From: Apostichopus japonicus
Taxonomy: Eukaryota; Echinodermata; Holothuroidea; Aspidochirotida; Stichopodidae
DNA length: 64,000 bases
Direction of reading: 5' to 3'
Assembly (NCBI RefSeq): GCF_037975245.1
Contig: NC_092572.1
Span: 21,130,489 to 21,194,488 of the forward strand
The notes below the pieces were generated by a model that was given only the letters and a program-made list of their open reading frames with translations, did no database searches and was not told the DNA's origin. Numbering within the stretch: the stretch's first letter is position 1; every line of letters starts with the position of its first letter. The position numbers and the translations under genes are program-made. Of the stretch, positions 1 to 64,000 are shown piece after piece.

Positions 1-499
1 AAGTCATTTCCATCGTGAACCAAATTTACTTACCGATAAAGCAAACAGCTTTCATTCACAATCCCCACAACGAAACGGAGCGTAATCGCAGTGCATTGAT
101 TCATTTTTACGTCAGGAACTCGGGTTGAATCGAGGCATTCAACTGATTGCTTATATATGGTGAAATATTTGGGCAACTGGCATTGTTCTGGCTTGTCATA
201 GGAGGACGGGGCTGGAAAGGGCCAGGAAGTGGTTATGCGGTTGGAAGTGTGATATATGTTGCTAAATATTCACCACATCCCTTTACACCGTATGTACACT
301 ACTCGCCAAACTACCCATTTGACCTATGACCTGGAGAGATCACACATGCGCAGTAACAACTCTGAACTGGCTTATTGAGTAATACTGGGCTTTGGAACAT
401 TCGCTATATTTGACTGCAGAAGGAGCGGATTATTTGATGCTAAAGAGACATGTTGTGAAAGATGCCCTGGTGTTGTGGCTCTCATGGAAAATATTCTTC
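1..499. other. No gene recognised
   Basis: This stretch lies downstream of the 3' end of the minus-strand Kolobok-type gene. A 60-codon open frame on the plus strand (147-329) has no recognisable motif and no splice context, and I treat it as chance. No repeat structure was seen. Confidence 0.5.
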
Positions 500-1922
500 T
501 CATGAGTTGGGGATGTAACCATAATCCTTTGCAACCTTCAACCGTTCAGGTGCCCACTTTCTTGTCCTCTTACTATATTTCTGCCGGTAACCTGACACTC
601 CATCCTTAGGAGCTGCATATTCTCTGTCTGAATGATAATTGTGGTCAATAGCAGACAACAGCATTCTTGTTACATAGCCTTCAAATGAATATGAACATCG
701 TTTACTAGCATACATCAACATATGGTTATGAAACGATTCAAGATTACCAGTATGCTTAAAGTTCTTGTAATATGGTAACATATTCAATAATCGTTTGTTT
801 GTCATGGCTTTTCTGAGAGCAGCATGAGGTGGAGAATCTTTCTTGAGCCATGGTTTATTCCTCTCCGATGGATCTAGTTCCCTATGCTGGCACTTACCAA
901 TGGATCCATCTATGAACCCAGTCATGTTCATTGACTATATGAAGTAGAATTGACCACCACAATGCCTTCAGTTTTAACACATCATCAGTACATTCCCTTG
1001 AGCAATGCCAGAAATGATTACGAATGGCTGGTATCCATAAACGTAGGTCTTCATTACCCTTCATTTGAGAAAGTCCAATGACCTTCTTAACAAAATTTGT
1101 GGCAATATGCCATACATCAATGCTGTGCTCTACATTTTCATATTTCTCACAATTTTTGATGAGTGCTGTCGTCTGGACATGGGCATCTGTTACAACCTCA
1201 GTAACATTAACATTTCCCATTAAGTAATCTAGCCCTCTTTCAGATGCTAGTCTTTCCATGTTTGTGCTCTTACCCCCTCTTTCACGAACATCAACAACAT
1301 CTACATGCAGAATTTTTGAACCACTGGTGTCCATGAAACTGTAAGTACAATATTGGGCACAATGCCCTGGTGAATCTGTTCTCCCATCACCTGCAACACA
1401 CAATTGCTGCTCCTTCAGAGATTCAAATAAACTGCTCTGGTGAGTCCGCCGTCTTTTACAGACGGTGAAACATATAGTATTTGGACTCGAAAAAAAGTAG
1501 TGGAACTAACAAAATGAATTTTACAAAATTTGAAAAAGAGAGCCATCTTTGAAAAATTATTTCCAGATAAAACAACAGCTGAAGGGAACTGAATGTTACC
1601 TGAAAACATATTTGAAAAGCGTGGCTGTGAATGCCACACACCTACATGGCCATTACTACAGCTCCACTTAAAAATAACTGCAGTACATATGGGATTGGTG
1701 CTGTAAATAAGTTTGTCACTGCATTTTGAACAATTTGCACCATAAACATTTTGCAATAATTTTGTTATCTCTCTAAGAGATACAATGCACTTTGCATCGT
1801 CAATTTCATCAGACGAGGTTTCTCCTGAATGTGGATCAACTGACTCGTCTTCCAGCATTTGGTCACATGACCCGGTATCGAAATGGAAAACCTCTGACTC
1901 TGCTGTTTCTTCATCATCTGGT
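500..1922 (-). pseudogene. Catalytic exon of the Kolobok-type gene
   Basis: Reading right to left: an acidic lead (PDDEETAESEV); a CxxC pair (ANCSKCSD) and a GHVGVWHSQP segment typical of the family's zinc-binding region; then, after a frameshift near 1,460, AGDGRTDSPGHCAQYCTY with the first conserved Asp; VTDAHVQ, where the family normally has TD(R)H, so Arg is replaced by Ala; the SIDVWHIATN segment; and LWIPAIRNHFWHCS. After a second frameshift near 910 it continues with KCQHRELD, NFKHTGNLESFHN (the late His/Glu region) and ends KDYGYIPNS plus TGA at 502-500. The order and spacing match a full-length transposase core. Activity is unlikely with two frame breaks. Confidence 0.72.
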
Positions 1923-4073
1923 CTGTGGAAATATAACTTCACAGGAAGAGTTTGATGGAAGGAACCAATAACCATAGTGAAAAACAATAAACATTTCTAT
2001 CAATTCTCTCATAAATCTCAAAAATGGTTTTGAAGCTGTATGGTCAGATTTCTATTACATGCATGTTTTGGTCCAAATTTGGTTCCAAAAAAATGCATAG
2101 TATGACATGTTAACTTCAAAGAACACATTGCCAGCAGTGGCATATGTAGCAATGATTTTCCACTTGGAGGAGTGAGGGGGGAACTGGTAGGGCACAGACA
2201 TTTGTCTGTATATCCGTGATGAATGACAAAGATATACACGTGCATTAATATTCAACAACCTTACAAATTTCAGTCTCGAAATACTTCATATACTCCCCAA
2301 TCCATTTTATTTTAGGGGGCACAAATGTATTGTGGGGGAGAAGTCTCCCCCCCCCCACCCATCAGACCAAGTGCACTGATTATCAGATTGTGCAGTCAAT
2401 GATGACTTTGTTCAATTAAATCAGTGTTCGCTGGCAATAACATATACAACTCTGTGCTATTGTCCTCTTGTTTACTTTTCACCACTGGTAGGAGACGATT
2501 TCCTCAGACAGTCTTTCTCAGGAAGATACATTTAATTGCCAAAGTATTTATTTTCTCATGTAATACCAGCTTCAGACCCATCTTACCATGTTTACACACA
2601 GCTAGGTGTTAAGACTTTCGAGTCTATTGTGGGTTCGATAAACAGGAAGGAATTACTTCATCCTGAGAATATTGGTGTAAGATACTTATTACAGTAAGCT
2701 AATTGTAAAGAATCAGTCAGCTGTAACTAATCCCAGTGTGGGTTCTCCAATTTCTTTATGCTACCCTTCCTGTGGTTGAGATAAAGGGCAGAAGTGAAAG
2801 AAGCTGAGAACTGCAACAACTACTCTGCACAAGTTGTATATGTTTATCCCTATCACAATATTGTTTTTACTAAACAATTGACTTTGTTGATATGGTTGTT
2901 TTACTGTCCTTTTCTTCAATATACAATATTGGGGGGGGGGGGGTGGGGTAGCTGCACATTAAACTCTTCATTGAAATTAAACTTGAATTGTCTTCTCTCA
3001 GATATGTTTTCCAGTGAAGTTGCATATATTTTATTTTTATTTCAAGTATTGTTAGAGAAGAAGATGCTAATAGATAAACACCCGAGTCAACTTATGATAT
3101 GCTTTCTTCACATACCTCTTTCCAAAAGTTGCATCATCACTTCTGTAACTGTCCAAAGCATCTTCTATTTCTAGGTCACTTAGGTCTGATCTGCTAAATA
3201 AAGAATAAAATTTATGGAAAAATCATCCTACTGTATAGGTACTTGAGGTTTTCACTTTGGTCAAGTGGGGCAATCTTCTGGTTAGAGAGTGGACAACAAT
3301 TAATTCATCCCTCATCCCACATGAAGTACTGTACAAGAGGAAGGGATTCCATCTTTGATACCTATCCTACTAGCTATAACATTGGTGCTGCAAAACTAAC
3401 AGATTCTTAGACTAAGATTTAAAATTTTCAACATCCATGACTTCCTGTAGAATTTAATTCTTACAGAGCCAAACAATAAGTGAAACAATTTGAAAGATTT
3501 TTGAAAGTTTAGACATTTTGTAAATCAAGTTCTAAGGGCTCCATGTACTCTAAACTAAGTATTCATTTTCTCACATGGTTTGACTTTACTTATAAGGATA
3601 TATGATACAGGCTAGACAGTGTAGACCAGAGACTAACTTACTCTTCAGTGCACCCTTCCATGATGTCTTCATGTTGATTTGAAGGTCCAGCAAGATGTTG
3701 CACAATAAGAGATGGCATGTAGTGTTCCACAGGTTGTCTTCTGGCTTTTGATGAATGTGGGGTTGAAGTCATTCTCTTCCTATCATCATTCCCTGTATAG
3801 AAAGTTCCAAAAAACAAATTCACTTATAAACTAATTGGTCATTTTGTTCTTAGAGAAATAACACAACAATTGCTGCACAGTAGAAAAAGAGAAACACTTA
3901 AGGGCACCAAAGGGCTCTTGAAAAAGAAAGAATGTTAGCAAAACCAGTGATCATACAAATATATACTACTGGGATAAAAAAAAACCTTACACAAGTAGTT
4001 TGTTTGACCTTGAACGTATAGGATACTGTTGACTGTTACCTTAATTATTCTGTCATTGGATCCTTTTGCTCAT

Positions 4074-4136
4074 ACATGCATGTATATACATATACATACA
4101 TACATACATACATACATATACATATACTTTGTGACT
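4074..4136. repeat. (TACA)n / (TA)n microsatellite
   Basis: Tandem CATA/TACA and TATACA units inside an intron of the Kolobok-type gene. The open frames reading through it on both strands are translations of the repeat and not genes. Confidence 0.85.
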
Positions 4137-6366
4137 ACATTTGTATCTATAGTAAAATACACTTAACAGAGACTTCTGAAAATGCAACATTAGTAATAGA
4201 ATTGGTCTGCCGGCAATACACGCTTCCACATAGTACAAATCATACACCTGGAACATTGGCATTAAAGTTGTTACTGATCAATTATATTTTATGTAAATGT
4301 TTTCATGTTGAGCAGGAGCAGGATGAATGTATTTGACTTTTAGTTCTTCCTCAATGGAGCATTGGTCGTATTTTACAGATATTATTTGGTATTAGTATCC
4401 ATAAGGGTACATTTGAGCATGGAGTTGTACATGCAATTACTTTTCCCTCAATAGTTTATACATTGAAAATGCCAAACTTGTTGGAGACCAAATATATTGC
4501 AAGTCTCGTTACGTGCATCTCATATTCAACATGACTATTATCCAACATGTAACTACCTGCAGATCCAATTGTGCTTGTATCTAGTAGTGTATCATCTTTG
4601 TTTGTTTGAGTCTCCACTGAAATTTGGTATGATCTAAAAAACAGATAAAGTATAATTATTTCACAAGATGATTCACAGCTAGTTCAGAGCATGGTTAGAT
4701 CATGCGAAGGTAAGAAAAACGAGCTACCTATACGAATATAGGCTTGTAATACATACTGCAATAGCTGCATGTACAACAGCTTTTATCTAAAGTAGCCAGC
4801 TATAGGTATTCACAAACAAAATTGTTGATGTGTTACTAGTTTTTTTAAAGTTCTAAAGAATTTTCAAATCTTTGTAGGATCATTTGTGTGTATAGCCATA
4901 TTGAAATATTAATCTACTTTATTGAGTATTTGCAGGCTAGACTGCACCTCAAAGAAAACTTAAAATGTGGCTACACCATTGTCAAAATTCCTGTTTGCCA
5001 AGGATTAATGAACTCTATTTAGTACATGGTGTGTAAAACTGTGAAAGTCCAATAATTGCAATATTTGTCTGGAAATTTAGGTAGCGAGCTCACAATGCCG
5101 ATATTAATAATTAATCAATGATGGACAATCTTAAAACAGAATCATACACATCCTCTAAAATCACAAAATAACTATAACCCATTTACCACCCACACAGTGT
5201 TCTCAGTCTACATATGTCACAGAATAGGTATTGCGAAGACTCTATCATGTTCAGAGTAAAATAAAAAGCATAGTAATTAGGTTCTCTTTGGAATATGGGC
5301 CTAGATTAGTGTTTAGGGTTTGGATAAGTGATAATGGACATCTAGCTCTTACCTTAGTACTTTATTTTCCCCATTTTTCTCTAAATTTGAATGTCTTTGC
5401 TAAACTTGGTGATTTTTTTTTTTTATAACAGTACTGAGTGAGAAGTTGTGCGTTAATTGGATTAAATATTTTGTGATTGTTCTGGTGGTGCAGGGTGGAA
5501 TTGGTAAAACTGCAACCAATAATGAATAGGCCTACTCATTAAAGCATATTACCTCAGTTTGGTGTAGCCGCTAACATAATGTACAGTATACCCAGCACTG
5601 CTGTGTCTCTTAGTATGTGCCTAGACCTTCAAATTTGGTTCTTCAAGTACAGTACAGGTTTACTTTCGAGTATACATCCAGATGAATTATGCTCATTCGA
5701 GCTGTATCTGAACATATACGCGGTTCCGTGTATCAATTCAACTGTAATTCAATTTACATATTTGAATAGAGAAGGAGTTATTCCCTGAAAATTTATATCA
5801 CAACAATTACCTAGATACACATCTTGCCTGCAGGTTCTTGAATACATATTCACACTTAGCATATATAGCTTCGCAGTTGTTTGGGGCCTAGTATAGCCTA
5901 TAATCCATCATAAAGCTAGGTAAGCCTATGGGCCCTAACCTATAGTCACAGAAGCTAGGCCAAACCCAAACCTTTCTTTACTGTGATGTACTCCCAATCA
6001 TTCATGGGACAACTGCTTACTTTTTTATTTAAATTTGCAGTAATGCACTTGCCTAATCATTTGGTAATGTGTGAATCTAGAAATCGTACCTTTTACATAA
6101 ACGACACAGTCTGTCGCTGTGATGTTTCAGTAGGTGGTTTGCAAACTCCGCATGCGACGACTTCTTTCCAGCTTCACCATCTCCAGATGAAGTTTCAAAT
6201 TCTTTCTTTTGTTGTACCCAAGAAGGAAAAGAATCACAAAAAGGTACACTCTTGTGTCCTCACGTTTGGCCCGATCGAGACTATAAGCTCGTTTCGCTGG
6301 AGGATTACTCGAAGGTCTTCCTCTTGGTCTTTTAGGAGGAGGTGCACCCGCTCCAACACTCTCCAT

Positions 6367-8571
6367 AGCTATAACGGACAGTGCAGCCTATCAGTGCATA
6401 TACAAGTCTAGTGGTGCTGAGATGGGTACACCATATATAGTTGTACACACAGCGTATATACACTACAGTGTGTACAATATCGTACGCATATCGGCTATCG
6501 AAACTTTTCGGCAACGGTTTTCCGAGCTTGGTAGTCCAATAACCGCGCATGGGCAGTGAATTACTTGTACGCCTCCCACCAAAAATCACGATATCTGGCC
6601 TTTATATGAATACCTGTAACTGTGCTTACATTCTTACTATCATTAAAACACCAGTTTTACATATGGCCATGTGTTTTAATCTGGGCCAGTAAATAAGTGG
6701 CGATGTTACATCTGTGCAACACATTTCAAGGGGCGGCCCCTCCGGATCTCGGGTCCCTCCTAAATTAGTGGTTTCCCCCTTAACCCCCTGCCCCAAGAAA
6801 AAATAACAAATACAACAGAAAAGTATAACATTTTGCCTCATTCGTTACCTCAAATCTCCATAATGTCTCAGAGGAAGGACATTTCGTACGAACGTATCTT
6901 CAATGTTTTCTGTTTCTTGCAAAACTTCCCAGAGAAAGAATCTGCATCATTAATATTCCGAACTGTAGCACTAAATATGATTTCACAATATTAACCCATC
7001 TTGTACAAAAGTTATAAAATGTGACAAAAGGAGGGCCTGTCACTTCCACACACAAGTTCACAAGAACCTTGAAGATGTGCAGTTAGCCACGTCGCCATGA
7101 GATGGTGGTAGACCGAGATTATGATTATGTAAAGGTCGGAAGACAAACACATTATGGTTGGTTACCTGAGTGACCCTTCTATGGGCGCCCATTCATTTTG
7201 TTAATGCTCGCAATCACGCCTCCGATCAGTAAACTCAACAGATAGCTAGTATGATGCTGAATTAGCCCCCTTATTTGCAAATGTTGTAAAATTTAGTGTC
7301 CCTCATGTTTGCACAAGTTTTATGTGGGTCATTCCAAGCCAAATTTTTTACATGCCCAGGTGACAATTTCATGTTGTTTTTTTTTGGCAGAATTGGATCT
7401 CCCTCTAATTAGTTGATAATTAATGACCAATTAAATCCATTTATGTCAAAATACATTTTTATGAAAGATATTACACTCGAAAAATTATATCAAGTACTTG
7501 AATATATTCCTGAAATAAATAATAAAAATAAATAAACATACCAACTGATCCAAATTTTTATGAAATTAGACGAAAATTTAATAATCTTTATTCACGAACC
7601 GTCTCCCACATGACCACCTTTTCCCCCGCCAGTTGTACTAATGCATACACTTCCGGGTTGGCTTACGATTTTTGAATCAAAGGCGAAGGCAGGCATGATC
7701 CTGTTTTAACTGCGATACTGTAGGGTAAACAACCCCCTTTCAAATAGTGGTTGCCTCCAGATGATTCCTTTTTTTCAAATATTTGTTATGAATTTTTACA
7801 ATATTGAAAGCAGTTTCCGTATTTGTCACCCAGACGTCGCACCCAGTTTTAAAGTAAAAAAAATCCAATTACCCCTGACACGTCATGCGGTACTCATTAA
7901 TTATTCAAGAGCTAGCATCACCACGCTATAGTTTAGGTTGCACTGTGTAGTAACTATGTAGTTATATCTATATTTAAGGAACATTATTCACAGAATATAA
8001 GAATGTGGTTAAAATGAGAAGGGACACAGGAAAGCGTGATGAACAATAAGATAACGATTCGCGGGGATGAAATTTGATGTTGTACTTTTAGGTTCAAAAA
8101 ATATTCCTATTCTCATGGTTTCCGGGGAGAACAGGGAGACGCTTTAGGCTAGGTGAATAAATAATTTAAAAGGGCACCGACAGCACAAACAAAAGGTTAT
8201 CACAGCATTTTGTGCCGTCGGTGGTGTAATATTTTGGGGGGCACTGACAGCTTTTTTTTCAGTAAAAGGGAAGGGCACGATGGCGAAAGCCTTCGGTTTT
8301 GTCGAGCCCTGAATAGGGATAACCTATTCTGAATCTGCGAACAGCCGATCTATCAGTAATGGGTCGCTAGAGTAAATGGGTGTAGTGACCAATGGAGTCG
8401 GCCCCAATTTTTCTGAAGTTTAAATAATTCTTACAATCCAAAGCCAAGTCTCATGCTTCACAGTTGGGCATTTTTAGACAATAAAACACATATGGAATTC
8501 TATTTCGGCTGAACTAATGTCTGAATGGCAAACCTACTACACAAAATTGTGAGATTATAACCAATTGCTAC
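6367..8571. other. Intergenic, no gene recognised
   Basis: Contains the 5' flank of the Kolobok-type gene and about 2 kb of AT-rich DNA with short poly-A/T and poly-C runs. Small open frames (for example 6,626-6,841 minus) show no domain or splice pattern. No terminal repeats were recognised. Confidence 0.45.
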
Positions 8572-8927
8572 CAGTGTTGGCGCTAGGATCATAATTTCGG
8601 GGGGAAAATCCCCCCTTCCGAATTTTTTTTTGGGGGGGATTTTTAAATTTGGGGGGGGGGGGATTTTTAAATTTGGGGGGGATACTAAAATTGAGCGTAA
8701 ATTTAAACTTCTTCGATATAAAATGATGTTGTACTAGTTTTATGCATTAGCAAATGACAGTTGAGCATCAGTAGTACAAATTAAAAGCTGATAAAATCAC
8801 CCCCAAAAAATATATGTATATTTTTAAGGGGAGGAAATCCCCCCCCCCCCCCCGACGATTTCCCCAATGCGGGATCGGCAAGAATAGTGCGGGAATCCCG
8901 CAATCGCGCTGCTTAGCGCCATCACTG
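8572..8927. mobile_element. hAT-type MITE with 8-bp target duplication
   Basis: Ends are CAGTGTTGGCGCTA on the left and the complement of CAGTGATGGCGCTA on the right, flanked by identical ATTGCTAC at 8,564-8,571 and 8,928-8,935. An 8-bp duplication and CAGTG-type ends fit non-autonomous hAT elements. The interior holds long G and C runs and has no coding potential. Confidence 0.85.
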
Positions 8928-8935
8928 ATTGCTAC

Positions 8936-10526
8936 TATTTGTTAATGTTCACAATTGTCACTACAACGCCCATTCGAAGTCACTGAAGTTCTGGATCAAA
9001 GAGAGTACTTTCGGATGGGTGCCATATCCTTTCTTGAGTTTCGATCCTTTGTCCGGATTTATCATCAAGAAACACCTACAAAATCGAAGAATAAAAAATG
9101 GACAGATATAATAGTGTACAGAATAGTACTTTGTCAAAATCCATCAAAGGATATATGCATGAGATCACTTTGAACAATTGTTGAGAGATTGATTGATAGA
9201 TAGAGTGATGGATGCAGCGCAATCAAAATAGCCCTGATCAGCATGAAACTGGTATGAGCTACTGGTATTATCTTGGAAATCCGTTAAATACAATTACCCA
9301 AAGCTTGACATCAGCACCCACAAATGCGGATGAGTTTCCGGCTTGCGGGTGCACACAGCAAAGGCACACGCAAAAGTTTTGCGGGCAAAAACAAATTGTG
9401 TCCGACAGCACCTGACGTGTGCCCTAGGCTGCGTACAAACCATGCATCAGGTGTTGTCGTACACAGTTTTGTTTTGATGGTAAACCAACTTTCATGGATG
9501 TAGACGATGAGATTCCACCCACAAGGTTTTGCAGGTAATCAAAATCCCCTTAAGAAAATGAGCATTATTTTAGCTCATATTCAAATGATGGGTCAAATTT
9601 TTCTTTTTCAATGCATTCTGTGAGATATCCTGTGAGTTCTTCGAATGTATTCCAGATTAATAGCAATTTTAGACAGGATCCATGGCTCTCATAAAAAAAA
9701 ATTAGGCAGGTCTTGTGATTGATAGGATTGATAGGATATTTTCTGGCCCTTTTTACCAGCTAAGGTCATATAGAGCCACCCAATTCTTTTTTATATCAGT
9801 TAGAGACACTGAGAGCTAAAATATATCACCCAGGTGGCTCCTGTAGACCCATAACCTTTAGGCCCACGTCTGGGTCGTATGTGACCCACCTTTTCCCCTG
9901 GCCACTCGAAACTGCCAGATGGTACCCAGAAATTTGAACAGCGGGATGCAGGCGCGTGACGACCCGCGCTGTTGCGAACACAAGGGGGCAGACTTCAGCA
10001 TCCTCACAGCCATTGTCGCGCAAATCCCACCCTACTTGAGAGGTGTGGGCTAATGGTTGACCAGCTGTGGGAGAGCCTCGTCAGCAGCAGGCTGAGAGAT
10101 GGACTGGATGGGAGTGGGGAAAAAATGAGCAGGGATGAGGTGGTTAGATGGTTGCCGTTTGGGAAGGCTGAGGTGGAAAGATTCTTTGGTTTAGGGATAT
10201 GAGAAGGGTTTGGCAGGTGCCAACATGTGTGAGGGCTAGCCCGCTTCTTGAGGGGTGGAAGAAGTTGAAAGATGTCCCAATTCACAACCGATCTCATAAA
10301 TTGCATATCACATGTTCGTATCTACTTTTTCAAATTGGATCGACCATTCATGTCCAACTCGAAGGCTTCTGGTTCGCCCAAATTCGCTCGTGGTTCATTC
10401 AAAATCTCTGTGCACCAACCAGGAACCCCTTTTCTCAAAATGTGACTCCTAATTCCAGCATAAAAAACCCACCATTGTTGCCCTTTCTTTCCAGGCATGG
10501 TTATTGACATACTGAGTGTACTGTAC
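8936..10526. other. Downstream flank of the SAMD3-like gene, no gene recognised
   Basis: Open frames at 8,929-9,415 and 9,972-10,507 show no family motif. The segment at 9,830-10,020 is more GC-rich and may be an unclassified repeat. The last exon expected for the SAMD3-like gene was not identified here. Confidence 0.4.
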
Positions 10527-10940
10527 CTTTGAAAAAAAGTCCAAAGTTGCAGGTGCTCCTTCATTATATTCTATTCCGAAACAGTAGTAGGCTGAAAACA
10601 GCATTCCGAGGGCAGACAGGAATGACAAAATATTGCCAGCAACAACATGGCGGTCGATAACCAGCATCCATTTCTGGCAGTTAACATCTCACCTGAAAGT
10701 GAATAAATATATTTCTCATTCACCTCCTTTCAACAAGAACAAATTTGTGTTGAGATTCCAGCTGGGTATATTGTTCCTTTGGGTAGTCTGTCTTTTATCC
10801 TTTTAGGTTGCTGCAGTTGCAATATTCTTGCATGGATTTGGCTACTGTATTGATTGCTGACCTCAAGTGACCTTAAAACAACATAAAAAACTAGGCTTTT
10901 GAACTCCAAGTGGGGAACCTAAACTAAGTATAATAACAGT

Positions 10941-11056
10941 TAGGGATGTACCCGATCCAAAATTTTGAGATCCGGCCGGACCCGATTTTACCCGATAGAA
11001 CGAACTATCCGGCCAGATCTCCGGCCGGATAGTATGAACTATCCGGTACACCCCTA
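10941..11056. mobile_element. Short hAT-type MITE with 8-bp target duplication
   Basis: A 116-bp element with ends TAGGGATGTACCCGATCC and ...GGTACACCCCTA, flanked by identical ATAACAGT at 10,933-10,940 and 11,057-11,064. It contains several CCGGCCGGAT-like words. It lies in an intron of the SAMD3-like gene. Confidence 0.88.
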
Positions 11057-12512
11057 ATAACAGTCCCAAAAGTTGATATTCCCCAGATTTCATGCTTACA
11101 ATAAGTGTCATAGACGCACACACAGCCACATGCCTGCAGAAATTAATTTCGCCATTGGCAAGAAATAACCCACATCAAATCTTGCAACCTTGTGTGAACT
11201 TGTCCTCCTGTTGTCTTTGTCATTTCAATTTGAAGTGAAGCATGTCACAGCTTCAAAATAATTTTTAGGTCTGATTTTTTTACTGTTGATCTGAAACAGT
11301 TCAGTAAATATTATTTCGTATTAGCTCATGAATTTTCAATACAGCCTTTAGGTTGACAAAAGGTTAAAGTCAATCTTATTCTACAGATAGAGTGCTTACC
11401 ACAAGCAATCAGGAATGGAGTGTTTGGAAGATCCTTCTGCCTGTCTACATCATCTTTGGTGGTTGTAGGCTGAAATAGAAAATTAAATGAAAGAGAAATG
11501 TAAATCAAAACAAGGAGGCCTTAATTCTGACGAACCTTATAACATATTGATGAAATACACTGCAGCCTACAGACCTAGTGACCTTAAATCATTTTGATTT
11601 TTGTCTTTAGTGTCCCGTAAGTTATTGATCCCCTTATTGTTCCAAATTGTAACTTGTGCAATTGTGCTTTTGCTATCAGTGCCCTCAACTATTCACCAGA
11701 ATCAAGAAATCGCATCAATCATTGAGCAGTAGTAGTAACACTGTATGCCATCATTGCAAATTTGCGTAAACCTGCATTGCAACATTCATCCACCATGCAC
11801 TTTGACTCATTTCGGCTTTTCATTGTTGATGACACATGTAAAGCTATGTATAGTATTTTTGAAGGAACTCGATGATATTGTAGCCTAATTAAAGATTGAT
11901 CAAATACGTCAGTAGCTATATTTACTAATAATATCGCTCAACAGCGATAAAATATATGTTGCATCATTTGTTATTTGAAAGTTTCACAATGGGCAGGACG
12001 GTTCTCTTTGCAGAGAAATTACTGTAAGATCAGCAGAGGGTGAAATTTGATGACTTTGGAGAAGTTGCAGATCACATACTGGATGAGCAAAAATTATTAC
12101 TACTCACTGAGCAAATATTGAATAAAACCCTGCCAGAAATTATTTATCTGGTATCGCTTTATAAATTGCAAACTTCAATATTTGAATAGCATTTTTACTG
12201 AATGTAATTTCACATCATTTAGGGGAAATAGTGGGTTTCATTTAGAGAGGACAGAGGCCATGATTCTAGCAATATTTCATGTTTTGTTTGTGACTTACAA
12301 GACCTTGGAGGGGGCAGTTTTTATCACCAGATGCCATTTTCACTGGCAGGGAGATCCCTCTCCCACCCCTCACACCAGTTCCTTTATGGTTGATATGCAT
12401 TGTTAACAGACAGGAGGCCTAATTTAAAAAAAAGTCTATTGCTGGCAATAGCACTTTTTTCAATTGCATAACCATGTGTGGGCAAATCAGGTTTACTCCG
12501 GGTTTGACTCAC

Positions 12513-13475
12513 CTCCATAACAGTCACAAGGCATCCTGGTTCCTCTCCAAAGTACTTCATTAACAGAATGACAAGACCAGGAACCTCGGGCGAATCATTC
12601 CCCAGTTCTGCTTTGCTGCGTTCAATGTTGCATATTGTTCGTTGAAGCTGCTGCTTCCCGCAATCCTGCATAAAGTGTCTGACCTTTCTGCCTTTTGACT
12701 CGTATGCCTTCTCCAAACCTTCTTTGACATTCATTCCTACAAGTTCCTTGAAGTGAATTGCTAGCCCTTTCTCCTCGAGTTAATAGGGTCATTCTACTTG
12801 GGAGTTCAGGGATGGAGTACTTCCCAGATAATATGTCTTCTCTCTGTAGGTAGTAGGTAAGTTGCATACCCTCAGCATCAACTTCCTTTCCAATCTGAAA
12901 TGAAGCCTTCATCTGGCCCTCCTTTTAGCCAACATTTCTACTGTCTGCCCAGTGGGCAGCTCTTGGGGACTAAAGTTGATACAACCATACTGGTCTGTTT
13001 TCTTCTTCTTTGTCGGTGGCTGTGCAGCATTTTCCGGCTCCACTGGCCTTTTTGCACTATCATAATCCCTCCAATTCTGGTTATATACCCTTTGTTGGAT
13101 GTTTTTTAGGAGGGAATCATACCCGGTACCAATTGTTAGGCTTCCAATCACGTCCTTAAATGACTTAGGATAACGCAGAACAATCTTCTCTGCGATATGA
13201 CTCAGTTGGCTTTTACTTGGCTTCCGAGTTATTTTTTGTAGATCGTCAACCAAGATCCGGATCATTTCCCGCCGCTGAGATGGCTTCGGCCTTTCTTGGT
13301 TTTCTAAGGATTTCATCATAGGTTTGCTGAATTTCGTCCATGGAATTGTGTATCCCCTCGACCAATCAGCATGCTGTGATACACATGCTACCCGACGGAG
13401 AGAATGTTCCGCTGCAGGATGCCTGAGAACTTGAAGAGACTGGACGATCTTCAGTTGACTCATCAGATGAGCTCA
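12513..13475 (-). pseudogene. Core exon of SAMD3-like copy A
   Basis: After the acceptor at 13,476 there is a Ser-rich linker (SSSDESTEDRPVSSSSQ). After a frameshift comes the family core: a WSRGYTIPW motif, RREMIRILVDDL, YPKSFKDVIG and IGTGYDSLLKNIQQRVYNQN, then a basic KKKK segment. A second block in other frames carries QLTYYLQREDI, EEKGLAIHFKELVG and LMKYFGEEPGCLV, with a GTGAGT donor just after VME at 12,513. The conserved blocks come in the right order but in three frames, so at least three single-base-scale indels are needed to make one protein. Confidence 0.68.
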
Positions 13476-13515
13476 CTGTAAAGGATAACAGAGGAATGCA
13501 TTAGTGAATTGATGG

Positions 13516-13891
13516 TAAGGTCCGTCGATATATCGATATATCCAGTATTGAACCCCATACGGATATTATCGATATTGAATTTTGCTCATACCGATACATA
13601 GTAAACATCGATATATAGTGATACATATCATATACATATCGATATATATGGTATGTACCGGTTCCGTATCTCCTAAATATTGGTATATACCGACCATATC
13701 GATATATAGTGTATGTACCGGTTCCGCAAAATTTCGCGTATTATAGTAAACATCGATATTTTATTGATGTATATTCATGTATATTGATTTTAGTGTGTGT
13801 ACCGGTTCCGCAAAATTTCACAGGAAAAAAACTATATACAGGATATTATTGATATTTTCTTGTCAATTTTTAGCGATACCAACGGACCTTA
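13516..13891. mobile_element. hAT-type MITE with 8-bp target duplication
   Basis: Ends TAAGGTCCGT and ACGGACCTTA are perfect inverted repeats, flanked by identical ATTGATGG at 13,508-13,515 and 13,892-13,899. The inside is built from repeated TATCGATATA words and three copies of a GTACCGGTTCCG unit, two of them followed by CAAAATTTC. It sits in an intron of SAMD3-like copy A. No coding potential. Confidence 0.9.
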
Positions 13892-14686
13892 ATTGATGGC
13901 CAAATGACTCCTGCTAAGAGTGTTTCCTCTCTAGTGACTGACAAATCTAAAACAAATCTAAATGCTTAATGCTATGCACATTGCACTACAGTGTACACTT
14001 AGTATACCTTAGAAGGGTAACTCTGACCCACTCGAAAAAAGTTTTGTCCCCAAATTTTTGGGAAAGTTTTATTTTGACAGTTTCCAATCAGAATCAGACA
14101 TACTTAGGACTACCTATTCCCATGCTATATAATGGTATGTGTATCTAGGATTGCAGTTAACCACCCTGCCCGGCTGCCCTAAAGAATTGCTTAATTTTTC
14201 GAGCCGGAAATTAAAATCTTGCAAAATTTTAACTCCATTACCCAGATGGTGTGTATTTACTTACAAGAAGTTTTATGTCCTGCAAGGTTTGTCAATTATT
14301 CACAAAAAAAGTAAATCATAAACTGGTTACTGTGATGTATATACATACATACAGTAGTTTTCAATTTTTATAAAAATATACACAATTACAGTCACTTCAA
14401 CTTTCCCACTCAAAATGTATTCGAGCTGGTTTCCGCCATACAGATTGATAGTAGAGACGAACTGGAGTCAAATTGTCACAGAAATTATCCTGGCCTCTTG
14501 AAAATTTATATTCCTCATATTTTTCCTGAATGATGTGAAATTACATTCAGTAGAAATGCTATCCAGATATCGAAGTTGAAGTTATTAGGCAGTACCAGTT
14601 ACATTTTAAAACCTTTATATAGTATGCCCCCCCCCCCCCAAAAAAAAAAAACCTCTTGGAGTGCTACTTTGCAATACCCCACAATT

Positions 14687-14790
14687 ACAATATGTGGGCC
14701 AAAGTTACCCTACTTAATGCACAAATGTTAATTACATTATGTCTGCATACACACATGACATCATAAAAAATATTACAAATGATAACCTAA
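14687..14790 (+). repeat. Dispersed direct repeat, copy 1 of 2
   Basis: About 100 bp nearly identical to 17,038-17,140. It starts ACAATATGTGGG, contains the word CCAAAGTTACCC and ends in an ATAAAAAATATT stretch. The same GGGTAAC..TG[A/C]CCCA word occurs at about 14,013 and 14,837. This may be the end of an unclassified element in the SAMD3-like intron. Confidence 0.75.
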
Positions 14791-15299
14791 TATACAGTGG
14801 CACCAGGCTTCCCACAAGCTTAATTCAGCCTTGCCCATGGGGTAACTTTGCCCACCTCAAGATAAATCAAGAAAAAATATCAATATAATCTGAAATAAAA
14901 AAAGCCGCCAAAGCATTTCGTCCTATGGTATATAGGTAATTACTAATGAGGCTATCATGACATCTCTTTGGGGTAATTTGAGTTTTGAGACTGCACTTTA
15001 TAGTACACTGTATGTATAAGCAAAATCGCCCTGAGGGGGGTTAATCGCAATCAGTCATCGCTTATTTCCTACCCTGTTCATGTTTAGTTTTGTGGGATGT
15101 ATTAAATCACTCATGACGTGTCAACCATCGTTACATCACAGAAAAGATGGAAATCTTTGATTTGATCTCTGGAAAACATCTCATAACAGCATAGTAAATA
15201 CATAGCATACAATAAATACTGTACAGTAGGCTTGCATTCGATCAATCTGTATTTTTATCTGAGCTTTCTAGGAAATTTAAAAGTAAATGATTCACACAC

Positions 15300-15512
15300 C
15301 TTTTTTCTTCCAACCGTGGATCAGCTTCCGAATCTGAATCGACTTCAGCATAGACAAATCATTAGACTCCACAAACGCAAGGTCGTCAGGCCCCTCTACC
15401 CCAACTTCATCACACAGATGCGCTGTAATCGAGGATACCTCATCTTCAGAGATGTTACTGAGGATTCCGCGTATTGCGGACTTGATGTCGTCAATCATTT
15501 TAAGGACAGTTC
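15300..15512 (-). CDS. SAM-like N-terminal exon of SAMD3-like copy A
   Basis: Open from the acceptor (ATATAG before 15,512) to an AAG|GTGTGTG donor at 15,300. The likely start is the ATG reading MIDDIKSAIRG. It encodes a helical SAM-like segment: ILSNISEDEVSSI, CDEVGVEGPDDLAFV and LSMLKSIQIRKLIHGW. In the family this domain precedes the core exon, as it does here. This exon is intact. Function is unknown; SAM-type folds usually mediate protein-protein contacts. Confidence 0.65.
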
Positions 15513-15631
15513 CTATATGAAACCACAAGAAATAACATGTTTCAGTGGGACTACAGGAGCATTTCTTCTTCCATATGCAGACAGAGAGTAGTAATCAAGA
15601 AGCTCCTTGCTGTTTATACAAACAAATCTTT

Positions 15632-15860
15632 CTGGTGTGCTGGGGAAGGGTTTTTCGTTTCGCTGCGTGCGGGTCGTCCTTTTGTAGTTTTTTTAATGTT
15701 TCGGGGGGGGGGGGGTGTTGGCCGTTTTTGTCGCTGCAGGTCGGCGGGCGTATTTTTTTGGGCTTGCTTGACCTGAGTTTCGTTGTTCAGAATGGGATGG
15801 TTCGGTAGTGCCGTTTGGCCGTGACGTTTTGTATTCCGCATGGCGGATCATGTAAAAAGC
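15632..15860 (+). mobile_element. 5'-truncated Tx1-like LINE tail with 10-bp TSD
   Basis: Matches the last ~230 bp of the LINE at 34,139-38,143, from CTGGTGTGCTGGGG to the terminal TGTAAAAAGC. Flanked by identical ACAAATCTTT at 15,622-15,631 and 15,861-15,870. The 3' hairpin has a TCCGC/GCGGA stem, a compensated variant of CCCGC/GCGGG. Confidence 0.88.
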
Positions 15861-16084
15861 ACAAATCTTTTACTGATATCAGTAGGTTCTAGTGAAAATA
15901 CACGCAAGTCCATGTTCAGAATTGACTGGTGAACCCTTGCAACAAAGTACACTTGTGAGTTGTCCTTTATTACTGCAAACAATAAACCCTTGTCATCTTT
16001 ACCAATAACAATGTAATCCCTCTTTTTGTACTTTGTTCCTTGAAAAGTAAGCTCATTAAGTAACTTGATCCGCAACTGTTGCAT
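15848..16084 (-). pseudogene. C-terminal piece of an uncharacterised multi-copy family
   Basis: Reads LNELTFQGTKYKKRDYIVIG, GLLFAVIKDNSQVYFVARVH and MDLRVFSLEP before a stop. This resembles the C-terminus (GTxYxKGxxVV...FGxI...VFFVV) of the unnamed multi-copy family whose middle part lies at 16,315-17,035. The two pieces are on opposite strands. Its last codons overlap the end of the LINE tail that inserted here, so the original terminus is probably altered. Function unknown. Confidence 0.5.
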
Positions 16085-16314
16085 TAAGTACGTTCATACA
16101 CCCTTGTAGTGCTTCTGCATACGTTTCTAAATGTAATGGAACTGTTCGTTTTGCATCAATAGGCACAGGGAAGAAAGTCCCAACACACATGTAAGATTGT
16201 CATCAACTATTACAATGTAAGAGACAAGTTCTTAAAGTTATGCAAATGACGCACACATCTCACACACCTCAGGTCGAGTGTGAATCACATGTTACTATTA
16301 CTCCTTTGCGATGA

Positions 16315-17035
16315 AAATGATTTTTAAGTACTTTGGACAGGAAAAGTTGCTAAGACCATTGATTTATGATCTCTTGAACTAAATGGTATTGACATAGCTG
16401 GCGTGCAGCATCCAGTAAAGGGTGCCTTAAGTTTGTTGCTGGTGATAATCTTGGATCGCATTGTATCGGTGGATTCGTAGAAAACTTCAGTAGTACTCCA
16501 TGTTGGTGTAGGTGGTGCTCAGTTACAAATACAGAATTTCATGACGACCCATGTGCTGTTGGTCTCATTCGAAATGAAAACAATTATAATAGAGCATTGC
16601 AACATATTCAGGATCAGGACATGAGAATTGTACAGGGGATCAAGTTCGACTCCATGTTTAATGAACTGGAATATTTTCATGTATAATCAGGTTTGCCACC
16701 TTCTCTTGGTCATGATCTTGGGTCAGATAGAAACAATCAACCAAGTAAAGTTAATCCAAATGGCGAAAACTTGGGCGGACAGGCTGGCTGTTTTTTCTTC
16801 AGCTACATGATATGGTGGAACTTCTATGTGCTCCTAGTATTGATGAGGCTCAAATTGCTAATTTGAGTTTTCTTATCGAGGAGTACTTGGAGTCGCGTCA
16901 CCGACCATTTCCAGAGCGTAGAATGCGACCAAAGCATCATTTTCTAAACCATTACGCTATGCTGACACTGTAGTTCGGTCCTCTAATTCGAACATGGACT
17001 ATGAGGTTTGAGAGTAAGCATTCCTATTTCAATAG
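16315..17035 (+). pseudogene. Middle part of an uncharacterised multi-copy transposon-associated family
   Basis: Pieces in different frames follow the order known for this repeated family: EKLLRPLIYDL, IAGVQHPVKG, then KFVAGDNLGSHCIGGFVENF with a CWCRWC cluster, IQDQDMRIVQGIKFDSMFNE with LEYFHV, GLPPSLGHDLG, and after a gap DMVELLCAPSIDEAQIANL, RMRPKHHFLNHYAMLTL, FGPLIRTWTMRFESKHSYF. Stops (after YFHV and after LTL) and frameshifts break it. The lack of introns across conserved blocks would fit a retrocopy, but the family's exon structure is not known to me. Function unknown; the pattern resembles a transposon-encoded protein. Confidence 0.6.
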
Positions 17036-17037
17036 AT

Positions 17038-17140
17038 ACAATATGTGGGTCAAAGTTACCCTACTTAATGCACAAATGTTAATGACATGTCTACATACAC
17101 ACATGACATCATAAAAAATATTTAAAAATGACATTATTGT
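17038..17140 (+). repeat. Dispersed direct repeat, copy 2 of 2
   Basis: Nearly identical to 14,687-14,790, same orientation, about 2.35 kb away. It carries the word TGGGTCAAAGTTACCC and starts right at the end of the pseudogene's recognisable coding. Confidence 0.75.
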
Positions 17141-17874
17141 AATGGTGGAAAATTTCCTAAGAAATGACCCGTCTTTCCACTTGCTCCCCATCTGAGAGAC
17201 AAAATCCTTCCTGTCGCCTAGGGGTGAAATTTGTCTAGCCACCCCAAGATGTGTAACACATGTCAAAATTGCAACATTGCAAAACAACTTTTCAACAAAC
17301 AACATATATTACATATACTTTTTATACATAATACATACTGTACATATACAAGTGGTTGATGCTATGCAGACGTCATTGAAATAAGTTTCAACGTTTCAGG
17401 TTTAAACCCTTCAACAATGGAAAAAAACTAAGAAGAACATATTATTTTTGAAACCGTGCTGTTAAAATCACGCCTGTCCCATAATGTCGCTACTTATTTC
17501 TGGTGTGAGGAGATATATGTGTCAATGGGTATACAGTCTGTCCCAGAGAAAATGCTTTGAATTGCACAGATAGTGCTTACTGTGTAATAAAGTGGAAATT
17601 GCATTGAATTATTGCAACTAAGATCAGGTTAGCCTTTCAGTTTAATTTTGATGGATGAGTCGGCAGATGACAGCCAAATAGATCTGGAAGACACCGGAAT
17701 AAATCCACTTCACGGCAGGTTTTCGTATATGTAGACATTAAACATGCTATATTTTCATGATAACATACATGTACATACATGCACATAAACGCACATAGGC
17801 GCGCGCATATGCCATACACAAACCAATGCATTCACACACACAAAATTAAACTTATAAATGTTACACATTGTTAC

Positions 17875-18620
17875 CTGGTTTGTGTCGGGTTTGTGGCCAT
17901 ACACATTGAAGGCTGGGATGGCCAGCTGAACATTCTGCATGGTGTTCTCTTCAGTGTTGGCCTGTCTTGATCTCTTTAGTTCAGAAGAAAAAAAACATTT
18001 GTCAAATTGCAAGTCTACTTATACTTCAGAATAAAGAAAAAAGTTTGATTACCATTAACCATGATGCAGCTTTTGTACAGTTCCATTCATCAGATAATAA
18101 ATAAAGAACCATTTAAGGTACCACAAAATGAGGTGTTGCCTGACTTTGTGAGCACTATTTACAAACATTCATCCGCTTAGAGTACATGTGAAATGCTCCT
18201 GGTCCACAAACATGTTGAATTATAAGTGTACTCTTTGTTTGTGTTATCGTATTTGTAAAATATAAATTTCTACTAAAGGCTTTGCTGAAACATATCAAAT
18301 TGGACTTGGGTTATTTTATGGTGTTATTGTGTTATCAACCCATCATTTCTTCTAGGTGGTACTTCAAATCAAATACAAACTCATAAATTTCTATGCCAGT
18401 GGGTGAAAAACTACCAAAACTGTGGAAGTTGCCAACTCTGCAAAATTTCAGGTGCCCAGATTGGCTAAATGGAGCTTTAACAGAGTCCGGTAAATTGAGG
18501 TTAACTGTATCTTTGCGGCACATACTTATTTGCTCAACTTGAGATGTGCTTGTAATTTGCATGCAATGTCATATAGGATGTACAACTTCCTATCCTCTGG
18601 CTCCCATTCCATGTAAGTGT
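17875..18620 (-). pseudogene. KDZ-like transposase fragment (two short exons)
   Basis: Two pieces fit the Kyakuja-Dileera-Zisupton (KDZ) transposase pattern. At about 18,620-18,541: DRKLYILYDIACKLQAHLK. At 17,973-17,875, between an AAAG|AGATC acceptor and a CAG|GTAACA donor: NVQLAIPAFNVYGHKPDTNQ. In the family, LYDIACQL..HLK is followed closely by IPxFHxYGHxxxCQ, the same order as here. The first piece has no clear donor, and the expected Cys after the YGHK block is missing. No other exons were recognised, so this is a small remnant, and the call rests on two motifs. Confidence 0.42.
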
Positions 18621-19024
18621 TGGATTAGGTAAACGGCATTCCCTAACGTTGTTGGTTTTTGTGTTTGCTGCATCTGAACACGACCTCTGAGATTTTCCCC
18701 TTTTTTTGGCCTTCTCAGGTCGGCTTGAACTTACATTTACACCCTGGCGTTTCACAACATTTTTTGGGGGTTTGTAGATCTTGCATATAGGAGCTGCTTG
18801 TTACAACAACAGTTTCAATGGATTTCCTCTTCGGTCTGATGCGTGGGCGCTCGTAATGAGGTAGTGGCATTAAGCTCTCAAATGTAACCCTGCTGGTGTC
18901 TGCTTGGTTAACTTCAACTTGGACAGACCTTTGGTTGTTCTGACCCAGCTGGCCTGCATCTTGAGGCTGTTTCTGTTTCAACTTGTGTACCTAGGGCATC
19001 CTGACTTTGGAGCGGCTCCTGATC

Positions 19025-19150
19025 GATCTCTGCATCTTGAGACAGCTCCTGATCATTCTCTGCATCTTGAGGCAGCCCCTGACCAATCTTTGCATCTTGA
19101 GGGTGCCCCTGACCAATCTCTAAGCTGCTCCTGATCAATCTCTGCATCCG
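19025..19150. repeat. ~30-bp tandem repeats in the pogo-like C-terminus
   Basis: About four imperfect units around the word CTGCATCTTGAGGCAGC / CCCCTGACCAATCT. On the minus strand they encode an acidic QDAEIDQEL-like repeat, which explains the open frames on both strands here. Confidence 0.75.
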
Positions 19151-19839
19151 GAGTCTGTTCTGCAGCATCAATTTCTGCTCTTTCTGATGTCATGGCAGGT
19201 ATGAATGCCGCTTCATCGTCCATTACTCCACCTCGATCAATTGGGTACAGACCACAACCCCTGAATCCATTAATAGCGTTTCTGATAGATGCGGCACTCT
19301 CCCACGTTTTGGGAAAAAGCTGTCCAAAAAACACGTTTCCCCTGCAGAGATGAGATGATTCAACATCCACGTGTTCGTTACATGGTCCCACTTCTTTTTT
19401 CATCGGGCCAAAAACTGACCGATCAAGGGGTTGAAGGCGGTGCGTCGTGTGCGGCGGGAGGGTCAAGGTAGGGATTAAGTTTTCTTTGGCATATTGTAGT
19501 GTGGCTAGACTACACTCATGTGACTTGTGCCCATCTAACACGGGCAGTATTGGTCCTGCAGTTGTGTGCTGGCGGAAAGGTTTCAGCCAGTCGAGGAAAA
19601 GTGATTATTGATGTAACCGCTTTTGCTCATGCCATATTTGCTGGTAACCCATCCGCTAGGTAGTCCTGTCTCCTTTTCCCTTTGTAAATCACAAATGGGG
19701 GTATGAAAGATCCAGTTCCATTGTATGCAGCTACCACAGTTACCGTTTCCCCTTTCTCTGCATTGGAGATCTTAAAAACAGCACGCTTTCCTTTGGGGGA
19801 AATAATTTTCTGCGCCCTATTTATCAATTGGAAACCGGT

Positions 19840-20476
19840 CTACTTTTTACGTGCAAAGAAAACGGACACGGACCAAAGGTCAACAAAACCAAAAGCAATC
19901 CCAGTCTGTTTAACAACCACCAAAACCCAACTCCAAACCACAAACAGACACCCCCACCCATAATATGTAACGACCACAAACAGACACCCCCACCCATAAT
20001 ATGTAACGACCACACAACCCCCCCCCCCCCCCCCACACACACCTAACAACTAACTCACTCCAAATTTCCGGCTACTCGTAGCCGGTCACTTTCCCAAAAC
20101 GCCCAGTGTCTGCACAACAACCTGTTCAGACATGTCCAGAGGGAGATTAAGGACTGTCACCCACACCGAACTGTCACACGGTGTGACCTTCAGTTCCTCA
20201 ACTCCCTCCAACACCTGGACGCTGAAGCGCGTCAACCTCTCGAGAGACCTTTAAATCAACAGAACGCAAAACTGACAAACTTTTCCGGGACGACCTTAGC
20301 CTCCGCCAAAAAACTCAACAATACGAATTTGCTGTCACGGTGAGCCGCAATGACAGCTAGGGGTGTGGCAAGCCACTACAAACTATTGAAAGACCAACGT
20401 ATAAAAACACAAAGTGTGTGGTCAACGAAAAGTGGAGAGCAGCCGAAAACACGTCCGCACTCCACGAAAACCAACG
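19840..20476 (-). mobile_element. ORF1-only LINE element, internally deleted copy, with 12-bp TSD
   Basis: Minus-strand insertion between TTGGAAACCGGT (19,828-19,839) and TTGGAAGCCGGT (20,477-20,488), a 12-bp duplication with one mismatch. From its 5' end: about 150 bp of leader, then ORF1-like sequence matching the element at 50,435-52,032 (REVDALQR, LEGVEELKVTP and VTGYE regions), then a junction straight into the 3' UTR of that element, with a duplicated CGTTACATATTATGGG unit, and the end CACGTAAAAAGTAG. The zinc-knuckle part of ORF1 is deleted. This copy reaches further 5' than the other and may preserve the true 5' end. Confidence 0.82.
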
Positions 20477-21179
20477 TTGGAAGCCGGTTTCGTCCATGTT
20501 GAATATCCTCGATATCTGATTTCTTACCCCAAGTTCTCCTGCAACTTTGTCAAGGAGATCAAAATATTTAGTCACAACTACTCTATTAAAACCCATCGCC
20601 TGGCCTGAGACAGGCCTGGCCCTCTTAGATCCGGGTTACTTTTCAGGAAACCATTCAGCCTCTCTTCTCCAGCCATCTCACTTTCCTTTTCATTAAAATG
20701 CTCATCCCTAATGTTGTGTATCTTAGCAAATTAAAAAGTCCAATCTAGTGAGACCAAAGCCCCTAGAATCCATGTTAACGAGGTATTCTTTTAGCTGCTG
20801 CTCATTTTCAGCACCTAGAGCAGGGGATCAATGGCGTTTTCAGCCTACGGCGTAGAGTGGCTTCTGGAAATCCGAAAGTTTTTGTTTCCATTGCTGCTGC
20901 AAGTGATTCATTTCCCCCCAATGATTGTCTGTTTTCGTTTGTATCGTCTTGGCATCTGCAGGAAAGCAAAAAAAAATATTTCAGTTTTCCACACAATATT
21001 GGGGGAGGGGGTATTGGATTTATGGGCTACACACTATTAACCCTAACCCCTACATAAGCCACAACCCTAACCCCCTACTCTAATCCTAAAAGGGGAACGG
21101 TATATCAATTGTAATATCAGGCCAAGGCCCACATTTTCCCCATGCCACACACCCTCTTGTGCTGTTGCCTATTATTAAT

Positions 21180-21310
21180 GATAGTATGACTAGGCTAGGC
21201 CTTGTGCTGTAGCTTAATGTTAGGAACCTAATCCTCGTACGCTAGCTTATAATGTTAGGGGCCTAGGCTAGGCCTAGTAATGTAGCCTAATGTTAGGGGC
21301 ATAGGCCTAG
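21180..21310. repeat. AGGCCTAGGC-rich short tandem repeat
   Basis: Roughly three copies of a TAGC[T/C]TAATGTTAGG unit, partly followed by GGGCNTAGGC words. Such TAGGCCTA-rich DNA also appears near 62,900 and 48,600 and is a base-composition trait of this genome. Confidence 0.6.
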
Positions 21311-22350
21311 CCTATGTGAGACCTATAACCATATTTCACATTCAACAATGCTTGGTGATTAGGCTTAGGGTCACTGTCATATCAATGTCAAATCATACAA
21401 CTATTTATTTAGCCCCAGAAATATCCTAATTGTTTGTTTCTTGTTATTCGTTTGATTTCTTCGTTCATCATGCATGACTTCAGCTTCATTCAGTGTGCGT
21501 CATTTTCCCCAGTCAACCCTTCGTCATTTCACCTCCCCCTCCTTTTGGGTACCTATCTTTATCTGCATCATTTTCTGTAAGAATACTGAAAATGACAGCC
21601 TTACCATCACTGCAGTGCTGTGGTAAAACTAAACGAACGTTGTCAACAAGTTATCATATGTAAGGGTGATCCAATGTCATTTCATGGGGAAAATACTGAA
21701 CTCTTTTATTCAACCAATATTTTTAGGGGGCTGCTATAAAATTCACCTTTTTTTACTCGTGGAATCTGACAAGTTCTTTCTTCTGACCATCACCTCTGTT
21801 TGGTATATGAATAGCCTACACATTAGGGATTTCCCCTACAGTGAATTGAAAATGATGGCGCTACTTCGTTTTCCATCATTAGGCCGGAGGCTTATTTTGC
21901 GTCATTTTCCCCCGCGTGCCATTTTCCCCTGACTTACTGTAAATATTATTTGTAAAATTTTAACAGGAAAATCATGAGAAATGAACAATATATGTTTTAG
22001 TAAATTTTTACCCATGACCTTTGTTAAAGGAAATCCATTTCCGTTAGCAATCTAAAAATTGAAAATAAAAATACTTTGCCGTTTGAGAGACGAAATCTGG
22101 CCTTTAAATCAATTGGGACTCCCACAAAAAAAAGCAAAAGTAATGTTGCTTGGGTTGCAATCAAACTTATCCACATATTTTTCTGTCTCCTCATTCAAAA
22201 TATTGTGGTGATGGTCCACCCCCCCCCCCTCCACACCTCATGGTCCTTTCTCAAGCAGTAATCCATCCACACTGTACTATGTAACCAGATTTTGAAATAT
22301 GATTTAGGAAAATTGTGCACTAAAGTATGCTGAAATCTGTCAAAATTTGT

Positions 22351-22860
22351 AAAATGGAACTAACAGTTGTGACCAATAAATTTGTTCGGATGCACTTATA
22401 TTAATTTTGTTGATATGAACCTACCAAAGAAGTCACATTTTTGCAGTAAATATGAAGCCATTAATGTTTGGCCCTAATTTCTGCTACATACACACAATGT
22501 GCATTATACAATCTAAATTTTTTAAATTGAATGTAAATATTTTTCACTTAATTTTTCTTAAATCCTGCAAATTTTGTTAGTTGTCACTAACAGTTGTGTT
22601 CTACTCAAAAGTTCGCATCCACTTATACCAAATTCTAGACTGCTGAATAATTCACATAAAGTTGCTCAAAAACTTGAGAGAATTTCTTGCTCATTTCTGT
22701 TGCACTTGCTGCACACAACTTGTGAAATTTAGATTATCCATATCTTTCTAAATTTTTTTTTGGGCATTAGAATTTCATTAAGTTTGTAAAACAATAGTTA
22801 GAATTGTTAACAAAACAAATGTTCGCATTCATTTATATCAAATTTGTCTACTTTAATTGA
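22351..22860. repeat. Three diverged ~210-225-bp repeat units
   Basis: Units start near 22,360, 22,588 and 22,797. Each has an AACAGTTGT- or AGAATTGT-like word, then TTCGCATCCACTTATA (variants TTCGGATGCACTTATA and TTCGCATTCATTTATA). AT-rich, non-coding. Confidence 0.6.
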
Positions 22861-22921
22861 CTAGCTGATTAATCTAGACCTTAATTATATTCCTATTTTA
22901 TCATAATCCTGCTGTACTTAC

Positions 22922-23303
22922 CATACTGTACTCTCCCACTTCACCAGTGTCGTAGTGCACTGTTAATAACCTGTTTACATCAACAATTCTGATTCTATCA
23001 GAGACATCAACATTAAATGACATGAGTAGCCTGGTGTTTTAAACTCATGTACAATATTTCCCTCCATGTTGTATCTAATAGCTCTCTGATAGCCTGTAGA
23101 TATAAACAGAATATCTCCATAAACTGTTATATCTATAGGATAATCATGTCTTTGTAATCCTTCCAAGGTGATTCTCTTGATGTCATTTAAACTATTCGAA
23201 AATTAGAAGGCAAAGTTTCACATATTAACCTCACATCTGTAATCCCTTTTATATATGAACATACCTTCCTCGACTGCTTCTTTGGTGAACCTATCATTTT
23301 GAC
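22922..23303 (-). pseudogene. Possible beta-propeller (NHL-like) exons
   Basis: Exon 23,303-23,265 (KMIGSPKKQSRK, with a good acceptor and an AAG|GTATGT donor) and exon 23,191-22,922 with acceptor ...AATAG and donor ATG|GTAAGT. The second exon reads RITLEGLQRHDYPIDITVYG, DILFISTGYQRAIRYNMEG and NIVHEFKTPGY, then after a one-base frameshift VDVSDRIRIVDVNRLLTVHY and DTGEVGEYSM. The repeated pattern 'P.DITVYGD.LF.S....AI..Y...G' looks like blades of an NHL- or LDL-type beta-propeller, as in TRIM-NHL proteins. The frame break suggests decay. Not sure of the family. Confidence 0.38.
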
Positions 23304-23551
23304 CTGTAGAAATAGGATGTATTTATAATAGTGAATAATTGAGAATTGAAAATCCAGTAACTTCTCTGTTTTGTGATGATCAATTTGACCTTTGTTTCCA
23401 ACATTCATTCTTTCAAAAGTCCAATAGAAAATAGCACAAGCACATGTGAAACAGAAATGGGAGGGGGCAATATCAATTCAAGGAGAATAGGTAGGTGGGA
23501 GATACATTTTTACTTTCTGTACAGTATGCAATGCAGTACAATATGCATCCT

Positions 23552-23711
23552 GCAAAGATTCCCAACAAAAACTGCCTGAGCAGTAGAAATTGCCACCAGA
23601 CATTTCTTAAATCGGCAGGAAAAACGGTTTATATTTGAAATGTTTCTTAAGCTGACGTCCCACTTTTAAGGAAAATTCAACTGCTCAGGCAGTTTTTATT
23701 GGAAATCTTTG
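23552..23711. repeat. Small inverted-repeat element
   Basis: About 37-bp arms starting GCAAAGATT[C/T]CCAA, reading AAAAACTGCCTGAGCAGT, pair with their complement around a ~90-bp centre. It looks like a short foldback MITE; no target duplication was identified. Confidence 0.65.
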
Positions 23712-23719
23712 CCGGGTGA

Positions 23720-24300
23720 ACATTTATAGCTGATACCGCTCGACCCAGCTTTCGATAACGGGCGCTTTTCCCCCGTTCTGGTGAACGATTTCGTCCTTGC
23801 TTCACCATGGCGGCTACTCAGATGTCTAACAACACTCCTTTTGTTAGATGAATATTCGCAGCAGGTACACTTATGTTTTTTACCACTAGTGGAATGTTTT
23901 TCCTTACAATGTTTTTCTAAGTCAGAAACGGTTTCGTAGCGTTCTTGTTTCTTAGTAGTGTTATGAACAGCTCAGTTTGATTCGCTCTAACGAATCGTTG
24001 TTCTAGAGAATTCACCACTTTTTCTTCGCTTTTCCTCTTCCATATCAGCAAGAACGGATTGAGCTGGCCCCCTCAAGCTCTTAGCGGCAAGCTGTAACGC
24101 TTTCATTTTTTAATTCTAACCATTCAGCTCTGCAATCAGTTCGAATTGAAAGATATAATCTTCCCGAGGGGTGGAACCATCAAGATGGTGCCTGTATACC
24201 CTTTCTCCTCTACTATGACCGGAAATACATCATTCTGCGGCACTCTCATTCTCGACTGGTCACCATCATGAGCTCGTTTCCATGTTGGCATCCTTAGCCC
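23720..24300 (-). pseudogene. Ty3/gypsy-type gag fragment with adjacent C2H2 finger
   Basis: Between about 24,290 and 24,010 the minus strand reads MPTWKRAHDGDQSRMRVP and, in a second frame, RHHLDGSTPREDYIFQFEL, ELNG and KALQLAAKSLRGPAQSVLAD. This fits the 'F.G...W..Y..QFE..A..NGW....KA..LA.SLRG.AQ.VL.D' core of Ty3/gypsy-like Gag. After two stops a long open frame (23,960-23,720) reads YETVSDLEKHCKEKH and CTCCEYSSNKRSVVRHLSSR followed by H, a classical C2H2 finger. Frameshifts make it non-functional. Whether finger and gag belonged to one ORF is inference. Confidence 0.5.
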
Positions 24301-24364
24301 TCCCCAGCCCTCCTGTTATATCGCCGATGCGTTCGAGGGCCCTCTTTATCCATGTCCCACCTGT

Positions 24365-25044
24365 CTACAGCGTACAGCGGCCCGTTTCGTTAGAAGTGCC
24401 ATCGAAGAGCGGTAACGGTAATTCGTCTCTCTTATCATTCCTGACTCTTATCATCTGACTGGACCTTGTTGTCAAATCTTGGCATAAACTACAGATGACA
24501 ACTTTAGCACGAGTTGATACCAGTCGACACATCAATTCGAGGTACCTTGACTGAATAATGTTGTGCGACTCCTTCTGCACGTTATTGGTGCCTACCTGGA
24601 CCACAGCCACCTCCTTCTCATTTGACAACATTTTGTTTACCCTTTTACTGACATCCTGGGCTTTGGCACCTGGCAAACACCCTTTGCCCTTTACCCTTTT
24701 TGCTTTATCCGCCCTGCAGAACTCTCGGTCTACATACCGTACTATTGAATCCCCACACAATACCATTCTTCCTTTAGACTTCTCCCGTCTCCCCACTGAC
24801 CGCTGTTTTCGACCACACTACCATCGTCAATCAGATCACAATATCAACGTACTTCGTCCACTACTAACCACTCACTATTTCCCTCCTGGGATGGTTCGGT
24901 AGTGCCGTTTGGCCGTGACGTTTTGTATCCCGCATGGCGGATCACGTAAAAAGCACTGCAAAAATCCCTTTCTACAGCTGCACTACTTACAGTCCTACTA
25001 TTCCCGAATTCAGTCCATTCGCAATAATAGACCGTGGGGGGCAT
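24365..25044 (-). mobile_element. Non-LTR retrotransposon ORF1 fragment with SGNH-type esterase domain
   Basis: Minus strand: MPPTVYYCEWTEFGNSR (25,044 down), interrupted by the LINE tail at 24,888-24,954, then WLVVDEVR and, after a frameshift, DDGSVVENSGQWGDGRS. The open frame 24,796-24,365 reads VLCGDSIVRYVDREFC (block I, catalytic Ser in GDS), GCLPGAKAQDVSKRV, and VAVVQVGTNNV (GTN block). Such SGNH/esterase-like domains are known from ORF1 of CR1-type LINEs. The C-terminal catalytic block is not seen. No RT for this element is in the window. Confidence 0.6.
24888..24954 (+). mobile_element. Minimal Tx1-like LINE 3' tail
   Basis: Only the last 67 bp of the LINE, GGGATGGTTCGG... to CACGTAAAAAGC, inserted within the SGNH-type ORF1 fragment. 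It comprises little more than the 3' hairpin. A simple target duplication was not found; however GCAAAAATCCCTTT occurs just downstream (24,958) and again at 25,049. Confidence 0.8.
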
Positions 25045-25556
25045 AAGGCAAAAATCCCTTTAGTTTTTGAGTTCCGTAGTCCACCTTTAATAATTCCCTA
25101 ATAATTTCCTAATAAAAGTGTTGCTTAGAACACCCTAAAATAAAAATCACTTTGTTCCACCAAAATTTCGCGGACGTTAAGGAGAAAACGGCGGTAAAAG
25201 AATACTGGAAATAAAGGGCGCCCTCTACATTTAAATGTCAATAACAGGTTTGGGGTTATAACCACACATATATTCAGTTTGTCCATACACACTCATAGTG
25301 TAAAAGCAAGCTTACACATAATGTAGATTCGAGGATTGACATAACTTAATGTGTGAACATGAAATGCAATGTTAATGTTACCTTGAATATGCCAGTAGTT
25401 ATGCCAGTGGTGCACCTTTAATAACTACTCCTTCATTTTCTCACAGCATGTGCTATATGGAGAACACAGACATTGTCAATGTGACAATTGTTAAGCTTAA
25501 ATGTTCACTCTGAAAAGGGTATTTACAACAAATTTATGTGATGTTATAGTTTAGAA
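25045..25556. other. AT-rich spacer, no gene recognised
   Basis: Lies between the SGNH-type fragment and the LINE insertion at 25,570. No open frame or repeat structure beyond the direct repeat noted at 25,049. Confidence 0.5.
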
Positions 25557-25569
25557 ACATTGCAATTGG

Positions 25570-27834
25570 CAGTGTCGACTTGTCGGCACAGGCCGATTTA
25601 TTGAGGGGAATCTCAAAAACTGTTCCCCACGATGTCAATGATATTTTGGGGGGCGAAATAACCACTGTTGAGCTTTGGAAGGCGCTTTCGAAGATGAAGA
25701 ATGGCAAGTCCCCGGGTTCGGACGGGCTTCCGAGGGAGTTCTACCGAACCTTCTGGGCATTAATAGGACCCGACCTCAGAGCCGTCTTCGAGGACGCCTT
25801 CCAAAACGGACTGTTAAACCAAAGTCAACGTCTGGGCATGATTACTTTGCTGCCCAAGTCTGGGGACCCCCTAGACCCTCATAACAAGCGTCCAATCACC
25901 TTGTTAAATGTAGACTACAAGTTGTTGGCTAAGGCTTTGTGCAACCGCCTTGCACTGGCTATGCCGCATCTTGTGGGTGATCTCCAAACTTGTGCAGTGA
26001 AGGGTCATTGCATCCAGCAAAACTTGTGGTTGATGCGCGACTTGACCGACTTTGTTATTGAACGAGATCTGCCATGTGCATTGGTGTCTCTGGACCAGCA
26101 GAAGGCCTTTGACATGGTGGATCGGGGGTTTTTAATGAATGTATTGGAGACGTTTCAGTTGCACCCGGTTTTTCGTAAATGGATTTCTGTTTTGTATCAG
26201 GACAGTTTCAGTTCTGTTATCGTAAATGGGTTTTGTTCGGAGGTTTTTAACGTGGAGAGGGGGGTGCGCCAGGGGTGCCCTCTGTCTCCATTACTTGTTT
26301 TGTTTAGCGAGTCCCTGTCTCGTCTTTTGGAAAGGGACTCAAGACCTCTTCCATTCGTTGTGCCAGGGGGTGCCAAAGTGAAGTGCGTTCAATATGCAGA
26401 TGACGTCACGTGTGTTATTTCGAGTCTGGGCTCCTTTCGTGCCCTCTCGCAGGATTTATCCATCTTTCAGAGAGCTACCGGGGCGAAGTTGAATCCGGAA
26501 AAGACAAAAGGCCTTCGCCTTGGTAGCTGGAGATACAGAGACTTACCATTCGGTGCATCGTGGTCGGATCAAAATATCAAAATTAATGGTATATGGTTCG
26601 GCTATGATGCACCTTGTGATGTAACCTGGAACGAGAGGGCTGAGGTGCTTGAGAGCAGGCTCGAAACTTTTGGCGCCCGCTGGCTTTCGATCCTAGGGAA
26701 AGTCACCGTAGTTAATCGTTTTCTTTCGCCCATCTTGTGGTACCCGGGCGCGGTGTATCCAATTCCGCATCGCGTCCTGGTGCGGTTGGAGAGAGCGATA
26801 TTTTCATTTATTTGGTCGGGTGGTACAGAGCTTGTGAAAAGGGCGGTAATGTACCAAAAACTGGAGAAGGGTGGGTTAGGGGTGGTTCATCTGGGAAGTA
26901 AATTGACCTTTTGTTATTTAAGCAGTTGTTTGTAGCGGTAACTGACCCAGGGTTGCCTTGTTCATATTTTGTACGTTTTTGGGGCGGTTTGCACCTGCGT
27001 CGATGGGTCCCGGCGCTGTTTAGCAACAGAGAACCGCATAGTAGTACTCCAAACAGGGTGGTGCGTGTCATCTGCTCCGCTCTGATTGAGCTGCCCCCTG
27101 TTGACCTGTCACAGCCGGCCCTCGTTCACAGTTCGTTGCGAGAAAGGGCCTTGAATGCAATTTTTGTCCAGGGACGTCATTCTGCCGAAGTATGGCGTTC
27201 GGTGCATTCAAGGCTGAATGGTGGCAGGCTCCGTGATCTTGCATGGAGAATTGGTGACCAACCTAAAAAGATATCATTGGCGATTGGGTGATGGACTGTG
27301 CCCAAGGACCGGCTGTGACAGCTTAGAGAGTACCGCTCATGTTTTTTGGCATTGTTGCTTTGTAGTTAACTTATGGGAGTGGTTCCAGACCTGGACCGAC
27401 CGTGTTACGGGAGACCGTTCATGGTCGGTAGGGCAGGGCTTTATTTTATATGGGGTAGACCCTCCAGTTTGTTCGGTTGCTGTTTTGCATCGCATTATTT
27501 TTGTTTGCTCTATTGTGAAAAAACATGTTTGGCGGAATAGGTGTGATGTGGTTTTTAGGGGGAAATTTGCCACTTGGCGGGCGGTCCTGGAGGCGGTGAA
27601 GTCTGACATTCGCCTTCAGATTGAAGGTGATTTTCGCCGTTTATCTGGGGCTGCCTTTTTTGGACGCTGGTGTGCTGGGGAGGGGTTTTTCGTTTCGATC
27701 CGTGCTGGTCGTCCTTTAGTGTTTTTGTCTCTGCAGGTCGGCGGGCGTATGTTTCGTTTTTCAGAATGGGATGGTTCGGTAGTGCCGTTTGGCCGTGACG
27801 TTTTATATCCCACATGGCGGGTCACGTAAAAAGC
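25570..27834 (+). mobile_element. Tx1-like LINE, 5'-truncated copy with 13-bp TSD
   Basis: Flanked by identical ACATTGCAATTGG (25,557-25,569 and 27,835-27,847). It starts inside ORF2 just before the RT domain and ends in the shared hairpin plus CACGTAAAAAGC, without a poly-A tail. It is closely similar to the copy at 34,139-38,143 over its whole length, with scattered substitutions and small indels. The exact duplication shows that it is a relatively young insertion. Confidence 0.92.
25580..27829 (+). pseudogene. ORF2 reverse transcriptase part of the Tx1-like LINE, frame-broken
   Basis: Frame 1 runs to 26,935 and carries the RT blocks: KMKNGKSPGSDGLPREFY, KRPITLLNVDYKLLAKAL, SLDQQKAFDMVDRGF, GVRQGCPLSPLL and QYADDVTC (catalytic YADD). 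A one-T deletion near 26,910 shifts the frame. The C-terminal part continues in frame 2 (26,911-27,291), and after a ~14-bp deletion near 27,250 in frame 3, with a Cys/His cluster (CPRTGCDSLESTAHVFWHC) typical of L1/Tx1 ORF2 C-termini. One Tyr codon is also missing after SPLL. Not functional. Confidence 0.88.
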
Positions 27835-28270
27835 ACATTGCAATTGGTACCATGAACTTTTCTGGGAGTACAATTATCCTGAACTCATCCCTTCAAAATT
27901 TGTTTGCAGAAATAATGATACTATTGAGTTAAACTTTCTGCTACCGTCTTCTGCCTTCTCTGCTACCTTCATTCCTTGAATTGACCACAACATAAAAGTA
28001 ATTACAATATGCATTGCAATATTTTTTAATTGACCAGAGACACAAAATTCTGATGGGGAAGCCCCCTCCCCTCCCCTCCCCTCCAGTGCCAGTACCCCAT
28101 GGCTTTGCCAATTCTTGATTCTAACTTCATGCTACAAAATACGAACACATGAGAGCTCTCAAACTTAACATATAAATGGCTACATTTGCAGAAAGTCTGC
28201 CTGGGCACAGCTTACACAGTCACACATTATCATAGCTGTTCCAAGACTAAAAACTAGTTATTCCATGTGA

Positions 28271-29174
28271 TCATCTTCGTCTTTGTCCAAGTATCATCTG
28301 ACTGATGTTTTCACACCCCTTGCATTGGCATAAATCTGTGCATGGAAGGCCGAAGGATACACAGCAACTGTCTCCTGCATTTGGTAGTTGGCACTTGTTT
28401 TTCTTACATGAGCAGTTCCCAAGTTCAATTATGCTTCCAGGAGCAGGTGGAGGGTCATCCAATGAATGGCAAGGTGTCCATCATCAAATATCCATCCATG
28501 TTCACTAGGAGATGGCAAATCTTGATTCTTCATTAAGCTTAGTTCATAAATTCTTGCCTGGAAGTTGGCACGAAGGATATGTTGACGAAGGGCATCATTA
28601 TTTGGAGGCATTGTACTCTCCATCCTGTTGGCTTTCTTAAACATATCAAACCGCACGTCGTTGACTGAAGTTGCATCCATTTGACCATACAGCTTGTGAA
28701 TGTAGACGAATTTTTCAACGGCAAGGAAATTGACTTCATCAACTGTAAAGGAGTCACCCAAAATCTTTAGTGACTGCAGATTCTGCATCACCTTCTATGA
28801 GTCTCAAGGCTTTCACTTTTCCCTTCAAGAAAAAGGCACTTACTGAATCACATCTTGGCTTTCTTAAACATTTCAATTCTGGTTGCATCGGTAAATCTCT
28901 GATAGCATTTCCTGTGAAATCCACCATTAGTTGGAACTGGAAGTGCAGGTAGGAAGGCTGACTGTAGATCACAATTTTGAAAATGTAAAAACTTAATGGC
29001 AGTTTTTCCATTTTCAGTGTGAGGATGATCCTTCCAGATATCCATGCATTTTAGGAAAGCATCCCAAGTCTTGGGAGTGAACTTCTTGTAAATGTCACTG
29101 ACATCTACATTTGGATGGTGTATGATACATGGTTCTTCACCCCTATCATGATCAGTTGAGGTTGGTTCGGTCAT
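28271..29174 (-). pseudogene. Uncharacterised Cys-rich multi-copy gene, frame-broken
   Basis: First exon (29,174 to about 28,848): PCIIHHPNVDVSD, KTAIKFLHFQNCDLQSA, then NGGFHRKCYQRFTDATRI, a zinc-binding-looking motif; a TGA stands just before a GTAAGT donor. Second exon (from about 28,791): SFTVDEVNFLAVEKFVYIHK and LYG, then MPPNNDALRQHILRANFQAR, PSPSEHGWIFDDG, and after a 4-base slip near 28,455 DDPPPAPGSIIELGNCSCKK and a chain of Cys residues (CQLPNAGDSCC, CTDLCQCKGC). This order is familiar from unnamed multi-copy genes of corals, sea urchins and other invertebrates. Function unknown; the terminal Cys cluster suggests zinc binding. Confidence 0.55.
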
Positions 29175-29252
29175 AGTTGAAAGACCTAAAAGGGAATGTA
29201 AATAACCAATAGTTTAATTACTTTGCTGTAGAAAAATGAGTCGACTATTTAA

Positions 29253-30504
29253 AGGAATTGTCTGGTGGAAGATTTTGATACATTGTCCTTGTAGTTATTA
29301 TTTTTCTCTTTCTAACCATGTAAAAATTGTCACCATTCGACGTTTTCTTCTTGTAGAAATCTGGTTTTCAAATTCACCAGTTTCTCACCAAAAGTACCGT
29401 TTGTTCGAACGCTTCAATATGGTGATTGACGTAGTGCTTGCAGATAGGCAAAACAGGCGACTTGAAGTTAGCACTCCCAATTCCGCAGCAAATAAACTCA
29501 CGTGTAAGCACATTGGATTGCCTCATATATATAACGTACATACTCGCGAACATATATACTACGATGCTCAGTTGGTGTACTTGTATAGCGGTACACATAG
29601 TGCACTCACACTCAAACCACATTTCATTAACTGTTCTTCGAAATCGCTGAAATAAAATTCACGGATCAAATTAACAGTAATAGGAAACTTGTAAAGTACT
29701 CGTTAAACCGAAAGATGAAACTTGGCGGAATCGATGTCATCGCAGAACTATCCGATTGTAAACGTTACAGTAGCCTACACACGCGAACATTCTTCGCGCT
29801 GGAGCTGGATACCGCGATGTATAAACAACCAAGAGCCTGCTGTTAAAACTTATCTTGTGTTACACAAAGACCACGATACACCGATCTACTACATATATGG
29901 CGGCTTAAGGAGTTGTTTAAATCATATCTAATTTATAAGAAATTTCACCGGAAATTATTGAAGAAATTTACCGAATCGTTGTCAGAGCAGAATGTAGCAC
30001 TGGGAAGCTTAGGCTTCGCAGAACTGTCCGATTGTCAACGTTTGAGTATAGCCTACATGCGAACATTTTTCGCGTTGGAGCTGGACAGCGCGATGTATAG
30101 CCTGAACAACTCAGAGTCTGCTGTTAAAATTTACCTTGTGTTTCACAAAGACCACGGAACCACCGATCAAGTACATGGCGGCTTAAGGAGTTTTCGAAAA
30201 CATATCTAATTTTTAAGAAATTTCACCGGAAATTAAGGAAGAAATTTATCTGTATACAAACGCTGTTTTTGTTGTGATTACCGTATAGGTACTGTGCGGA
30301 GGGTGGGTTATGACGCAATCTGCTATGGCAGAGCTGACGTCACGTATTGTACTGTTCAAAACATATTTGAAATGTCTATCTATAACGATTAAAAAATCGT
30401 TTCTCTGTCAAACGCAACATTAGCGTTCTCATACTTTGACAACATGTTTGGACAATTATTTACTATTTTTTAAGGTAACTTCTTTGGGCCACCAGACAAT
30501 CCTT
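29253..30504. mobile_element. TTAA-flanked non-autonomous DNA element
   Basis: TTAA at 29,249-29,252 and 30,505-30,508 directly flank inverted ends AGGAATTGTCTGGTGG (left) and AAGGATTGTCTGGTGG (right, complement). A TTAA target duplication is the hallmark of Kolobok and piggyBac elements; Kolobok-type transposase genes are present in this window. The interior has no transposase and includes a two-copy tandem duplication. Confidence 0.72.
29735..30255 (+). repeat. Two-copy tandem duplication, period about 276 bp
   Basis: Units begin near 29,742 and 30,018 (GCAGAACT[A/G]TCCGATTGT) and both end GAAATTTCACCGGAAATT. Clearly diverged. The similar open frames in each (ending GGLRSCLNHI and GGLRSFRKHI) are translations of the duplicated DNA; I have no evidence that they are genes. 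Confidence 0.75.
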
Positions 30505-30508
30505 TTAA

Positions 30509-31492
30509 GGTTTGCAAAAATAACAGAGTTTGGTCTACGTAACTCTGTAACTGTCTTGATTTGATGTGGTTAGGTAAATTTCTTTATATACCCTGAAAAT
30601 GAAAACACGTTTTACTGAATACAATGGGTTGATTATTGACAAAGCTTCTCGATAGAGGTAGTGTGACCTTGATAGTTTCCAATCCAAACTATGTCTTATA
30701 TGCGACCAGGTTATTGCATCTCAATTGCCAAACCATAAAAGCTGTCTACTTTTCAATAGTCCTTAAATGTAAAGCATCGTCATACCTCCTTAGACATGTT
30801 GTCACGAATCATTCTATATTTATTCCAACAGTGTACACAATTGGAAAACGAGACTGCTTAAACAGTAGCCCACAGTCATTACTATTACTGAACGATATAG
30901 TAAAAACAAGACATCAGTTTTATCCTAGTGCAATTCAGTTTAATATACGTGGGACAAGTACTTCCATTCCTTCGACTACTGGTCAATGCTAGTTGTAGAA
31001 GGCCTACCTTAAATTACATGTAGGGGAGGGCCTCGGTGTGATTAGCTTATTAAGCTAACCGAATTTCACCCTCATGCCAAAAGTTAAATAACAAAACAAA
31101 TAAACAAATTGATGTTATCTAGTTGTAAATATACATATAGTATACACATAGATTACGAAACGAAAGCATGTGACTCTCTCTACGTACACTAACAGCCTCT
31201 GCGAATAGTCACCATGTTAAAGGCCAAGCGACACGTAGACTTGACTTTACATTATATTAAACTTAACAATTCTTACATTAAGAAAAACCCAACACCGCGA
31301 ATTTTTCCCGTCTCGAAAGGGGTAGAAATCTGTAAAAAGTACTATTACGTAATAGATTCTGTGACGTCACGGGGGAGCGCAGAAGAGTGCAAAATGTATA
31401 TGTTCTGCGCAGTGCATTGTTTCTATACACGCACTGTAGTACGTATATATACACAGCACAGCATACAGAGCATAGCTTATACATATCGCGAA
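30509..31492. other. Upstream region of the P2X7-domain gene
   Basis: No gene recognised; a 118-codon plus frame at 30,636-30,992 has no family motif. A TATATATA-type word lies at 31,444-31,451, about 45 bp before the start codon of the P2X7-domain gene, and could be its TATA box; this is weak evidence in AT-rich DNA. Confidence 0.4.
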
Positions 31493-33191
31493 ATGGCTGC
31501 CGGTGGCATTGACAAAGAGCATTCAGATAACGAAGAAGGCAGGGAAATGGAGGACATGGTCGACGATCGTGGGGAAGTTTTTCCCTACATGTTCGAACCG
31601 GAGACCAGCGGAGAGGAAACGGGATCGGACAGCGATGTCGAAATTAATCGTCTTAACGGAACACAATGGTAACTTTCGCCTATCGTACAATACTGTATAT
31701 AGGATAGTTGTGTCACTAGTTAGGCCTAGCACCGATAAATGTTTCCTAACTTTGTTCATACTCTTAGCCAATTTGTTGATGGGGGCAGCAAAATAAACAT
31801 GAGAGTGCGGTCGAGTTAAGTTTAGGAAGTTACTACTACCCTTAAAAGTTCTGGCAGCACATGCCCCAGGAACATGTCACACAGACATATTTCATTTGGT
31901 TAGTAGATTGCAGGAGCCAATTGGAAGAGTGCACAACAAATTCAGAGGTGGTCTATTATTAATTTCCTAGCAGTTGTAGTGGCAAATTAATGAAGTTACC
32001 ACAAATCAGGGAAAGGGTGGTGGGAGGGAGAAGGTGGAACCTCACACCAGCTTTTCGTCATTTCCGCATAAGCTTGCAGCATTCTCCTAACAGAGGCAAG
32101 AACTCTAAGGAGAGGCTACCCCCTCCTTCACTTATAAGGAGCTTCAATTGTAGACAGCTCTTAGTAGGTTTTTTTTTCTATTTTGACATGCTAGTATGCC
32201 CCATTAATTGAGGCCGGTATGAAGTCATCGAAAATTGGCTCTTTATCATTTGAACTGGTTTGCATTGTTTACAGGTGTTATTGTGGCCAGTGTGTTGTGA
32301 TGCCCACAGCAAGGGACTGTAGATGCTGCAGAGAAATAGGAAAAGTAAGGAAAGTGATGGATGAAGAAGGTGCTACATGCATCACCTTACACCCAGGTTT
32401 TGAAGCTGTGTGCCTAAATCCATGGGTGCTACAGACAACCTACTACGTGTACCGTCAACAGTATGGTGGCCGTGCACAGGAAAATAATATCCATGAGTAA
32501 GTAGAGATTACATTATATTTGTTGTATACCTGTTTTCATTGCTCTGACCTGCTGTTGAATGATGTAACAATACAGAGGGTGTGCTTGTATTCATAGTTTA
32601 GTTTTGTTGCAAAGGGAATTACATTAAGATATAGAATAGATCAAGAAAATGTGTGCACCATGTTCAAAACCTGCTTCTGATAAGGACATTTTGTGCAAAA
32701 ACAAAACATGGTGCGACGTCCTTGAGGTTAACCCTTATCATGCCGACTGACATAGTAGTCATTTACACTGAGCCACGGAACCAAATGCCACACAAAAAAT
32801 GTCCACCATGCTTAGGCATGATCCATTTACAAATTTTAGTCACCGAGATTCAATGATCAGTTTGGGTAAATTGCATAGCTAGGTCTAAAACTTTTAGGGG
32901 TGGCAGATTTAGGGGCCAATCAAAATTCTGGAAATCATATGGAGATTTATTTTAAAATTGACGTCCCCAGATGGCTACCAAGCTTTTGTTTGTCTTCATC
33001 TTTCATAGCTGGTTTTCATATCATTATTTTACAGGAAATACAGACACACAGCATACAGACAACTTGAACGGATGTGCTGGCAGTTTTTAGGGAAGGAGGT
33101 TCGTGTTGTTCTACCATCCTGTGCGGTAAGGAGGATTCGAGCAGCTTTTCTATCTGAACAGTATGAAGGGTTTAAATTACCAAGACTGTGA
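31493..33191 (+). CDS. P2X7-type intracellular-domain protein (three exons, intact)
   Basis: Exons 31,493-31,668, 32,275-32,496 and 33,035-33,191 join in frame (TG|G and GA|G codons) with GTAACT and GTAAGT donors and ACAG acceptors, giving 184 residues. The N-terminus is acidic (SDNEEGREMEDMVDD, VFPYMFEPETSGEE). The rest matches the zinc-binding C-terminal cytoplasmic domain of P2X7 receptors: CYCGQCVVMPTARDCRCC, TCITLHPGFEAVCLNPWVL, YRHTAYRQLER and VRVVLPSCAVRRIRAAF. There are no membrane segments and no P2X channel part, so this is a stand-alone domain protein, a type expanded in many invertebrates and often transposon-associated. The role is unknown. It is the only multi-exon gene here without a visible lesion. 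AATAAA-type signals occur near 33,430 and 33,538. Confidence 0.85.
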
Positions 33192-33825
33192 GATTGTGGA
33201 CTTTGTATGCCAAGTCAAACTATCATTTCTGCAAAGTTAAATGAAACAGGGTTCAGTCCTGTCTGTTTTGTGTCTGAATGGTGAACATTTTGGAATTCCA
33301 AGATACATTTTTCCAGTTCATGGTATTAACTACAATCTTGGATTAAATTTAACATTGTTCAATTATACAACATCTGTTCAGAAGTTTTCAAAAGCCTTCA
33401 GTACCCCTAATTGTGGGAAGTACATGACAGTAATAAATAATGAAAACTCAAGTTAAATTTTTGTATGTATTCTCTCTTGTGACCAAAGCTGTCACTTCTA
33501 GTTGCCTGCCAACAAAATCTGGATGATTGAAATGTCAAATAAACTAGTCTTAAGTAGAAAAACAGTTTGAATAAAGTAGTCTAAACCACTATGTCAATTG
33601 TATCTGGAGGGCTTAGGCTTTCATTTCAAAGTGTGATGAAAATATATCTGAAATTGTTCTTAAATCCATGGAATATCAAGGTTACTTGATAAAAATGTGA
33701 AAAAAAATCAAATTTCATCCCACGCGGGGAAAAACAGCAAATTTCTTTCAATTCATTTCAAGATAAAATAAAACTGTTAGCAAACTGCTTATCCACTAGA
33801 AAGCCTGTGTAGGAGAATGTGTAAA
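33192..33825. other. 3' flank of the P2X7-domain gene
   Basis: AT-rich; likely 3' UTR in its first part (polyadenylation-like AATAAA near 33,430 and 33,538). A 71-codon plus frame at 33,241-33,456 has no motif. Confidence 0.45.
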
Positions 33826-33960
33826 AGTAAGTTGGCCTGACGTTTCTATCCTAGCATGATCTTCTTCAAAAGCTAAATGACAAGTAATAGGACTAATGTA
33901 ACTTGTCATTTAGCTTTTGAAGAAGATCCTGCTAGGATCGAAGTGTCAGGCCAACTTACT
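33826..33960. mobile_element. Foldback (hairpin) MITE
   Basis: Arms of about 60 bp, from AGTAAGTTGGCCTGAC to AGCTAAATGACAAGT, are near-perfect complements around a ~15-bp loop. Three or four mismatches lie in the middle of the arms. No coding potential. Confidence 0.8.
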
Positions 33961-34138
33961 TGAACACAATTCATTTCAGGAAAAACAAAAAATTGGCAAC
34001 ATGTTTTAAACACCAAATTTGCATACAAATATTAAATCAGCATGAAATTGATATTTATGAAGTTTAAGTTCTCTAGAGAGGAATACTTGTCATTTGAACT
34101 TTTGATTAAATGTAATGTCATTATTTAGTTAGTTACAA

Positions 34139-34578
34139 CGGGTGCGGATTCACTCTCCGCACCTCCTTTACCCTCCCCCGTAGTTGCAGACCCCAACCCC
34201 GTGCCCGCACCGAGAAAGTCTCCACCAGCTTCCCACATCAACCCCGTGCCCACACCGTCTCCACCACACAGCGAAGCGGACACGGGGTCTCCACCAGCTT
34301 CCCCCATCAACCCGTCCAGTTCCGTCCCCAGTCCGCCGCCGGTATCGCCAGATCCGGAGACTCTGTCTGACGACGACTCGGTCGTCCGGTCTCCGGAGGC
34401 TATGTCTGACAGCGACTCCGGAGGCTCGGTGATCGTCGAGCCGAAACGTGCCACTGGGACGAGCTGGTACGACGAGATGGGGGAACCATCACTGAAAAGG
34501 TCGGCCTCAAGTGACGACTCCGACGACGATATGTCGTCTAGAGCGCGCTTGAAGCTTACAGAATCGACGTCGGCGTAG
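34139..34578 (+). CDS. LINE ORF1, C-terminal part
   Basis: Open from the 5' truncation point to TAG at 34,576-34,578. Composition is Pro/Ser-rich with many SP dipeptides (PTPSPPHSE, SSSVPSPPPVSPDPETLS), followed by an acidic Ser/Asp region (ASSDDSDDDM) and a TSWYDEM segment. The zinc knuckles expected upstream in Tx1-type ORF1 are lost with the truncation. The stop is about 20 bp before the ORF2 ATG, a normal arrangement for this LINE group. The minus-strand 160-codon frame here (34,125-34,607) is a shadow of this biased sequence. Confidence 0.7.
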
Positions 34579-34598
34579 TTTTGCCCCATTGCCCTCTC

Positions 34599-35897
34599 AT
34601 GGCCCATACATTTTCAGTTGCCACCTTGAACGTGAATGGCATGAGGGATCATCGCAAGCGCAGTCGCATTTTCCAATATTGTATTTCAATGGAAGTCGAC
34701 TGCGTTTGCCTACAAGAAACACATATTTTGGAAGAAGATGTCCCTCTATGGGCCTATGAGTGGGGTGGTGGGCTGCATGCTTCGTTTGGTTCGTCTTCAT
34801 CCTGTGGCACTGTCATCCTCCTGTCACCTCGTCAGGCGGGTTGTGCCACTAGGGTGGAGACGGATCACGAGGGCCGATTGGTTTGCATTCTTTTCAAGTA
34901 TCCACAGGGTAACATCTCCCTTTGCAATGTGTATGCTCCCAATCGGCCTTCTGCTAGACGAGATTTTTTTAACACACTGCCTTCCTTTGTTCCTGGTAGT
35001 GCTCCATGTGTCATGGTCGGAGACTTTAACTGTGCCCCAGACTCGGGTCTTGACAGACTCGGGGCTTCTGTGTCTGCTAGTCCCGACGCTGGGATCACAG
35101 AATTGGACAGATTCACTTCCGCACACCTTTTAGCCGATGTCTGGAGGCGTATACACCCGTGTAGTACGGTGTATACGTGGGTGAGGCCTAACGGAGAAGA
35201 TGCCTCCAGGATAGATCGAGTGTATGCGCCCGTAAGTTTTAAATTTTCGGGTTGCGAGACGCTCAGCTGTCCGCTCTCTGACCATGACACTGTGGTAGCA
35301 CGTTTTGTTTTGCCTTCCATTTTCCCGATCGGGCGGGGCCTATGGAAGCTTAACTGTCGGATTCTTGGCGAGGCAGAATTCCGCCAAGGTTTCGAGACCA
35401 GGTACAAAGGATGGCAAACATTGAAGCCGGCCTTTGCTTCTACATCCCAGTGGTGGGATAATATCAAGTTGCGCATCAAACGCTACGCAATTCAGTATTG
35501 CGTGACCCGCGCACGGCGTCGAAGAGAAAAATTCTCGAAGCTGTGCGCGGAGGTGAAGTTTGGCGACCCTTCGGCAGTCATCGCTTTGCAGACGTATCTC
35601 GATGAAAAGTACCACGGTGCCCGCGTCAGGGCCCGTGTCGAAGCGGTGGAAGCCGAGGAGCGCCCTTCACTGAGGTTTTACCAGTCCGTTAGCTCATCGG
35701 CGGGTGACAGACGCGTCCCGTCTGTGCGCGCTACCGATGGGACCGTGGTCAGTGACCCTCACGGCATTGTCCGCGTATATAAAGAGTATTATTCGAGTTT
35801 GTTTACGCGTGGCAATGTCGACTTGTCGGCACAGTCAGTCGGGGAATCTCAAAAACCGTTCCCCACGATGTCAATGATATTTTGGGGGGCGGAATAA
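34599..35897 (+). pseudogene. LINE ORF2, endonuclease part
   Basis: The start is taken at the ATG reading MAHTFSVATLNVNGM (34,599). It encodes an apurinic-like endonuclease: LNVNGM (Asn), CLQETHI (Glu), GTVILLSPRQAG, NVYAPNR, VMVGDFNCAPDSGLDR, SRIDRVY and PLSDHDTVVARF (the terminal Ser-Asp-His), then a Arg-rich linker. All catalytic residues I can place are present. The frame is broken near 35,840, where this copy has a small deletion relative to 25,570-27,834 (AQSVGES against AQADLLRGIS), so endonuclease and RT are no longer one protein. Confidence 0.85.
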
Positions 35898-37981
35898 CCA
35901 CTGTTGAGCTTTGGAAGGCGCTTTCGAAGATGAAGAATGGCAAGTCCCCGGGTTCGGACGGGCTTCCGAGGGAGTTCTACCGAACCTTCTGGGCAATAAT
36001 AGGACCCGACATCAGAGCCGTCTTCGAGGACGCCTTCCAAAACGGACTGTTAAACCAAAGTCAACGTCTGGGCATGATTACTTTGCTGCCAAAGTCTGGG
36101 GACCCCTTGGATCCCCATAACAAGCGTCCGATCACCTTGCTAAATGTGGACTACAAGTTGCTGGCTAAGGCTTTGTGCAACCGCCTTGCACTGGCTATGC
36201 CGCATCTTGTTGGTGATCTCCAGACTTGTGCAGTGAAGGGTCATTGCATCCAGCAGAACTTGTGGTTGATGCGCGACTTGACCGACTTTGTTATTGAGCG
36301 TGATCTGCCATGTGCATTGGTGTCTCTGGACCAGCAGAAGGCCTTTGACATGGTGGATCGCGGTTTTTTAATGAATGTATTGGAGACGTTTCAGTTGCAC
36401 CCAAATTTTCGTAAATGGATTTCTGTTTTGTATGAACAAAGTTTCAGTTCTGTTATCGTAAATGGGTTTTGTTCGGAGGTTTTTAACGTAGAGAGGGGGG
36501 TGCGCCAGGGGTGCCCTCTGTCTCCATTACTTTATGTTTTGTTTAGCGAGTCCCTCTCTCGTCTTTTGGAAAGGGACTCCAAACTTGTTCCATTCGTTGT
36601 GCCAGGGGGTGCCAAAGTGAAATGCGCTCAATATGCAGATGACGTGACATGTATTGTTTCGAGTCTCGGCTCCTTTCGCGCACTCTCGCAGGATCTATCT
36701 ATTTTTGAGAGAGCTACCGGGGCGAAGTTGAATCCAGAAAAGACAAAGGGCCTTCGTCTTGGTAGCTGGAGATACAGAGACTTACCATTCGGTGCGTCGT
36801 GGTCGGATCAGAATATCAAAATTAATGGTATATGGTTCGGCTACGATGCACCTTGTGATGTCACCTGGAACGAGAGGGCTGAGGTATTTCAGAGCAGACT
36901 CGAAACCTTTGGCACCCGCTGGCTTTCGATCTTGGGGAAAGTCACTGTTATTAATCGTTTCGTTTCGCCCATCTTATGGTACCCGGGCGCGGTGTACCCT
37001 ATTCCGCGTCGCGTCCTGGTACGGTTGGAGAGGGCGATTTTTTCATTCATATGGTCTGGGGGTACAGAGCTTGTCAAGAGGGCGGTATTGTACCAAAAAC
37101 TGGAGAAGGGGGGACTAGGGGTGGTTCATCTGGGAAGTAAATTGACCTTTTTGTTATTTAAGCAGTTGTTTGTAGCGGTAACTGACCCAGGGTTTCCTTG
37201 TTCATATTTTGTACGTTTTTGGGGCGGTTTGCACCTGCGTCGATGGGTCCCGGCGCTGTTTAGCAACAGAGAACCGCATAGTACTCCAAACAGGGTGGTG
37301 CGTGTCATCTGCTCCGCTCTGATTGAGTTGCCCCCTGTTGACCTGTCACAGCCGGCCCTCGTTCACAGTTCGTTGAGGGATAAGGCCTTGAATGCAACTT
37401 TTGTCCAGGGACGTCATTCTGCCGAAGTATGGCGTTCGGTGCATTCAAGGCTGAATGGTTACAGGCTCCGTGATCTTGCATGGAGAGTTGCACACGGTGC
37501 CTTGGTGACCAACCTAAAAAGATATCATTGGCGATTGGGTGATGGACTGTGCCCTAGGACCGGCTGTGATAGCTTAGAGAGTACTGCTCATGTTTTTTGG
37601 CATTGTTACTTTGTAGTAAACTTATGGGAGTGGTTCCAGACCTGGACCGACCGTGTTACGGGAGACTGTTCATGGTCGGTAGGGCAGGGCTTTATTTTAT
37701 ATGGGGTAGACCCTCCAGTTTGTTCGGTAGCTGTGTTGCACCGCATCATTTTTGTTTGCTCTATTGTAAAAAAACATGTTTGGCGGAATAGGTGTAATTT
37801 GGTTTTTAGGGGGAAATTTGCCAGTTGGCAGGCAGTCCTAGAGGCGGTGAAGTCCGACATTCGCCTTCAGATTGAAGGCGATTTTCGCCGTTTATCTGGG
37901 GCTGCCTTTTTTGGACGCTGGTGTGCTGGGGAGGGGTTTTTCGTTTCGCTGCGTGCGGGTCGTCCTTCTGTACGTTTTTGA
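35882..37981 (+). CDS. LINE ORF2, reverse transcriptase and C-terminus
   Basis: One open frame of about 699 codons: GKSPGSDGLPREFYRTFW, RPITLLNVDYKLLAKALCNR, VSLDQQKAFDMVDRGFL (first catalytic Asp), GVRQGCPLSPLLYVLFSE, QYADDVTC (YADD, codons at 36,632-36,643), GAKLNPEKTKGL, and a C-terminal CPRTGCDSLESTAHVFWHC cluster. All RT motifs are intact. It is translatable only as a fragment because of the upstream frame break near 35,840. It could in principle be restored by one event, so related intact copies may exist elsewhere in the genome. Confidence 0.9.
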   Translation: MGGGITTVELWKALSKMKNGKSPGSDGLPREFYRTFWAIIGPDIRAVFEDAFQNGLLNQSQRLGMITLLPKSGDPLDPHNKRPITLLNVDYKLLAKALCNRLALAMPHLVGDLQTCAVKGHCIQQNLWLMRDLTDFVIERDLPCALVSLDQQKAFDMVDRGFLMNVLETFQLHPNFRKWISVLYEQSFSSVIVNGFCSEVFNVERGVRQGCPLSPLLYVLFSESLSRLLERDSKLVPFVVPGGAKVKCAQYADDVTCIVSSLGSFRALSQDLSIFERATGAKLNPEKTKGLRLGSWRYRDLPFGASWSDQNIKINGIWFGYDAPCDVTWNERAEVFQSRLETFGTRWLSILGKVTVINRFVSPILWYPGAVYPIPRRVLVRLERAIFSFIWSGGTELVKRAVLYQKLEKGGLGVVHLGSKLTFLLFKQLFVAVTDPGFPCSYFVRFWGGLHLRRWVPALFSNREPHSTPNRVVRVICSALIELPPVDLSQPALVHSSLRDKALNATFVQGRHSAEVWRSVHSRLNGYRLRDLAWRVAHGALVTNLKRYHWRLGDGLCPRTGCDSLESTAHVFWHCYFVVNLWEWFQTWTDRVTGDCSWSVGQGFILYGVDPPVCSVAVLHRIIFVCSIVKKHVWRNRCNLVFRGKFASWQAVLEAVKSDIRLQIEGDFRRLSGAAFFGRWCAGEGFFVSLRAGRPSVRF

Positions 37982-38084
37982 ATGTTTCAGTGGGGGGGGG
38001 TTGGGCGTTTTGTCTCTGCAGGTCGGCGGGCGCATGTTTTTTTGGCTCGCTAGACCTTAGTTTCGTTTGTCAGAATGGGATGGT

Positions 38085-38143
38085 TCGGTAGTGCCGTTTG
38101 GCCGTGACGTTTTGTATCCCGCATGGCGGGTCACGTAAAAAGC
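38085..38143 (+). other. 3'-terminal hairpin of the Tx1-like LINE
   Basis: CCGTGACG...CCCGC-ATG-GCGGG-TCACG forms a two-part stem (outer CGTGA/TCACG, inner CCCGC/GCGGG) directly before TAAAAAGC. The same structure ends the copies at 15.86, 24.95, 27.83, 61.05 and 63.96 kb. In tail-type LINEs a 3' stem-loop is recognised by the element's own RT; that role here is inference. Confidence 0.75.
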
Positions 38144-38336
38144 AGTTACAATGGAAACCAGATGTAAGTGAAACTTTAATGTAAGACTTTAGCAACTTCC
38201 TAAAGGCTGGTAGCAACCTGTTAATTAACACTGCTCTGCAGCTGTACCAAAACATCCAGTGAACAGACGATTCACAGAGTCGATTGCTCCCCACTACAAT
38301 GAAACAAAATTAGGAATTGGGAGGTCATAAACCACT

Positions 38337-39894
38337 TCAGCAAAGCTTTTGAAATCTGCTTCGGTGTTCTTTTACGGCATCCTCTTTGTTCGGATGAACA
38401 TAGGAGCTTGCAAGTGGTGGTGGCTCTTCTTTGAGAGGAACAGGACACTCCTCTCCCAGAGTTCCGCTTCTGTAGAAGTTGTGGAGGCAGTCAAAAAGTT
38501 CCTGTACGTAATCTGTAGAACAGTAAAGAAAGGAAGAATCATATAATAATAGTTCATAAAACTTACCATGTAGATGGAGGCACTCCAATTAATCCATTTC
38601 GGTCAATAGTCATGGTCATGCACAGTGGTCAGTCAAGTCTTTGGATGCCAAACTAAGGCCACAGCTGATACACCTCGATTGGTGTGGACAACTTGTGCCT
38701 GAACAATACCAATATATTTTTTACCTATTACGGTCAATAGGGAACAAATTTTGGCACAGCCTCAGGAGGCTTACAGATGGTCATTATTAGTGAACCAATT
38801 GTCAACTATCACACTGTAGTGACAAACACAACATTCAACATTCAAGGCTGTTAGACAATGATCAGGGTCACTGTTGGTTCAGGTTTTCCTCTCTTAATTT
38901 GATTTTCAAATTGACATATTCTATTTCATATGCCTGAAAACTTTCACAGTACTAATTTACCAAACAATTGTTGCTCTATTTCACCTTAAAATTTCATTTC
39001 TTCTACCACAATCAATTCGTTCCTTGTACTTGTCACTAGAAATCTACACAACAACTTTAAAATTGATCATACTAGGCATGGTTGACTTAGTGTGTTTCTA
39101 AGGAAAAATTTCCTGAATTTCACAACAAATAAATTTATAATGAAAAAGGAGGTTGATCTTCTTGTTGACTTCTTGTTTTTACAAGCAAAGTGTCACACAA
39201 ACATAAACACACATATTCTGTGTTGATTGCATAGATTCCTTTGGACTATGGTGTATTCCCCCTTCTTGTGTTTAGGGAACTTCACAGAGTACCGCTCTCT
39301 TCCATCCTTACACCTTGACTGAGCCCTCTGTGCATTTTCATTGTAATGAAGAGCAGCAAGGTGTAATCTGAAAAGACATTAAGTTAATCACATTATCTTA
39401 GCCGATAATTTCTATATCTGATTCCAAACTGAAGAATATCTGAATCCAGTGACAAGGATACAACTGTGAAGACCATTTGCATACTTGAGTGGACAAGTAT
39501 AACAACTCTGATTACAAAACATTTGCAATGTGAGCGGGGGGGGGTGGGGGAGGGGTGTAGCTGAGCCTGAGCTATGCATGACAGAGAGAAGAGAAAACTG
39601 TGGATGGCAAATTTGTACGGTCTACCCCCCCCCCCCTTCCTCCTATCCAGCAAACTGGGCCCAGTGGTAGGGCATCAGACTCTAAACCCAGTGACTCAGC
39701 CTTAGTAGGGAATTGAGCAAGTTACCTGCTTTTCATGCCTTTGTAACCAAAGTGGGTCATCTTTGGGGCAAAATGAATGACCACACTGTGGAATCCTTCA
39801 ACACTTGAAGTCTGGTGGTATGACAACTTTGTTATATCCCTTTGCAGCCCAATGTTTGTAATTATGTCCACAGTTTTCTCACATGCTTCTGTGC
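38337..39894 (-). pseudogene. Last three exons of the THAP/Kolobok gene
   Basis: 39,894-39,726 (acceptor ...ACTTAG, donor CAG|GTAACT) reads TEACEKTVDIITNIGLQRDI, KLSYHQTSSVEGFHSVVIHF and APKMTHFGYKGMKSR: the late conserved His/Glu block of the transposase fold. 39,367-about 39,235 reads LHLAALHYNENAQRAQS and RERYSVKFPKHKKGEYT; its donor is unclear. 38,515-38,337 reads DYVQELFDCLHNFYRSG and ends KEDAVKEHRSRFQKLC with TGA at 38,339-38,337. These pieces have no internal stop. Confidence 0.65.
39655..39725 (+). repeat. tRNA-like SINE head (candidate)
   Basis: GGGCCCAGTGGTAGGGCATC resembles a pol III A-box region, followed by an anticodon-loop-like GACTCTAAACC. The B-box counterpart (GGGAATTGAGC) is poor. 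It abuts the donor of the 39,726 exon. Weak call. Confidence 0.35.
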
Positions 39895-40844
39895 CTAAGT
39901 AAAAAGGTATAAATGTAAGGTAAGAAGAGCCGAGGGCAACCTGATTCTTTGCTTTTGCTACAGGATTAGCATATTTTCAGGATGCATTATGCACACACAT
40001 GACCAAACAGGACTAACTTTCAGACCATCCAAAATACCTTATTTTGTTACTGATATTTGTTACTTTTTTGGGAAGTCTCAGAATTTCCTGTCTTCAAAAT
40101 AGGGAACTAATTTTCAACGTTTTACCACAGAGGCTGTGAACCCTGCCTAGACAAATGTGACATAACATCCCAACAGGTTGTGTTCAATACATTGTCTGAT
40201 TTGTTGGTTTCAAACTTCAATCTTTGCTCACATAACATGACCTTTCACCTCCACAATAAACAATTGGACCATGCACTCACAATATGCATCATTCATTAAT
40301 CAAGTATGAGAGAACCTGACCTTGCATCATTCAGTCTTTATGTTTACAGTCAGTATTACACATGCACACATGGGTGAAGATAGCAAGGAATCCAGATGAG
40401 AACAAATTTAACTTGCACTCTGGAACAAAGGCCGGGTTATGGGATATTAGAATTGTATTTGCAAAAGTTTTAATCATGAAGCAAATTCAAACTGGAATTC
40501 CATGATTTGGGCATAATGATGCCACAACACCACTTAATGTTACCCACATCTGAAAATTAAAGCCTCTGGTATTTCTTTATGATTGGTTTATAAATATATC
40601 TAACACACAGGCAGTATGAAGTATTATGTACAGTCATAACCAGTATAAAGCAAGAGAATAAATGTGCTACAAATATCCTTGCTGGTGGTATGCATCTGAT
40701 TTCGATGGACTTACTCAAGTATGTTTCCATCTGTCATATGAAAAGATGGCAACAGCCAATTCTGCATGAGTTTTAGGGTTCATTTCCCTGCAACAATCTT
40801 TTGTGCCACATGTTCTACCAATTTGTATAAAAAAGTACACTTAC

Positions 40845-42886
40845 TTGGTTTCAGCCATTTCTTTCGTTTCCCAGTGGTAGGCAAATCTCCATGCTGACAT
40901 TTAGGATAATGCACCGAGTCATGGGTGTGTATGTTCATTATGTGATTGGCTACTGACAACCACTTGGCCAAAATCACCTCTTCAGGATCTTGTGAGGAAG
41001 CAGCCACCCAATACAGGTGGTTGCTGATGCTTTTAGACCGAGCTGAGACTTCGGAGCAAGTCTTCTTTATCGCAAGCTGATGTAGCTTTTTAGTGACTCC
41101 TGAATGGAGAAAAAATATATTGAGTGACACTAGGAATAAGCATGTGGTCCATTTTAACAGGTAATCTTTACAGAATGTTGATATTGACATGGCTGCATCT
41201 GTTAATGTACTAGTACACATTGATAAAAGTGAACAGTTAGTGTTTAGTTGGTAAAGAAATTCCCAGTTTGGAGAATTATTACAGACAACACACAAACCGT
41301 TTAAAACCACATTACGTGTGCATACAAACAATGTGGCCTGCCTTATAGTGTTTGTTTTGAACATCATGCCAATTTCAGTACCCATTTCCAACTTTCACTG
41401 CATATATGGGTGTTTTTTTTCATATCCGCACACCACCATGGTGTTCAGACAATGTGTCCTTGCATGTGCGCCAGTGCAACAGTATCGCAGGTATACTTTT
41501 CTCTGTGACTGAAGGAGTGTTGGCAGCAATAACTTCCCTCCCATTGAAATAAATGTGGTCTGTTAGTGACATTTGATTACCTTTTGCAACATGCCAAACA
41601 TCATAGTAATGGTTGAGATCTTCTTCTTCTCTTTGATATTTGGCAACTGATCTATGCCTATCTGTTACCAGAGATGCAACTTCCACTTGATTATCTTCAA
41701 AGAACTGCAGGCCTCTCTTTAAGCCCTCCAACTCCATTGCATTACTGCTGGATACCTCGTTACTCTGCAGAAAACAAATAAAACTTTGTATGATCATATT
41801 GTGGTTTTTTTAACATCTAGTCCCGTCTGGTTATGGGACGGGGTTTATTATTTTATCAAATGAGTGCCTCGAAAGTTCCTGACACTGTTAGCAAAATCAG
41901 TACAAACCTCTGAAACCGAATGTTTACTAGGCTATGTTTGTTATGATCTGACTACATGTACCAAGTTACATGTCAATCCTTTATGTGACCCCTGTGGTTC
42001 ATGACAATCCCCTTTTTTCATGAATGTTGATGTGATGGAGATGCATGATAATGTATTAACCTGAGTTATAATTTAGTGATGGAAAGTCTTTATTAAAACT
42101 ATCATGCAGAACAATGAATGCATATTGGTAGGGCAAAATTGGAATTTTATTGAACGTTTTGCATATGTTTGTAGTCTATCAGCACTTACAGTGCGCTTCA
42201 TAATTATTAAATAGATCATTACTGAAGGTAGTCTTGCCATAGAAAATCAAGAAGGAAATTCTGTGCAGTTCACTGAATTCTAGTCACAAGTTTGTGTACT
42301 TTACCTGTACTGAAGTCTCAGTCAGAAGTTGCCTTTGTTTACAAATTCACTCACCTGCACCAGTTCTTGATGGATCACCATATTCCAATCCAGGTCCAGA
42401 AAGGTGTAAGACCCATACTTGGCAGAATGCATCGGGCTGTCACTCCGTCCATCTCCACCTAAATTTAGTGGTATGCCAATTTCTTTTAGCCCACTAAAAA
42501 TTTCAGCTTGTTTTTTAAGTCAAACATGTTGAATTACTGGCTGAAGCCATTGCCTCTGGTGCCTCATGTATGTTCTCACGTTGTGAACGGATAATTTCAT
42601 GTTGTTAAAGATTTTCAATGCCTGATGTGGCCTAGCCCCAGTGAAAAGGATGCTAGCACTGAGAATGAGATTTCCTAGTGGTATGCCACTGACGAAGGTC
42701 TGACTGGTCCAAGTTGAGTGTCTGCTACAGTCCCTGCAGACCTGAGAAATGCGTATTAAGGACCCTTGGATGCGTGAAATGTCTGCATCAATTTGGCCCC
42801 CACACTGGTGACAAATCTTGAAGAGTGAAAGTAGACAACTTTCTTGGACCAGGAAGAGACGGTCTTGTGGTTCTTTCACCTGATCC
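40845..42886 (-). pseudogene. Central exons of the THAP/Kolobok gene (catalytic core)
   Basis: 42,886-42,355 reads RLFLVQESCLLSLF, CHQCGG (CxxC), VCRDCSRHSTWTSQ, GIPLGNLILSASILFTGA, RTYMRHQRQWLQPVIQHV, then TGA at 42,522-42,520 where the family has Trp, and continues in the same frame as QAEIFSGLKEIGIPLNLGGD with GRSDSPMHSAKYGSY. 41,764-41,581 reads SNEVSSSNAMELEGLKRGLQ, SLVTDRHRSVAKY and HYYDVWHVAKG. 41,099-40,845 reads VTKKLHQLAIKKTCSEV, ISNHLYWVAASS, ILAKWLSVANHIMNIH and GDLPTTGKRKKWLKP. Donors and acceptors are canonical and the phases match. Confidence 0.75.
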
Positions 42887-43039
42887 CTGCAGAAGAATGC
42901 CCAAAAAATAGAGTGATTAATTTTTGCACACTATTTTAGTTGCAGGCTGTCTCCATGGTAAAGAGCAATGGTGTGGAATGTCAAAAACTGAGTAAGCCAA
43001 TAGCCTCGACTAACACCCTCTTTTTGAGAAATAGGCTTG

Positions 43040-43957
43040 TGTTACGTTGGAATGCGAGAGGTCTCGATAACTAATTTTTAACGAGACACAAGCCTGGGTT
43101 CGTTTCCGTAAGGAACACAGACAAATTGACGAGTCCAGAGAATTTGAATGAGAACGTAAGCTATATTGAACAATGGATTTCGAACCAATAATTACCAATT
43201 AACCAGTAATTACAAATATATAGAAAATTACTCACAAACTTAACAAGATAGGATACACTTTCAAACACGCTGGTCTCTTCCAACGGCGATATCCCTCAGC
43301 CGCCACGACCTTGATGACGACCGATTTTCGGTCCGTTGTTCCGTGAAATTCACCGGTCCTCGACAAAGTTTCTCGCGATCCCAGAAACAGCAGCCACCTT
43401 CTTTCCGGCGATGCTCCAAAATAGAAGACGGACTTCCAGCCACAATCGAGTGAAGCACAAGTCGAGCTTCTCGCCGACTAAATATTATCAGAGTCAGTCC
43501 AAAATCAGCTTTATAGCCACCAACTCCTGGCGTAACGAACTTCCTCAACGGAGACAGAAATTCTTCACCTTCTCCGCAATAACGACTGAAAACTGTAGTT
43601 TCACAGTTAAGGCCTCTTCAAACATCTGAATGGAAGTGTAGAATCAATCTTGGTATCGATATCCTTGGTATCGATGGTATCGATGGTATCGATATCCTTG
43701 GTATCGAATCCTTCAGAAACTACTGGCAGTTGAGCACTGACGATTTATAGTAGAATAGTATAATATGTGTCGTCGCTTGTATTCGTTCAGAAACTGAGAA
43801 ACTCTCCGATCTGGGCGGGTTTTTATACGATTCGCCATGTCAAGAATCATCTAGAAGATGCGTGCACAGCTTACACGCGATTTCACGTAAACCGACGTTA
43901 ACCCGAGACCAGCGCGTCATCATGAGGAATATACCAGAAAAATCGTGTATCATAACA
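43040..43957 (-). mobile_element. Candidate solo LTR
   Basis: Ends are TGTTATGATACACG and ...CCAACGTAACA on the minus strand, that is TGTTA/TAACA inverted ends with TG..CA. Inside, TATAAAAACCCGCCC near 43,830 resembles a promoter TATA box, followed by a GC-richer region. The 5-bp flanks (GCTTG and TTTTG on plus) match only partly. It sits in the 7-kb intron of the THAP gene. The open frames at 43,261-43,629 on both strands lie within it and look non-coding. Confidence 0.45.
43655..43712. repeat. GGTATCGAT(ATCCTT) tandem repeat
   Basis: Five or so copies of GGTATCGA, alternately followed by TATCCTT. It lies in the transcribed half of the candidate solo LTR. Confidence 0.85.
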
Positions 43958-44199
43958 TTTTGACACGGTAACCCGACCTAATTTCTGAAATATTGATTTA
44001 TCACGTAGGCAGTTTCAAACACTTTCTATATTATAACATTAGGTTCCTCACTAGCAGTGACTAGCGTTAGGCTACAATGGGCCCTCTAATACTTGACTCT
44101 TGTGTGTCAAAGTCACTTTACTCACAAGCACTAAAATCAGTCTCAACAATCACTCTATAACAGAGAGCATTTTACCATTATCTCACCTTCCCTCTACCC

Positions 44200-44600
44200 T
44201 ACACACTTAAAAATAATTGCTCAACATGGGGTAAAATGGAACACCTCTATGGTGTAAAAAGGGAACATGGTCAACAGATGTGTAAACTTTACACATTAAT
44301 GCTTTGGCAAAGTTTGACCTTACTGTGGGGTAATATTTTACCACACAATGTGTAAATTATTTTACCACATTAGCATTGTGTAAAATTTGCACAACAATGA
44401 CCATGTTCCCTTTTGTACCCCATTTTGTGTAAATTTTACCCAAATCAAGCAGGGCACTGGTTTGACCCCACTGTTGTGTAGTATTTTTGCAAAACAGTTG
44501 TGTAATATTAGCACACCTTTTAGGGTTACTTTTTTTGCAAAACAGTTGTGTAATATAAGCACACCTTATGGGGTTACTTTTACACACACTCTTGTGTAAA
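44200..44600. repeat. Left TIR and TGTGTAA subterminal array of element 1
   Basis: Many TGTGTAA/TTACACA words, plus a duplicated unit TTTTGCAAAACAGTTGTGTA (44,476 and 44,530). The opposed open frames 44,357-44,599 are translations of this array. Similar arrays near the termini of CACTA and other DNA transposons bind transposase; the same role here is inference. Confidence 0.75.
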
Positions 44601-45163
44601 TAATATAATTTTATGTATACTGTGAATGTTTCAAAATAGTGTCAAAAACATATTCTTTTGAACAATTTGATATAACTTCCATACTTGCATATGCTTGCGT
44701 GTTAAGTAAGGTTGCAATAATTTTAAGACTTTGGTATATATGACCCAACATGGGAACAAACATTGGCTCTTTGGCAAGGAAGCCTATGATCTCAGTGCAA
44801 GAAAATAAAAAACTTGTAACATCAAAATGAACTGATAAAATTTATTAAGACTCCTGTAAATAACTTTCAGCTTATCAGGAAAAAATTGAATTTTCTCTCT
44901 TGCATAAAACAGAACATGAAAATCATAGAAGTGAATACCATTACAGTATTAGCAGCAATACAGCCACATATATAGGTTAATAATATTTTTCACAGTAGGC
45001 TAAAATATTTTTGCAGGGGAGCCATTGCATAATGAAATGTACTTCTCTTTTTCTTAATTGTTATTATAATCAGGTTGGTGTGTGTGGGGAGGGGGGGGGG
45101 GGGCCACTGGCTATGGGCTTGCATATAATATCAACCCAAGTTTAGGTGAAAGACGAGTTTAGC

Positions 45164-45456
45164 TAGAAAACTTTCTGATTAACTTGTTTATGATGTCAAA
45201 GTTAGGAACAAACAAACTGAAAAAATGTAGATTTTGTTGGCTATATAATTGCTATGTGAGATTGATATCCAGGAAATACCCAGGAATAAAATATCATGAA
45301 AGTCACAAGGATTTAAAGGTCATGTGTATGTTTTACCTGCTTATTTCCTGGATATCAATCTCACATAGCAATTATATAGCCAACAAAATCTACATTTTTT
45401 CAGTTTGTTTGTTCCTAACTTTGACATCATAAACAAGTTAATCAGAAAGTTTTCTA
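45164..45456. mobile_element. Long foldback MITE, TA-flanked
   Basis: Arms of about 115 bp (TAGAAAACTTTCTGATTAAC ... GATATCCAGGAAATA) are essentially perfect complements around a ~65-bp loop. Both ends are at TA, which fits a Tc1/mariner-type target. The near identity of the arms suggests a recent insertion or arm homogenisation. Nested in element 1. Confidence 0.82.
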
Positions 45457-45499
45457 ACGTTCAGGCAGTATTATTTAGGATTAATGTAAAGTGTATAAT

Positions 45500-46160
45500 T
45501 ACTACGTGTTGGATAACCTTGCCAGATGCTTAAAACCCAATGAAACTCAACTTTACTAAGCTGTCATATTTCTCAAAATTCTAACATATTTACATCGACA
45601 AAAGTTACAATGTATTATATAGTTGAGGAACTAAAACAGAATTTTGAAGAAACTTAACTATCCCATATATGCTTTCACAGTTGTTGAATAAAACATACTG
45701 GAGACCTCAAGCCCTCTAAAATCACCTATAAGCTGTGATATTTCACACAAATCTAACATATAATAGAAAGAACTCAACACAAGTTTGAAAACACCAGAAA
45801 AATATCTATATGGAATGAAAGTAAAATCATCACTTATATGTTATCACAGTTGTTCAATAAAACATGCTGGAGAACTACAGCCCTGTAAAATCACCTATTA
45901 GCAGTGATATTTCACCAAAAAATTAACGTATATTAGAAAGAATACAACACAAGTTTGAAAACAACAGACAAATATTTATGTGGGATGAAACTAAAATCAT
46001 TGCTTATGTGTCGTGCACAGTTCTTCAATAAAACATGTTGGAGAACTAAGGCCCTGTAAGATCACCTATAAGCAGTGATAACGTATAATAGAAAAAACAC
46101 AACACAACTTTGAAAACACCAGAAAAATATCTATATAGGAACAAACTAAAATCATCAGGT
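45500..46160. repeat. ~170-bp tandem repeat, about four units
   Basis: Units marked by CACAGTT[G/C]TT[G/C]AATAAAACAT start at 45,676, 45,845 and 46,016. A more diverged unit precedes them (from about 45,500). Each unit contains CACCTATAAGC[T/A]GTGATA and CACAAGTTTGAAAACA words. Non-coding; just downstream of the SAMD3-like exon. Confidence 0.8.
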
Positions 46161-46682
46161 TAAACTGTGTAAAGTTTTACATAAACTTGTAACCTGAAGT
46201 TAATAGCAGCTAGCGGTCTAACATTTGTTTAGCTTTACATAGCACAGGCCAATGGATACAAAGAGCGGGCCCACTTCCAGTGCCTTCTCCTCAATGATGA
46301 CGAAGAGCTGCTGGAGCGAATTCCTTGTTAACAATGACGAAAATAATGCCATGTTGCTGACAGTGGTCTTACATAATTGATTTGAAATGATAGTATGCCA
46401 TGAGTGCCCTGATAGACCCTGGTTCAATAGGTACTTTAATATCATAAATGAGAGTGTCTAAAGCATTATACCCCCATGCCTGAGGTGGATAGCAGAGGTC
46501 CCAAATCTGGTAAGCCTTGTAGCAGAGGTCAATTGCTGCAATAAGTGTGTCTACCACCATTGCCTTTCGCTCAATGATGACGAAGAGCTGCTGTGGCTGG
46601 CAGTAGTTGCCTCCCAAGATCAAACGAATGGCTGTGTACATACATCAAATTGAGTCAGGTATTGCTCTAAGTTTACACCTTC

Positions 46683-47665
46683 CTGAAAAGACAAGTTATT
46701 ATATAAAATTTATATATATATTGACCACAATCTGAGAAATATGTATAGGTAACCTTCCAGTTGTGTTGTTTTAAGCATAACTGACCAATGCAAGTAAAAA
46801 AAGAAACAGGTTTCTTCATGGGGAACTTCTACACCACACAGGTCATACTTTGTCTCACACCAAAAAGATTTGAAATATTATTTAATATCTTCTTTTCCAG
46901 CCCTATGAAGATTCCTGGTATAATGAATTATCAAAGTCTAAAAGTACCATGGAAATGATATGTTAGTTCTGACCAAAACCAGGGCAACTTATCTTGGTAG
47001 TATATTGCAGTAACATAGCCAGGTTCTGACAATGGGCGAGTTATGTGGGGTGTAGAGTCAAAGGGGCACTGGAACTATCAGGAATTTTCCCTTAAAAGAG
47101 GGTATCCCCATGCAACCCTCACCCATGGTTACTACTAGTTCATTTTCGTGATGGTATTTCCTTTTGAGGAAGAGGCATATTCCACACCCACCCCATTTGA
47201 CAACCATGCAGGTGCTCCAGGGTCAACAATCTATTTAACTGTACTTAGTGGAACTGATTACTATGAGCATAAATGCAGTATTTCAGGGCATTTATACTGT
47301 ACTACAGTAATACTTTTGATGATTGCCTGTGGCATCAGAACCATTACTTGAGTAATATTGCAACATTTATATATTGACCTCAATCTGTGACAACATCAAT
47401 GCTATGTTCACCAAAAACAATTGATTACAAGTTACTACGGGCTATTTACTAGCATGGTAATGATATATCATGCCATCTTCTGAAATGAGGCCCACCACTC
47501 AGAATTATGTCACAATAACATTGACAAACATGATAACCAAAAAGATCATACAAAGTATGGATAAAAGTTTGGGTGCAGAATCATTGTTATTTAAATATTT
47601 TGACCTCTGACCCAATAGCTTAACTGATATTTAGGATGAGATCGATGAACACCATACACAATAAG
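46683..47665. other. Interior of element 1 without recognisable coding
   Basis: The middle exons of a SAMD3-like gene would be expected here but none was recognised. A plus frame at 47,148-47,351 has no motif. Confidence 0.4.
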
Positions 47666-48116
47666 ATCTTTTAACGAAGACCGAGTTTGGGGATTATCTG
47701 TGTTATGCTCTCGTCATCCAGTAACTCAAATACTTCATCATCAATCCTGTGAGCTGTGGAAATTTGAGGAAAAATATTTTCCATATAACACTGTTACAAA
47801 GCTTAATAACAGTAATGACAAAGGACATGTTGCACATTAGGAAATTGCATCCGTAAAATGAACATTTATGGATATTGCAATCATCACATATTATTCCAGG
47901 CATTAAAAATAACCAGAGAATGAAAACATTTAATTGTGAAATAAAAACAAAATGCAGAGATATTAATGTGCTTACTGCTTAACCCACTCATAAACATAAC
48001 TTATTTTCTTCAGGTAAAAAGTCAACTGCGTTCAAAGGTTAAACATTAACATCATTATTTTATTAAGCCACCATGGACCAAGGTCTTAGTTAAAATGTAG
48101 GCTTCTTGTAGGCCTA

Positions 48117-48345
48117 CTTCATGTGACACACTGACATATCAAATATGAGATCTGTCCAAGCTTCCCTTCTTGAGATATCAGGTTTCGCAGTTTTTACAAT
48201 TTAACCCCTGGTGCCCCCAAATGACCATTGACCTCCCCAAAAATCAATGCGCTTCCTTGTCCCTAATGTGGTCACGTACACACCAAACATGAGAAGTCCA
48301 AAATTCCCTTCTTGAAATACTGTGTTTACAAGCTTGGCAGCACAA
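48117..48345. repeat. Two related ~145-bp units
   Basis: Both contain an A[A/T]ATGAGA..TCC..A.[G/A]..TTCCCTTCTTGA[G/A]ATA core (near 48,145 and 48,288), followed by a GTTT.CA word. Degenerate dispersed-repeat family. The minus open frames here are not genes. Confidence 0.45.
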
Positions 48346-49189
48346 ACACACACATACACCATTATGATTGCAAAGCTTACTATTTTCATCACAACTAACA
48401 AAGTGATGAAATTGTTCAATTTCAAACTGCCCCCTTTTCATTGTTTTCGCATTTAGCCCTAATATATGAGAGCCATGGGCTTGGTTAACTACTGCAGGAT
48501 CATAGTGAGGCTTATTTTAATGGATATGCTAGTCATGTTGAGTCTTTGCCTGGCCTTAAAACTAATATTTAACTGGTAATGTTAGCCTAGGCTGTATCGC
48601 TTGCCTACATTGTAGTGTTGGTTAAGGAGACCATGTAGAATTGGCTTGGGCCTAAAACATAAGCCAAAGCTAGGATGGTCCAACGTCGGCCAACGTTAGA
48701 CGTAACCTAAGTTACTCTCATACGTGAGTAATATCTTTAGTACGAACAAGATGGTGATGTGCACTACCTAGTCTCTATGAGCATGAAAAGAGAATCTAGA
48801 GAGGAACGAAAGGCTATATATGTAGGCTTGGCGCTTACTATTAGAAATAGCTTAGCCTAACATTCGACCTTACACTAACATTTATTCCTAACGTTAAACA
48901 AGAGTGAGGCCTAGGCGAAACGTACAGTATGCCGTTTAAAACAGTTTTCGATCAGCATTCAACGGTGAAATTGTAGTTCAAGACTTACTGAAATATTATT
49001 CTTACGGCATAAAAGGTTAGTACTGATGCCCGAAATACATCATCCTACCTTCGAATTGTGGCTTCAATTCTGCTAGGCCGATGTTTTCCAGAAATTGTGA
49101 AACGACTATCGAACTTTTAGTGGCTTCCATGTTTTCGTTCTGCAAGCAGCGACGCGGTATGAAAGCGTGTTTACACATCAAAGTTGTAA

Positions 49190-49423
49190 CATGAATGTAT
49201 TTTACCCAGTGCAGTGTAACAAATTACACCGGTATTTTGTTTTACCGGTAGAAAGGGGCAAACTGGTGCTTTTTTTTTTACACAATACGCATTTGTAAAT
49301 CATTACACCTGTGTCTGTGTCGCCTGATATACATGTTTTACTCAATGTTGTGTAAAAATTGCACAACTCTTTACCCCTCACTTTTATACCCCGTTAACTT
49401 TTACACATTGTTTTTACTGTGTA
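49190..49423. repeat. Right TIR and subterminal array of element 1
   Basis: TGTGTAA and TTTACAC words in both orientations, including GTTGTGTAAAAATTGCACAA and an ACCGGT palindrome pair, ending in TTTTTACTGTGTA at 49,423. Lies 60 bp upstream of the SAMD3-like start codon, so it may also act as the gene's promoter region. Confidence 0.7.
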
Positions 49424-49958
49424 GGAACATATTTACAATATCTTAGCTAGTATCACAGACAGGAAGTTCTTACATCACACCTCCCAGAAACCGTGAACTG
49501 CTTCTTAGGAGATAACCCACACTGTGGCCTCCAGTTTAACTTTCTTCAACAGAAACCCTACACCAGTTTGTGCACCTAATATTATGTAATCTTCAGCAGG
49601 ATGTGTGGTCATTGTCTCAGTAGCTTAACCACTGTTTATGTAGTAAAGTAAACATGTGGACAGAGTAACATCCTGCCCCATCCTCTTGTAATCCATGGTA
49701 ATTTAAGAGTGTGTAAGATGCAACTTTCACCATTTGTATTCAGTAGCAGATATCCAGCCAAGTGAAGATATAATAAACTTTGTTAAATTAAACTACTTGT
49801 TTGTGCCTTGATTTCTTGTTAAGTAAAGACTGATGGCCCCACTGCACATTCCAGACTGCCCACAGTGTTGGTGTCAAAATTAATAATGATCCTCTTTCCA
49901 TAAAGTGATAGCACCAATTGATTTTTGAGACTAATCTAATATTAATCTTGAAAATTAC

Positions 49959-50205
49959 CTTGAAGCACCATCTTTGTCATGTTCAGATTCATCAGATGAG
50001 TGAACTGATGGAGTATAGTCCGGACTACCTGGCGGTTTTTCGGTTTGTCCCGATGATGATGCCACAGCAGCAGACGGACCATCATCGCCACTGTGAGATG
50101 GCCCTGGTTGTTTTGATGGTGTTCCTGTCTCTGTTGGTCCAGTCATCAACTTCAATGGTGGTAGGGGGACCAGTGAACACTGTACTTCTACATGTGTTAC
50201 ATTCA
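49959..50205 (-). CDS. Acidic linker exon of the THAP/Kolobok gene
   Basis: Acceptor TTTTCAG at 50,206 and donor CAAG|GTAATT at 49,959. Reads NVTHVEVQCSLVPLPPLKL, then Pro/Ser/Gly-rich PSKQPGPSHSGDDGPS, and SPDYTPSVHSSDESEHDKDG. The VQCSL word and the acidic SSDES stretch occur in the same place in related THAP-Kolobok proteins. The AG|G join to the 42,886 exon is exact, across a 7-kb intron. Confidence 0.6.
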
Positions 50206-50434
50206 CTGAAAATTAGAATGAAAGATTATACCACATACATACAGTAGGCTGCTCTTGGACAGGGGTCAGCCGCCTAGATGGTTCACTTGTCTTTTCTCAA
50301 GGAAAACATATCCTCCTACTTTATGTGGCTGCAAAAATTTGGGCCACTTACACCATGGGCATTGCAAATGACTTCAGCTTGGTTTCATAGTATAACTACA
50401 ATGTTATCTCCCTTCTCTCAGTAACTATAGATGT

Positions 50435-52032
50435 CCCCGGACAAGTTTTTTTTTCAGTTTTGCGTTCTGTTAGTTTAAAGGTCCCTGGAGAGGTTGACGC
50501 GCTTCAGCGTAAACCTCTCCGGGGTATGAATTGTTTTGATGTTCGGTTCACCTCGGAGGCTGCCCGCGTCCGAGGTGTCTATGTGTTGGAGGGAGTTGAG
50601 GGACTGAAGGTCACACCGTATGACAGTTCCGTGTGGGTGACAGTCCTCCATCTCCCTCTGGACATGTCTGGACATGTTGTTGTGCGGACACTGGGGCGTT
50701 TTGGGAAAGTGACCGGCTACGAGGAGCCGGAATTCCTTGATTGTAAAGGTGTCAAGACCGGGACTAGACGAGTTCTAATCCAACTCAAGTCCGATATCCC
50801 CTCTACCTTGTGGGCTAATGGGCACAGGGCCCACATTGGATATCCGGGCCAGCCTCGCACTTGTTGGAGGTGTGGGCTGGAAGGGCATGAGGCCAGGTTG
50901 TGCCCGAACGAGCGGTGTAGCCGCTGTTTACAGGTTGGGCATACCCTGGCCGAGTGTAAAGGGGATATCGTGTGTAACTCGTGTGGGAAAACGGTCCATC
51001 TGGCCCGTTTATGCCCAGACCGCTCATACGCCGCGAGAGTGGCTACGGGCGTGTTTGAAACGGTCCCCGTCCCGGCCTCTGACACCGTACCACCTGATGC
51101 TCCGGTCATCGCCCCAGTGTCCGACACTAGCGCCCCGGTGGAGGCTTTGCTCCCCCTTTCGTGTCCGACCTCTCCCCTGATCGAACTTGCCGAGACTGCC
51201 AGCCTGCCCACTGAGGCAGAGCAGGACAAAACGGCGGAGATGGTACTAACGGAGTGGCATGCGGCGCAGGATGCCGCTTGTACTGGTTTACCGGTGGCTA
51301 CGCCCGCTATCGGTGATACTAGTTGGGCCCCGAGTCAACCGGCCCAAGAGACATTAAGTGGCCCAGATTCTGACTCGCCAATGGAGGACTGCACTACAGC
51401 CTTATTAGTTGTGGCTAAGGAGTCCTCCGATTGGTTTGATGAGACGAAACAGGCCACTGATCTCATTGACTCGAGTGGCCCTTCCACCCTACCCGCAGCC
51501 GCTTCCGCTATACCGGATACGATTGTCGCTAGTGGACCTCCTGTTGCTGACAGGGAGGTCCACTCGATCAATGACGAGGAGCTAAGAACTCTACTCCCTC
51601 GTAAGAAAAGGGGGAACACTGCCAGGGGCCTGAAAAGACCCACATTGGGAAAACTTCGCAGGTAATGCGCAGGCCTGTTGTCTACCATCGGGACGGCGTA
51701 CCCCGGATGAAGTTTTGTAGTGGGTTATTTTTAAGGTGTGTGTGTGGGGGGGGGGGGGGTTGTGTGGTCGTTACATAATATGGGTTGGGAGTTTCTGTTT
51801 GTGGTTTGGAGTTGGCTTTTTGGGGCTGGTTTGTGTAGCTTTATTGTTTTGGTTCTGTTGGCCTTTGGGTCCTTGTCCATTACATGTCACGTTGAACGCT
51901 GTATACATTTGTGAGTGAGAGATTTCTGTTTGTGGGTTTTCAGTTGGGTTTATGGTGGTTGTTAAACAGACTGGAATTGTTTTGGTTTTGTTGACCTTGG
52001 TCCGTGTCCGTTTTTCTTTGCACGTAAAAAGC
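50435..52032 (+). mobile_element. ORF1-only LINE-like element (half-LINE) with 11-bp TSD
   Basis: Flanked by identical ACTATAGATGT (50,424-50,434 and 52,033-52,043). Contains a 5'-truncated ORF1 followed directly by about 365 bp of 3' UTR with a G-run, a TTGTGTGGTCGTTACATA word and the end CCGTGTCC...TTTGCACGTAAAAAGC. There is no trace of ORF2. A second copy (19,840-20,476, minus) has the same 3' UTR joined to ORF1, so absence of ORF2 is a property of the family and not of this copy. The end shares CACGTAAAAAGC with the full LINE. Confidence 0.85.
50436..51665 (+). CDS. Zinc-knuckle ORF1 protein of the half-LINE
   Basis: Open from the truncation point; about 410 codons remain and the true start is lost. 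N-terminal part: VDALQRKPLRGMNCFDVRF, LEGVEGLKVTPYDSSVWV and GKVTGYEEPEFLDC, an RRM-like region as in Tx1/L1 ORF1. Then three tandem CCHC-type knuckles: CWRCGLEGHEARLCP, CSRCLQVGHTLAEC and CNSCGKTVHLARLCP. The rest is an Ala/Pro/Thr/Ser-rich acidic tail ending in basic KKRGNTARGLKRPTLGKL. It should bind element RNA. No stop or frameshift is visible over 1.2 kb. Higher GC content than the flanks. Sequence differs from ORF1 at 34,139-34,578. Confidence 0.85.
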   Translation, partial: PGQVFFSVLRSVSLKVPGEVDALQRKPLRGMNCFDVRFTSEAARVRGVYVLEGVEGLKVTPYDSSVWVTVLHLPLDMSGHVVVRTLGRFGKVTGYEEPEFLDCKGVKTGTRRVLIQLKSDIPSTLWANGHRAHIGYPGQPRTCWRCGLEGHEARLCPNERCSRCLQVGHTLAECKGDIVCNSCGKTVHLARLCPDRSYAARVATGVFETVPVPASDTVPPDAPVIAPVSDTSAPVEALLPLSCPTSPLIELAETASLPTEAEQDKTAEMVLTEWHAAQDAACTGLPVATPAIGDTSWAPSQPAQETLSGPDSDSPMEDCTTALLVVAKESSDWFDETKQATDLIDSSGPSTLPAAASAIPDTIVASGPPVADREVHSINDEELRTLLPRKKRGNTARGLKRPTLGKLRR

Positions 52033-53055
52033 ACTATAGATGTAGCCTATATATTTTCCTGTGAAGCCATCAGGTATAGCCTCCTCAAACACCCTCGTCA
52101 GGCAGGCGGATATGATGGATAAAATACAATGGATCCCCTAGTCAGCCTGCCCAGATGTGCAGTTTTAATTGCTATTTTACTTTCAATGAGTTCTGTTTCT
52201 AAAATTTTGGCCGCTGTACTCACTTCTGCTATAGAATACTCTACAGATTAATGAAAGTTTTCTTCTTCCTTGTATTACCCTAGCTTACACTTCTCCACCT
52301 CATATCCTCCTCCCCCCCCCCACCCATCAATCACTTTATTTATGCCTAATTATGGCGACCTTTCGGGTGTCACACTGCTGCCTCCCTTTCGTCGGGTAGC
52401 TTGCCCCCATATATATGCCTCAATGGTTTACTGGTGGGGAGTCCTTTTATCCCGTTCAAAACTTACCACTTACATCTTTAACGCCTGTGACCACCCTCCC
52501 CTCCTCCATTTCCCAACTGTTTTTCGGTAATTACAAGCACATGTATAAGATCATGCTACCTTTAGATGGAGATGTACATTCTGCAGAATTTGGCCTTGGT
52601 ATTTTCACTGTAGTTGGTTGGGGAACAGCTTCTACATTAGTCTAAGTAGTGAAAATTGGGAAAGAAAATAACAAGGAAGTTATGAAAGTTCATTTAAGAA
52701 TGCAGATTGATTTGTTGCAAAGCACCTGTCACAAGTGTTTTCTCTTGTAACAAAAATTGCAGCCCTACTACCAAAAATGGCAAAATATAAGGATGTCATT
52801 TACTGTGCAACATATGAGCTATGACTCGGACATTTCATTTTGTGATGCTTATTGTTCTGGATTTTTCATCATGTACCACTGATTAAATTGCTTTAGTTAC
52901 TCCTACTAGCCTACGTCTAACTTTATCGTCGCTTTAACTAATTTAGGGCTAACTAACTGAACGAAATTATAAGAATTAGCCTATGTTAGTAATAATACTA
53001 AGTTAGTCCTTGTACTTTGTAGTACCAGTAGGCCTAGGCCCGAAAATACACTTAC

Positions 53056-53406
53056 TCTTTTCCGATCCAGCTTTGCAACTACTGGTCTACTTGTTCCTAT
53101 CTCTGCTCTAGATTTGGAGATACTTTCTCCAAATATAGACGGAACGGCATTGTCTTGTAGACGGCGGGTTGTTGGAGTTCCAATTCCAAGTTGTGCGGAT
53201 AGGCGATAGGAAGAAACGAAACTTTCAATAGTGAAGTGCGCACCGCACACATGAGATTGGCTCGAAGGTCCAAGCCAATCTTTCCTTGTTCTCTTCACGG
53301 CAGCAACCCACAATCTGTGGTACTTTGAATCCTTGGGAAATTTATGCAATTATACATTTTGTTGGTGAGTGTTACTGCACCCGCCGACCACGCACCTCTT
53401 CCCCAT
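53056..53406 (-). pseudogene. THAP-domain exon with in-frame TAA
   Basis: The ATG at 53,406 starts MGKRCVVGGCSNTHQQNV, then TAA at 53,352-53,350, then in the same frame LHKFPKDSKYHRLWVAAV, KRTRKDWLGPSSQSHVCGAH, F..., and RRLQDNAVPSIFGE, ending KR|GTAAGT. This is a full C2CH THAP domain: C5, C10, the later CGAHF Cys/His pair, the invariant Trp and AVPSIF. THAP domains bind DNA and occur at the N-terminus of P-element- and Kolobok-type proteins. The nonsense codon lies where a Ser or similar residue normally precedes LHKFP, so only a downstream start could give a partial protein. Confidence 0.78.
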
Positions 53407-54556
53407 GATAGAAATAATTTGGAGATAAATCTCGGTCTTACTCTTACTCTAGTCGTATTTAGACAGCTAGGCCTGCTGAGTGCATTGGTACTAAGCTATG
53501 GCTGCATCCAGTGTTTGACGAACACAGAAACTTTCTTTTACTGTTGTGCACCCATTCTCATATAATATTTTGTTTACTGTCCGTGACGTATTGTTTACGT
53601 CTTGGATCTCGGTAAGCATATTAGGCCTACATAGTTTTGGTAACATTGGCGGTTCCCCCGTGACGTCATTATCTTACGGAATGAACTTGGTTATTAACCT
53701 AATTAAAACAACAAAGAAGCAATCGTGGAACTCCAAATTTGGAGAATAGGGTTTTGAAATGTAGCTTCTCAACTTGTGTAAGTTTGAAGGAAATCTGTTA
53801 CATGTCACTTGACCTTTAATGATTAACGTTAGTCTATCACTCAAATTGTCCTAATGTCATTTTCGATCTTCTTTTAGTTGACGGACTATAATGTAGACAA
53901 GCCTTGTTTTTAACTTCCAGGGATCATAAAAATGTAACTTTACTACCCACAAAGCTCAAGAGTATGAAAAAGTTAGGTAAATATTGTGTAAAAATGTCAG
54001 TTAACACGGGCAAGTCGTACACTAATGACTCAACATTTAAGATTGAACCGTTTTCGCGAAACTAGCTGTTCCAGTGTCCATCCTATGAATACTTGCCAAG
54101 CGTGATTCGGCTGTGTAAATACGAACTTCGATTGATGATTTCAACTTTATTTCATATGAAAAGAACCTGAAAAGTACTCACCATTGGGTAAATAGGTATG
54201 TCGTTTTCAGGTCATATCGGTACATCTATCAAATTTGAAAAACTTGGACGAAAGAACTTGTTTTCGTACGCAAAATATGGACGTTTCAACATAACTATGT
54301 GATAACCATGCTGATTTGTGTGTGCTTATTGTCATGTGATTGTCATTTGGCAGTAATCCTGCTTTGCGATTGTATACGGACTAAATCCTACCATTCAAAG
54401 AGAGAGTTTCCAAGTGCTTTCGTGCCAAAAATAGTACCAAGTTTACCGAATAACTAAAAAACGTGCGCAAATTTTTGGTGGAACAAAGCGGATTTACGAA
54501 TAATATAATTTTTGTGAATTTTTGAGAGTAATTTTGAGTTGCCCCTCTGACTGGAC
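53407..54556. other. Upstream region of the THAP gene
   Basis: AT-rich; presumably contains the promoter of the THAP gene. Plus frames at 53,344-53,749 have no motif. Ends at the left TIR of element 2. Confidence 0.45.
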
Positions 54557-54810
54557 TACACTGTTAAAAATAATGGGCAAAATTTACCCAACTTTTTAAC
54601 CAACGTTGGGCATGTATTCAGCAACCTCAAAAGTTGGGCCAAAAAAATGTTGTTGGGCAAATCATTTAACCAACGTATGGGTTAAGGCACCAGTAATGTA
54701 TCCATCTGTTGGGCAGTTCATTTAGCCACCTGTTGGGTGTATACTAAATTTGTCCCAATTGTTGGACAATTCATGGATTTTGTTGGGCATTTGCAACAAC
54801 CAAATGTTGG
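54557..54810. repeat. Left TIR and TTGGGC subterminal array of element 2
   Basis: Repeated ACGTTGGGC, GTTGGGCAAAT, CTGTTGGGCAGTTCATTTA and TTGTTGGACAATTCAT words follow the TIR. Same architecture as element 1 but with a different repeated word. The minus open frame 54,722-54,916 reads partly through it. Confidence 0.75.
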
Positions 54811-54900
54811 GTTCATCCTGAACCACTTCCAACTCACACTCTGCTACACTTCTTGATGTAATTTTTACGAATAGTCCATCACTGTCATCTACCTCGGGCA

Positions 54901-56684
54901 TAATTTGTGACGACATTTCGGATCATTTCCCTGTTTTTACTATTGTTGACATTGACAATGTTAAAACTAGTATTCCGTCAATTACTTTAAGGAGGCACGT
55001 TAATCCAGCAACTATACGGTTATTTCGGTCTGCTATTGAAAACGAAACTTGGCAAGATGTCTTTTATGGCAATGATGTAAACGTTGCATTTGATCAGTTT
55101 AATAAAATATTTAGTAAGCATTTAAACAACTGTCTTCCGTATGTTCCTAGTACAAAGAAGGGTATTAGTGACAAGAATGACTGGATGACTCCTGCCATCC
55201 TTAATTCTTGCCGTACAAAGAATCGTCTATATAAAAAATATCTCCGTAGCCGTACTGCAAACAACTTGAGCGACTACAAACGTTTTCGTAATCGTCTTAC
55301 GTCTGTTATCAGGCTGGCCAAAAAGTCTTACTACACCAATATGTTTAATAATAACAACCAGGATGCGAAAAGTATGTGGCGGTCAATAAATACCCTTTTA
55401 CATGGTCGACAAGCTAATCGCACTCCTGAACAGATTAATTATCAGGGGGTCAGTTTTTCTAATCCATTGGATATTGGAAACATTTTTAATGATTATTTTA
55501 CTACTATTGGTCCAGCCACTCAACATAAGATTCCTAATGTTAATTCTCACTACAAAATGTACCTGCAAGCACCAGTCATTAACTCTTTATTCATTATTCC
55601 TGCAACAAGAGATGAGGTCCTTAAAGTACTTCTATCACTCAAGCCATCCGCTGCTGGTTTTGATGGTGTTTCTGCTATTATTGTAAAACATGTTGCCCAT
55701 TCGTTATGTATTCCACTCACATATCTTTGTAATCTCTCTTTTGAGCTTGGTGTTGTCCCCACATCTTTAAAAATAGCTCGAGTTGTTCCTGTCTTTAAGG
55801 CCGGTGAAAAGGAATCCGTGAATAATTATAGACCCATTTCAGTTCTCCCATGTTTCTCCAAGGTAATCGAAAAAATAATGTTCTCACGGTTATATAACTT
55901 TATTGCTAAGCATAATTTACTGTATAACTATCAATTTGGTTTCCTTCCTGGCCGCTCAACTACACATGCTATTTTACATTTTACTTGTAAAGTTATGGAA
56001 GCTTTCGAAAATAATCAGTATGCTTCTGGTATATTTCTGGATCTGTCGAAGGCGTTTGATACCCTTGACCATAACATTTTACTTGAAAAACTTAGTCATT
56101 ATGGAATCCGGGGAACTGTACTTCATTGGTTCAAAAGCTATCTTGCTGATCGTCACCAGTTTGTTGTTATTAGTAATATAAATTCTGTTTCTAAGCCAAT
56201 TAAGTGTGGTGTTCCTCAAGGGTCCATACTTGGTCCATTGTTGTTTATAATTTATGTTAATGACCTCTATAGAGCCAGCAACAAATTTCATATAATCTCT
56301 TATGCTGATGATACCAACCTGTTCTTTTCCAGTAATGACATTAATTTTCTATTGGATACTATACAGAATGAGTTTACATATATTCATGATTGGTTTTGTC
56401 CAAATAAATTGTCACTAAATGTTAAGAAAACTACCTCTATTGTGTTTAGTACACCTTCAAAGCACTTAAATCCTAACATTAATAGTATCAGACTTTGCGG
56501 TGTTGATGTTTTGCTGTCTAAGACTACTAAATTTCTTGGGGTTTATATAGATAATCATCTTTCTTGGAATAATCATATTCAGAATATTTGTATGAAAGTG
56601 TCTAAAGGCGCTGGAGTTCTTAATAGACTTCGCCAAGTCATTCCCAGAAGCACATTGGTCACTTCCCTATCTTACATATTGTAA
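54901..56684 (+). pseudogene. Jockey-like reverse transcriptase ORF, frame-broken at the 3' end
   Basis: The frame is open from the truncation (CDDISDHFPVFTIVDI) to 56,684. RT motifs in order: SAAGFDGVSAIIVKH, NNYRPISVLPCFSKVIEK, YQFGFLPGRSTTHAILHF, GIFLDLSKAFDTLDH (catalytic Asp), CGVPQGSILGPLLFIIYVND, ISYADDTNLFF (catalytic YADD) and KLSLNVKKT. A one-base frameshift near 56,672 separates the C-terminal part (PYLTYCNVIWG, RIQPLYLLQKRAIRYI), which continues to about 57,000 with further breaks. Catalytic residues are intact, but the ORF lacks its N-terminus. Confidence 0.85.
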
Positions 56685-57326
56685 TGTTATTTGGGGCAGT
56701 ACCCATGCCTCTAGAATTCAACCCCTTTACTTACTTCAAAAGAGAGCCATTCGTTATATTTGTAATGCGGATTACCTCCAGCATACAGCACCCCTGTTTA
56801 CTACTCTTAACGCTCTTAATATCTACGATATAAATCGTTACTATGTTGGTATTTTTATTTTCAATTGGTTACATGATAATGCTCCGTCGACTTTTCGCAA
56901 CTATTTTCAGTTACGTAACGATCCTTATCCCAACCGTGCGCCAAATCAATTGACTGTTCCTTACTTTAGACTGTCGGCGTAAAACTTTGGAATTCCCTCC
57001 CTACTACTATTACTGGTTGTAAAACTCTGAACACCTTCAAAAAACGTCTTAAAGAGTATCTTATATCAAACTATCATTGATTTTGTATTTTCCTTTCTTT
57101 GCCATCTTTGTTCTGTTTTCTCTGTATACTTAAGCTTTCTTTCTATGTTTTATTTGTAAAGGGGTGTCAACGTAAATAAGCTCTGCAGAGCTTCTTGTTG
57201 GCACTCCTCAATCTCTTGTTCTCTTGTACATTTACCCACGTCTATTGTCATAATTGCATACTTTAATGCGAGAGATTGAAATAAAGTCTTATGAATTGAA
57301 TTGAAATTGAATTGAATTGAATTGAA
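54901..57326 (+). mobile_element. Jockey/CR1-superfamily LINE, 5'-truncated, (ATTGAA)n tail
   Basis: Begins within the endonuclease C-terminus (DDISDHFPVF, the terminal Asp-His pair), continues through RT, and ends in a 3' UTR with GAAATAAAGTCTTATGAATT followed by tandem ATTGAA units to about 57,326. It inserted into the left part of element 2. No clear target duplication. Related in structure to Nimb/CR1/Jockey-type LINEs; the exact clade is not assigned. Confidence 0.82.
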
Positions 57327-58313
57327 CTGTTGGGGGTTTCTTAGATCGTGTTGGAATTCTAAAAAATCTTAGACATCACATCCTTTGAAATAAAGAAAGA
57401 TACTGTATTTTGTAATACTTGGAACACCTTTATTCAATGACCTTGAAGAAGACATATAACTATATGTCTTGAAGAAAAGAAACTTGTTGACTGAACAGTA
57501 TAATTTGATATAAGAAGTCTTAAATTCAGGTATTCTTGAAACAAGGGTATGAACTGAAATAAATTAATTAATGAAGCCAAATGTTTCATTTATGTAGGGT
57601 TCACGTACATTCCTTGGAAACTCATTTTGATCTGAAAATAACCTTCCCTAAAGTGACATTAACATTTGTGGCCTCAATTTTCTTAAGAATCCCACAGGAT
57701 AAATTTTATGGAAAAAAATGCCAATGGCTTTGTGATTCCTTGCCATGAGAACTAAAATCCCCCTTGTACATCATACACCAACTTTTCATTAATATTTTAA
57801 CCTTTTAACTTAAGTTAAACCCCAAAAGTTTCAGTATTGTGGATCAAAAGCACATATACACCCTCCATTTCTGGAGTACCCATGTATGAAAGTGTACTGG
57901 TTAAAATTAATATTTAACCAATGCAAGGGTGGATCAAAATGGGCTGCAATCAAGGGGTGTAAAGCTCCATACTATAGTTAAAAAGGAAGCAAAACAGGTT
58001 GTCAGCAATGTTCTTGTACATAAATGCTTACTGCCTTCAGCCCAGTACTGCCCTTGCTGTCTTTTCTTGTTTAGGAAATGGAAATTTGCTGTGGTCAGAC
58101 TCACTCCCTCTCTAGATCTATGTTAGGACCTATGTTTTCTGACCATAGCTAATCACTTATTACCTTTGTAGTCTTTTAAACTCATCATTAATTAATAATT
58201 ATGTGGGACCATGTACAAAGTTGAAGTTACAAATTTAGAGCAATTTCTTTTGTTCGTGTTCCACAATCTAATGATATTGGCAAAGCATTTTCCACAAAAT
58301 GATTACTACATAA
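57327..58313. other. Interior of element 2, no gene recognised
   Basis: AT-rich. Contains one small perfect hairpin (AAGACATATA/TATGTCTT, about 57,450-57,475). The plus frames at 57,929-58,501 have no motif. Confidence 0.45.
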
Positions 58314-59574
58314 AGGCCCAGTCACATCTCACCGGATTGCACGAACGGACAAGAGTACGCGCGAAAAACAGTCATCCGGCTATTTCCGTTGGCAAAAGTT
58401 GTCGCGCATGCATCTGGGGGTTGCAGCGTACCGGACGTTCAACGGTGAAAACGGATTACAAACGTACAAGGGACGGAAAGCAACGGACGAACAACGGATG
58501 AACAACGGAATAACTACGAACGAACTAACGAACACCAACGGATAGTAACGAATTTACAACGGACAATTAACGGATAAAGAACATACAAAACGTAGGAGTA
58601 CCGGAAAAGTAACGGACATACCGGACTAGCAACGGAGAAGAAACGGTCTAAAACCTGGGCCTCCGGAGTGCCTCAAAATCAGGGGGCATCCCCATGAAGT
58701 TGATGAAAGATTTTGGTCTTCCATTCGCAGCTCCTGCATTAGTTGGTCCATGGAGCTATAAACGAGCTCCATGGTTGGTCATAAAGACTAAACTGCCGTC
58801 TTCTCTGTGGACCAAGCCAGGCCCTAGACCAGCATTTACGCCGAGCACGTCTCTTCCTTCTCTTCTTAACTTGTTCATTGGTTTTGATGTTGGCTTCAAT
58901 GATAAGCATCTGTGCTTTTAAAGCTGACAGTGTGTTCTGAAGCTTGAATCTTTCTGAAGGGTCCATGATGTAGGTGTTGACGGTAGAGGTTATAGGAGCA
59001 GAATGAGGCGTGGGACGCTTGGAGTGGACAAGGTGGAGGTACGCTGCATCTCCGTTCTGTGTCCGTCTGTTATACTTTCCTGGCCTGAGTTCTTCCGTTT
59101 CTTTCGTGTAACGTCCGTTACCTATCCGTTCATTGTCAGTTCTATTCCTTTGCACTTCCGTTATTTCTACGTTAGCGTCCGTCGAATATACGGTATAGGT
59201 ACTGTACTTCTACGTTTCATCCGTTCTTTGTCCGTTAATGATCCGGTGAGCAATAGCAATAACCAGAGACGAACGGAGAAATACAGTATGCCAAACGCAT
59301 ACAGAACGAGCAAAACGCATGAGAAACTGATAAAACGGAAGCTTAACGGATTAGTAACGAATAAATAACGGAGACATTTTTCGGTGGATGTCCGTTCCAA
59401 GTTTTATGCATGTTCAAAATCGACACCGGACAAACCGGACCCTCCCGGTAAAGAAACGTAGACGGACGGAGGAGAACCGCATACTAAACGGATACTAACG
59501 TACATCAACGGAGTGCCATTTTTTGTCTTCGTTCCCTCTCCGTTATTGCAATCCGGTGAGATGTGACTGGGCTT
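58314..59574 (-). mobile_element. PIF/Harbinger-type element, deletion derivative
   Basis: Ends AGGCCCAGTCACATCTCACC and its complement (AAGCCCAGTCACATCTCACC) are near-identical inverted repeats of about 30 bp, flanked by TAA (58,311-58,313 and 59,575-59,577), the 3-bp target expected for Harbinger-type elements. The interior is full of ACGGA/TCCGT words on both sides. Only the N-terminal part of a Harbinger-type protein survives. Confidence 0.78.
58690..58966 (-). pseudogene. N-terminal fragment of a Harbinger-type transposase
   Basis: ATG at 58,966 reads MDPSERFKLQNTLSALKAQM, then a basic stretch (KKRRKRRARRK) and CWSRAWLGPQRRRQFSLYDQ. Harbinger transposases begin with 'RRxWxRxWLxRRxxxGxYxxLxxEL'. 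A palindromic CCATGGAGC patch and a frame change separate it from a further family block (SFINFMGMPP) at about 58,695. The catalytic DDE domain is absent, so the product could not transpose by itself. Confidence 0.6.
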
Positions 59575-59577
59575 TAA

Positions 59578-60869
59578 CTAGCCAAATTGTTGAATAGGAA
59601 AAAGTGTCTTTTTTAGATGAACATGAATGGAACACTTTTAAACTTTTGTTCAAATGAATAATGGTATTAAAGGAGATATGAGGGCTGGCAAAAAATGTCT
59701 TTGAAAATGTTCTTCATGATACTAACAAAGATCCACAAATTTTGATATATTGCTATGCTAATTCCTGTGTTTCTGTGCTGTGAAGCAAGCTATACAATGT
59801 TCATATGATTTAAAAACTGATAACATTCTTTAGGGCCATTCCACGTGACGTAAGTCACAAATCAGAGCGAAATTTTACACTTGTTTTCAATATCATGTTC
59901 AGTACAAGTCTGTCGTTAAGCTAGAAGCCTCTAGTTACTGAACTTTGAAAACACAAAATAAATTCTGTCACCACTGTGAAACATTAATGCTTTCCCATTG
60001 CGAATTATATCGCCCTCAACATTTGTCACGTAAGTCACGCAGAGAAATGAAGAATTTAAACTTTTTGGAGGAAATCAATAAATCCTGTGAAGCATTGAGA
60101 GAAATCTGCTAAGGTGCCTATTATATCTGAAAAGGACACATTGAGGAATAACTTCAAGGTAAAAATTTAATTGATATGCATTTTATACTGATATTCTAAT
60201 GCAAATTAGTCACGTAAGGCACACTGTTCAGTTTCCTTTCAGTTTCCAAATATACAAGATAACACAGGCTAAGGAAATGTTTGCAAGTTCATTACATTGA
60301 GATGGGGAAGGGGGAAGGGTCTATTCTACATATGTAACAATGTAAAAATAGTGGATAGAAAGAGCACATATGTCAGTTCATTGTACACTAGCTCATCACA
60401 CAGTAGTTGCTGGAAGAATTTTAATTGGTGGTGCAAATCAAGAGTAAGTTTCCAAAAACATTTGCAGTCACATTGCGCAGGAAGCTCTGCCTTTCATGGG
60501 TGCCCTTAATAATGTTGTCATTTTGAATACAATAACAGAGTAAGTTCAGTTGTACATAAAAAGTCCTATGGACTAGTTCTGCGAAATATCTTTACTTAAG
60601 TGCTACAGTAGCTAAATAGTTCCTTAATTAGCCGTAAAATCACTGCATTACTGCCCATTTCAGCACGTTCATTACACAAATGTAACCTACATATTCTTGT
60701 ATCATCCACTTTTTTTACCCAATTCCATGATAAATGCATGCTTCAAAAATGAATTTCTAGACACCTTGTAATTTGTGTCGAAGTTTGAAACAGCGGTATT
60801 GGGGCTTTGGATATGTATCCCAATATGATACCTCGAGGAAAAAAGGCTCCGAGCGAGGTGATAAACTGT
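59578..60869. other. Interior of element 2 downstream of the SAMD3-like gene
   Basis: No gene recognised. Probably 3' flank of the SAMD3-like gene inside element 2. Contains recurring GTCACGTAAG words (59,848, 60,027, 60,210) of unknown meaning. Confidence 0.4.
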
Positions 60870-61052
60870 TTAAGGACTGGCAGCATTCTTCATGAAAGCT
60901 CTGAAAGACCGGATGGAGGAGGAAAGATTCTTCATTCCTGATTGCTTATATATGCAACTTTCAATGAAATCCCAAACATTTCGGCAGTGGTGCTGGTACT
61001 GCAAGTTGAATATGTGTGCTTTATAGCAGATGTCGACAACTTCAGAGAGTGT

Positions 61053-61304
61053 GCTTTTTACGTGACCCGTCATACGGGATACAAAACGTCACGGCCAAAC
61101 GGCACTACCAAACCATCCCATTCTTACAAACGAACCTCAGGTCAAGCGAGCCAAAAAAAAGTACATACGCTCACCGACCTGCAGAGACAAAACGCCCAAC
61201 CCCCCACTGAAATATTAAAAAACTACAAAAGGACGACCAGCACGCAGCGAAACAAAACACCCTTCCCCAGCACACCACCGTCCAAAAAAGGCAGCCCTAG
61301 ATAC
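61053..61304 (-). mobile_element. Tx1-like LINE tail inserted in a coding exon, 14-bp TSD
   Basis: Minus-strand 252-bp tail, flanked by identical ACTTCAGAGAGTGT (61,039-61,052 and 61,305-61,318). Ends at its 3' side in CACGTAAAAAGC. The hairpin stem is CCCGT/ACGGG, a compensatory pair relative to CCCGC/GCGGG. It lies inside the terminal SAMD3-like exon of element 2. Confidence 0.92.
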
Positions 61305-61849
61305 ACTTCAGAGAGTGTCTGCACCCTCACTGCGTGCCTCTCCAAGATAACAAACACTTGTGATGGTGTCAGCTTGAAGTCTGAGTAAAACCCAAGGATG
61401 AAAGGCTGAGATCGTCATTCACTGCTTATTCCCTGTAAGTATGGAGGCAAATGGGTGTGCTCCTGTGAAACCAATAGAAGCAATGAAAAGTAGCTTTTAG
61501 TATTCCATGGTAAAATTTATTTATTTCTGGTGTGTGCTATATTACAGCCAAAACCATTTACTTTATGCATATCACAAATATGTTATTGAGCTTGTAGTAT
61601 AAATTAAAAATGGAAACGCTCCCTTTTGATATGTCTAACCAGTAGGATGATACCAGCACACCACTGATTCATATGTAGAATTAGTTTGGAGAGACTTAAC
61701 TGACTTAAGATCATCCAAGTGAACAAGAAGATTGTCGTAGGGCATTAGTTGGCACCTCCTTCCCATTCGAAATATAAATGTAGATCACAATGGGTACATG
61801 CTAGTTTTGAACTCAGGGATTTTGCACAATCCAATGTCCAACAATAGCA

Positions 61850-61925
61850 ATACTACAAATAATACTACTGATACTACTAATACTACTACCACCAACGACA
61901 ACGACAAGAAGAACAAGAACAAGGG
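61850..61925. repeat. (TAC)n/(AAC)n trinucleotide microsatellite
   Basis: Runs of AATACTACT, ACTACCACCAACGAC and AAGAACAAGAAC. Confidence 0.8.
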
Positions 61926-61974
61926 TTTTACAGATCAGTGGAGCCAGTCACAATTCTCCAACAATCCTGGAGAG

Positions 61975-62170
61975 TAAGTTGCTGCAGTCTTTGTAATCCA
62001 CACAGGGTTTTGCTCAGGTTCCTCACAAGTTCACACTTTCACCTGAGTGGAGTGAGGCCATCAAGATAGAGTGCCTTGCCTAAGGACACAATGTAGCCGG
62101 GATTTGAACCACTGATTCTTGGATTACGAGATTCAAACCCTAGCTGATTACAAGCAAAGTCAGCAGCTGA
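61975..62170 (-). mobile_element. tRNA-derived SINE
   Basis: On the minus strand: an A-box-like ATCAGCTAGGGT, an anticodon-loop-like CTCGTAATCCAAG, a good B-box GGTTCAAATCC, and a body reading GTGTCCTTAGGCAAGGCACT and CTCACTCCACTCAGGTG. This body is the conserved 'GTGTCCTTGGGCAAGGCACTTTA...CCTCACTCCACCCAGGTG' module seen in SINEs of many deuterostomes and molluscs. No tail or duplication was determined. Confidence 0.6.
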
Positions 62171-63099
62171 TATGAATAATGCATTTAGACATACCCTTTT
62201 TAATTCAATAAATGATGAAGCATGATCTATTTCCGCTGATCGTCCTCCAGTTTCGGCCTAGCTCCTGGTCCCAAAAATAAGTGGTAACATGCGCAATGAC
62301 AGGTTGTCCTTCTCCTCTGCAAGTGAAAACCAAAATGCCAAATTTAGTAAAGCATAAAAACCTCAAAATCAATGGTTGTTGTAATGTAATAGTCTATCGG
62401 GAAGTAAACACCAAATTCAATAGTCATCAGGTTAGAAACAATAGGGTAGGTAAGTAGCTGGGGGACCCCTCCCATTCAAAGAAAGAACGGTGATCCTGTA
62501 TTCAATATGGGAAATATACAGAACATACTTAACATCATCAACCTGGTTGTTGCTGAGGTAATATGGTTAAAGGTCATTGTTTGACCTCTGCTGACTTAAT
62601 TTATTGTCCTTTGACCTTATCTACAATAAACACTAAGAAATTACCGTAATATGCTGAAGCTACTGTAGCTTGCCACTGTAGCATAATAAAAACGATACAC
62701 ATTGTAAACTTAACCCAAGATTTCAACCACGGATCCCCATAGGCTTATTATAAGGATAGAAAAGGTTATTGGAAGTTCGAACTCCACACTTAACCTTAAC
62801 TAGCCTAGGAGTAGGACTCGCTTAAGTAATCTAGGCTAGGCATATAGTACGTACGTCGATATACAGGTATCCTTTTGTCACTGTGATAGGCTACACTACT
62901 GTATAGGCTCTATACGCTAACGTTAGTATTACTAGTACTAGGCCTAGCATAGGAGTACAAAATGTTGATGACAATTGTGTGAAAGAATCGTCCCAGTTTA
63001 TTCCGATTACTTCAATCCCCTGAAATGATTACCTTTCATAAACTGAATTATGTCGGGAACAAACAACCCCCAGCTCTTGAGTAGATCTTCCATTTCGAC

Positions 63100-63444
63100 T
63101 TTTGAGGCTGTCAACTCGACGGAATATGTAACCCTTCGTCGTGCACGCGCGCTCAAGCACACTTTGCATTCAAAGTTGCCCAACGTTGGTAAACATCGCC
63201 AAGGTAAAGCCGAATGCTTGCCCAGCGTATGGTATAAAGAACCGAAATTTCGCCCAACATACGATTACGATGACAGAAAAGACCAACATGTGGACAAATA
63301 TGAGCACGGAGTTTACCAACTCGATGGGTAAACAAACTAATCTGCGATTCGATCATTTTTATATATAAATTGGGCACTATTTGACCAACACAGTTGAAAG
63401 GGTACTTGCCCAACAATTTTTTTACCCAGTGTTTTAACAGTGTA
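63100..63444. repeat. Right TIR and TTGGGC subterminal array of element 2
   Basis: GCCCAACG, CGCCCAAC, GCCCAGCG, TTGCCCAAC and TTGGGCAC words up to TTTTAACAGTGTA at 63,444. It overlaps the promoter side of the SAMD3-like gene (ATG at 63,093). Overlapping open frames here translate the array. Confidence 0.7.
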
Positions 63445-63454
63445 CGGAACTGCA

Positions 63455-63660
63455 AGAAAAATGGCTTTGCCCAACGGTGTATTACATCTGTTCAATAGCT
63501 CCTCTAATTCCTTAAACTTCACACACTTCTCGCAAAGAAACACAATATCTTTACTAGACGCCGAATTAAAATCACATTCCAAGCCAGAAACTTCAAACTC
63601 CGCGATCCACATATTACACTCGTCGATAACGCACGAAGAGCAGCTTAGGCTCAACAGAGA
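63455..63660 (-). other. Coding-looking Cys-rich segment, unassigned
   Basis: Minus frame reads LSCSSCVIDECNMWIAEFEV, SGLECDFNSAS and IVFLCEKCVKFKELEELLNR before running into the TIR of element 2. The C..C...W...C..C layout resembles PHD-type fingers found in ORF1 of some LINEs. No start, splice site or further domain could be tied to it. Low confidence. Confidence 0.25.
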
Positions 63661-63956
63661 CTATACACTGAACGATAGGATACACTGACGCTACAGACCT
63701 AAAACCACGGAAAGCACTCAAACAAAACAAAAAACAGCACCGATTGAACACAAAAACATGCAGAATGACAGGAACAGACAATATATATCTCCATTTAAAC
63801 AACAGAAAGAATCAAAAGGTGTTGTGATGAAAAAATTATCCCAGATATGGCAGATGCAGAGAAACGGGTACTTGGTGGTGTGGTGTATAATACTGTATAT
63901 ACATATATTATTGTGTGTTGATAGTCGTTTCAGGAGGATGGCTGCGATAGGCTCAG

Positions 63957-64000
63957 TGCTTTACACGTGACCCGCCCTTCGGGATCAAAAACGTCACGGC
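63957..64000 (-). mobile_element. Tx1-like LINE 3' tail, continuing beyond the window
   Basis: The complement reads GCCGTGACGTTTTTGATCCC, then GAAGGGCGGGTCACGTGTAA and AGC: a diverged version of the LINE hairpin with a CCCG/CGGG stem and a GTGTAAAGC end. The rest of the copy lies outside the window. Confidence 0.7.

Follow-up and report, generated by a model that had tools for sequence, protein, structure and literature searches.

SAMD3-like genes in the sea cucumber Apostichopus japonicus belong to CACTA elements whose long copies very probably encode a RAG1-like transposase and a SAM-domain partner

We examined a window of 64,000 nt from Apostichopus japonicus (GCF_037975245.1, NC_092572.1:21,130,489-21,194,488, forward strand) and found that two TIR-bounded units within it, A and B, are real mobile elements. 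The gene that they carry, which we call SAMD3-like in line with the original prediction, belongs to these elements. Both units are deleted copies without a transposase. We are confident that they are non-autonomous and belong to an extensive group of cut-and-paste CACTA (EnSpm) elements in animals, of which the long copies encode a RAG1-like DDE transposase together with a multi-exon SAM-domain partner that would act by a TnpA-like mechanism. The original prediction proposed an undescribed DNA transposon family. Because the long copies encode a transposase of the CACTA/EnSpm-RAG1 type, the superfamily is a known one rather than a new class of transposon, and it is the conserved SAM-type second gene that is apparently undescribed. 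Among the open-access papers listed in our searches, judged by titles and abstract openings, none describes such a gene in animal CACTA elements, and the portion of PMC5753468 consulted mentions EnSpm/CACTA once and SAMD nowhere.

Unit A (44202..49421, gene on the minus strand) is an F1-family CACTA element with internal deletions, and unit B (54559..63442, minus strand) is a deleted F7-family CACTA element with nested insertions. The TIRs are CACAGTAAAAACAA / CACACTTAAAAATA in unit A and CACTGTTAAAACAC / CACTGTTAAAAATA in unit B. These ends had been described as TACAC-type; all four were confirmed as ends, but the true termini are CAC..GTG, and the TA on either side of each unit (44200..44201 and 49422..49423 for unit A, 54557..54558 and 63443..63444 for unit B) is the target duplication, outside the TIR. 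With one SAMD3-like terminal exon as the query, 150 matches were scored out of 324 candidates, many of them in near-identical sets across contigs. The multiplicity of SAMD3-like genes in this genome is due to transposition, and a transposon partner gene may also explain their abundance in some other animal genomes. The longest stretch shared by two copies had sharp ends in all eight pairs compared (3.2-6.8 kb at 94.6-99.8% identity), and in each of the 16 initial SAMD3-like loci a ..GTG end lay at, or at most 9 bp from, the 3' limit of similarity. The inverted repeats of the relatives have CACTG, CACTC, or CACAG termini. Among elements with both ends read, 19 of 19 had CA(C)..(G)TG termini, and the fixed target duplication that the original prediction proposed to look for was 2 bp in every one (16 TA, 2 CA, and 1 CG); four further copies, with one end beyond the sequence examined, stand outside this count. 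A search requiring matching dinucleotides located TIRs in one of the three divergent families tried (L021) and found none in L025 or L026, and a looser TIR pattern gave no convincing end in eight loci (L020 and L022-L028).

Of four long elements read completely (9.5-15.1 kb), three contain an open frame for the transposase, 831-877 aa in length (F1, 858 aa; F9, 831 aa; L021, 877 aa). Alignment of 11 transposases gave 43 invariant columns, among which D327, D422, C442xxC445, H650xxxH654, and E674 are present in 11/11. According to the portion of PMC12730594 consulted, the C(2)C and H(3-4)H pattern is common to EnSpm, Mirage, Chapaev, Transib, and RAG1; here too, both motifs lie between the second D and the E of the DDE residues, as that source specifies, with the AlphaFold model guiding the choice of the putative catalytic acidic residues. 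The Pfam family Transposase_21 (PF02992) matched five of the 11 at one common place (E 2e-5 to 0.028), all below the cut-off (best match, 24.3 bits versus 28.6), and the Pfam search gave no such match in the other six. The AlphaFold model (pLDDT 79) has a predicted RNase H-like core with a large helical insertion, which is the RAG1/Transib fold. In VIA comparisons, the model aligned with RAG1 (6dbo_A; Z 21.8, 455 residues aligned, rmsd 4.4), the amphioxus RAG1-like protein (Z 19.7), and HzTransib (Z 17.7), and the predicted C terminus aligned with a BAH-like fold (Z 9.6, 102 residues aligned). The transposase is a DDE enzyme with N-terminal C2H2-like fingers, a predicted RAG1-like catalytic core, and a predicted BAH-like C terminus.

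The likeness to RAG1, the amphioxus RAG1-like protein, and HzTransib extends from the aligned model to the C(2)C and H(3-4)H motifs. Moreover, the termini resemble the CACAGTG-type signals of RAG systems, and ProtoRAG likewise has two genes. Transib and RAG systems, however, produce a 5-bp target duplication. Since the duplication here is 2 bp, we describe the transposase as RAG1-like but do not class it as Transib. The partner also differs from those of RAG1/RAG2 and ProtoRAG: it carries a SAM domain, and Pfam shows no relation between it and RAG2. If the predicted fold is correct, ProtoRAG would be joined by a second transposon lineage in which an enzyme of RAG fold goes with a constant partner gene.

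The SAM domain of the second protein was recognized in F1 exons 1 and 2 (SAM_1, 26.1 bits, cut-off 23; SAM_2, 25.7 bits, cut-off 20.5). In F9 the SAM match fell under the cut-off, and the second genes of L022 and L027 have other, unrecognized N-terminal pieces instead of SAM. For the body of the second gene, Pfam showed no family and a PDB sequence search gave 0 matches. By analogy with TnpA of maize En/Spm, we propose that the second protein would be an end-binding partner. One promoter near the left end could give rise to both proteins by alternative splicing or intron retention; the second protein would recognize family-specific subterminal words and multimerize through its SAM domain, pairing the two element ends, after which the transposase would cut at CAC and insert with a 2-bp stagger. 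Inner arrays of short words, already noted in the original prediction, are indeed present. In unit A, TGTGTAA occurs 10 times in the 2 x 350 terminal bp (44202..44551 on the 3' side of the gene and 49072..49421 on the 5' side) and once in the central 2 kb, and in unit B GCCCAAC occurs 8 times in the 2 x 350 terminal bp; the maxima of 100 shuffles were 9 and 7, respectively. The top 7-mer beat all 100 shuffles in seven of the nine elements examined, some of which are closely related, while the F6 array only equaled the top shuffle (10) and that of F9 (5) fell under it (6).

Alternatively, the second protein could serve mainly as an anti-silencing or chromatin factor, the role described for TnpA and, by analogy, for RAG2, rather than in end pairing. 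We consider this reading rather unlikely. TnpA also reactivates methylated promoters, according to the portion of PMC1636069 consulted, and the BAH-like C terminus in the transposase model suggests a contact with chromatin, but family-specific word arrays at both ends suit a DNA-binding partner at least equally well. The two roles are mutually compatible.

The second gene might also be a host gene that a CACTA element captured and now carries as a passenger, with no part in transposition. We consider such a passenger improbable. Vertebrates have a host SAMD3 gene, and copies that lack the transposase or most exons of the second gene were still multiplied (F6 at C16 and C17, and F3), which means that an element can do without either gene in cis. 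Against this, each of the 11 families read has a related second gene beside its transposase, weakly in L027 (a single exon at E 6.7e-4) and in the body of L026 (E 0.0063; terminal exon, E 2.3e-9), with a profile that was extended using matches up to E 0.01. In 9/9 further transposase families sampled, the related gene lies downstream, with weaker evidence in two. Across the genome, the second gene was detected within 15 kb of 56 of the 150 scored transposase matches, always downstream and on the same strand (56/56, and 0 otherwise; 0.37 expected). The other 94 matches had no second gene under two single-sequence queries, and the families sampled among them were positive by profile. A profile search in three rounds recovered exons of the second gene at 15 of the 16 loci and gave no match on the minus strand; in the sixteenth, L024, the second-gene body is 53% identical to that of L026. 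Further, the divergences of the two genes correlate over 10 families (r 0.74; 0/5000 permutations). Between L026 and L028, roughly every second position differs in each gene (0.49 and 0.52), yet the second-gene body of L026 is still one open frame. In all three elements with the 5' end read, second-gene exons lie on both sides of the transposase, whose frame follows the second SAM exon and precedes the next second-gene exon (full splice model for F9, exon positions for F1 and L021); alternative splicing or intron retention could therefore yield both proteins. L024 and L026 have a SAM-like exon downstream of the transposase, so this nested layout is not universal.

Plant EnSpm elements have a 3-bp target duplication. 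The sea cucumber elements differ from plant CACTA/EnSpm in their 2-bp duplication and in the SAM domain of the second gene, and resemble tnpA/tnpD of maize En/Spm in that the second gene and the transposase are interleaved, a layout taken here from gene models only. They also share CAC..GTG ends, subterminal word arrays, and a DDE transposase (its Transposase_21-like region being matched below the cut-off) with plant elements such as maize En/Spm, with its TnpA and TnpD (portion of PMC1636069 consulted, and general background). In the part of PMC12730594 consulted, fungal EnSpm elements have a 3-bp duplication and the CMCT group ranges over 2-5 bp; the 2 bp observed here (19/19 copies and the empty sites) is a short duplication of this kind. 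The fungal ESTA elements (Kojima 2025, PMC12730594, in part), likened by description only, are similar in their EnSpm-like transposase and TA duplication, whereas duplications of the sea cucumber elements can also be CA or CG. SmTRC1 and the animal TRC elements (DeMarco 2006, PMC1636069) are likewise animal CACTA elements with 2-bp direct repeats, present in 7/14 copies, and their second proteins are alternatively spliced, as far as the portion consulted describes them. TRC termini start with CCC rather than CAC, and that portion reports no detectable relatives for the second proteins PrA and PrB, whereas the second gene of the sea cucumber elements is conserved across families. This conserved gene is a candidate for the TnpA-like partner, which the animal CACTA elements described there lacked.

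A poorly named, multiplied SAMD3-like family becomes the partner gene in an established transposon superfamily, with a simple rule for its re-annotation. Activity could be tested directly on the near-identical copies that have open frames. More broadly, and only tentatively, animal CACTA elements might be a general two-protein system of a RAG1-fold transposase and a conserved partner that binds subterminal words and has an N-terminal polymerizing domain (SAM in several families); fish and invertebrate SAMD3-like genes, and possibly vertebrate SAMD3, would then descend from the partner.

In the window, the SAMD3-like gene is the only element-encoded coding remnant found by profiles in units A and B, and it had been suggested, with no known transposase recognized, that its protein might itself be a new type of transposase. 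That suggestion was dropped once full reads of F1 and F9 revealed their transposase frames, and we regard it as very improbable. The long copies encode a DDE transposase of the conventional kind, whose predicted fold is RAG1-like, and it is from such an element that unit A derives by deletion. The main pieces of unit A match F1 end to end at 89-94% identity, while F1 stretches 1275-1974, 2386-11488, and 12281-12584 are absent; the 9.1-kb internal stretch among these contains the entire transposase frame. The main deletion junction lies at 47669..47673, with F1 similarity stopping at 47673. It truncates SAM exon 2 (47673..47753, minus strand; profile match E 3.3e-9, splice acceptor read). Unit B is, piece by piece, 91-99% identical to L011/L012, and a profile search found no transposase pieces in it. 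Two nested insertions in unit B are missing from L011 and L012, one at 58314..59583 and one at 54835..57348 (plus strand), where a reverse-transcriptase-like frame (54822-56684, stop to stop) was recognized by eye. The net size near 5 kb given by the original prediction reflects units A and B as deletion derivatives.

The placement of the gene was as predicted. The ATG lies about 290 bp inside the right end in unit A (at 49130; SAM-domain exon 1, 49049..49130, minus strand) and about 350 bp inside it in unit B (at 63093; exon 1, 63033..63093, minus strand). Exon 1 was read from the sequence as ending G|GT in both units, and relatives have the same exon (L011 and L012 in the case of unit B). 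The terminal exon was matched in both units by a profile that includes their relatives: in unit A (46372..46709, minus strand) in two frames (46372-46644, E 1.2e-27; 46623-46709, E 0.0035), and in unit B (60873..61414, minus strand) in two parts (60873-61088, E 2.7e-20; 61226-61414, E 2.7e-9), since a 253-bp insertion (61053-61305) splits it. A remnant of the penultimate coding exon of unit B lies at 62261..62362 (minus strand; E 3.5e-5). Neither unit A (three frames on the minus strand) nor one F6 element, a copy without transposase (all six frames), yielded anything useful in Pfam searches. For the model of the second protein (pLDDT 70, pTM 0.40), Foldseek and VIA-align gave no significant fold match (best VIA row, Z 4.5), including to the RNase H-like proteins with which a comparison had been proposed, although the protein may still have such a fold; residues 83-165 aligned with homeobox-type proteins at Z 4.3-4.4, under the meaningful level.

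A degenerate TIR pattern (at most one mismatch) picks out the four claimed ends in the window and no other site, but chance alone would give 2.6 matches, and at least 4 occurred in 31/100 shuffles. We accept the TIRs of both units as real because relatives have the same ends and empty sites exist. An ordinary family of immobile host genes that happen to be flanked by repeats would fit a pattern that is by itself within chance, but near-identical copies on many contigs share the same ends and 2-bp duplications, and the empty sites refute this reading, which is almost certainly wrong. The search for empty sites covered nine of 12 joined sites, the ninth (L012) by 195 of 200 letters. We count the L012 site as weak because identity to the paralogous site reaches only 83% and that site reads CC in place of the CA of the element. 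Empty sites with a single TA were found for F6, where the match extends just 15 bp beyond the junction, for unit A, where the site lies in a paralogous repeat, and for unit B, where the sites are ∼140 bp.

Two elements bounded by terminal inverted repeats lie where the original prediction had placed them from the sequence: unit A (44202-49421) and unit B (54559-63442), both with CAC..GTG ends once the target duplication is excluded from the bounds. The arrays of short words further in are genuine, with words that differ between families, and the predicted gene landmarks were recovered: an ATG ∼290 or ∼350 bp inside the right end, a G|GT at the close of exon 1, and a terminal exon 2 to 3 kb in. 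We call this the second gene and presume it to be SAMD3-like, a label that comes from the earlier sequence reading and general background. Unit A corresponds to an element of family F1 that has lost F1 positions 2386-11488, and with them the transposase and most second-gene exons; it also has two smaller gaps. Unit B belongs to the family of loci L011 and L012, carries two large nested insertions, and has a terminal exon interrupted by a 253-bp insertion. By eye, one nested segment (54822-57348) is non-LTR-like, its frame resembling a reverse transcriptase and its 3' repeat being of GAATT type, and the other (58314-59583) is an inverted-repeat element with ends GGCCCAGTCACATCTCACCGG and abundant AACGGA words; the relatives L011 and L012 have neither.

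Used as a query against the genome (671.6 Mb, 35 contigs), the terminal exon of unit A had 150 scored matches among 324 candidates. These matches make up several families, in which groups of near-identical copies occur on different contigs. We sampled eight families at two copies each (16 loci). In all eight copy pairs, the longest stretch in common was 3.2 to 6.8 kb at 94.6 to 99.8% identity, and in 16/16 loci a ..GTG end lay at, or at most 9 bp from, the point where similarity stops on the 3' side; the dinucleotide after this end is TA, CA, or CG. The flanking dinucleotides matched in all 19 copies with both ends read (16 TA; 2 CA, L004 and L012; 1 CG, L005), a count that leaves out four copies with one end beyond the stretch taken, L006 to L008, whose left ends were not sought, and L021, whose ends were found by demanding matching dinucleotides. 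Under random pairing of left and right ends, the chance of all three non-TA copies matching is 2/(19 × 18 × 17), or ∼0.0003. Joined flanks were built for 12 elements, and 9 of these served as empty-site queries. Paralogous empty sites for unit A, unit B, and F6 were continuous across the junction with a single TA. For unit B, 11 of the matches listed covered ∼140 bp at 94 to 98% identity, one of them read base by base; the unit A match extends 44 bp beyond the junction and the F6 match only 15 bp. The L012 empty site is weak (83% identity, with CC in place of CA), and L014 is flanked by a tandem repeat; the other units of this repeat contain the uninterrupted site.

Reading further 5' yielded complete copies of 15.1 kb (F1), 9.5 kb (F6), 11.9 kb (F9), and 10.8 kb (L021). 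On the strand of the second gene, F1 and F9 have single-exon open frames of 858 and 831 aa, and the open transposase frame of L021 is 877 aa; the complete F6 copy lacks such a frame. F6 copies (C16:24926865 and C17:25609642 of the source genome) and F3 copies are deletion derivatives without transposase that have multiplied, are near identical, and retain proper ends. They were probably mobilized in trans.

Among 11 transposases from 11 families, 43 alignment columns are invariant, including D327, D422, C442xxC445, H650xxxH654, and E674. According to Kojima 2025 (PMC12730594), EnSpm, Mirage, Chapaev, Transib, and RAG1 have in common a C(2)C motif and an H(3-4)H motif between the second D and E. 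Pfam Transposase_21 matched 5/11 transposases, always near residues 300 to 470 and always below the cut-off (best E value, 2e-5), and did not match the other six. The nearest structure to an AlphaFold model built from the 11-sequence alignment (pLDDT, 79.4; pTM, 0.72) was RAG1 (Foldseek E value, 4.5e-10; VIA Z, 21.8; 455 residues), with Z scores of 19.7 for amphioxus RAG1-like and 17.7 for HzTransib. In the model, a long strand (319-331) contains D327, another strand (408-421) ends immediately before D422, and E674 falls in a helix (671-687) downstream of a large helical stretch, a predicted placement that agrees with expectation for a RAG1-like fold. The last ∼130 residues are modeled as BAH-like (best Z, 9.6 over 102 residues); in the F1 transposase (L017/L001), residues 719-851 resemble the BAH domains of DNMT1, ORC1, and ZMET2 (Z, 8.2 to 9.6). 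This C terminus may be a chromatin-reading module within the transposase itself.

The original prediction proposed a possible undescribed family of DNA transposons. The superfamily, CACTA, is already known, and among the open-access papers listed in our searches (Repbase being outside them), none describes, in its title or the start of its abstract, a SAM-domain or SAMD3-like gene as part of CACTA elements.

A stop-free splice model of the F9 second gene has 10 exons and encodes 506 aa, and the transposase frame (5164-7656) lies entirely within its intron 2 (5160-7863). In F1 and L021, judging from exon positions and not from a full splice model, the second SAM exon is immediately 5' of the transposase and more second-gene exons are 3' of it. 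Pfam SAM_1 and SAM_2 were both above the cut-off for F1 exons 1 and 2 and below it for those of F9; no significant Pfam match was obtained for the remaining F9 protein or for the second-gene bodies of L024 and L026. A second-gene profile (seeded with F9 and F6, three rounds of extension, matches up to an E value of 0.01 admitted) found exons on the coding strand in 15/16 loci and nothing on the opposite strand of the 16 in any round. In the sixteenth locus, L024, the second-gene body is 53% identical to that of L026, so a related gene is present in 9/9 additional transposase families chosen for divergence. Evidence is weakest for L027 (one exon; E value, 6.7e-4) and L026 (body, 0.0063; terminal exon, 2.3e-9). 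L024 and L026 have a SAM-like exon downstream of the transposase (SAM_TNK E values, 0.021 and 0.00069, both below the cut-off), and at that position L022 (3033-3581) and L027 (2688-3047) have other N-terminal pieces with no significant Pfam match, possibly reflecting domain swapping in the partner protein.

Two genome-wide single-sequence searches placed a second gene within 15 kb of 56/150 scored transposase matches, in all 56 cases downstream on the same strand and never otherwise (expected, 0.37); the other 94 do not indicate absence, because sampled families among them are profile positive. Interfamily distances of the two genes correlate (r = 0.74, reached by 0/5,000 label permutations; 36 of the 45 pairs among 10 families, each sharing 25 or more second-gene columns). 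This fits the two genes having been kept together through most of family divergence.

DeMarco 2006 (PMC1636069) reports 2-bp repeats and several spliced products for animal CACTA elements, notes that a single transcription unit of maize Spm gives rise to tnpA through tnpD, and found no relatives of the second schistosome proteins. By analogy, the SAM protein could be a functional animal counterpart of the maize-type second protein: it would bind the words that are specific to each family at the two ends and would multimerize, after which the transposase would act. We consider the chances of such an end-pairing role about even; that the SAM protein is mainly anti-silencing seems to us rather doubtful.

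Other pieces were seen in or near the window. Between units A and B, a 424-aa frame (50391-51665) with CCHC-type knuckles is gag-like by eye. A third, broken CACTA relic (10452-17111) retains, on the minus strand, a terminal exon (10452-10688), a second-gene body containing stops (12387-13472), and a transposase piece (15516-15692); another transposase piece (16393-17111) is on the plus strand, opposite to the rest. A further SAMD3-like terminal exon lies ∼2.5 kb beyond the right edge of the window (C12:21196983-21197192, minus strand), with a score equal to that of F5 copies L007 and L008.
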